Of a stretch of DNA of 43,987 nucleotides, positions 1 through 43,987 are shown in pieces (within the stretch, counting starts at the first letter, position 1; each line of letters starts with the position of its first letter). Source of the DNA: Candidatus Muiribacteriota bacterium. Its GTDB lineage: Bacteria > Muiribacteriota > DAOVTB01. The position numbers and the translations under genes were made by a program. The notes under the pieces are model-generated. The model ran no database searches. It was not told where the DNA came from and saw nothing but the letters and a program-made list of their open reading frames with translations. The stretch spans positions 1 to 43,987 of the forward strand of contig DAOVTB010000014.1 in the NCBI GenBank assembly GCA_030633305.1, in the 5' to 3' direction.

Positions 1-117
1 GCGGCCTCTGCGCGATATTTCTTTTTTATTTAATTCCCTCTGCGTTCTCAGCGGCCTCTGCGCGATATTTCTTTTTATTTAATTCCCACTACGTCTTCAG
101 CGGTCTCTGCGCGATAT
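1..117. repeat. Imperfect tandem repeat, ~50-bp unit (gcggcctctgcgcgatatttc...ccctctgcgttctca)
   Basis: Copies begin at 1, 51 and 100; related CTCTGCG...GCGCGA modules recur near 8520-8555 and 9958-9987. Confidence 0.85.
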
Positions 118-165
118 AATTTTTTCTTTTCATTCTCTCTGTACTCTCTGTGGTAAAATAATTCT

Positions 166-1242
166 ATGCAGATAAACAATATTCAGCAATTCAGCAATAT
201 CCTGAAAAGGAATCCAATCAAACATGGAATAAAAAAAGGAGACCAGGTATATGGTCGCATAATTGGATTTTCTTCAGGTAAAATCCTTGGTGTATTCAAC
301 GGAGTTCCGCTTTTTGCCGAAAGCCGTGTTCCTGTTAAGGCTGGGCAGAGAATTTTTGCCAAAGTGACTGATGTTGTTGAGGGGAAATTACATATAACCT
401 TACTTAAGGCCGAAGATGTTGAACAGAATAGAAGTGAAGGTCTTAAGAATTTGTTAAAGACTTTAGGGATAAAAGAAAATGGTGAAAGCCTTTTTATAAT
501 CAAACAGATGATATCGCAAAAGCTCCCTCTCAAACAGGAAATCTTCCAGGAAGCCATGTCTATATTTCAGAAAAGTCCTGATTCCGAGCTCGCTGTTTCT
601 TTGTATTTAAGAATGTATTCCAGGTTGAATGGAAAAGTTCCTGCTGAACTTGTCAATTTTCTACAGACAATTGACAGGAAAATGTTCAGACAGCTTATGA
701 TGTCAGAGGAAAAACTACCTTCACTTGAAATGTCTGAATTAAAAGAACTTGTATCTGAGAGACTTCTTTCGAGTAAGGGGAAATCTTTGAGTAATGAAAA
801 GTCTCAAATTAAAGATCCTTATCTTTTAAAAATGAAATCTGTTATTGATGCTGCTTATCAGATGAATTCTGATTTTTTTAAATTAGATGATGAAGATTCA
901 TGTTGTTGGTTAAAAGAATACGTTAGATATGATAAAAATACTGATATTACAGCATATAATCTTGGTATAGAAGTTGATATCAAAGATCTTTCGTATTTTG
1001 ATATCCTGATGACACATATTAAAACACCTGATGAAAAAAATCTTACAATTCAATTTTTTGATCTTGAATCAGCAGTCGAGAAAATGATCAAAGAGACATC
1101 CGAAATAAATTTGATTGATAATCTGAAATCGAATTATGATAATGTATTTTTGAATTTTTCAACTGGAGGAAGTTTTTCATATTTTGACCCTGAAAGCATC
1201 GATATCCCGTCATTCACTGGGAATATCAATATAACGGTATGA
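166..1242 (+). CDS. FliK-like (YlqG-type) protein, hook-length-control C-terminal-like domain
   Basis: 358-aa ORF; C-terminus LGIEVDIKDLSYFDILMTHIKTPDEKNLTIQFFDLESAVEKMI resembles FliK C-terminal fold; followed by FlhB-like gene as in ylqG-ylqH. Confidence 0.5.
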   Translation: MQINNIQQFSNILKRNPIKHGIKKGDQVYGRIIGFSSGKILGVFNGVPLFAESRVPVKAGQRIFAKVTDVVEGKLHITLLKAEDVEQNRSEGLKNLLKTLGIKENGESLFIIKQMISQKLPLKQEIFQEAMSIFQKSPDSELAVSLYLRMYSRLNGKVPAELVNFLQTIDRKMFRQLMMSEEKLPSLEMSELKELVSERLLSSKGKSLSNEKSQIKDPYLLKMKSVIDAAYQMNSDFFKLDDEDSCCWLKEYVRYDKNTDITAYNLGIEVDIKDLSYFDILMTHIKTPDEKNLTIQFFDLESAVEKMIKETSEINLIDNLKSNYDNVFLNFSTGGSFSYFDPESIDIPSFTGNINITV

Positions 1243-1290
1243 AGAAAGAAATCACTACGAAGGAATGAGATTAAAATAGTTAATATAAAA

Positions 1291-1350
1291 GGGGTCAGAA
1301 GTTACTTTTGTGAACTTGATGTTCAAGTTCATGAAAGTGACCCTGACCCC
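1291..1350. repeat. 60-bp REP-like palindrome, copy A
   Basis: GGGGTCAG aagttACTTTtgTGAACTTGA tgt TCAAGTTCAtgAAAGTgacc CTGACCCC. Confidence 0.85.
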
Positions 1351-1446
1351 AGCGCCAGATAAATTAAATCTACAAGAATTAGTGAAATGGTATATGATAA
1401 AAAAAATTTACTACGAAGATAATAAAAAACAAGAAAACCAATGATG

Positions 1447-1473
1447 GATCCTGCGATCAAGTCGCAGGATGAC
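1447..1473. repeat. Short palindromic repeat GATCCTGCGAtcaagTCGCAGGATGAC
   Basis: Inverted repeat CCTGCGA/TCGCAGG; related to 7331-7359 and 8387-8415. Confidence 0.75.
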
Positions 1474-1526
1474 GATTGGATTGTGATACAGTCTGCTTGT
1501 ACCTGTCCAAAATATAATAGGGAAAA

Positions 1527-1802
1527 ATGGATAAAAATAAAGGTAATTACATAAAAAAAGCTGTGGCAATGGAGTATTTCAAAAAGAAAGACTCTACTCC
1601 TAGGATTGTAGCTAAAGGAAAGGGTGTCCTTGCAGAAAAAATTATTGCAATAGCGGAAAAATCAAATGTACCTTTATTTAAAGACAAAATACTTTGTGAT
1701 ATGTTCATGAATGTAGATTTGGGAAAAGAAGTTCCCGAGATTCTGTATAAAGCTGCTGCTGAAGTTCTGTCTTATGTCTATTGGTTGAAGAAAAGAAAAT
1801 AG
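1527..1802 (+). CDS. Stand-alone FlhB-like C-terminal (cytoplasmic) domain, YlqH/FhlB-type
   Basis: KKAVAMEYFKKKDSTPRIVAKGKGVLAEKIIAIAEKSNVPLF...LGKEVPEILYKAAAEVLSYVYWLKKRK matches the FlhB/YscU C-domain pattern; no TM region. Confidence 0.88.
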   Translation: MDKNKGNYIKKAVAMEYFKKKDSTPRIVAKGKGVLAEKIIAIAEKSNVPLFKDKILCDMFMNVDLGKEVPEILYKAAAEVLSYVYWLKKRK

Positions 1803-1819
1803 AATAAAAAGAAAAAAAA

Positions 1820-1964
1820 TTAGCCACAGATTAACACAGATGAAGAGGATAAGAATAAAAAAACAGCAAAAGACTGAGCAAAGATTATTTTTGAAGTTTT
1901 CATCTTTTTTTTGATTCTTTTATATTAAAAATTCTGTGTTTTATCTGTGTCCATCTGTGGCTAA
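1820..1964. repeat. Inverted-repeat element of the AGCCACAGATTAACACAGA class
   Basis: Left TTAGCCACAGATTAACACAGAT, right ATCTGTGTCCATCTGTGGCTAA (20/22 complementary); single arm also at 25068-25100. Confidence 0.8.
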
Positions 1965-2022
1965 AAAAGCATTTTGTTAATTTTTATATTATTTGAACTA
2001 AAAAGTTGTTGACTCATTGTTC

Positions 2023-2052
2023 TTGAGAATTATAGAAAAAATATGTTATAAT
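2023..2052 (+). promoter_or_regulatory. Putative sigma70-like promoter for the oxidoreductase operon
   Basis: TTGAGA - 18 nt - TATAAT with TG just upstream of the -10. Confidence 0.5.
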
Positions 2053-2136
2053 CCCATGTAGCAATCGGGAAGAGAGTATTCCTGATAAGTATTCAGTGAT
2101 AGAGTAGGAATCAAGCCAAAAAGGAAAGATCAGATC

Positions 2137-2829
2137 TTGTCAGAATTATATATTTTCTGTGGTCATCTTGGTAGTGGAAAGACTGAAGTAGCCTTGAACT
2201 TTGCATGTAATTTAAAATCTCCAGTTAAATTATGCGATCTTGATTTTGTCAATCCTTATTACAGAAGTCGCGAAAAAAAAGATATCCTTAAAGAAAATGG
2301 TGTTGAACTTATTTCATCGAATAAAGGTGTTGAAAATGCTGATATTCCAGGACTTTCATCAAAAGTTGGAACAGCAATCATGGGTGAAACCAATGTTGTA
2401 CTCGATATAGGTGGAGATGGAAAGGGAGCAAGAGTTCTTGGAACCTTGAAAGATAGAATAGAAAAGTCAAACTATAAAATGTTTCTGGTCGTAAATCCTT
2501 ATAGAGGAGAAACCGATTCAGAAGAAGGCGTTGATAAAATGGCGGCTTCTATAGAAGAAGTTTCAGGTTTGAAATTTCATTCGATATTTTATAATCCTAA
2601 TTATTCATTTTCCACAACCACTGATAACTTAAAAAATGCGGTACAAGATGGTTTAAACCGATTTGATAAAGAAAAGGAATCATATATGATAGGTTCATTT
2701 CCTGTATCATATTTTTGTGGTATGAAGGAACTTATCGATAGTAATATTGAATATTTTAATACAATCAAAAATAAAGGGGTAAATATTTTAAAGATCAATA
2801 GATTTTTAAAAAATCCTTGGGAATTATAG
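2137..2829 (+). CDS. P-loop ATP-binding protein (CobQ/MinD/ParA-like)
   Basis: Walker A GHLGSGKTE; TTG start; precedes oxidoreductase subunits. Confidence 0.65.
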   Translation: MSELYIFCGHLGSGKTEVALNFACNLKSPVKLCDLDFVNPYYRSREKKDILKENGVELISSNKGVENADIPGLSSKVGTAIMGETNVVLDIGGDGKGARVLGTLKDRIEKSNYKMFLVVNPYRGETDSEEGVDKMAASIEEVSGLKFHSIFYNPNYSFSTTTDNLKNAVQDGLNRFDKEKESYMIGSFPVSYFCGMKELIDSNIEYFNTIKNKGVNILKINRFLKNPWEL

Positions 2830-2852
2830 AAATAAGGGGAGGGAGATACAAG

Positions 2853-3056
2853 ATGGCACATATTGAAGTTAATGATGAAGTTTGTAAAGGCTGTGGTCTA
2901 TGTGTAACAGCATGCCCATTTAAACTTATTGAGTTAGGTACTAAACTTAACAGTAAAGGATATAATCCTGCAGTTCAGAATAATCCTGAAAAATGTGTGG
3001 GATGCACTCTTTGCGGTAAGATGTGTCCTGATAATGCAATAAAAGTTTTTAAATAA
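2853..3056 (+). CDS. 2-oxoacid:ferredoxin oxidoreductase, 2x[4Fe-4S] ferredoxin (delta) subunit
   Basis: CKGCGLCVTACP and CVGCTLCGKMCP; GGGAGGGAG SD before ATG at 2853; the 2817 start in the ORF track is probably too early. Confidence 0.9.
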   Translation: MAHIEVNDEVCKGCGLCVTACPFKLIELGTKLNSKGYNPAVQNNPEKCVGCTLCGKMCPDNAIKVFK

Positions 3057-3072
3057 TCGGGAGGATATTGAT

Positions 3073-4122
3073 ATGACAGAAAAAGTAATGATGAAAGGAA
3101 ATGAGGCTATAGGTGAAGCTGCGATTCTTGCGGGTTGCCTGACCTATTTTGGTTATCCTATCACTCCCCAGAGTGAATTACCTGCATATCTTGCCCGCAG
3201 ACTGCTTAAAATGGAAAATGGAATTTTTCTACAGGCAGAAAGTGAAGTAGCGGCTATAAATATGGTTTATGGTGCTGCAGGTACAGGAAAAAGAGTTATG
3301 ACTTCCAGTTCGTCTCCTGGTATAAGTCTTAAAACGGAAGGAATTTCATATATTGCAAGTTCACAGCTTCCATGTGTTATTGTGAATATTGTTCGTGGTG
3401 GACCTGGACTTGGAAATATTGCTCCAGCGCAGAGTGATTATTTTCAGGCAACAAAAGGTGGTGGCCATGGAGATTATAGGCTTATCGTTCTTGCTCCGGC
3501 AAGTGTTCAGGAAATGGCAGATTTTACTATGTTGGGATTTGATCTTGCAGATGAATATAGAAATCCGGTAATGATAATGGGTGATGGTGCACTTGGCCAG
3601 ATGATGGAACCTGTTGTTTTGAAGAAACCTGAGATTAAAAAGTATAATCATGACTGGGTGACTGATGGCGCAAAAGGACGTGGACAGAATCTTATCTGTT
3701 CTATATATCTTGATCCTGCAGAAATGGAAAAATATGTACACGAGATTTATGCCAAGTACAAGATAATAGAAGAAAATGAAGTCAGATACGAAGAATACCT
3801 TTGTGATGATGCGGATTATCTTATTGTATCTTATGGAATTACAAGTAGAATAGTCAGAACAAGTATTGACCTTGCCCGTAAAAAAGGAATCAAAGTAGGA
3901 CTTTTACGTCCTATTACGGTTTGGCCTTTTCCAACAAAAGTAATCTCGGAATATGCAGATAAGGTCAAGAAAGTAATGGCAGTTGAACTTAGTATGGGAC
4001 AAATGGTCGAAGATGTTCGTCTTGCTGTGAATGGAAAAGTTCCAGTTGAATTTTTTGGCAGAACTGCAGGTGTTTTACCTTCCTGTAATGAAGTTCTTGC
4101 TGAAATAGAAAAATTGGTATAA
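3073..4122 (+). CDS. 2-oxoacid:ferredoxin oxidoreductase alpha subunit (VorB/KorA-like)
   Basis: MKGNEAIGEAAILAGCLTYFGYPITPQSE...GGPGLGN; SD gggagg upstream. Confidence 0.93.
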   Translation: MTEKVMMKGNEAIGEAAILAGCLTYFGYPITPQSELPAYLARRLLKMENGIFLQAESEVAAINMVYGAAGTGKRVMTSSSSPGISLKTEGISYIASSQLPCVIVNIVRGGPGLGNIAPAQSDYFQATKGGGHGDYRLIVLAPASVQEMADFTMLGFDLADEYRNPVMIMGDGALGQMMEPVVLKKPEIKKYNHDWVTDGAKGRGQNLICSIYLDPAEMEKYVHEIYAKYKIIEENEVRYEEYLCDDADYLIVSYGITSRIVRTSIDLARKKGIKVGLLRPITVWPFPTKVISEYADKVKKVMAVELSMGQMVEDVRLAVNGKVPVEFFGRTAGVLPSCNEVLAEIEKLV

Positions 4123-4127
4123 GGGGG

Positions 4128-4892
4128 ATGGAAAAAATGGAAAAACTTGTATTTGATAAACCTAAATGTATGACAGAACGGCCCCTTCATTATTGCCCAG
4201 GCTGCAGTCATGGAATCGTACATCGTATTGTCGGAGAACTTATCGATGAAATGGATTTGAGAGACAAAACGGTTGGTGTTGCTCCAGTTGGATGTGGTGT
4301 ATTTGCATACTGGTATTTTGACTTTGATTTTTCCCAGGCTCCGCATGGAAGAGCTCCTGCTGTTGCTACTGGAATAAAACGTCCTAATCCTGATTTGTTT
4401 GTTTTCACATATCAGGGCGACGGAGATCTTGCAGCTATTGGAACTGCTGAAATTATTCATGCTGCGAATAGAAGCGAGGATATTACAGTTATATTTATCA
4501 ATAATGCTATATATGGAATGACAGGTGGACAGATGGCACCAACTACACTGGTTGGGCAAAAAACAACAACTTCACCTTATGGTCGTGATCCTGAAACAAT
4601 GGGAAAACCTATAAGAGTTTGTGAAATGCTTTCTACTCTTGAAGGAACAACTTATGCTGAAAGAGTTCATGTAGGTGATCCAAAAGGTGTTATTGCTACA
4701 AAAAAAGCTTTAAAAAAGGCCTTTGAAGTGCAGGTTAATAAAAAGGGATTTTCTATCGTTGAAATCCTGTCGACATGTCCTACTAACTGGGGAATGACAG
4801 CTGTTGATTCTTTAGGCTGGATGAAAGATAATATGATACCTTACTTTCCGTTGGGTGTTTATAAAGATAAAACAAAAGAGGGGGACGCTTAA
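4128..4892 (+). CDS. 2-oxoacid:ferredoxin oxidoreductase beta (TPP-binding) subunit
   Basis: HYCPGCSHGIVHR, TYQGDGDLAAIGTAE, FINNAIYGMTGGQMAPTT. Confidence 0.94.
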   Translation: MEKMEKLVFDKPKCMTERPLHYCPGCSHGIVHRIVGELIDEMDLRDKTVGVAPVGCGVFAYWYFDFDFSQAPHGRAPAVATGIKRPNPDLFVFTYQGDGDLAAIGTAEIIHAANRSEDITVIFINNAIYGMTGGQMAPTTLVGQKTTTSPYGRDPETMGKPIRVCEMLSTLEGTTYAERVHVGDPKGVIATKKALKKAFEVQVNKKGFSIVEILSTCPTNWGMTAVDSLGWMKDNMIPYFPLGVYKDKTKEGDA

Positions 4893-5438
4893 ATGGGTAA
4901 ATTAAATGAAAAGATCATTGTTGCCGGTTTCGGTGGTCAGGGAGTTTTACTTCTTGGAAAGCTTCTTTCCTATACTGCAATGTATTCTGATAAGAATGTA
5001 AGCTGGATTCCTTCTTATGGTCCTGAAATGAGAGGTGGAACAGCCAACTGTAATGTTGTTATCAGTGATGAACCAGTTGGCTCTCCTATTGTTACTGAGC
5101 CTAATGTTCTTATAGCTTTAAACAGACCTTCATTGGAAAAATTTGAACAGATTTTAGAAGAAGGAAGTTTGTTGATCTATAATAGTTCTATTATTGAAGT
5201 AGAGCCTAAATGGAACAATGGTAAAGTTATTTCTCTTGCTGCTTCTGATATAGCAAATGAACTTGGAAACCCGAGGCTTACAAATATGGTTGCAGCCGGA
5301 GCATATGTTAAAGCTAGTGGAGTTTTTACTATCCAGGAATTGATTGATGCTGTACCTCATGTGATTTCAAAACGGTTTCATAACTTGATTCCTTTGAATA
5401 TTGAAGCTATTGAAAAAGGTGCCGCTGCGGTTTCTTAA
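4893..5438 (+). CDS. 2-oxoacid:ferredoxin oxidoreductase gamma subunit
   Basis: IIVAGFGGQGVLLLGKLL...PSYGPEMRGGTANC. Confidence 0.94.
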   Translation: MGKLNEKIIVAGFGGQGVLLLGKLLSYTAMYSDKNVSWIPSYGPEMRGGTANCNVVISDEPVGSPIVTEPNVLIALNRPSLEKFEQILEEGSLLIYNSSIIEVEPKWNNGKVISLAASDIANELGNPRLTNMVAAGAYVKASGVFTIQELIDAVPHVISKRFHNLIPLNIEAIEKGAAAVS

Positions 5439-5456
5439 TAAAATAAATAGAAAGAA

Positions 5457-5651
5457 TTTACCACGAAGACACGAAGGTAAAAAGAAGAAATAAAAATACT
5501 GTAGGGGAGGGTCTGTGACCCTCCCGGACACATCAAACGGACAAATAATATCAAATTCGTTTGATACGATCAATATTATTATTTGCTATAAACGATTTTA
5601 ATTTTTTTTGTTTTATTACCTTCATGCTCTTTATGACCTTCATGGTAAATT
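5457..5651. repeat. Composite intergenic repeat: CACGAAG arm, 28-mer (5499-5526), CTTCATG arm
   Basis: TTTACCACGAAGACACGAAGGTAA at left and ATTACCTTCATGCTCTTTATGACCTTCATGGTAAA at right are imperfect inverted repeats; CTGTAGGGGAGGGTCTGTGACCCTCCCG lies between them. Confidence 0.7.
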
Positions 5652-5684
5652 CTTTTCTTGTTTTAGATTATAAGAGTAATACAC

Positions 5685-6533
5685 ATGAAAAAAATCACAA
5701 TAATAATATTTATTTTAGTATCTTTAATCTCCTTCGGCTATGCCGAGAAGTTTAAGGCCAAGGATATACTTAGAAGAGATGGTGAAATAATCAAGGATTT
5801 TCTGCAGTCAGAAATAGACACAATAAAGGAAATGCCAATTACTCTTTTTCCTGAAAAAACCGAACGTGATCTTGTTCTTTTAAGGAAAGGGTTTAAAAAA
5901 TACTATTTTATTAAAAGCAGTATAAGCAGGATAAAATTTGATTTTGAAAAGAATAAGGAAAATCTGCAGGAAGGGAAATATAAATCCGTTAAAGTATATG
6001 TAAACCCTTGCCTTATCCGAAGATTCCCTGTATATGAAAGTTATTTCTACCTTAGAAATGTCACAATTAATAGAAATATAAAGAAAGAAGAAATGAGAAA
6101 AAAAGTCACCACGAAGGACATGAAGATCCTGAAGGCAAAAACGTTTAGTTATGAAAGTATTAAATTCTTTTTTATAATAGATCTTAAACAGGTTTCTGAA
6201 TATGTATACAAGGAATGTATCAAACATGGAATTCAATGGCCAAGTTTCAGTATGAAGGATAAAAATATACTTTTGCGCGGAAATCTCAAAATTGTTGGTA
6301 TGGATTTACAAATCCGTGCTATTGGAAGATTTGAACTTTCTGATCTGAAAGAGATTTTTTTCAAAGTAATGCATGCAAAGTTTTCTTTTGTTCCGGTTCC
6401 TGGATTTGTAATTCGGCAAATCATGAAGAAGTTAAATCCAATGATTGCGATGGAAAAACTTCCCTTGGGTCTGTATCCTTTCAGAATTGTACATTATGAT
6501 GATAATAAAATAGGACTGGTATTTAAAAACTGA
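5685..6533 (+). CDS. Exported protein, LmeA/DUF2993-like (putative lipid-binding)
   Basis: N-terminal signal peptide; C-terminus ...FSFVPVPGFVIRQIMKKLNPMIAMEKLPLGLYPFRIVHYDDNKIGLVF resembles LmeA/DUF2993. Confidence 0.5.
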   Translation: MKKITIIIFILVSLISFGYAEKFKAKDILRRDGEIIKDFLQSEIDTIKEMPITLFPEKTERDLVLLRKGFKKYYFIKSSISRIKFDFEKNKENLQEGKYKSVKVYVNPCLIRRFPVYESYFYLRNVTINRNIKKEEMRKKVTTKDMKILKAKTFSYESIKFFFIIDLKQVSEYVYKECIKHGIQWPSFSMKDKNILLRGNLKIVGMDLQIRAIGRFELSDLKEIFFKVMHAKFSFVPVPGFVIRQIMKKLNPMIAMEKLPLGLYPFRIVHYDDNKIGLVFKN

Positions 6534-6535
6534 CT

Positions 6536-7111
6536 ATGGCTACTCAAGAAAGACTGGAAAAAATGAAAAATGTATTGTCACGCCGTCAGGCCGGTCTTTC
6601 AATTATTCTTGATGAAATTTACGATCCATTTAATATCTCTGCAATTTTTAGAACTTGTGACGCTCTTGGAATCAAGGAAGTCTATATTGTTAATCCTCCG
6701 GATGGGTTTAAAGCATCAAAGAGTGTATGCATGAGGTGTGATAAATGGCTTGAAGTATATAAATCCCATGATAGAAAAGAAGTCTATGAACGGGTCAGAA
6801 AAAAAGGCTATAAAATATACGGGACGATTCTTAACAAGGAAAGCCAGGATTTTCGTGAATTCAATGTAAATGAACCTATTTGCATAGTTCTTGGAAATGA
6901 ACATAGTGGATTATGCGAAGAAAGTGTTTCCCTTTGTGATGAATTGATCTATGTACCGATGTATGGTTTTGTTCAAAGTTTCAATGTATCAGTTACAGCG
7001 GCTATTGTTCTTTCCAATCTTGTATTCAGAAGAGAAGCATCTGAAAAAGAATGTTATATCAGCAAGGATGAACAAAGTAGTCTTCTTGAATCGTGGGATA
7101 AATCATTATAA
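6536..7111 (+). CDS. trmH: TrmH/SpoU-family RNA 2'-O-methyltransferase
   Basis: RRQAGLSIILDEIYDPFNISAIFRTCDALGI; IVLGNEHSGL; VPMYGFVQSFNVSVTAAI. Confidence 0.88.
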   Translation: MATQERLEKMKNVLSRRQAGLSIILDEIYDPFNISAIFRTCDALGIKEVYIVNPPDGFKASKSVCMRCDKWLEVYKSHDRKEVYERVRKKGYKIYGTILNKESQDFREFNVNEPICIVLGNEHSGLCEESVSLCDELIYVPMYGFVQSFNVSVTAAIVLSNLVFRREASEKECYISKDEQSSLLESWDKSL

Positions 7112-7133
7112 ATAATCGATATTCTTTTTAATC

Positions 7134-7295
7134 TTACTTTGTACCAGTATTTTTAACGATAGATCTCATAGAACCAAAAAGAGGTTTATACTTGTAAGCA
7201 TCAAAAGTAAATTCTTCCTGAAAAATTAAAAAAACGCCACAATATTCACAAATAATAAAACCTTGTTTCTGCTGTTCTAAACATTTTTTACACAT
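7134..7295 (-). CDS. 53-aa zinc-ribbon-like protein
   Basis: Translated by hand: MCKKCLEQQKQGFIICEYCGVFLIFQEEFTFDAYKYKPLFGSMRSIVKNTGTK; two CxxC pairs; GAAGGAG SD; below the ORF-track length cutoff. Confidence 0.7.
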   Translation of the reverse strand: MCKKCLEQQKQGFIICEYCGVFLIFQEEFTFDAYKYKPLFGSMRSIVKNTGTK

Positions 7296-7306
7296 AATGA
7301 TCTCCT

Positions 7307-8362
7307 TCATTTGTTCTTTTTATTTGAATAGATACTGCGGCCTAAGATCGCAGTATGACGTGTAATCCTGTTTTTTCTTTTTCCTTTGTGCCTTAGCGCC
7401 TTTGTGAGACTAATTCTTTTTTTCTTTTCTCCAATTTTTTCTCTGTGTCCACTATGGTTCAATCTTTTCTTTTGTATTTTTTTAAGCTTATTGCGATAAA
7501 TAAAGAGATCTTCAGCAAAGGATTTTTTATTTAATCTGAAATCAAAATCCAAACTTGTGATTTTCAGAGCATTTTTTCTTTTGTATCCTTTATCTCTGGA
7601 ATTACACTGAATTATTTTTGCAGCATTGGTTGTAAAAGAATATTGGCTAATATCTGTGCTACCATGATGTGGCCAGATTAAAAAATCTATTTTAAGATTG
7701 GCAGAATAGTATTTGTTGAATGCAAATATTCCATTTTCTTCGATATCTCCAGGAATTAGAATGGAAGTTTTATTATTTTCAGAATTTCTATTACAAATCA
7801 ACTGGCTACAAAGAGAAGAATCATTTTCGTCTGAAGAATCATTTATATGTCGTGTCAAAAACTTTACATGGAAGGATTTATCAATAGAAATTTCATGATC
7901 TGACTGAATGAATATTGGTTTTGTCAGATGTTTCAAAAAGGAATTTTTCAATTTTGATGAAAAAGATTTGCTTGTGGAATAATAAACGGATTGAATATCT
8001 AAATATTTACTGAGTTTAAAGAAACCATTCAAATGATCTGAATGCATATGTGAGATAACAATAAATTTTAATTTTGAAATATTTTTCCTGAATAATTCCC
8101 TCAGGATTTTATCAGCCAGATATGAGTCATATTTCATAGAGCCACAATCAAATAAAATTGAAAAATTTTTGTAAATAGTCATTATGCAGCTGCCGTGTCC
8201 AACTGAAAAAACTTTAATTTTCGGATCACTGCTGTTAAAAGCTGAGAAAAAGAAGACCATTAAAATAAATGCACTGCTATATGCTCGAAATGAAAGATCA
8301 TAATCTCGTGATTGACTCAAATTATTTTCGCACTTTTTGTTTTCCATTATGTTAATTTCCAT
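7307..8362 (-). CDS. MBL-fold hydrolase, ComEC/Rec2 C-terminal-domain-like, with repeat-derived C-terminal tail
   Basis: KVFSVGHGSCIMTIYKNFSILFDCGS...VISHMHSDHLNG...LIWPHHGS; start may be the internal ATG (MENKK). Confidence 0.8.
   Translation of the reverse strand: MEINIMENKKCENNLSQSRDYDLSFRAYSSAFILMVFFFSAFNSSDPKIKVFSVGHGSCIMTIYKNFSILFDCGSMKYDSYLADKILRELFRKNISKLKFIVISHMHSDHLNGFFKLSKYLDIQSVYYSTSKSFSSKLKNSFLKHLTKPIFIQSDHEISIDKSFHVKFLTRHINDSSDENDSSLCSQLICNRNSENNKTSILIPGDIEENGIFAFNKYYSANLKIDFLIWPHHGSTDISQYSFTTNAAKIIQCNSRDKGYKRKNALKITSLDFDFRLNKKSFAEDLFIYRNKLKKIQKKRLNHSGHREKIGEKKKRISLTKALRHKGKRKNRITRHTAILGRSIYSNKKNK
7331..7359. repeat. Short palindromic repeat GATACTGCGgcctaagatCGCAGTATGAC
   Basis: Near-identical copy at 8387-8415 (one substitution). 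Confidence 0.8.
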
Positions 8363-8386
8363 CTTTCTGTTTTTACAATTTAAATA

Positions 8387-8415
8387 GATACTGCGACCTA
8401 AGATCGCAGTATGAC
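8387..8415. repeat. Short palindromic repeat GATACTGCGacctaagatCGCAGTATGAC
   Basis: See 7331-7359. Confidence 0.8.
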
Positions 8416-8439
8416 AACGTAGTTATGTTTTCTTGTTTT

Positions 8440-8560
8440 TTATATTACCTTCATGTTCTTCATGCCCTTCATGGTAAAATTTTGTATCTTCTTAGTGCCT
8501 TTGTGTGATTTACTCTTTTTTCTCTGCGTTCTTAGCGTTCTCTGCGCGAGATCTTAGTTA
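8440..8560. repeat. Cluster of CTTCATG, GTGCCTTTGTG and CTCTGCG repeat modules
   Basis: ttaccttcatgttcttcatgcccttcatggtaaaa; cttagtgcctttgtgtga; tctgcgttcttagcgttctctgcgcgaga. Confidence 0.75.
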
Positions 8561-8565
8561 TTTTT

Positions 8566-9921
8566 TTATTGAAATTCATTATTTTTATAAAGCTCCGAAA
8601 GAAGAAAAATCCCATTAAATAAAATAAGAAAGAATTTACAGTATTCTGAATCAATACTGAAATTGAAATGTTGAAAAAAAGTGAAAAGATCAAGAAAGTC
8701 AGTAAATAAACCTATTAAAAGGTTTATTACTGGAACTGAAATAAAACTCAGCCATAATGGTAACAAAGTAAAAGCCAGGCAACAGATAAAAATTATTGAA
8801 AAAATGGGTATTATTATTGGATTTAGTATAATAGCAGAGAAAAATATGGTTTTTCCAAGAAGAAGTGTCAGCCCTGAAGAAAAAACAAAAATCGTCAATG
8901 AAATTCTGAAAAAAGAATTCCATTTATTCTTAGTTGGAAAACATTTTAAAAGGGCGAATGTTGCTGTAAAAGAGAAAAGTGTTGAATATGATAAAAGTTT
9001 TTCAGGAGCAAATAGACTTATCATTATCATTGAAAAATACAGGAATCTATATCCGTAATATTTTCTTTTATTATTCTGTGCGATTAAAAAACAGCTTAGC
9101 ATGATAAAACTTCTGAAAGCTGATGGTCTGAAATTCAGAAGATATAAATAAATTAATGGAATTAACAGAGTTATTGCTAAAGATTGTATTTTAATACCTC
9201 TTATGAAAAGAAACAGGATTGAAAAATGTAGTCCGGATATGGCCAAAAGATGAGAAAGGCCAAGTGATTTGATGATTAAAGATAATTGACCCGGAGGATG
9301 TATTGCAGTTCCACTGATAATTTTTTCATAGAAATGTCTGTATTGTTCATTTAATAATGATGTCTTTTTAGATATCCATTTACGGAAAATATTTTGAAAA
9401 TCAGAGACTGGAATTTTTTTATCAAATATTAGAGACATATTTTTTATCAAAACACTGTTTTGATTGATGTTTACAGCTTGTGAAGATTTAGGAAGAATAT
9501 AATAATACGATGATTTAAAAAGGGGAGTTTTACTGCAGAAATAAATTGGAATTTTCAAATGATAAAGTTTGTTTTTTGAATTGATTAGCTTCGCTTCAGA
9601 TATCTTATACAGTCTATAAAATTTATTTTTATAGACTAGATCTGGAACTCCATAAAACTGGAAATATTTTCCTGTTGAATTCAGTTTATTTAAATCTGTG
9701 ATAGATATAAAAGAAGTTACGCTGAAAGAACCAATTAAAATTCCACATAAAATTGTCATAATGGATGATAATAATGCTATTTGATGGCCTTTTTTCATAG
9801 AAAAAGAATTTATATAAAAGAATGTTAAAAGAATAATCGATGTAGAAATAAGGATATATGAAAATGATATAAACTTTCCTATTAATAACCCCAACAGTAG
9901 CAGAAAAAATGTTTTTTTCAA
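8566..9921 (-). CDS. comEC: ComEC/Rec2 competence membrane domain, lacking the MBL domain
   Basis: Multi-TM protein with SGTAIHPPGQLSLIIKSLGLSHLLAISGLHFSILFLFIRG and RPSAFRSFIM. Confidence 0.85.
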   Translation of the reverse strand: MKKTFFLLLLGLLIGKFISFSYILISTSIILLTFFYINSFSMKKGHQIALLSSIMTILCGILIGSFSVTSFISITDLNKLNSTGKYFQFYGVPDLVYKNKFYRLYKISEAKLINSKNKLYHLKIPIYFCSKTPLFKSSYYYILPKSSQAVNINQNSVLIKNMSLIFDKKIPVSDFQNIFRKWISKKTSLLNEQYRHFYEKIISGTAIHPPGQLSLIIKSLGLSHLLAISGLHFSILFLFIRGIKIQSLAITLLIPLIYLYLLNFRPSAFRSFIMLSCFLIAQNNKRKYYGYRFLYFSMIMISLFAPEKLLSYSTLFSFTATFALLKCFPTKNKWNSFFRISLTIFVFSSGLTLLLGKTIFFSAIILNPIIIPIFSIIFICCLAFTLLPLWLSFISVPVINLLIGLFTDFLDLFTFFQHFNFSIDSEYCKFFLILFNGIFLLSELYKNNEFQ

Positions 9922-10383
9922 TTATTCTTCCCATCTTCTATTTTTATTCTTCCCTATTCTCTGCGTCTTTGCGCCTCTGCGCGATATTTTCTTTTTTTCT
10001 TTGTCTTTTAAAATGATAAATGGTCGAATTTTTTTGATAATTTTTTTACCAATTCCCTTAATACGAGCTAGCTCTGATATTGATGTGAAATTTCCATTAA
10101 CCTTTCTGAAGAAAATAATATTTTTTGCCCTTACTTTTCCAATTGAGGGCAGTGTTATCAGTTCAATAAGAGTAGCTTTATTGATGTTCACTATTTTTAT
10201 TATTTTAGATTTTTTCTCTTTTCTAAATTTTTTATGAGCTTGGAGGATTTCCATATATTTAATTTTTGCAGATGCCCTTCCGCTTAAAGCAAAGCAATTT
10301 TGAGAAAAGCCTACAGTGCTTTTTATGGCAACTAGAATTAGGATAAAGAAAATAAATTTTAATTTTAATTTTTCTTCGATCAT
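9922..10383 (-). CDS. comEA: ComEA-like helix-hairpin-helix protein
   Basis: VNINKATLIELITLPSIGKVRAKNIIFFRKVNGNFTSISELARIKGIGKKIIKKIRPFI; likely ATG at 10381-10383 with AGAGGTG SD. Confidence 0.82.
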   Translation of the reverse strand: MIEEKLKLKFIFFILILVAIKSTVGFSQNCFALSGRASAKIKYMEILQAHKKFRKEKKSKIIKIVNINKATLIELITLPSIGKVRAKNIIFFRKVNGNFTSISELARIKGIGKKIIKKIRPFIILKDKEKKKISRRGAKTQRIGKNKNRRWEE

Positions 10384-10538
10384 GAATTTCACCTCTTGAA
10401 GTGTTTCCATGGGATATTGAAATGATCGTGCCAATTCGAAAGCAGTTGATTGGAAAGGGATTTAATAAAAATGGAATTGCAAAGTATTCCATTTTGAATC
10501 ACTGGTGTTTCAATTTGATACAAAAAAGAAATAAAGAA

Positions 10539-10725
10539 TTCACCATGAAGGACATGAAGGACATGAAGATCATGAAGTTGAAAGATAAAGAGGGAATTAA
10601 ATTAAGCACAAAATTTGAGTTTAATTTTTTAAAATTAAATAGAATTTTAGATTAAAATTTGAAGTATGTAGACATAAATGTGAGATTAGTTTTCTTCATG
10701 CCCTTCATGTACTTCATGGTAAAAT
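10539..10725. repeat. Inverted-repeat element with (GGACATGAA)n arms
   Basis: Left ACCATGAAGGACATGAAGGACATGAAG, right CTTCATGCCCTTCATGTACTTCATGGT; 24/27 complementary. Confidence 0.75.
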
Positions 10726-10755
10726 GTTTTTTATTATGGGATTCAATTGCATAGT

Positions 10756-10784
10756 TTGACAGGTGTGCGTCAATTTGATAATAT
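10756..10784 (+). promoter_or_regulatory. Putative sigma70-like promoter upstream of the propeller gene
   Basis: TTGACA - 17 nt - TAATAT. Confidence 0.55.
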
Positions 10785-10810
10785 GAAAAAAAACTAAAAT
10801 TCCGATATTA

Positions 10811-13800
10811 ATGAAAAATATTATATATATATTAATTACAGTACTTGCCATCTTTTTGCTTGGATTACCAGGCGAATTGCACTCCTATCCTACGGGGATT
10901 GACTTTTTACAGGTTGCAACAACTCTTAAAACATTATCTTCACCAGATGTATTTAAGGATCTGAAAAGTCTTGCAAATGATAATACACTGTTTATGTTTT
11001 CAAATTATGAATCTAATGCTGTTTTGATTTCTTCGCATGATGGAGGAACTTCAATAAGCAAGGAACAGATTCTTACGTCAACATATAGTTCGCTTACTGC
11101 AGAAGTGCAGAATTTTGATTCTGCGATTCTGGATAATTCTCTGACTTTCATGTGGATAGGACAGAATAATCTTGTAAAATATATCAGTTCCAGCGATGAA
11201 GGCTCTTCCTGGAGTCCAGAATCTATAATCAGCAATCATACCTTTGAAGTGGGAAGTACATATGCATATGCACCAAAGCTTGAATCATTAAACGGCATTG
11301 TATATTCCTTCTGGTTTTCATCTGATGACAGCCAGACTCAGGAAGCAATGACTGGCGAAACGATCGTAGGAAATATACTTATCAAATATAATAGAACTTT
11401 ATCTGGTATATCTGATTTCACTCAGGAAAGCAGTCTGGTTACAACAACTCCTCCAAAAGATCTCTCGGGAAATATTGTATTAAGAGAATTTTCAGTAGTT
11501 TCATCAATCACACGTCTAATGTGTTATTATCTTGATTCTTCATCTGGAAAGAACGAGATCTGGATGAGTAGATTTTCAAGACTTACATCCAGCAATAATG
11601 CATTGACTACGGAAATGACAAAAAGAATCACACTTACAACATCAAATGTTGATAATGTAAAAGCTGTTTCTCATGCTAACCTGATACATGTGTTTTATAC
11701 ATTACCTTCAAGTGGTGGAAACTATGATCTCTGGTATAAAAAGAGTCTTGATATGAATGGAGATGCATATGAAACAGACCGAAAGTTGGCTTCCGGGATC
11801 AAGGATTTTGAAATTTCACCTGTTAAGGAAAATTTATATGTCATAGTAATTGATGGTTTAGATAAGATGAATATCAGTGTTACGACTGATTCAGGTAATT
11901 CATTTTCTTCTTTTTACTCACTTGTGGTTTCATCTGATGAAGCGCCCCATATTCATGAAAACAGATTTGGTTTCATGATCCCACATCTTTCGCTTGATGA
12001 TAATGATGTTATGATATTAAAAGGAAATGCTGATAATGATGGTCCAACAGTCAACAAAGTAGCATTAACTGATAGCGATGAACTGAAAATTATTTTTGAC
12101 GATGATCTTGATAGTGATTATTTTCAACAGTCCAGTGATTTTAATATCAATAATGGTTATATAAGAGTTTTCTCGAAAGATATGACTAGTGCAACAGTCA
12201 CATTGGATATTGATCCAATTACTGAAAACAGTCAGAATTTGTTAAAAGTAACGAATGTTAAAGATAATGCCTTGAATGAGACTGCTTTGCTGGAGAATAA
12301 TTTCAATGGACCAGTCAGCTATCCTGTTACAGCTTATTATGGTACAAAGGAAACTCTTTCTTCTAGTATTTATACTAATAATTTTCCATCTGAAGCGTTA
12401 TACGCTCAGACAACTTATTTGTTCTACAATGAATCAGTTCAGCTTGGTACTACTGGGAATCTTGCAATGATTACTACAAGTGATAATGGAAGTAATTTCT
12501 CTACCAAGACAAACTTGACTGCGGCTAATCTTTATACATATAATTCTCCGTTATTTGGAGAGTTTTCAAAAAGTTCACCAGTAATAAAAGATGGAAAGAT
12601 ATATTTCATCTATGTTGAAGATACTACATATGATGTAATACTTGGTAAATTTGATCTTTCAGGTACACTGGAGACAACAGTTCCGATTGCCTCAGCCGAT
12701 GCATTCTATTTTCTACCAGAAATATCTGTTTCAAAAAATTATATTCATTGTTTATAAAGCAGCGTTGACTCTATTGATAATCCAACAGTTTTTAAGCTAT
12801 ATTACAGAAGTGTAGCCCTGAGTGATAATTCTCTTAGTGTGGAAAAAACAGTTTATAGTTCCACTTCTTCGAGTATAAATATACCAGTGTTTGCTGATAT
12901 TGCATCTGATGATACCTATGTTTATATTGTATACAGCAAATTTAATGATAATAATACAGACTTGAAAGTAAGTTCTGTCGATACTTCAACGCTTAATATG
13001 ATAAGGGGTTCTAATGAGGGAATTACCTGGAGCTCTCCAACTGGTTTTACGGCTCCGCAATATACATCCATACATCCATGGCTGAGTATAAATGGAACTG
13101 AAGTAACTTTAAGCTTTATAGATTGTGATGACTTTTTGAATGGAAATATTTATAGATATATTTCTACAGATTCTGGATTAAATTTCTCAACAGCTCCAGA
13201 TATGGTTACCCCGATTTTTTATTCGAGACTTATAGAAAAACAGAATCGCCTGTATTCTGTAAAAGTTTTGAATAGTAAAACATATTATTCTTTTACAGAC
13301 AGTCGGGGAAACGGGACCGTTAATGTTTATTTCAATGATCCATCACAGACTATGGGGATAATATACAAGTTGAATTCATCCTATCAGATAAATTTTTCAC
13401 CATCTTCTGGTCAATTTTCTGATAACAACGGATTCCTGTTGACTTCATCTAAGAATACTTTCGATGATAAGGGAACTGTATGTATCTATTTTCAGGACAA
13501 GGTTGCTCCCAATTATACAGGATATTCGATTGTAAATGCCAATACACTCAGACTTGATTTTTCAGAGGAGCTTGATTCAACTACAGGTACTGCTATAGGA
13601 AATTATACCTTAAATCCAGATTTGACAGTTACAGGTGCTGTTCTTACTTTAGAGAGTCAAAGTGTTACTTTGACAGTTACTCCTGCAATGAACACAAATT
13701 CAACATATAATCTAAAGATCGAGAATGTAAAAGATAAATCGTTGAATGTTATAACAACAGTAGAAACAAATATACAGACTCCATCAGATTTCAGTTCGCA

Positions 13801-16084
13801 GATGGTAAGCGGGCTTTCAGGATGGATTTCTGAATATAGGCTGACGTTTGATTCTGGAAATTCCAATCCTTCAACATCAATTATAAATCAGTATCTGATG
13901 CTTTCTTTTACCAAAAACTCAAATAGTGTGAACAGAATCTTTACAAAAAAGTATTCTCTTATAGACAAGATATGGGAAAGTTCCATGAGCCTGACGCCTC
14001 AGATGAGCTATTCACAAAAGTCTCAATCCTCATCCTCCGGAAGTTTTGGAGCAGTTGTTTTTGAGGGAAAAAATTCAAGTAGTACACCACAGCATTATTT
14101 TTCAATCACCGACAATCAAGCACTGTCATTTTCTTCACCTTATTCACTTGCTGAAGTTGGAGAGTCTCATGTCCAATATTTTTCCAGTAAGATGTATTCA
14201 GCATATTCGAAAATCGAAGTTGATAAGTATAATATCTTTTTCAGGATATTTAGTAATTATGGCACTGTTCCTGAAACTGAGTATCAGGTGAATTCACAGT
14301 CCCTTTATCATTCATATAATCCGAAAATACTATGTTATAATAGCAATGTTCATATTGTCTGGGAAGAAGGGGCTGCTAAACAATCGATTTATTATTCCAG
14401 TTCTGCTGACAGTACAATCTCATTTTCATCAGCGTCTGCAATGACATCAATGAGTTTTGATCACAGTGAACCAGAAATAATTGAACTGGGAGATAGATTA
14501 TTCCTGTTTTATCTCAGGAAAACCAGTGTAAGTACAAATGAATTGTATGTAAGGATTTCTGAAGATGATGGCTTGAACTGGAATGTTGAAAGTAAAGTTG
14601 ATATTGCAGTTGCAAATATAGTTTCATATGAAGTCATTGGTGATGAAATTTCCGATCGGATTCAACTTGTTTATTCTGGATTGAAATCAGGAGAGAGTAA
14701 TAACCACATTTTTTATAAATATTCACCAAATGCAGTCAACTGGTCTGTTGATGCTCAGATGAGCAGTTCAAACAGCGATTCAAAAAATCCTGTTCTTGCA
14801 GTAAGCAATGGAAAACTCTATTTGTTCTATGATGATGACCGTAATGGAAGCAGAGAAATATATTATCGTACGAATGATACTGTTGAATTTCTACCTCCAT
14901 CAATTGAGCTTTACACTTTTCCGAATCCGGCAAAAACTGAAGAGATAATATCACTTATTAAAACAGATTCCAATCTTCTGGTTACACCAACGTTGAAAAC
15001 TACAATAGGAACTCAGGAAAGCTCAGTTTCTGTAAGCAAGATTAAATCGGATACTTATATGGGGAATTTTAACATCTCCAATTCTGCTGATACGTTTGTA
15101 AAAGTAACGGCTGTTGCGACAAGTCCCTATAACAATCTGTTAACAGCTGAATCAAATTCTTATATTTCTACGATGCAGCTTCAGGGTAAAGCAATTTCAT
15201 TGAAACACAGGACTTTTGAAATAAAGGGAAACTATTCTGAAAATGGGATGATATTACTTTTTTCAAATAGCGAGAATATAAGTAGGAAAGTAGGTAAATC
15301 TGAAGATAGTATAAGTATTTATCCAGATAATTGTGTTTTGAAAAATACTGAAATTTATTTTGGACCTGTTTCTAATTCTTATTTGGTCAGATTGAGAAAT
15401 GGAGAAGAAGAATTCATCATGTCTCAAAAAGTTGGATGTCCAGAGCTTTCTGGTGGAAAGTATTATATAAAAACCGATGTTGGTAATCCTGTGATAAATG
15501 ATCTAAAAGTCAAATCTGGGATTTTTAGAACCGTAACTGTAAATATCAATGAAAGCGGTAGTGGTATTGATCAGAAAAATTCCAATATTACTGTCAGACA
15601 GGATAAGTTTTATCCTGTATCGAATTCATATGATCATTCAAGTGGTGAAAACTTTTTGAAGTTTAATATTCCAAAATCTGTTCGTGGAGATGGAATTGTA
15701 GAGGTTTTTGATAATGTTGGAAACGTGTCACAGAAACAATACAATTTTAAGGCCGTTGAATCTGCATTACTGCAGTTTTATGTTTATCCAAATCCTGTAA
15801 CTACAATTAGCGATATTCCTGTTGTTGTTGTTGCAGGAAATGAGATAGTAACTGGAGAAATCAGGATTTATGATGTTCGCGGAGACCTTGTTATTAAATT
15901 TCCACTCGATAATACTGATCTGGAAAGTGAAAATGGAGGAATATATACTTATAAGATTTTATGGCAGGGAACTAATCGGGTTGGACGTAAACTTGCAAAT
16001 GGAACATACCTGATGAAAGCCACATCAAGATTTGTAGATAATAATTCTTCAGAACGAACGTTTAAAATCACGATATTAGAATAA
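10811..16084 (+). pseudogene. Secreted BNR-like beta-propeller/Ig-like surface protein with FlgD/sorting-like C-terminus, interrupted by TAA at 12755-12757
   Basis: ORFs 10811..12757 and 12839..16084 share a frame; the 27 intervening codons are open and align to an internal repeat. Signal peptide N-term; YPNPVTT...IYDVRGDLV...NGTYLMKATSR C-term. May instead be two functional ORFs or readthrough. Confidence 0.75.
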
Positions 16085-16151
16085 TCAAATTGGAAAACGA
16101 CAAGAAAGTAGACCTGACCCCATAAAAACAAAAATATAAAGGAGCACAATA

Positions 16152-17693
16152 ATGAGCGCTAATCTATGGCCATATAAGGAAGCTGAAAAACTTTTAAAAC
16201 AATACGGAACTGAAAAAGAAATTCTGTTTGAAACAGGTTATGGTCCTTCGGGATTACCACATATAGGAACATTTGGAGAAGTTGTACGGACCTATTTTCT
16301 TTTAAAAGCACTTCGTGAACTTGGTGGAAAAGGTAAGATCATTTCATTTTCCGATGATCTTGATGGACTTAGGAAGATTCCGAAAAACATGGATGCCGAA
16401 TTTTTAACTCCGCATCTGGGAAAACCATTGTCTTCGATCCCGGATCCATACGGATGCCACGGGAGTTATTCTGAACATATGAATCAGGAGCTTATTAAAA
16501 TGCTTGATCATATTGGCGTAGAATATGAATTTAAATCATCAACGGAACAATATAAAAGTGGTGTGTTTAACGATAGTATCAAAAGCATTTTAAGTAATCT
16601 TGATAAAATGGAGAGCATTGTTCTTCCAACACTTTCCCCAGAAACACGGAAAGGATGGTTTCCATATTTTCAGATCTGTGAAAATTGCGGAAAACTTTAT
16701 ACAAGTGATATTGAATCTTTTGATGTTGAAAAAATGGAAGTAACATATCATTGCTGTAAAGAATTCAAAGGTATAACTTCATGTGGTCATAAGGGGACTT
16801 CATCTGTTTTTGACGGAAAAGGGAAATTTACATGGCGAGTTGACTGGGGACTCAGATGGAATGCTCTCAAGATCAATTACGAATTGTATGGAAAAGATTT
16901 AATTGAATCGGCTAATGTTTCCAAAAAAATTGTCAGAGCAATAGGTGGAAAACCACCAATAGGAATGTTTTACGAACTTTTTCTAAATGAAGATGGGAGT
17001 AAGATATCAAAATCAGTTGGTGATGGTGTGACTCTTGATCAATGGTTTAAATATGGTAATGAAGATGCGTTGAAATTATACATGTTTAAAAAGCCAACAA
17101 AGGCCAAACGTCTTTATTTTGAAATAATCCCACAATATATGGATGAACTTTTAAGTATTCAAAATAGCTATTATAACAATACTTCTAAAGATGATACCTT
17201 TAAATTTGTAAAATTTTTTAATCTTGATGAAGCAAATCCATTTCCGAGTGAAACACAGTTTTCTACAATTTGTAACTTGATTTTAGCTGTAGGGAGTAAG
17301 GATAAGGATATTATTAAGGAATATCTTTTTGATGAAAGTGCTCCGGGACTTGATGAAAATCAAAAAAAATATATAGATGAAACACTCGATTTAGCAATAA
17401 AGTATGCAGACGAGATTATGAGTCAGGGCGGCGAAACACATGTTTTTGATAAGGATTTTGAAAATTGCTTTAAAAAGTTTATTGATTTTCTAAGTTCAGA
17501 AAAGGGCAGTGATGAGATTCATAACTCGATCTATCTGATTGCAAAGGAAGAAGAACTTGAGCCTAAAGCTTTTTTTAGAGAACTTTATCATGGTATAACT
17601 GGTCAGGAACGTGGTCCGCGACTTGGAAATTTTATTTCGACTATGGGTCAGAAGATAATAATTGATAAATTGACTGCATACATGGAGAAATAA
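16152..17693 (+). CDS. lysS: Lysyl-tRNA synthetase, class I
   Basis: GYGPSGLPHIGTFGE (HIGH) and SKISKSVGDG (KMSKS-like); Cys-rich zinc region; SD aaggag. Confidence 0.93.
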   Translation: MSANLWPYKEAEKLLKQYGTEKEILFETGYGPSGLPHIGTFGEVVRTYFLLKALRELGGKGKIISFSDDLDGLRKIPKNMDAEFLTPHLGKPLSSIPDPYGCHGSYSEHMNQELIKMLDHIGVEYEFKSSTEQYKSGVFNDSIKSILSNLDKMESIVLPTLSPETRKGWFPYFQICENCGKLYTSDIESFDVEKMEVTYHCCKEFKGITSCGHKGTSSVFDGKGKFTWRVDWGLRWNALKINYELYGKDLIESANVSKKIVRAIGGKPPIGMFYELFLNEDGSKISKSVGDGVTLDQWFKYGNEDALKLYMFKKPTKAKRLYFEIIPQYMDELLSIQNSYYNNTSKDDTFKFVKFFNLDEANPFPSETQFSTICNLILAVGSKDKDIIKEYLFDESAPGLDENQKKYIDETLDLAIKYADEIMSQGGETHVFDKDFENCFKKFIDFLSSEKGSDEIHNSIYLIAKEEELEPKAFFRELYHGITGQERGPRLGNFISTMGQKIIIDKLTAYMEK

Positions 17694-17820
17694 AGAATAG
17701 CTCACACAAAGGCACTAAGGCACAAAGAAAGAGAAGATTAGACAGGATTAACAAGATAAATTGGATAAGAGAAAATCAAAGAAGAGGGGAAAATAGTTCA
17801 CACAAAAGACTAATATAGAT

Positions 17821-17880
17821 GGGGTCAGAAGGACTTTAATTTTCTTTGAAATTCAAAAAAAATCATAGTGCCCTGACCCT
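17821..17880. repeat. 60-bp REP-like palindrome, copy B
   Basis: GGGGTCAGAAGGACTTTAATTTTCTTTGAAATTCAAAAAAAATCATAGTGCCCTGACCCT. Confidence 0.82.
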
Positions 17881-17920
17881 TGCGCCAACTTAGTTATTTC
17901 CTCTACTAAATAAAAAGAAG

Positions 17921-18619
17921 ATGAATATGAAAAAAATTACCATGAATAATTTTATTAGATATTTTTTGATAGTTTCACTGATAATAGCTTTTCTGACACC
18001 ATGTTATGCAAAAAAGAAGCCTTATTCAGGTGTAAATAAATTACTTATCAAATATAATAATTACTGGACTCAGGCTGAATCTTCAAATGTAAATAAACTC
18101 CATCTTTTCGATGCTTTTACGATTGAAGGTAAGAAATTCAATTTCAAGAGAATCATGAGTAAAAAAATTATTATTATTACTTTCAGTGATGATTTTCATT
18201 TGAAGTTGACTTCATTCTGGCTTGCAAGGGATTGTGATTATATTCCTCAACATAGCTCAAAATTACAATTTATAAATATTCTTCAGCCCACTCAGACTTA
18301 TTATACCCTTTATAAAAGAGCATATGAAAAAGCCTTGAAAAAACATATCAGAAATATGAAAGCAGTGTATGTAAAGGACCTTGGAAGGAATATGAGAAAG
18401 GCTTTTAGAAATGTAAAAGTGAGCTGGATTTTTGATTACAGACTTGAAATTACCAGAGCATATAAAATGAAGAAAAAAAGAGGAATATTAATTTATGATC
18501 TGGAAGGAAATCTTATACAACAGTTTACTGGTGATGAAAAAAATCTCAAAGCTGAGTTCAATAAAGCATTAATATCAATTCTTAATAAATATGGATATTA
18601 CATGTATGAAAAAGATTAA
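17921..18619 (+). CDS. Exported protein of unknown function, possibly thioredoxin-fold-like
   Basis: Signal peptide; RGILIYDLEGNLIQQFTGDEKNLKAEFNKAL weakly resembles redoxin C-termini. Confidence 0.6.
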   Translation: MNMKKITMNNFIRYFLIVSLIIAFLTPCYAKKKPYSGVNKLLIKYNNYWTQAESSNVNKLHLFDAFTIEGKKFNFKRIMSKKIIIITFSDDFHLKLTSFWLARDCDYIPQHSSKLQFINILQPTQTYYTLYKRAYEKALKKHIRNMKAVYVKDLGRNMRKAFRNVKVSWIFDYRLEITRAYKMKKKRGILIYDLEGNLIQQFTGDEKNLKAEFNKALISILNKYGYYMYEKD

Positions 18620-18762
18620 AAGAGACCTCACACAAAGGCACTAAGGCACAAAGAAGAATGCAAAAAATTTACCACGAAGGACACGAAGAAACCTGGAGGT
18701 AATAAAAAGTAAAATCACAAAGAAAGAGGATAAAATAGTTAATATCAAATACCAATACAGAT

Positions 18763-18822
18763 TGTGTCAGAAGGACTTGAATTTTCTTTGATGTTCAAAA
18801 AAATTCAATGTGCCCTGACGCG
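18763..18822. repeat. 60-bp REP-like palindrome, copy C (decayed outer arms)
   Basis: TGTGTCAGAAGGACTTGAATTTTCTTTGATGTTCAAAAAAATTCAATGTGCCCTGACGCG. Confidence 0.78.
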
Positions 18823-18855
18823 TTATGATAATGCATATTAAACTCAAAATATAAA

Positions 18856-20076
18856 ATGAAAAGAATAATTAATATAACTGTTTTTTTTATAATCTTTATG
18901 CTGATATCCACTTTGGCGCATGCTATCCCAATGAAAATTAATGCTAATGGTTGTGTTAATAAAACCATTATTTTGGATAAAAATAAAAACTATAAAATGA
19001 AGTTTCAAGTGAAATTGATGGATGAACTTTATCCGGTTAAACATGTTTGCCTGGTATATAATAATCGAAAACAGGTAACAGGTTTTAAGAATAGTATCCG
19101 GATTATGAATAATCCTCTTGAAATAACATTTGAAAATAGAATAATCATTCTTAATGCAATTCCAATCTATAATACAATTCTGAAATATGATCAAACTAAT
19201 ATTTCGGTAATCCAGGATTATGTTTCGGGAATTTCTGAAAAAAAGCCAGTATATCTTATTAAGAAATATTATTTGTCTAAAATCAGGAAAAAACTTTCTA
19301 AACTGGTAGAGGAATATGTAAAAAAACAGACTATTGAACATACAATGTATGTTAAATCCAAATTGATATTTTTTGAATGCAGATTATATAGTTTATTATC
19401 ATATTTTTCTTTAGAAAATGATTGGCTGTACTTATTTACAGATCTAATTGTAAATAGAGTTTATACAAATCTGGAAAAAAAGAATAATCTTTCACTTTCG
19501 CAATATAGTTTATTACTAAGAACAGAAAATTTTGAGAGATTCATTGAAATTATAAAATTTTCTGAACAGCTGAAAAAATTTAAAGAAAAGACTTTTGTCT
19601 TAAATGTACCTATAGATGATATTCAGAAAATTGAAAGGCTGATTTTTCATATTATACTTTACTCTGAAAATCCTGCAGAAATAATAAAAAGATTCAAAAA
19701 TTCGATTGGTAAATATTTGGATTCTGAAATGAAAAGAGATATGAAAGCTAACTATCTCAATAATCTTAGAATTATTTTAAAGGAGCTGAATTGTTATGCT
19801 CCAGTTAAATTCTATCCTGATGTACAAAAAAATGAAGAGTATTATGAATTTATTTCCCCGTGTTTCAATAATCGTAAAATTTATGTGTACAGAAATGGGA
19901 AATTGATTTTTATTAAAAAAGGTAGATACAAAAAGATTATTCTGGACAGAGATCTTATATCTGATAAGGATGTTTTAGTATTTTTCGAAAACAATAAAGA
20001 TATAGTTTATATTTATTCGCCTTACTATTTTAATCAAAACCTCGGTAAGACACTTTCACATTTTTTTTCAAAATAG
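18856..20076 (+). CDS. Exported protein of unknown function
   Basis: 406-aa ORF with N-terminal signal peptide; tail overlaps nrdG by 47 bp. Confidence 0.65.
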   Translation: MKRIINITVFFIIFMLISTLAHAIPMKINANGCVNKTIILDKNKNYKMKFQVKLMDELYPVKHVCLVYNNRKQVTGFKNSIRIMNNPLEITFENRIIILNAIPIYNTILKYDQTNISVIQDYVSGISEKKPVYLIKKYYLSKIRKKLSKLVEEYVKKQTIEHTMYVKSKLIFFECRLYSLLSYFSLENDWLYLFTDLIVNRVYTNLEKKNNLSLSQYSLLLRTENFERFIEIIKFSEQLKKFKEKTFVLNVPIDDIQKIERLIFHIILYSENPAEIIKRFKNSIGKYLDSEMKRDMKANYLNNLRIILKELNCYAPVKFYPDVQKNEEYYEFISPCFNNRKIYVYRNGKLIFIKKGRYKKIILDRDLISDKDVLVFFENNKDIVYIYSPYYFNQNLGKTLSHFFSK

Positions 20077-20743
20077 GCTTGAGCATCGTTTTTAATTCTG
20101 TAAATGAGACATCTTCCAGCCCTTCTAATATTGAAGGATCAATAATCTCTTCTTCAATTACAGCCATTTTTTGAAAGTAATAAACATCTTCACTGGATAA
20201 AAATGGTGTAATCTCTTTTATATCACTTATTTTAAAGAGCGGTGGAACCACTGTTGTCCTCCATTCAAATGGAAGTCCTGAAGATCTTATGATCTGCATG
20301 CTTTCCTGAATTTTTTTATCAATATTTTTTATGCTGCATAACCTGGAATATTTTGAAAATCCAGTTTTAATGTCCATTGCTATGTAATCTAAAAGGGCAT
20401 CATCGATAAATGATTTTAGTTTTTCTGGTAAAGATCCATTGGTATCAAGTTTGATCAAAAGATTTGTTCTTTTTTTAACAATAGATAAAAAATCCCTAAG
20501 CTCCGGCCATAATAAGGCTTCACCGCCGGTAATAACGATACCATCAATAAATCCTTTTCTTTTTAATAGCTCATCAAGTATTGTATTTTCTGAAATATCA
20601 GGTTGTGTTTTGATATGATCTGCTATTACCAAACTTTTATTATAGCAAAAAGGACAGAAAAAATTGCATCCAGAAACAAATATAATGGATGCAATTTTTC
20701 CGGGATAATCAATAATAGTAGTTCCAAGAAATCCCTTAATCAT
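20030..20743 (-). CDS. nrdG: Anaerobic ribonucleoside-triphosphate reductase activating protein (radical SAM)
   Basis: TTIIDYPGKIASIIFVSGCNFFCPFCYN; VITGGEALL. Confidence 0.92.
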   Translation of the reverse strand: MIKGFLGTTIIDYPGKIASIIFVSGCNFFCPFCYNKSLVIADHIKTQPDISENTILDELLKRKGFIDGIVITGGEALLWPELRDFLSIVKKRTNLLIKLDTNGSLPEKLKSFIDDALLDYIAMDIKTGFSKYSRLCSIKNIDKKIQESMQIIRSSGLPFEWRTTVVPPLFKISDIKEITPFLSSEDVYYFQKMAVIEEEIIDPSILEGLEDVSFTELKTMLKPILKKNVKVSYRGFD

Positions 20744-20757
20744 AATTTATTATTCAA

Positions 20758-20907
20758 CTAGTTAGTTTTTGTAGAACTTACTTCGTAAACTTTTCTTTCT
20801 TTGAATTCTTCCTGTTTTCCATCGTTCCACTGCTTAACAGGTCTGTAAAACCCAACCACTCTGGAATAAACTTCAGTCTTCGCATTGCATTTTGTTGTCT
20901 TTGACAT
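20758..20907 (-). CDS. Stand-alone 49-aa NrdD C-terminal glycyl-radical domain
   Basis: Translated by hand: MSKTTKCNAKTEVYSRVVGFYRPVKQWNDGKQEEFKERKVYEVSSTKTN; RVVGF glycyl-radical-site-like motif; SD GGAGG 8 nt before ATG; lies between nrdD and nrdG. Confidence 0.85.
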   Translation of the reverse strand: MSKTTKCNAKTEVYSRVVGFYRPVKQWNDGKQEEFKERKVYEVSSTKTN

Positions 20908-20937
20908 TTATCTTACCTCCAACTATTTTTATTTCTT

Positions 20938-22989
20938 TCAAGATTTTATGCTTTTTTTTTTATTATCAGTCTTTTCTTTTTTTTCATCAATTTCAATATC
21001 TGCTTTTTCAACATGTGGACAATCTTTGTGTTCACCACTAATGTAACCATGAACTGGGCAAACTGTAAATGTGGGACTCAGTGTAAAATAAGGCATATGA
21101 AAATTGGTACTTATTTTTTTCACAAGGTTTTTACAGGTTTCTATATCGTCGATTCTTTCACCAAGGAATCCATGAAAAACTGTTCCTCCTGTGTATAGAG
21201 TCTGAAGACCATCCTGATGTGTAAGAGCATCAAAAATATCTTCAGATTGCCCAACTGGCAGATGAGTTGAATTAGTATAATAAGGTACATCTGTTCCAGA
21301 AGCTTTAATTTTTGGATATGCTTCCTGATCCAGCCTTGCAAGTCTGTAGCCAGTACCTTCTGCTGGTGTTGCTTCAAGATTATATAGAGCCCCTTCTTTT
21401 TCCTGATATTTTTGAAGTATTCCTCTCATGAAATCCAGTACTTCTATTGAGAAATTCTTCCCCTTTTCAGAAGAAATATCTTTATCAAGGAAATTAATAC
21501 AACATTCGTTCATTCCTGTCAGACCAATTGTTGAAAAATGGTTGGCCCAGTATTGATTAAATCTTTTCTTGATATCTCGAAGATAGAATTTTGAATATGG
21601 ATAAAGTCCTTGATCTGTAAATCTTTCAAGGATCTTTCTTTTTGTCTTAAATGCTATTCTTGCAGTGTCCATTAAATATTCAAGTTTTTCAAAGAAATCT
21701 GTTTTATTATGAGACAGATATCCAATTCTTGGCATATTTATAGTTATAACGCCAATGCTTCCAGTAAGAGGATTTGATCCAAACAAGCCTCCACCTCTTT
21801 TTCTCAACTCGCGGTTATCAAGCCGAAGTCGACAGCACATACTTCTAGCGTCATCTGGTGACATATCTGAATTAACAAAGTTAGCAAAATATGGAATACC
21901 ATACTTTGCTGTCATTTCCCAAAGGCTATCATACTGTTTGTTTTCCCATGCAAAATCTTTGGTTATATTATATGTTGGGATTGGAAATGTGAATACTCTT
22001 CCTTTGGCATCCCCTTGAAGCATTATTTCGCAAAAAGCCTTGTTGAGTAAATCCATTTCTTTCTGGAATTCTCCGTAAGTCTCATTTTTAAGTTCACCTG
22101 CTATTGTTACATGTTCGTCCTGGAATGCGGAAGGAACAGTCATATCCATGGTGATATTTGTAAAAGGAGTTTGAAAACCAACGCGAGTAGGTATATTCAT
22201 GTTGTAAACAAATTCCTGGATCGCTTGAAGAATCTCTTTGTATGTTAACTTATCATATCGGATGAATGGAGCAAGGAGGGTGTCGAAATTTGCAAAAGCC
22301 TGCGCCCCGGCAGATTCTCCCTGTAAAGTATAAAAGAAGTTTACAATCTGTCCAAGTGCGGTTCTGAAATGTTTAGCTGGGCGACTTTGTATTTTTCCAT
22401 ATGCTCCTTTAAATCCATTTGTGAGCAAGTCTTTCATATCCCATCCGCAGCAGTATACTGCGAGTAATCCCAGGTCATGAACGTGAAAATCACCTTCAAG
22501 ATGAGCACTTTTAATTTCCTTGGAATATATTTTATTCAACCAGTAATGAGATGAAACCAGTGATGAAACATGGTTGTTAAGTCCTTGCAGGGAATAACCC
22601 ATATTAGAATTTTCGCGAACTCGCCAGTCATCCTGTCCTATATAACTATCAACCATTCCGATTGCGCTTTTAAGTAGTTTCTGAGCATCACGGAGTTTTT
22701 CATGTTGGTCACGATAAAGAATATAAGCTTTTGCAACTCTTGCATATCCATTATCAATAAGCATTTTTTCAACAAGATCCTGAATTGTTTCTACAGTTGG
22801 TACTCTTCTGTCTCCTCTGTAAACAATTTCTAATAGTTCAACAACCTGTTTTGCAACTCTGACAGCATCTACAATATTATCATTTCCAACTGCATTAACC
22901 GTTTTTTCAATAGCTTCTATAATATTCTGCGGGTCAAATTTTACTCGTTTTCCATCACGTTTTCTAACATATTTGATTTCTGAAACCAT
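20938..22989 (-). CDS. nrdD: Anaerobic ribonucleoside-triphosphate reductase, catalytic portion with ATP cone, lacking the terminal glycyl-radical segment
   Basis: VRKRDGKRVKFDPQNIIEAIEKTV; YCCGWDMKDLL; GMNECCINFL; ends CPVHGYISGEHKDCPHVEKADIEIDEKKEKTDNKKKSIKS. Confidence 0.93.
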   Translation of the reverse strand: MVSEIKYVRKRDGKRVKFDPQNIIEAIEKTVNAVGNDNIVDAVRVAKQVVELLEIVYRGDRRVPTVETIQDLVEKMLIDNGYARVAKAYILYRDQHEKLRDAQKLLKSAIGMVDSYIGQDDWRVRENSNMGYSLQGLNNHVSSLVSSHYWLNKIYSKEIKSAHLEGDFHVHDLGLLAVYCCGWDMKDLLTNGFKGAYGKIQSRPAKHFRTALGQIVNFFYTLQGESAGAQAFANFDTLLAPFIRYDKLTYKEILQAIQEFVYNMNIPTRVGFQTPFTNITMDMTVPSAFQDEHVTIAGELKNETYGEFQKEMDLLNKAFCEIMLQGDAKGRVFTFPIPTYNITKDFAWENKQYDSLWEMTAKYGIPYFANFVNSDMSPDDARSMCCRLRLDNRELRKRGGGLFGSNPLTGSIGVITINMPRIGYLSHNKTDFFEKLEYLMDTARIAFKTKRKILERFTDQGLYPYSKFYLRDIKKRFNQYWANHFSTIGLTGMNECCINFLDKDISSEKGKNFSIEVLDFMRGILQKYQEKEGALYNLEATPAEGTGYRLARLDQEAYPKIKASGTDVPYYTNSTHLPVGQSEDIFDALTHQDGLQTLYTGGTVFHGFLGERIDDIETCKNLVKKISTNFHMPYFTLSPTFTVCPVHGYISGEHKDCPHVEKADIEIDEKKEKTDNKKKSIKS

Positions 22990-23051
22990 TTCCTTCTCCC
23001 TTTAATAGCCCTAAACAGGGTCAAATTTTTTAAAAAGCCATCATTATATAA

Positions 23052-24305
23052 TCAAAACTGTTTTCTATCAACAAATTTATTAATTAAATTTTCTTCTCCA
23101 TTAAGCCTTAAAAACTCTATGATTTCAGAGTCAGTCATGAACCCCCATTGTTCTTGTGTGATACATTCATCACAACCGTAGTTGAATATTCCATTAATTT
23201 GTTCAAGTCTGACATTATGCATTTTTTCCCCGGTCCATATCTCAGTAAGTGTATTTTTATTAAGATTTCCAACATTGTTTTCTTCAGATAGAGCTTGACG
23301 ACAGCATAATGCAATCTCGCCATTATGTTTAATATTAGGTGCCTTAAAAACGGAACTACAAGGTTGTCTATTGTCGTCAGAGTCATATTCACAGCCGTCT
23401 TTTTCCTGTTTATCCAGGTCAAGATCCCAACAATCTCTGAAACGATTGGAATAATCTCCAAAGGGATCATGATTTTCTGCTTCAGTATAAGGGGCAATTG
23501 CATCCAGATATAATTTATACAGTTGATTCTGTTTTGAAAAATCGCTATGAGCTGTACAGGGCATTATTGCGATATGGTCATGCTCATTATTGTGCCACCA
23601 TGAATAGTGTACTTCTAGTGGTTTTCCGATTTTCCTGAAAAACCTTTTCCAATAGTCTACAAAAGCTCCAACTTCAGAGTGATTATGCTCCTGAATAACG
23701 AATTGTAGTGTGATGACAGGATAATTAAGCCCAAGAGATTCTCGTATTGAAAGGAATGTTTTAATATTCTCCATGATGTTGTTTAATTCGGCTCCTGGTT
23801 TTACCAGTCTGTAAGTCTCAGGAGTAATTGCGTCTACGGAGAAAAGGACAACAAGAAAAGTATCTTCTGGCAGGCCATTGTCCACGCCTGTTTTAACGGT
23901 ATTAAGAATATTCTGAGCAAGAGTACGATCAAGTGCAAATCCATTTGTTGATACCATTGTATGTTTGAAAAAGTCATGAAGCAGTTTTTTCTTAAAAATG
24001 TAGTCAACAAACATATTGAATTCAGGATGGAGAAGTGGCTCGCCAATCCAGTATAACTTGATCATTGTTGCAAAATATTTTTCATCAACAACTTCATCAA
24101 TTATTTTCTTGAATAGATCAAACTGAAAAAAACCCTGTTCTTTAAATCTGTGATATGACATATAGCACATCGGACAGTTGACATTACAATGATTTGTAAG
24201 ATCAAACTGGATTTCCTGGAGTTTTTTTAATAGATATTTGTTTATTTTTTTTCTATTTTTTATACCACTCATTTTCAAATTCGATTTTATCCTGTTTAAA
24301 CTCAA
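23052..24305 (-). CDS. Radical SAM/SPASM-like protein
   Basis: CNVNCPMCYMSYHRF; C-terminal CSSVFKAPNIKHNGEIALCCRQALSEENNVGNLNKNTLTEIWTG. Confidence 0.88.
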   Translation of the reverse strand: MSLNRIKSNLKMSGIKNRKKINKYLLKKLQEIQFDLTNHCNVNCPMCYMSYHRFKEQGFFQFDLFKKIIDEVVDEKYFATMIKLYWIGEPLLHPEFNMFVDYIFKKKLLHDFFKHTMVSTNGFALDRTLAQNILNTVKTGVDNGLPEDTFLVVLFSVDAITPETYRLVKPGAELNNIMENIKTFLSIRESLGLNYPVITLQFVIQEHNHSEVGAFVDYWKRFFRKIGKPLEVHYSWWHNNEHDHIAIMPCTAHSDFSKQNQLYKLYLDAIAPYTEAENHDPFGDYSNRFRDCWDLDLDKQEKDGCEYDSDDNRQPCSSVFKAPNIKHNGEIALCCRQALSEENNVGNLNKNTLTEIWTGEKMHNVRLEQINGIFNYGCDECITQEQWGFMTDSEIIEFLRLNGEENLINKFVDRKQF

Positions 24306-24413
24306 ATTTCAAATAATTCTAAACACAACAAACATAGATGTTATCAGTATTTATAAGATGAAAACAGTTTGTTGACGCGGTCGAATTTTTTTAATAATTT
24401 ATTCATTTTAAAA

Positions 24414-24485
24414 GGGGACGCGTCTTGACATTTGACATTTAGTTAGAAATGGTATCATAAATGTCGAATGTCAAGACGCGTCCCC
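24414..24485. repeat. 72-bp palindrome, GGGGACGCGTCTTGACATTTGACATTT arms
   Basis: 27-bp arms with one mismatch, 18-nt loop; resembles ends of RAYT/IS200-like elements. Confidence 0.88.
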
Positions 24486-24529
24486 TATCAACTATGACGA
24501 TTACAAAAAAATGTGGTATTATAAATTAT

Positions 24530-25060
24530 ATGGAATACAGTACTGGTATTTTAGTTAATTCAATAGGTTTGATTTATATAATGATTGCCTCCTATTGGGA
24601 TTACAGATATAAGAAAATTCCGAATAAACTTAATTTCCCGATTATTATAGCTGGAGTGGTTATTAATTATTATCTTCACGGTATGGTTGGTCTAAAATTA
24701 AGTGTTTTTGGATTATTGCTTGGTCTTGGATTGTTGTTTGTTCCTTTTGCTCTTGGCGGGGTTGGAGCAGGAGATGTGAAGCTCTTGGCAGGAATTGGTG
24801 CTTTAAAAGGACCACATTTTGTATTCTGGGTATTTCTGATTTTTTCTTTAATATATTTTGTGATTTCAATTGTTTATCTTCTGGCGCGGGGCCAACTTGT
24901 AAAAATTATTAAGAATATGATAATGTCAATTTATACAAGAACTCCTGCTACTGGGACAATATATGATAAATCAGGTTCAGTATCATTTCCTATAGGGGTG
25001 GTTATCAGCCTAGGTTGTTTAGTCACAGAATATGTTTTTAGATTTCATTTCTTTAAATAG
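24530..25060 (+). CDS. A24-family prepilin peptidase
   Basis: SYWDYRYKKIPNKLNFP...GGVGAGDVKLLAGIGAL; ORF track starts at 24461 inside the palindrome, but ATG at ~24530 (MEYSTGILVNS) is more plausible. Confidence 0.85.
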   Translation: MEYSTGILVNSIGLIYIMIASYWDYRYKKIPNKLNFPIIIAGVVINYYLHGMVGLKLSVFGLLLGLGLLFVPFALGGVGAGDVKLLAGIGALKGPHFVFWVFLIFSLIYFVISIVYLLARGQLVKIIKNMIMSIYTRTPATGTIYDKSGSVSFPIGVVISLGCLVTEYVFRFHFFK

Positions 25061-25200
25061 TAAAAAATAGCCACAGATTAACACAGATAAAACACAGATT
25101 TTAGTAAATAAGGATAAATATCGAATAATGATTTTAATATTCTTGCGTGTGTGACGGGTTGGGTCGAAAACTTTTAGTTCTGCAATAAAGCAATAACAAT

Positions 25201-25314
25201 CTGTAGGGGAGGGTCTGTGACCCTCCCGTTCTCGAATAAAAAAATAAAATGGCATTCTTTTGTGTATTATCCAAAGTAATTTAATTCGGGAGGGTCACAG
25301 ACCCTCCCCTACAG
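25201..25314. repeat. MITE-like element with perfect 28-bp inverted repeats
   Basis: CTGTAGGGGAGGGTCTGTGACCCTCCCG at 25201-25228 and its exact reverse complement at 25287-25314; solo copy at 5499-5526. Confidence 0.92.
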
Positions 25315-25438
25315 TATTATTCGATTCCTTCAATTTTTTTATGAACTATTAATTTGTGATCCCTGTTGGGTTAATTAAGTTGCATACTCTTAAACTATAT
25401 ATTAAGATATTAAAAATTTAAAATAATCTGGAGGGGAA

Positions 25439-28400
25439 ATGTTACATAAAAATTTCCGATTTTGTATTATTCTGTTTATTTTGATCTCATCAGGGGTATT
25501 CACTTTATATTCTCAGAATTTTGAAGAAAAAGTAAAAGGGTATGAATCTAATATAATAGAAAAAGAAGAGAAATTTATTGGTGGTTCCATGGTTGTTAAA
25601 AAGAAGACGTTTAAGAGTCTTTTTCCTGGATTTATTAAAAATTACACTAGTAAACTGGATGGAAAAACCGGTACAGAAAAAGAAAAATATTGCAGGAAGA
25701 TATTTTTTCTACAGCAGGGACTTACAAGTATTTATAAATATACGACAAAACATGACGGTGTTCTGAAAAAACATCTGGAGAAAATACTTAAAGATGAATT
25801 TTATTTAAATTGCCATATCGAATTTTTGAGAAATATTCTTACTACAATGTTTTTTGAAATAAAATCTGAAAATATTTATAATCTTCCACTCCTTGAAATA
25901 ATGCCTTTAATTGCGAAACTGTCGGTGTTTTATGATTCCTATGCTGATGGTCTTCCATTTTATTATTCTTATTTACCTGACTATAATGAGTTAAAGAAAA
26001 GAAGTATAAATGGATATTTGCCTGATGTTACTGAAGAAATTCAGGAAAATCTTTCAATGAAACATAAATTATTTCTGAAAAAATTTCCCGCAGCAATCGA
26101 AAAACGATTTAATGGGATTCTTGAAAATGTTGATATTGAAGAGTCTGTTCTGGAAAAAGGGGAAAAATTTTACAATCAATCTTTGGATTCAATCAAAAAT
26201 AGCCTTGGTATAAAACTTGAAAAAGCTGGAACACTAGATGGAAAGTTGAAAAAGAATACAATTGAACTGGAAAATTTTATGGATGAAATTGTATTTTTGG
26301 AAAAAGATGAAAAAATAGTGAAGTGGATTGAATTGATGAAGGAAAATCTTGCTGCGAGAGTACAATTATTAAATTATAAAAAGGTTATACTGGATTTTCT
26401 TCCTGAAAGTTATTCTGATCAAATCAATAAACTCCTGTCCTTAGAATCTGGTTCAGATATTTTTGAAATTGAATTAAAAACAAGTGGAAAAAAAGTAAAT
26501 TCACTTGAAAATATATCAGTATTAATGACTGAGGTATCCAGTCTGGAAGAATTTTCAAAAGATAAAATCAGAGGAATTAAGCAGAACATAAATAATAATA
26601 TAATTGTATTTAAAAAGACTTTGAACATAATCTTAAAAAAGTATAAAGCTCAAGATTACAGGAGCATTCAAGCTCTTTATCAACTTGAATCAAATTATTG
26701 GAAGTTTCTAACCTTTCAATCCATTTTTAATAATCTTATAAATTCAATGCTTTTCAATGACAGTCCAGTTAACAAAAAACAACTTAAAAGATATAGCAAG
26801 TTTATTTCCAAAATAACTGGAAAATTGCAGAAAACAGTTTCCTGGCTTGCTGAAAAAACAGGTGTTTCTGTTTCTGATGATCAATCCGGAGAACTTGACA
26901 GGCAAAAATTGAAAATGCTGGCACTTCTTGGTGATGGCCAAACGAAATCTGTTGTTGATAAAGACATTAATAAAGTAAAGATTTCTGATAAACCTTTGAA
27001 AAATGATTCGTCGAACAATGTATTGGATGCGCTTTCCAGTTGGACTTCAAGTGATGATAAAGTAAATTCGGATCCGAAAAATACTGTTGATACCAAAACA
27101 GTTGATACGGTAATAGATAAACCAAAAACGGACTCGAATAAAACAAGTGAAGATAATAGCATACTTGATACACTTGTTGATATGACCAGCGGGGATAAGG
27201 TTGCAGCAGATGATTCAAATGATCAGACTAAAAAAACAGATATTTCTAAACCTGATGTTAATAACGATTCAAGTGGAGATAGTGTTTTAGATGCCCTTGC
27301 TGACTGGAAGAATGATAAAACAGATAAAAAAGTAAATACTGATACGAATGATTCTGTCAGTGATGATAAAAATGTTGATTCGTCTGGAAATGATAAATCT
27401 GATAATATTCTTGATTCGCTTTCAAACTGGATCTCAGAGGATGACAAAAAAAGTAATGATACAAAACCAGTAGTAGTTAAACCGGTTAAAATCAAAGTTG
27501 TAGAACCTGATAAGAGTGATGACGGCGATAAATCTGGTGATGATGGCAATATACTTGATGCTCTTAGTGATTTTGTATCGAATAACAAGAATGATGATTC
27601 CGTTATAACTGATACCACTGATGCTGTTCCAACTGTCCGAACTAGCAGTAATGATGATGATAAAGAGTTTACTAGATATATTTCTCAAAAAGAAAATTTT
27701 TCTTTCGATTATCCATCAGAAAAATGGCTGGAATCTCAGAAATTATTTAAATATGAAGTAACTCTTCGCCATAAAGGAAGTATTCTGCCGGCGATTTCTG
27801 TAAAATCAGAAATGACTAAGAATAAAATGTCCCTTAAGAATTTTGTTGAAAACAGAAAAAAAGTATTAAAAAAAGCATTCTCTGGAATGAATTATAAGCT
27901 TGTTGATACAGAGAATAATAGAGATGTATATTATATCATTATCTATAATATGGACTTTTTTGGAATAAAATGTAGCAATTTTGAATATGTTAAAGGTGAT
28001 GGAAATAATTTTTTTGTAATAAATAGTATTGTTACTAATGAACAAATTGATGATGTTGAATATGATCTTGAAAGTATTTTTAAAAGTTTTAGAATCTTGA
28101 AGCTTTTAAAACCTGTAGCACCTGTTGTTAAGAAAAAAATTGTAAAAAAACCAAAAAAGAAAAAATCTGTTAAAGTTGTGAAAAAAACGCCAGTAAAGAA
28201 ACCAGTGTATAATCCTCCGGCAAAGAAGCTTTCATTAAAAGAAAAGATGGCTAAACTAAGAGCAAAAATGAAGGCGCGGCAAAATAATTCGAGTGCTTCT
28301 TCGACAACTTATAAACCAACTGCAACTGTAAATAAGGGAAATAACCTGAACAATTATGAGAAGTACTGGTATAGCAAAATAAATCAGTTTGGACGTGATA

Positions 28401-28624
28401 TTGCATACTGGGAAAAAACGACATTTGTTCAGAAAAGAAGAATTCGGGTCTCAAAGCGGATCCAGTTCAAGGTAAAAGCTCTTTTTCGAGATATAAGAGT
28501 TGAAGAGGGTAAGGTTGAAAAATATATTAAACAATTTGGTGACGGTGGTCATATAAAAGATGTTAGAAATAATCTGGTACGTTTACACTTCAAAGCAGCT
28601 AAATTAAAAGACTGGGCAAATTAA
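25439..28624 (+). CDS. 1061-aa exported protein: helical N-half, acidic linker with five ILDALSxW motifs, PsbP/Mog1-like domain, Lys-rich segment
   Basis: Signal peptide; repeated motif; FTRYISQKENFSFDYPSEKWLE...VEYDLESIFKSFRIL PsbP-like. Confidence 0.7.
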   Translation: MLHKNFRFCIILFILISSGVFTLYSQNFEEKVKGYESNIIEKEEKFIGGSMVVKKKTFKSLFPGFIKNYTSKLDGKTGTEKEKYCRKIFFLQQGLTSIYKYTTKHDGVLKKHLEKILKDEFYLNCHIEFLRNILTTMFFEIKSENIYNLPLLEIMPLIAKLSVFYDSYADGLPFYYSYLPDYNELKKRSINGYLPDVTEEIQENLSMKHKLFLKKFPAAIEKRFNGILENVDIEESVLEKGEKFYNQSLDSIKNSLGIKLEKAGTLDGKLKKNTIELENFMDEIVFLEKDEKIVKWIELMKENLAARVQLLNYKKVILDFLPESYSDQINKLLSLESGSDIFEIELKTSGKKVNSLENISVLMTEVSSLEEFSKDKIRGIKQNINNNIIVFKKTLNIILKKYKAQDYRSIQALYQLESNYWKFLTFQSIFNNLINSMLFNDSPVNKKQLKRYSKFISKITGKLQKTVSWLAEKTGVSVSDDQSGELDRQKLKMLALLGDGQTKSVVDKDINKVKISDKPLKNDSSNNVLDALSSWTSSDDKVNSDPKNTVDTKTVDTVIDKPKTDSNKTSEDNSILDTLVDMTSGDKVAADDSNDQTKKTDISKPDVNNDSSGDSVLDALADWKNDKTDKKVNTDTNDSVSDDKNVDSSGNDKSDNILDSLSNWISEDDKKSNDTKPVVVKPVKIKVVEPDKSDDGDKSGDDGNILDALSDFVSNNKNDDSVITDTTDAVPTVRTSSNDDDKEFTRYISQKENFSFDYPSEKWLESQKLFKYEVTLRHKGSILPAISVKSEMTKNKMSLKNFVENRKKVLKKAFSGMNYKLVDTENNRDVYYIIIYNMDFFGIKCSNFEYVKGDGNNFFVINSIVTNEQIDDVEYDLESIFKSFRILKLLKPVAPVVKKKIVKKPKKKKSVKVVKKTPVKKPVYNPPAKKLSLKEKMAKLRAKMKARQNNSSASSTTYKPTATVNKGNNLNNYEKYWYSKINQFGRDIAYWEKTTFVQKRRIRVSKRIQFKVKALFRDIRVEEGKVEKYIKQFGDGGHIKDVRNNLVRLHFKAAKLKDWAN

Positions 28625-28631
28625 ATATAAA

Positions 28632-29687
28632 ATGAAAAAATGTCTTATTTTTATCTCTTTCGATAATCCTTTTAGAATATGTAGGATGAGCTCTGTTTTA
28701 AAAAAATATGCAGGGAATCTGCAGTTATATATATATATGCAACCTGTAGATGCTCAGTCGGGAATAATGAGTAAATTGAAATTCATGACTGATCTGGATG
28801 TAAAGCCTTTGGAACGGGAAGTTTTTTCTGATTTTGATATGTTTTATGTAGATCTTGTTCTGGAGGATCTCCTCAGCTGGGGAAAAGATCTTTTAAAAAA
28901 AGTACCAAGTGAAACTAGAACTGTTCAGTTTGTTGACACGTTGCAAATAGACTGTTTTGCAGGAGATGTTATAATTGTTCCCGGATTTTTCAATAAAATG
29001 GATATCAATCGGCAGGTACATAAATTGATAAGATTTGGTATCATAACCAAAACTGAGGAACTTGGAAATAATAACTTGTGTTATTCCGGGAAGAGTGGAA
29101 TACATATTTTTATTGGCTCTGGTTTTTATACTAACGAATCTTATTCACAGGTCAACTGTTCAACCTCGAGAAAGGCATATTTTATAAATGAATTATCAAG
29201 TGGATATGAAAATACGATATTAAAATTATTTACTGAATTTGTTGAAATTGAAAAAATAAAAGAAATTTGTATTATTAACACTCCGTATATGAATATAAAA
29301 GAAAAAAAACGTTTTTCTGGATTTGTTTCATTTTTAAAAAATAGCAGGATAAAAGTCAGTTCAGTTGAAATAAAAGAATTGTATGACAAAGTTTTTAGAT
29401 TAGATTCGACCGATGGCTTTTCTATTGTGCTTAGTAACAACGAAGCGCTGCCGTTAATGGCGTTGAAAATGCCTACTTATATCATTGACAGGGAATTCTG
29501 GAAGTCGCCGCATCCGGAAGTTTTGAAAAGATCTATTATTCATGGAAGAGGAGATTTTTCCAAAATAGACTTTAATTCTTTTGTGGAATCAGGTCTGGAA
29601 AATAAGGTTAAAAATGAACGGATAATGTTGAATGATTTAGATTATTTTTCAAAAATAATCGATATTTTGGATGGTATTTTGAAATGA
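28632..29687 (+). CDS. Protein of unknown function (possibly glycosyltransferase-like)
   Basis: 351-aa ORF in an operon; no recognisable motif. Confidence 0.6.
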   Translation: MKKCLIFISFDNPFRICRMSSVLKKYAGNLQLYIYMQPVDAQSGIMSKLKFMTDLDVKPLEREVFSDFDMFYVDLVLEDLLSWGKDLLKKVPSETRTVQFVDTLQIDCFAGDVIIVPGFFNKMDINRQVHKLIRFGIITKTEELGNNNLCYSGKSGIHIFIGSGFYTNESYSQVNCSTSRKAYFINELSSGYENTILKLFTEFVEIEKIKEICIINTPYMNIKEKKRFSGFVSFLKNSRIKVSSVEIKELYDKVFRLDSTDGFSIVLSNNEALPLMALKMPTYIIDREFWKSPHPEVLKRSIIHGRGDFSKIDFNSFVESGLENKVKNERIMLNDLDYFSKIIDILDGILK

Positions 29688-30454
29688 ATAAAATAGAATC
29701 GTTTGAAAGAACTCCGTTTTTTCATTCCCGCTCCCAGATCGAGTATTATGATAAGGCAGTAGTTCATCCTGAAAGTAGATATTTTAAACTGATTTATGAA
29801 ATACTCTCAGAAATCGAAACTGGAAATGAATCTTTTCTGGATATAGGTTCAGGTACGGGTGTTCTTGGAAATATGATGAAGGATGTTTTTAAAAGAGTAG
29901 ATCTTGTAGATTCTTCGCCTGTAATGTGTGAATTATCTAGAAAAAAGAATGATGAATTTTCGAATATTTTCCATCATAATTGCAATTTTGAAACCTTTGT
30001 ACCGCCAGTAAAACAATATGATCTGATTACATCAATTCATGTTGCAGGTGGTTATTTTCTTGAAGAAGGTTTTATCAGGAGAATTATGGAGATGAAAAAT
30101 GGTCCTGCTGTTTTTTTTCTTTTGAAACCATACAATGACAAATTTTATTCTGATGAATTATATCCTTTGCTGTTTTCTGAAAAGAAAGAAATAAGTAGTA
30201 GTAAATTCAAAATAAGACCTTTTGTTGAAAATTTGCTTGATTGTTCAGTTGATTTTGAATTGAGAAATATTGAATTAGAACTGGTTCAGGAATTTGTAGA
30301 TTTTGACGAAGCTTTAAATTTCTGGATGATGTATTTGCCTGAAAAAGAATTTGATATAGATGTATTGAAAAAAATTTTATTGAAAAAACTTAATTTTTCA
30401 CAGAAAAAATATTTCTATAAAAATACTGTAAAAAGTACTGTGATCAAGTTTTGA
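29684..30454 (+). CDS. Class I SAM-dependent methyltransferase
   Basis: SFLDIGSGTGVLGNMM motif I; ATGA overlap with upstream gene. Confidence 0.82.
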   Translation: MNKIESFERTPFFHSRSQIEYYDKAVVHPESRYFKLIYEILSEIETGNESFLDIGSGTGVLGNMMKDVFKRVDLVDSSPVMCELSRKKNDEFSNIFHHNCNFETFVPPVKQYDLITSIHVAGGYFLEEGFIRRIMEMKNGPAVFFLLKPYNDKFYSDELYPLLFSEKKEISSSKFKIRPFVENLLDCSVDFELRNIELELVQEFVDFDEALNFWMMYLPEKEFDIDVLKKILLKKLNFSQKKYFYKNTVKSTVIKF

Positions 30455-31428
30455 ATAAAAGATATTGCCTTCATAAAAGTATGGAGTGGCTTGAACGTGT
30501 TGCCAGGACAAGGTCAAAACTCTATGAAATCACGAGGGATTTTTTTAATAGCAGAGATTTTCTGGAAGTAGAAACGCCAATAGTTGTAAATTATCCTGGA
30601 AATGATCTTTTCACCAATGCGTATGAAATAACTGATAACAATGGCTTTTTGATTTCGTCCCCTGAATATTCGATGAAAAAACTACTTGGGGCAGGATTTA
30701 AAAAGATATTTACGATAACAAAAAGTTTTCGATTAAACGAATCTACCAGATTTCATAATCCTGAATTTACGATGCTGGAATGGTATGAACCTTTTACTGA
30801 TTATAAAGATCTTTTTAAATTGACCAGAGATTATATGAAAGTTGTTTTTGAAAATTTTTTCCCTGATGGAATAATAAGAAAAAATAATAGAAATTTTATC
30901 TTTGCCAATTTTTTGGAAACAACATTGGATGATTTATTTATTGAACATGCAGGGTTTTCATTTAGAAGAACAGTTGAGTTTGAACAAATAAAGAGTATTG
31001 CAACAGACAATCTAAATCTTGATTGTACATCTTTATGCGACTGGAATGAGGTTTTTAGCCTGATTTTTCTTGAAAAAATTGAACCGGTGTTAAATAAATT
31101 TGATACTCCGGTTGCTGTATATGATTATCCGGTTACCCTGGCTTCGCTTTCTAAATTATCAGCAGCGCGAGATGTTTGTGAGAGATTTGAAATTTATTTA
31201 TCCGGTGTTGAGTTATGTAATGGCTTTACTGAACTTGATGATGGTGAGGAACAGAAAAAAAGATTTCAAAAAAATCATCAAAAGATTGATGAAAATCTGA
31301 TAACTGCCCTTAACGAAGGATTTCCGCCTTGTAGTGGTATTGCAGTTGGTTTGGACAGATTGTTGTTTTTTTGTTTGCCTGAAGCCAAAACTCTGTCGGA
31401 TGTTATTTTATTCCCTAAAACGGTATAA
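30451..31428 (+). CDS. epmA: EpmA/GenX-like class II LysRS paralogue (EF-P lysyltransferase family)
   Basis: FLEVETPIVVNYPGNDLFTNAYEI; SPEYSMKKLLGAGFKKIFTITKSFR; ELCNGFTELDD; GIAVGLDRLLF; no anticodon-binding domain. Confidence 0.85.
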   Translation: MNKRYCLHKSMEWLERVARTRSKLYEITRDFFNSRDFLEVETPIVVNYPGNDLFTNAYEITDNNGFLISSPEYSMKKLLGAGFKKIFTITKSFRLNESTRFHNPEFTMLEWYEPFTDYKDLFKLTRDYMKVVFENFFPDGIIRKNNRNFIFANFLETTLDDLFIEHAGFSFRRTVEFEQIKSIATDNLNLDCTSLCDWNEVFSLIFLEKIEPVLNKFDTPVAVYDYPVTLASLSKLSAARDVCERFEIYLSGVELCNGFTELDDGEEQKKRFQKNHQKIDENLITALNEGFPPCSGIAVGLDRLLFFCLPEAKTLSDVILFPKTV

Positions 31429-31607
31429 AAATGTTATTAAATTGACAAAGTGGTGTTGAAAAAGTAACACTGCTGTCAGATGTCCCTGGTGGACATAACT
31501 AAAACACGGCATTTTAAGTCATTCTGTCAATAAAAAAACTGGCTGGAAAATTGCAAAGAAAAAAGGTGTGGTCTATTAAGTAGTTTAATAGTTATAGAAT
31601 TTAATAC

Positions 31608-31637
31608 TTGAATATTAATCTTTTGTTATGATATACT
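31608..31637 (+). promoter_or_regulatory. Putative promoter for the giant lipoprotein gene
   Basis: TTGAAT - 18 nt - TATACT, ~55 bp before the start. Confidence 0.45.
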
Positions 31638-31692
31638 TTTTTATATTTTATAATAGAAATATTATGTCAATTTTCCATATAAAAGGAGAGCT

Positions 31693-34600
31693 TTGAAAAT
31701 GTTTGCCAGTTTTAGATTCCGGGCATTTTTGGTTTTATTTGTTTTTGTATTTATTGGACTTCTTCTCGGCAGTATAGGGTGTACGCTTAACACTTCCGGC
31801 AAAAGTTCTTTTCTTGATCGCGCTACGTCTCTTACTGGGACCAAAACAACAACGTCAAGCACTAGTTTGAAGGGTAACGTTATTGATGCCCTTGACGAAA
31901 AGGGTTTAAACAATCTGACCGTGACTACGGAAGGAAACCTTATAACCAAAACAGCAAATGACGGTGTAAATGATGGAATATTTCAATTTACGAATGTTCC
32001 TTCGAGCAAAACCAAAGCAATTTCTTTTATTCTCTCGGTTGGCGGCAGTGGTTATGAGACTGCTTATCGAACAATGACTATTAATACTTCAGATTATGGA
32101 AAAACAGTTGACAGCAGCGAGTCTAGTCGCGGTGGTCCGATAAAGATATATCGAACCACTTATGCACAGATTGGTTATGTTATAGGGCAAGTACTGAATC
32201 ATGAAGGCGAACCTTTAGATGGCATTACTGTTGAAACACTTGAACTGAATACAAGTACCACTTCTCCATATAGAACCTATACTACTTCTTCAGGCATGCC
32301 TAAAAAAGGTATGTTTAGACTTGAATTACCTGCCGCGCCTCCTGACAATCAGGCAACTTATACAATAGTTGTAAAAGCGGTTGGGTACAATAACTATACT
32401 GCTAGTAATGTAGTTATAGAAAGACTTCAGACTAAAGATCTAGGTCAGTTGAAATTGAGTGAAACAACTAGCAGTGCTGAAACAAGGGATATAGTTGGAC
32501 AGGTGGTAGACGCTGACACTCTTCTTGGAGTTGATGGTGTTACGGTTAGAACTGAGGGCGGATTAAGTGTTTTGAGTGGAAATATCACTCCAAAAGTCAA
32601 TCAAGGTGATTTTATTATAGAAGATGCTCCGGTTGGTACTTATTATATTTTTGCTTCAGGAACCGGATGGATGGAATATAAAAAACAGGTTACCGTTGCA
32701 GTTGGTGCTGGGAGCTATGATGCTGGAAGTTTTCCACTTTCTAAAGGTCCTGCGGAAACGGTATACGGAAAAGTTTATGATGCTAATACTTTTGTGGAAA
32801 TACAGGCTGCAACAGTTGAAATCAGGAATTATGATTTTACTTTTTTTAAATCGACGCTGACGGCAACATCAAGCAATGAAGATGGTATCTTTAGATTTGA
32901 TCAGAACATTCCAATCGATAATAGCAATGATTATGTTATGACAGCGAAAAGCCAGAGTTATATTTCAAAATCTACAACCATTTCTATTACGGATTCTGAT
33001 TCTATTGACATTAATACAATATCATTTCCACTTGTTAAAATAGCTTCTTCTGTTTGGATTTACGGAGAAGTTAAAGAAACGGATAATGTCACGGTCATTT
33101 CTTTTGCAACTGTTGAAGCATATGATAAACTTGGTGTACCATCTGGAATTACTGCAGAGACTGATGGAGATGGCATTTATGTGTTGCAAGGTATAACTCC
33201 AGGGTATGTACCATATACTCTTAAAGTTACCAAAGTTGGTTATCAACAGGGCGTGAAAACTGTCACTTATCTAGAAACGGGAGGGAATGAAATTCCTCCA
33301 ATTCTTCTAGAAAAACTTCAGGGAGAAATTTATGGGATTGTTTATATCAGTGATGGAGACAGTGATGATGGGACTGATTACAGTGGTATTACAAGAGTAA
33401 TTTCTGACGCAACAGTCACCTTGATTAATAAATTATCTGGTGTTTCAACTGTTGTTCAGTCAAGAATAGATGGTTCATACATTTTTACAAATGTTGATCA
33501 GGGAAATTATATAATTGCTGGTGAAAAACCTGGTGCTTATGATCTTCATTTTTATCAGGTGGCGATAACTCCGACTAGTTATAGAATTGAGCAGGACATT
33601 GAACTTCCTACTACATCTGGTGGTGCTGGGGATGGATTTCTTACAGGTATTGTAAAATCTGCAATTAATGATAAACCTATTCCTAATGCCACAGTTAAGC
33701 TCGTTGGAACACCTGTGGGAGTTGGCGAAGCAACAACTAATGATGCTGGAAGATTTTCTTTTGGCTATAATCCGGGTGAATATGTAGGATATGGATTTTC
33801 TCAAAATTATAGTTATGATTATCGGGATTCTATTATACTTGAAGAAGGAAAAGTAACATCAATAACATTTGAACTCCAACCTATAAGGGGAACTCTGGCG
33901 GGTCAGGTTTTATCCGGAAGTAATCTTGTAGGAGGCGCTACAGTAGAACTTTGGAATTTATCCGAATCAACTCGTGAAGCTGGACCGGATTTCACAGATA
34001 ACAATGATGGCCGTTACAAGTTTTATGAAGTACAGTACGGGAATTATTACTTGATTGTTTCAGCAGATGGTTTTTATACTTCAAAAAACAGGATTACAAT
34101 AGATGAAACCATAGAAACAATGAATGTTAATCTATCCAGAAAATCTGGTAATATTACAGGTGTAGTTTACCATGACATTAATAAGGATGGTGCTTATACT
34201 GCAAATGAAGAATTTGAAGGTGCAAGGATAGATATTGAAGGAACGAATTATGTTGCTTTTACGGCACCTAATGGAATATACAACATTACTGGTGTTTCTG
34301 TAGCATTGTACAATGTGGTTGCATCCTATAATGGTTATCAGGATTTTACAAGAGAAGTTGATATTCTTTCAGGTAGTACGGTCACAGTAAATTTTCAACT
34401 TGATAAAAGTGGTGGTTCGATTGCAGGTATTGTTTACTATGATATTAACGATTCTTCGTCATATGATACCGGAGAAGGACTTGAAGGTGCGACAGTGGAA
34501 TTATGGAAAGATGGATCTATTGCTGGTACCTTTCAGACATTATCAGGTGGTTCATATGAATTTTCACCAATGGATGCAGGAACTTACATTATTAAAGCTG

Positions 34601-37600
34601 GTAAGGATACATATTCAAACAATTCAATGTTTGTTACAATTGCAAATGCAACAACTTTTCAGAACCTTGATCTGACCCCGATGTTTGGAACAGTTGTTGG
34701 AGTTGTAAAAGAAGATGCTGACGAGGATGGTGTTGCTGATGCTGGAGAATCTCCATTAAGTGGAGTAACAGTTCTATTGACATCCTTTGCTGGGGAATAT
34801 TCAGTTACATATACTGATGGAACCGGAAATTTTACTTTTGAAAATATTGCAAAAGGCGCTAAGACTTTAACCGCTGATGCTGGCGACTACTATACAACTG
34901 TAGTAAAGAATGCTCAAATTAATGCTGGTGAGCCAACCACTGTTGATTTTGCACTTATTAACAATAAAGGAAGAATTTCAGGGACTGTAACGGATTCTTC
35001 GGATTCAACTCCTCTTGAAGGAGTTAGTGTTACATTGTTAACTCTTGCTGGCGTTACTGAAACATATACTTATTCTAATACCTCGGGAACGTACTGGCTT
35101 ATTGGGATTACACGAGGAACTTACAAGCTCTTTTATGAAAAACAGGATTATACCTCAAATAATATTACTTTTGATATTATAGCAGGTCAATCCGTACAGC
35201 TTTCAACTATTTCTCTTAGTCCGACTATGGGATCATTGTCTGGTGAGGTTAGGGATATCAGAACCGGTTTGCCAATATCTGGTTCAGTTGTTTTATTATC
35301 CCTTAATAATAATGTTGTGTCCACTTCAACTGATGCTGGAGGCGGTTTTAGATTTTCGCAGATCGCTGCAGGTATATATGAAGTAGGAGCACATAATTCG
35401 ACATTTCACAGTCCAATGACCAAGGAAGTTGAAGTTGAACAAGCAAAGACGTCCTCAGTTTTACTGGAATTGTATCCATTGACTGGAGGAATTAGTGGTG
35501 AAGTTGTTAATGCTTTTGATACTAGTCAAAAACTTAGTGGGGCAACTGTTGAATGTGATGCGGGCATTTTTTATACAAATTCAATTGGAGCCTTATCTAT
35601 TACTGGTTTAACAGAAGGTAATAAAAAGCTCATAGTTAATAATTTACCTTTATATGAATCCAAAATATATTATGTGGATGTAACTGCTGGGCAGACAACT
35701 GGAAATAATGTGTTCGAACTGAACCCTTTGTATGGAGCCATGTCCGGGGAAGTTTACTCTACTGTTGGCAATCTTCCGATTAGTGGTGCCAGCATTACAG
35801 TATATTCTCAGGAGTTCTTTACAGATAACAGTGGTAGATTTAGTATTACAGGTTTGACAGCAGGGTCTAAAATGTTGACTGCTCGTAAACCGGAATATAA
35901 AGATAGTATCGTTTATGCCAATATAGAAGCTGGGAAAACGACATTACTTTCCAGGATTTACTTGAATACAATATATGGCGCACTCAGTGGTGAAGTTATA
36001 GATTCGCGAACTGAGGAAAAAATAAGTGGTGCATCTATCAGTTTTGCTGAAACTGGACATATTGCAACTACTGATTCTTTAGGAACTTTTAGTATTACTG
36101 GTATTACTGAAGGTACAAAAATGCTCTTAATTGGCCAATCTCCAGAGTATGATGGAATCACTAAATTTGCAATCACAATTACCGCTGGACAAATATATCA
36201 TAGCATATTTCGATTAACCAGAGCGCTTGGCGAGATCACTGGTGAAATAAAAGATGCATTCTCAGGTGCAAAACTTGTTGGCGCTTCTGTAACTTCTGAA
36301 GGAAAAACGGTATATACCGATTCATTAGGTTATTATAGTATTACTGGAATTTCCGAAGGAACACATCTGGTTACTGCTAATAATTATCCCGATTATGTTT
36401 CAAGAAGTATAAATATAACGATCAGTAAAGGACAGATTTCCACTGGAAATGATTTTTATTTAAGTCAAAAACTTGGTACTGAACTTTCAGGTGAAGTTCA
36501 GGATTCAATTGAAAACACTGCTATTTCAGGTGTAACTGTCACAATAGATGGCCGTCCAATCAGTGAAGCAATATTTACTGATTCTGATGGTAATTTTACT
36601 TTCAGAGATATTACTCCAGAACTTCTACTTTTGAAGTTTTCTAAAGATGGTTATAACGATGCATCAAAAGAAGTTTATTTAACAAGTGGGCAGAAGTATA
36701 AGTTGCCAAATCCTGTCAAAATGATAGCGCTTAAACCTGTATATGGTACAATTAAACATTTTGATACCAATGATACTCTTGAAGGAATTACTGTTGAATG
36801 CGAAGGTATTCAAAGTTTTTCTGGATCAGATGGTTCATATCTTATTTCTGGTATAACTTTTGGGACACATACTGTATATGCTCGTGGGGGTCCAATATAT
36901 AGCGATTCTTCAAGAACGTTTTCTATGACATCGCAGGATGTAACAGGGAAATCTGGGCAGGATATGGATTTGAAAAAGCAGCTTCTGTCCTTGTCTGGTG
37001 AAATCACAGATCTGGATTCTGGTCTTGCAATTGCAGGTGCAACTATTACAATTAACGCACTGCCTGCGACTGCTGATGAATATGGTATGTTTGGAATAAC
37101 TGGTATTTCAGTTGGCACACATACTGTCAAGATAGAATATGCTCCAGATTATGCTCAAACGGACTTTTTTGTAACCTTTGTTGAGAATACAGATATAGAA
37201 AGTAGACAGTTTAGGCTTAGTAAGAGCAGTTCTACAGTGAAAGGTATTATTTTTGATAAATACACGTCAACCCCGCTTTCGGGTGCAACTGTCTCGATTT
37301 ATCCTTCTACTCCTCCTGGTGGAGTTTTTGAAAACAGTGTTACTACAGCGCTTGATGGTACTTTTACATTAACAGGTGTTACAAAGGGATATAAAGATAT
37401 TTATGCCCGTTATAAAGGTGAATATCGTGAAAACTTTGTTACAGTTAATGTTGAAGAGGGACAAACGATTTCAGGTATATCAATTCCAATTGTACCTATT
37501 TATTATTACTATATTTCAGGTACAGTTTATGATCACGAAGGAAACGTTTTTAACCAAGCAAGGGTTTGGACAACAGTTGCTAAAACGGTAAGAGTAAAAA

Positions 37601-40600
37601 CTGATGGTACTTATACTCTTACCGGACTTTCGACCGGTTTACATACTTTTACTTGTGAAACAGTATATACAACAGGTGGTACATATGATAATTATACAAA
37701 GCCAATGGTTACTATTAATATCCTGGAAGACCCAAGTAAACAACATGCCAGCACCATCGATTTTACACTAACTCCAAAATTCGGAAAAATTGATGGTACC
37801 GTTATAAAATCTGGTGGCTCGCCGTTTTCAGGTGTAAGCATCATGATTAATGATGTTGATGCCACAATTTCTCTGTTTGATGGCACGTACAATGTCGAGG
37901 ACCTTACCCCTGAGACCTACAAAATAACAGCTTACAAGGCAGATTATCTGACGGTAGAAACATATGCCGAAGTCAAAAGGGGAACTACTTTCACTGCCGA
38001 TTTCAATATGATACCAAATATAACTTCTATTACTGGTACGGTTACTTATAAAAATGGTGCTGCTTATGATCCCGTTATTGGAGCAAGTGTTTCACTTGAT
38101 TCGCCGGCATTAGATACAATTTCAGAATCTGATGGTCTTTATCAGTTTTTAAGTATAACACCTGGTAATAAAAATCTTATTTTTTCTGCGGAAGGATATG
38201 CTGTTGAAAGAAGATTTCTTAATGTCCTGACCGGAGAAGCGAAAATACTGGATATTATTTTGACTGTAAACATTGGTAATATTTATGGTGTGATTTCAGA
38301 TAAAACTGGTAATCCTATTGAAGGGGCAAGTGTTACTTATGCTTCAAAGGTCGTATATACTGAGGATACGGGTTCTTATTTTATATCAGGTATTACTGAA
38401 GGGATTAAAACTATCAGCATCAGACATGATACAGGTGGTTATATTCAAAAGTCAGTTTCAATTGATGTCATAGCCGGGGAAACGGTAACTAAGAATGCTA
38501 CCCTTGAACGTCTGTATGGTACTCTATATGGAACAATCACTGATGACGATACCACAGCTGCGCTTTCAGGAGCCACTTTGCGAGTTTCTTCTATCTATAA
38601 TGGTAATATAGGTATCGAGACGACAGTGACGGATGTAAACGGGCGTTATATATTTGATGCAATTACTGCAGAATTTACAACTGTTGAAATTTTTTATTAT
38701 CCAAAATATACTAGTAAATCACATAAGTTAACGATAACTGGTGGTTTGAGTACTGAAAATAATGTATCTCTTGTTCCTGGGCTTGGTACTGTTTTTGGTA
38801 CAGTTTATGATATAGATACATTAACTAGTATAAGTGTGGAATTAAGTGGTGTAACTGTTCAGATAGTTCTGAGTGGATCAACTATATCAAAACAATTAAC
38901 AGATGTTTATGGTGCTTATGAATTCAAAGATCTACAACCTGGTTTTTATACAGTATATGGTTATTATGCTGGTTACAATCACGACGAGAAGAGCATAAAT
39001 GTACTTGCTGGAATTTCGCATTCATTGAACCTTTTTTTATATGATAACATTGGATCAGTAGAGGGACTTGTACAAAATTCTCGTGGCAGCATCCTAGCGG
39101 GCGCATATGTTTACTTGTTTACTAGTGAATCAAGTTATATTGCGAACCTGTTTACTCAGGAGTCCACTGTTAGTGATGCAACCGGGGCTTTTTCGTTTAA
39201 TAAGGTTACTGCGGGCACTTATTTTATTGTAGCTGAAAAAGAAAGTTATATTGAGTATAATAATCAATCTTCATATATTATTCAACTTGATCGGGATGAG
39301 GCAGTCACGACTCCGAATATTTTGTTAAGTGGACAGTATGGCACGATCGCTGGGACGATTGTTGGTGTAAAAAATCCGTTTACATTTAATCCTGCGGCAC
39401 CAGATCCTACAAATTTTGATCCTCTTAGCGGTGTGACTTACTGGTATGCTCAGCAAGGTTCAGCAATTGATTATGGGACTCCATATTTTGCACTGAATTA
39501 TGGATCGTTTGAGATAGTAGATCTTTCTGCTGGAGCCTATAATGTTGTATCAAAACATAATTATTACGATACTGGTGAAGCATTTATAGAAGTTATTGCT
39601 GGCGAAAATAATAGTGGTCAATATATTTTTAATAATAACCTGTATGGTTCAGTTGCGGGGCAAGTGCTTGAAGGTACAGGTTTTGGAGCAACAGTGCTAT
39701 CAGGAGCAACAGTAATACTGAGATCTGTTGATGTAGCAGATGTTGTAATCAGAACGGTTCATGCAGATTCTAATGGTATTTTTGTTATCAATAATGTTTT
39801 GACCAATAATTATGCAGATGCTGGAAACGGGGCATATCAAGGAAATTATATTATTGAAGCAGGTTATAATAATTACGCGACGGGTGAAGTGTATGCTCTG
39901 GTACTTTCCGGACAGACAACATCTAACCAGATTCTGAATCTTAGTAAAAATGTTGGAACAATCAGGGTCACTTGTAATGATCATTATTCTCAACCAGTTT
40001 CAGGAGCTTCAGTCGGTCTATTTGCTACAACATCATATTACAATAAGGTTACAAATTCTACAGGTATAGCAATTTTTAATGATTTGCCAGAAAATCTTGA
40101 TTTTACTGTTAGAGGTGTTAAAACAGATTATGCTACTGCTGAAGCTTATACAACTGTATCTTCGGGAATTACCGAAGAGCTTACTCTTGTGCTTGATCTG
40201 TATTCAGGAAGAGTATATGGTTATGTAAAGAGTGCTGTTTCAGGGGGTTATCTTGCTGGAGCAACCGGGTCAATTACGGATGCCAATGGCAATGTAAAGA
40301 ATTTTACGACTGAATCGGATGGATTTTATTCGATTTCAGGTATTTCACTAACAGAATTGACATTAGTAGCATCTGCCTCGGGTTATGGAGGTGATACTAT
40401 GGTTGCTTCACTTACTGGTAGTACACTCGAAGTAAATTTCAGTCTTCAACCAAATCTTGGAATTGCAACGGGTATTGTAAGAGGGAAAAATACAGGTATT
40501 GTAGTTCCAAATACAAAGGTTATAGCACTTAATATTTTATCTGGAATTTCCTATACTGTGTTTACTGATAATAATGGTTCATACACTATCAGTGATATGC

Positions 40601-41445
40601 GTTGGGGATCATATTCGCTTACTGCTGAGCCTTCATCTCAGGAATATCAAACTGGGAAAGGTACTGGAATTGTCGATGCAGTTAACGTAACATTTGATCC
40701 AATACTGCTACAGGAAGTTCGAGGATCAATATATGGATTTGTGGTAAGTGCTGGAATGGCTAAAGGAATAAAAGGTATATCAGTATATTTTACTTCACTT
40801 GGTGGTTTTGCACCAATAGGTGGACTTAGTTATCCCGCTACGGAAGGGAATGGGTACTATGCAATCTCAGGAATTTCTCATGGATCATATGATATAATGT
40901 ACAAGGATAATCTGACTCCTTCTGAAGCACTTGTAATAAGAGGAACTTCAACTGTTTATCAGGAATTCAGGTATCCGAATTTAGTTGTAGATTCTACCAC
41001 TACGGGATTGTCTGTATCGGTTACTCTGGTACCTTCCCCCAATGCAGGAGCTATTGCAGGGACATTGCTTTTCTGGACACTCGCTGGTGCGACTGACGAA
41101 TATACTAATACATTTTCAACATTTGAAGTCCCCTTTCCGTTTAGATATCACCCGTCTGCTGGGGATTGGGGTGGTTCTAATGCTACGGTCGAATTCTATC
41201 TTAATGGATTTGATGGAGGAACTGGTATTCCTGACCACTGGGCGACTGCAGAAGAGGATGGATATTTTCGCGAAGATGGTCTTAGAGAAGGTAAGTGGTA
41301 TTGTATTGTTAGATTATATACATCTGAACCTGGTGCAGGAGGAACTTTTAGAAGGTATCTTATACCATATACCTTTGAAGTTGACGTACATGCAGGACAG
41401 ATTCATGATATAGGATTATTGGAATGGGAGAAACAGGAAGAATAA
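31693..41445 (+). CDS. Giant (3250 aa) predicted lipoprotein of ~35 CarboxypepD_reg-like repeats
   Basis: Lipobox-like LLGSIGC; repeated G-x-[IV]-x-G-x-[IV]...LSGATV...TD..G.[FY].I.GIT.G units of ~75-100 aa; ATG at 31699 also possible. Confidence 0.9.
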   Translation: MKMFASFRFRAFLVLFVFVFIGLLLGSIGCTLNTSGKSSFLDRATSLTGTKTTTSSTSLKGNVIDALDEKGLNNLTVTTEGNLITKTANDGVNDGIFQFTNVPSSKTKAISFILSVGGSGYETAYRTMTINTSDYGKTVDSSESSRGGPIKIYRTTYAQIGYVIGQVLNHEGEPLDGITVETLELNTSTTSPYRTYTTSSGMPKKGMFRLELPAAPPDNQATYTIVVKAVGYNNYTASNVVIERLQTKDLGQLKLSETTSSAETRDIVGQVVDADTLLGVDGVTVRTEGGLSVLSGNITPKVNQGDFIIEDAPVGTYYIFASGTGWMEYKKQVTVAVGAGSYDAGSFPLSKGPAETVYGKVYDANTFVEIQAATVEIRNYDFTFFKSTLTATSSNEDGIFRFDQNIPIDNSNDYVMTAKSQSYISKSTTISITDSDSIDINTISFPLVKIASSVWIYGEVKETDNVTVISFATVEAYDKLGVPSGITAETDGDGIYVLQGITPGYVPYTLKVTKVGYQQGVKTVTYLETGGNEIPPILLEKLQGEIYGIVYISDGDSDDGTDYSGITRVISDATVTLINKLSGVSTVVQSRIDGSYIFTNVDQGNYIIAGEKPGAYDLHFYQVAITPTSYRIEQDIELPTTSGGAGDGFLTGIVKSAINDKPIPNATVKLVGTPVGVGEATTNDAGRFSFGYNPGEYVGYGFSQNYSYDYRDSIILEEGKVTSITFELQPIRGTLAGQVLSGSNLVGGATVELWNLSESTREAGPDFTDNNDGRYKFYEVQYGNYYLIVSADGFYTSKNRITIDETIETMNVNLSRKSGNITGVVYHDINKDGAYTANEEFEGARIDIEGTNYVAFTAPNGIYNITGVSVALYNVVASYNGYQDFTREVDILSGSTVTVNFQLDKSGGSIAGIVYYDINDSSSYDTGEGLEGATVELWKDGSIAGTFQTLSGGSYEFSPMDAGTYIIKAGKDTYSNNSMFVTIANATTFQNLDLTPMFGTVVGVVKEDADEDGVADAGESPLSGVTVLLTSFAGEYSVTYTDGTGNFTFENIAKGAKTLTADAGDYYTTVVKNAQINAGEPTTVDFALINNKGRISGTVTDSSDSTPLEGVSVTLLTLAGVTETYTYSNTSGTYWLIGITRGTYKLFYEKQDYTSNNITFDIIAGQSVQLSTISLSPTMGSLSGEVRDIRTGLPISGSVVLLSLNNNVVSTSTDAGGGFRFSQIAAGIYEVGAHNSTFHSPMTKEVEVEQAKTSSVLLELYPLTGGISGEVVNAFDTSQKLSGATVECDAGIFYTNSIGALSITGLTEGNKKLIVNNLPLYESKIYYVDVTAGQTTGNNVFELNPLYGAMSGEVYSTVGNLPISGASITVYSQEFFTDNSGRFSITGLTAGSKMLTARKPEYKDSIVYANIEAGKTTLLSRIYLNTIYGALSGEVIDSRTEEKISGASISFAETGHIATTDSLGTFSITGITEGTKMLLIGQSPEYDGITKFAITITAGQIYHSIFRLTRALGEITGEIKDAFSGAKLVGASVTSEGKTVYTDSLGYYSITGISEGTHLVTANNYPDYVSRSINITISKGQISTGNDFYLSQKLGTELSGEVQDSIENTAISGVTVTIDGRPISEAIFTDSDGNFTFRDITPELLLLKFSKDGYNDASKEVYLTSGQKYKLPNPVKMIALKPVYGTIKHFDTNDTLEGITVECEGIQSFSGSDGSYLISGITFGTHTVYARGGPIYSDSSRTFSMTSQDVTGKSGQDMDLKKQLLSLSGEITDLDSGLAIAGATITINALPATADEYGMFGITGISVGTHTVKIEYAPDYAQTDFFVTFVENTDIESRQFRLSKSSSTVKGIIFDKYTSTPLSGATVSIYPSTPPGGVFENSVTTALDGTFTLTGVTKGYKDIYARYKGEYRENFVTVNVEEGQTISGISIPIVPIYYYYISGTVYDHEGNVFNQARVWTTVAKTVRVKTDGTYTLTGLSTGLHTFTCETVYTTGGTYDNYTKPMVTINILEDPSKQHASTIDFTLTPKFGKIDGTVIKSGGSPFSGVSIMINDVDATISLFDGTYNVEDLTPETYKITAYKADYLTVETYAEVKRGTTFTADFNMIPNITSITGTVTYKNGAAYDPVIGASVSLDSPALDTISESDGLYQFLSITPGNKNLIFSAEGYAVERRFLNVLTGEAKILDIILTVNIGNIYGVISDKTGNPIEGASVTYASKVVYTEDTGSYFISGITEGIKTISIRHDTGGYIQKSVSIDVIAGETVTKNATLERLYGTLYGTITDDDTTAALSGATLRVSSIYNGNIGIETTVTDVNGRYIFDAITAEFTTVEIFYYPKYTSKSHKLTITGGLSTENNVSLVPGLGTVFGTVYDIDTLTSISVELSGVTVQIVLSGSTISKQLTDVYGAYEFKDLQPGFYTVYGYYAGYNHDEKSINVLAGISHSLNLFLYDNIGSVEGLVQNSRGSILAGAYVYLFTSESSYIANLFTQESTVSDATGAFSFNKVTAGTYFIVAEKESYIEYNNQSSYIIQLDRDEAVTTPNILLSGQYGTIAGTIVGVKNPFTFNPAAPDPTNFDPLSGVTYWYAQQGSAIDYGTPYFALNYGSFEIVDLSAGAYNVVSKHNYYDTGEAFIEVIAGENNSGQYIFNNNLYGSVAGQVLEGTGFGATVLSGATVILRSVDVADVVIRTVHADSNGIFVINNVLTNNYADAGNGAYQGNYIIEAGYNNYATGEVYALVLSGQTTSNQILNLSKNVGTIRVTCNDHYSQPVSGASVGLFATTSYYNKVTNSTGIAIFNDLPENLDFTVRGVKTDYATAEAYTTVSSGITEELTLVLDLYSGRVYGYVKSAVSGGYLAGATGSITDANGNVKNFTTESDGFYSISGISLTELTLVASASGYGGDTMVASLTGSTLEVNFSLQPNLGIATGIVRGKNTGIVVPNTKVIALNILSGISYTVFTDNNGSYTISDMRWGSYSLTAEPSSQEYQTGKGTGIVDAVNVTFDPILLQEVRGSIYGFVVSAGMAKGIKGISVYFTSLGGFAPIGGLSYPATEGNGYYAISGISHGSYDIMYKDNLTPSEALVIRGTSTVYQEFRYPNLVVDSTTTGLSVSVTLVPSPNAGAIAGTLLFWTLAGATDEYTNTFSTFEVPFPFRYHPSAGDWGGSNATVEFYLNGFDGGTGIPDHWATAEEDGYFREDGLREGKWYCIVRLYTSEPGAGGTFRRYLIPYTFEVDVHAGQIHDIGLLEWEKQEE

Positions 41446-41906
41446 TGAAAACAAGTATTGCTAAAATCCCGTTATATATTCTGTCAGGCTGGTTAGTTCC
41501 AGGATTGGGGCATCTTATCTATGGTAAGAAATTTAAGGGTTTCATGTTTCTAGCCTTAATCTCAATGCTGGTTATGGTTGGAGTTTCTTTTGATGGAGAG
41601 ATCTATTCTCCAAGGATATGGGCAGAGAATCAGGAACATACACTGGGACCTTATTTGCCGCTTACAGCAAATTTCTTCACAGGGTCATATTTTATAACAG
41701 CTTATTTAACAACATTTGCAGACGGGGATATTAAGAGTAAATCCTTTGAAATTGGAAATACATTTATACTGACTGCGGGATTTCTCAATCTTCTAATACT
41801 GGTCGATCTTTTCGATTATATGATTGGTTATAGGAAAAAAGATGAACAAGAGGTTAATGAATCTGAAGATGAAGTTAATGAGAAAGACGAAAAGGTGAAA
41901 GAATGA
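41445..41906 (+). CDS. Small membrane protein (DUF6677-like)
   Basis: KIPLYILSGWLVPGLGHLIYGKKFKGFMFLALI; TAATG overlap with the giant gene; acidic/Lys C-terminal tail. Confidence 0.75.
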   Translation: MKTSIAKIPLYILSGWLVPGLGHLIYGKKFKGFMFLALISMLVMVGVSFDGEIYSPRIWAENQEHTLGPYLPLTANFFTGSYFITAYLTTFADGDIKSKSFEIGNTFILTAGFLNLLILVDLFDYMIGYRKKDEQEVNESEDEVNEKDEKVKE

Positions 41907-42070
41907 TATTTGTACTTCAGTTTGCTATACTGGCTTTTGGAATTTCATTTGTAATGGCTGGAACGTATTTTGATAAGCCACGTACGATAATGACGGTAGG
42001 TCTTAAATACTGGGGTCTGCTTTGTGGTGCCGCGCTCATTCTTGGAACTTTTTTATTCGTTGCGTCCTGA
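41903..42070 (+). CDS. 55-aa two-TM protein
   Basis: Translated by hand: MIFVLQFAILAFGISFVMAGTYFDKPRTIMTVGLKYWGLLCGAALILGTFLFVAS; ATGA overlap with the preceding gene; below ORF-track cutoff. Confidence 0.75.
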   Translation: MIFVLQFAILAFGISFVMAGTYFDKPRTIMTVGLKYWGLLCGAALILGTFLFVAS

Positions 42071-42093
42071 ATGAGCGAAAAATAGTTAATACC

Positions 42094-42158
42094 GGTGCCA
42101 GATGGACTTTAATTCATTTGGCATTTGTGAAGGAGTGGAATTCAAGTGCCCTGGCACC
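42094..42158. repeat. REP-like palindrome, copy D, with GGTGCCAG/CTGGCACC ends
   Basis: GGTGCCAGATGGACTTTAATTCATTTGGCATTTGTGAAGGAGTGGAATTCAAGTGCCCTGGCACC. Confidence 0.85.
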
Positions 42159-42396
42159 ATATACGCATACAACGCACGGATAGTGCGTCTCGGTCTGCCC
42201 AGATACTGAATAATTTCAACCTTCATCTCATTCAAAACGTAAGCATATGGTTTTAAAATTTAAAAATAATGATTATTTCATCTCATTGAGAATACAGAAA
42301 AAGAAAGATTTTACCACGAAGAACACGAAGAAAAAAAGAAGATAGAATTAGGTAAAGATAAAAAGATTAAGAGAATGTTTTTAACCCTTCCCTTTT

Positions 42397-42519
42397 CTGC
42401 GTTCTCAATGAGATGAACTTTGGATTTTTCAAACCAATTTATGCTGAGGTGTGCTATTTCATACTCCGCAAGCATAAATTGGTGCAGAAAAATTCAAAGT
42501 TCGCTCATTAAGGACGCAG
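42397..42519 (+). promoter_or_regulatory. Long imperfect hairpin overlapping the RBS of the DUF5685-like gene
   Basis: CTGCGTTCTCAATGAG-at-GAACTTTGGATTTTTC-aa-ACCAATTTATGCT ... AGCATAAATTGGT-gca-GAAAAATTCAAAGTTC-g-CTCATTAAGGACGCAG; SD AAGGA at 42510-42514. Confidence 0.7.
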
Positions 42520-42522
42520 AAA

Positions 42523-43359
42523 ATGTATGGCTTTTTTAAATCAAACAAATACCCCGTAAATATCAGAAGACAGATTTCACCATTTTATTGTGGTGTATGT
42601 AAAAGCATTGAACAGTTTTTTGGATTTCGTGGTCGTATGTTTGCCAGTTATGATGCTGCGATGCCATTGTATTTTTTGTATCTGAGTGAAAAAAAAAATT
42701 ATGTAGAAAAACCTGCTACATGTTATTTCAGGGTTATCAATCCTGTGAATATAATAGGTCCAGAAAATCTGGATTCATATTTTCTGGCTGCAGTTACTTT
42801 ACTCTATATGAAACTTAGTTTAGATGATAAAAAAATTGATAATGAATTTGGATTTTTTCATGGTTTGCTGGAAAAATTTTCTGATGTTGCTGTTAAAAAG
42901 GCGTTGGATTATCTTGAAAAAAATAAGTTTGATCTAAGTGAATATGATAAATTGATCAAATCCCAGAGTCAGTTGGAAAAGAAATCTGAGAATCTTGACT
43001 TTGAAAAAGCATCCTTCTATACTGAAAAAGCATTTGAAAAAGTATACAAAGCTTTATATGATGACGAATCCTGGAGCTTTATTGGTCGACTTCATGGACG
43101 GATGGTATACCTTTGGGATGCAGTGATGGATATAAAAAAAGATGTCAGGTGTAAATCATTTAACCCTCTGATAAACTATAATGTCCACTCAATACAGGAA
43201 CTTTTTAATGATAATTTTGATGAAATGGAAAAAAATCTTCTGGAATTTATAACAGAAAGGAATAAACCAGAACTATCAGAATTCTTTGAATTTAATCGTA
43301 TTGAAAAAAATAAAAAGATGGAAAAATGGCTGAAACAGATAAAAAAATACTTGAAATAG
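42523..43359 (+). CDS. DUF5685-like protein
   Basis: MYGFFKSNKYPVNIRRQISPFYCGVCKSIEQFFGFRGRMFASYDAAMPLYFLYL. Confidence 0.7.
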   Translation: MYGFFKSNKYPVNIRRQISPFYCGVCKSIEQFFGFRGRMFASYDAAMPLYFLYLSEKKNYVEKPATCYFRVINPVNIIGPENLDSYFLAAVTLLYMKLSLDDKKIDNEFGFFHGLLEKFSDVAVKKALDYLEKNKFDLSEYDKLIKSQSQLEKKSENLDFEKASFYTEKAFEKVYKALYDDESWSFIGRLHGRMVYLWDAVMDIKKDVRCKSFNPLINYNVHSIQELFNDNFDEMEKNLLEFITERNKPELSEFFEFNRIEKNKKMEKWLKQIKKYLK

Positions 43360-43987
43360 TAATTTCGGGTCGACCGGTTCATAAAGCTTATGATTACTGG
43401 GTTTCAATGGATAAACAAGTCCAGATTGGTGATTATGTAAAGGTTCCTTTTGGGCGAGGAAGTTCTTTGGCTGGAGGATGGGTTACCGGGATAAAAGATG
43501 TTTGCGATATTGGACTGGATAAACTCAAAAAGGTTGACGCAATTTTTGGTGAAATAATTCCGTCTGATCTGGTACAGCTTGGCAATAGGATCAGTGAATA
43601 TTATTGCTGCCCTGCTGGAACGGCATTTTCCTGTATTGCACCTGTTCTTGAAGAAAATCTCGAAAAAAATGTATTGAAAAAAGTAATAGCGATAAAGGAC
43701 CGGGAAAAAGAAATATTACGGATTAGTGAATCTCAGAAAAAAGTCCTGGAGTTTCTTGATAACACACGCGAATTTTATACCAAATCAAGCATTGCAACAG
43801 AATTGAATATATCAATTTCTCCATTGAACACACTTATAAAAAAAGGTGTTTTAGAAGAAATAATGATTAAAAAGTTTAAGACTCCATATAAAAAAATAGA
43901 GATTAAAAGAGATGAGGAACTTATACTTACAGAAGAACAGAATTCAGCACTTGAAAATATTTTTTCAATGCTTCAGGATGATGGTGA
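43326..43987 (+). CDS. priA: Primosomal protein N' (PriA), 5' partial, truncated by window end
   Basis: Hand translation MAETDKKILEIVISGRPVHKAYDYWVSMDKQVQIGDYVKVPFGRGSSLAGGWVTGI...LTEEQNSALENIF; overlaps the upstream gene by 34 bp. Confidence 0.85.
   Translation, partial: MAETDKKILEIVISGRPVHKAYDYWVSMDKQVQIGDYVKVPFGRGSSLAGGWVTGIKDVCDIGLDKLKKVDAIFGEIIPSDLVQLGNRISEYYCCPAGTAFSCIAPVLEENLEKNVLKKVIAIKDREKEILRISESQKKVLEFLDNTREFYTKSSIATELNISISPLNTLIKKGVLEEIMIKKFKTPYKKIEIKRDEELILTEEQNSALENIFSMLQDDG

Follow-up and report, generated by a model that had tools for sequence, protein, structure and literature searches.

A predicted giant lipoprotein of tandem transthyretin-like units and a conserved pair of small membrane-protein genes in a Candidatus Muiribacteriota genome

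NOMO, a subunit of the BOS complex in the ER, is a chain of tandem transthyretin (TTR)/Ig-like domains, and has been described as an extended but flexible rod made up of 12 Ig-like domains of ~3.5 nm each, which bears force across the ER lumen (PMC12262048). In Gram-positive bacteria, a prealbumin-like fold serves as a stalk in the TIE protein, BcpA, SpaA and the B repeats of SdrD. Related units are described by the Pfam families CarboxypepD_reg (PF13620) and CarbopepD_reg_2 (PF13715), and tandem copies of them are common in the phylum to which the DNA analyzed here belongs.

The window, that is, the whole stretch of DNA that was analyzed, is the complete contig DAOVTB010000014.1 (43,987 nucleotides, forward strand) from a 4.64-Mb draft genome of Candidatus Muiribacteriota. 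It encodes a giant protein which shares its domain family with the PF13620/PF13715 proteins but differs from the others in carrying 34 units in one chain and nothing else recognizable, and which is the longest open frame among the matches listed for arrays of this type. NOMO has a transmembrane anchor near its C-terminus, whereas the giant has a predicted N-terminal lipid anchor and about three times more domains; its C-terminus, IGLLEWEKQEE, was found by eye to contain no hydrophobic segment that could correspond to the anchor of NOMO. We therefore regard the giant as working like the NOMO-like rods, not as a member of them. It resembles SdrD in that acidic loops of the SdrD_B type occur in two of its units, but unlike the Gram-positive stalks it has neither a conserved Lys of the isopeptide triad nor an LPXTG motif, and the predicted lipid anchor takes their place. 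The predicted stalk is an unusually long example of an already-known domain architecture.

The giant gene and its predicted lipoprotein signal

The features of the giant gene and of the two small genes that follow it are listed in the table.

Table. Features of the giant gene and the downstream pair, in positions of the window
Feature	Position	Strand	Basis and properties
Shine-Dalgarno-like AAGGAGAG, 5' of the TTG start	31683..31690	+	Direct sequence read; position approximate by 2-3 nt
Giant lipoprotein gene (predicted)	31693..41445	+	Direct sequence read; TTG start at 31693, TAA stop at 41443-41445; 3,250 aa; calculated pI 4.5; ~345 kDa minus signal
Predicted signal peptide and lipobox, residues 1-29 and Cys30	31693..31782	+	PS51257 by eye; Lgt/LspA genes
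Ser/Thr-rich linker, residues 31-57	31783..31863	+	Sequence
Array of 34 CarboxypepD_reg/TTR-like units, residues 58-3085	31864..40947	+	Profile search, Pfam, identity statistics, AlphaFold2
Three SdrD_B-like units, starting at residues 819, 908 and 999	34147..34968	+	Pfam SdrD_B matches, motif scan
Units of highest mutual identity (38-45%), residues 1265-1594	35485..36474	+	Identity statistics
Divergent C-terminal domain, residues 3086-3250	40948..41442	+	Search for relatives in 57 genomes
DUF6677 (PF20382) predicted inner-membrane protein, 153 aa	41445..41906	+	Pfam, 72.9 bits (cut-off 24.3)
DUF6677 partner, 55 aa, two predicted transmembrane helices	41903..42070	+	Partner profile, hydrophobic segments

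The reading frame of the giant remains intact over 9.75 kb, where random composition would turn ~7% of its codons into stops, and its position-specific GC content is 0.47/0.44/0.22. GGAG lies immediately ahead of the TTG start, and translation could alternatively begin at an ATG two codons further on. Counts of promoter and terminator elements were at chance level only. Two synthetase genes lie elsewhere in the window (16152-17693 and 30451-31428), one for a class I lysyl-tRNA synthetase and a short one for an EpmA-like class II enzyme, and there are three long open reading frames of 648, 1081 and 1061 aa (10811-12757, 12839-16084 and 25439-28624) for which no Pfam match was found at E≤0.001.

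The N-terminus, with MKMFASFRFRAFLVLFVFVFIGLLLGSIG-C30, was checked by eye against the PROSITE PS51257 rule (a K or R among the first 7 residues, none of D, E, R or K ahead of [AGS]C, and the Cys at position 15-35) and agrees with it. The lipobox region reads FIGLLLGSIG-C30, with Ser at position -3, which is permitted by the rule but less usual. Genes for Lgt and LspA were found side by side on one contig (C210) of the same genome, which also encodes Omp85 proteins, and because of the presence of all three the host is probably a diderm with lipoprotein processing. Both the fit to the rule and the presence of Lgt and LspA bear out the lipobox-like N-terminus that the sequence-only reading had described, and the 3,250-residue predicted lipoprotein that it had proposed is a real open reading frame. 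We infer a lipid anchor at Cys30.

The repeat array, its predicted fold and its relatives

Both Pfam families proposed for the repeats matched the giant far above their curated cut-offs: PF13620 in 30 stretches (E=9e-212, 686.5 bits, cut-off 32.3) and PF13715 in 24 stretches (369.2 bits, cut-off 32.2). An iterated profile built from the giant itself resolved 34 back-to-back units between residues 58 and 3074, spaced 80-105 aa apart (mean 89.5 ± 7). Relatives of the C-terminal domain (about residues 3086-3250) were sought in 57 genomes and none were found; this domain looks like a further divergent unit. The earlier count of about 35 divergent beta-sandwich repeats was therefore right, with 34 units scored and a C-terminus resembling one more.

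Pairwise identity among the units averages 24% and reaches at most 45%. Adjacent units are 26% identical, which is barely above the value for distant ones, with the exception of the units at residues 1265-1594, which look like the youngest local expansion within the array. A search of the DNA for tandem copies as long as a repeat unit found none. Two glycines of the unit, G5 and G38, are the same in every one of the 34 units and are encoded by three and four different codons, respectively; Tyr and Val positions are near-invariant. Since fresh DNA copies are absent and the invariant glycines are encoded by varied synonymous codons, the array is, judged from its sequence, an old one that is kept by selection on the protein, as had been suggested. 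In two of the three SdrD_B-like units, a DxNxDG or DxDxDG acidic loop is present, and these loops could act as Ca2+ sites.

In order to model the fold, AlphaFold2 was run on three consecutive units (residues 1265-1512) with an alignment of nine other, non-overlapping triads of units, which were used because an alignment of overlapping three-unit segments slipped out of register. The model consists of three all-beta domains (pLDDT 94). Foldseek matched it to TIE, BcpA, SdrD, SpaA, other stalk or pilin domains and a truncated NOMO, with low global TM-scores (0.2-0.46), which we attribute to the different hinge angles of multi-domain chains. The best solved chain by sequence profile was NOMO2 (E=1.2e-36). 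The Pfam matches, the NOMO2 profile match, the AlphaFold2 model and the prealbumin-like stalk domains found by Foldseek thus agree with the CarboxypepD_reg-like fold that had been predicted. A CnaB-type stalk, cross-linked as in Gram-positive bacteria by isopeptide bonds that depend on a conserved Lys, an Asn/Asp and an acidic residue, was considered and rejected, because no Lys column is conserved over the 34 units. If extended at the ~3.5 nm per unit of NOMO, 34-35 units would span ~120 nm.

Arrays detected with a three-unit profile were present in 34 of the 37 genomes searched, all of them in the phylum of the window, where the named genomes of the comparison set are metagenome-assembled genomes of 'Candidatus Riflebacteria' and 'Candidatus Wallbacteria', and array length varied widely from genome to genome. 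In another family of this phylum (f5), giants with 19-23 units were found in three genomes (G004, G008 and G014, at loci L045, L046 and L047). The complete one (L046, 8698-16689; 2,663 aa) has a lipobox. The f5 giants are like the giant of the window in their lipobox, acidic composition and TTR units but are only ~25% identical to it, and their neighbors differ: a 325-aa secreted protein is encoded upstream, and a 656-aa protein followed by a hemA-like gene downstream. This neighborhood (L046:7718-18748) was also observed at L045 and L047, with the 325-aa secreted protein conserved. No DUF6677 was found in the genomes of the f5 giants.

The DUF6677 gene and its small partner

The two junctions reported for the three genes are both present: the stop codon of the giant overlaps the start of the DUF6677 gene by 1 nt (TAATG, 41443-41447), and the DUF6677 gene overlaps the 55-aa open reading frame at ATGA (41903-41906). 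AlphaFold2 predicts a helical protein for DUF6677 (pLDDT 88), and a fold search of the PDB with this model returned nothing below E=0.9; the family was not named in the literature searched. The 55-aa protein had been described as having two transmembrane segments, and both hydrophobic segments were found. No Pfam family was found for it, but a profile built from 33 partners, with the one of the window left out, ranked it first among the 172 open reading frames of the window (E=7e-4, the next at 0.12).

DUF6677 loci were drawn from genomes of Acidobacteriota, Planctomycetota, Aminicenantes and Riflebacteria/Wallbacteria and from further relatives. In 29 of the 31 testable loci, a two-helix partner frame of 50-85 aa begins near the stop of the DUF6677 gene, with which it often shares 4 nt, whereas only 1 of 311 neighboring genes used as controls is followed by such a frame; partner length across loci was 55-83 aa. 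Both misses are partial: one (L057) has a 56-aa frame with a single helix above the threshold, and the other (L081) has a partner-like N-terminus that continues into a different reading. Three loci (L061, L063 and L075) lie too near a contig end and were not scored, with L075 still showing the partner. Weak DUF6677 matches in family f6 (L011, L013 and L014) and at L066, L076, L084 and L087 were considered to be other TM2-like proteins and were not counted, because they do not have the C-terminal (Y/I)G..F...AG.LN.L motif. The TM2-like proteins at L011, L013 and L014 form a family of about 65-88 aa, and the copies at L011 and L013 lie upstream of a cation-efflux-type transporter gene.

Because of the frequency of 29 in 31 loci versus 1 in 311 controls, the two small genes are, on comparative grounds, a conserved unit of their own, an apparently independent bicistron that occurs across several phyla. 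The same arrangement is found in four genomes of family f3, where there are no or almost no triple-unit arrays. The genes upstream of the pair, as named from their translations, vary and include phosphatidylserine (PS) synthase/decarboxylase, an M24 peptidase and cmk-rpsA-ihfB; in the genome of the giant there are four PF02666 genes, in a search for the PS-decarboxylase neighborhood, and none adjoins DUF6677. Both this distribution and the varied neighbors fit a general inner-membrane role of the pair. The DUF6677 proteins of the f3 genomes (L007:1483-2280, L009, L010 and L012, in genomes G010, G022, G002 and G017) contain an extra stretch of ~110 aa (GHTKPGLTLEIFNETSGDKVQTQADYKGFFSF...), which is beta-sandwich-looking and is located in a loop between membrane segments; no Pfam match was found for this insert.

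Possible roles of the giant and of the pair

The reading that we prefer, with a probability of about two in three, is that the giant is an exported poly-TTR lipoprotein, a stalk or adhesin anchored in the outer membrane and located outside the cell, and that the small pair is independent of it and merely downstream. Cys30 would receive its lipid through Lgt and LspA, and behind the Ser/Thr linker the 34-35 TTR-like beta-sandwiches would be beaded into an extended, semi-rigid stalk, most likely pointing outward. DUF6677 and its partner would form a separate inner-membrane pair, co-transcribed behind the giant by chance and not needed for it. The word adhesin reflects architecture only, because no recognizable binding-function domain was found in the giant. 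The same absence of a recognized surface-binding or sorting domain is consistent with a periplasmic tether or ruler, in which the lipoprotein would remain on the inner side of the outer membrane, or sit in the inner membrane, with a chain that spans or lines the periplasm, bearing load as does NOMO, its nearest solved relative by sequence (PMC12262048). No second membrane-binding or peptidoglycan-binding domain was found at the C-terminus of the giant, which argues against such a tether, and an extended chain of ~120 nm far exceeds the typical Gram-negative periplasm, which is far narrower; we consider this role unlikely. That the array has no specific role and reflects a lineage-specific repeat expansion under weak selection is hardly credible: array lengths do vary widely between genomes and no relatives of the C-terminal domain turned up in the 57 genomes, but an intact frame of this length, and Gly, Tyr and Val positions preserved with synonymous change among units of such low identity, indicate long-lasting purifying selection.

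The sequence-only reading had joined the three genes into one unit, a long surface stalk with membrane partners, and of this the repeat lipoprotein, its predicted fold and the small membrane genes stand, while the three-gene unit does not. The overlaps at TAATG and ATGA suggest a single transcript, and the stop-start overlap suggests translational coupling of the giant and DUF6677 in the genome of the window. However, the pair occurs without a giant upstream in Acidobacteriota, Planctomycetota, Aminicenantes and other Riflebacteria/Wallbacteria, comparable giants occur in genomes without DUF6677, and the giant carries a predicted lipoprotein signal of its own. Since co-occurrence fails in the sampled relatives, where the expected gene order is not kept, an outcome that the sequence-only reading had itself named as refuting, we count the three-gene unit as unsupported, and it is improbable that the two small proteins serve to anchor, export or assemble the stalk, even though the loop insert of the f3 proteins, which has no Pfam match, hints at contact with such domains. 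The comparison genomes all lie outside the family, order and class of the window, and for this reason a coupling specific to its lineage may still exist. A more speculative and very improbable proposal is that DUF6677 and its partner make up a so far undescribed but widely conserved inner-membrane complex of two subunits, whose clients would be exported beta-sandwich proteins, with the f3 insert as a fused docking domain; the arrangement in the window, where the gene of a giant client is coupled to the complex, would expose this role.

In the preferred reading of an outward-pointing stalk, the giant is a candidate molecule of cell-cell or cell-surface contact, a very long transthyretin-domain lipoprotein from a little-studied lineage of environmental genomes. 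The less expected result of the analysis is the conserved pair beside it, DUF6677 and a Pfam-less protein of 55-83 aa, which is common to several phyla and may matter more than the giant. One of the genomes that have the pair is that of Terriglobus roseus DSM 18391 (L069), a sequenced strain in which the function of the pair is testable.
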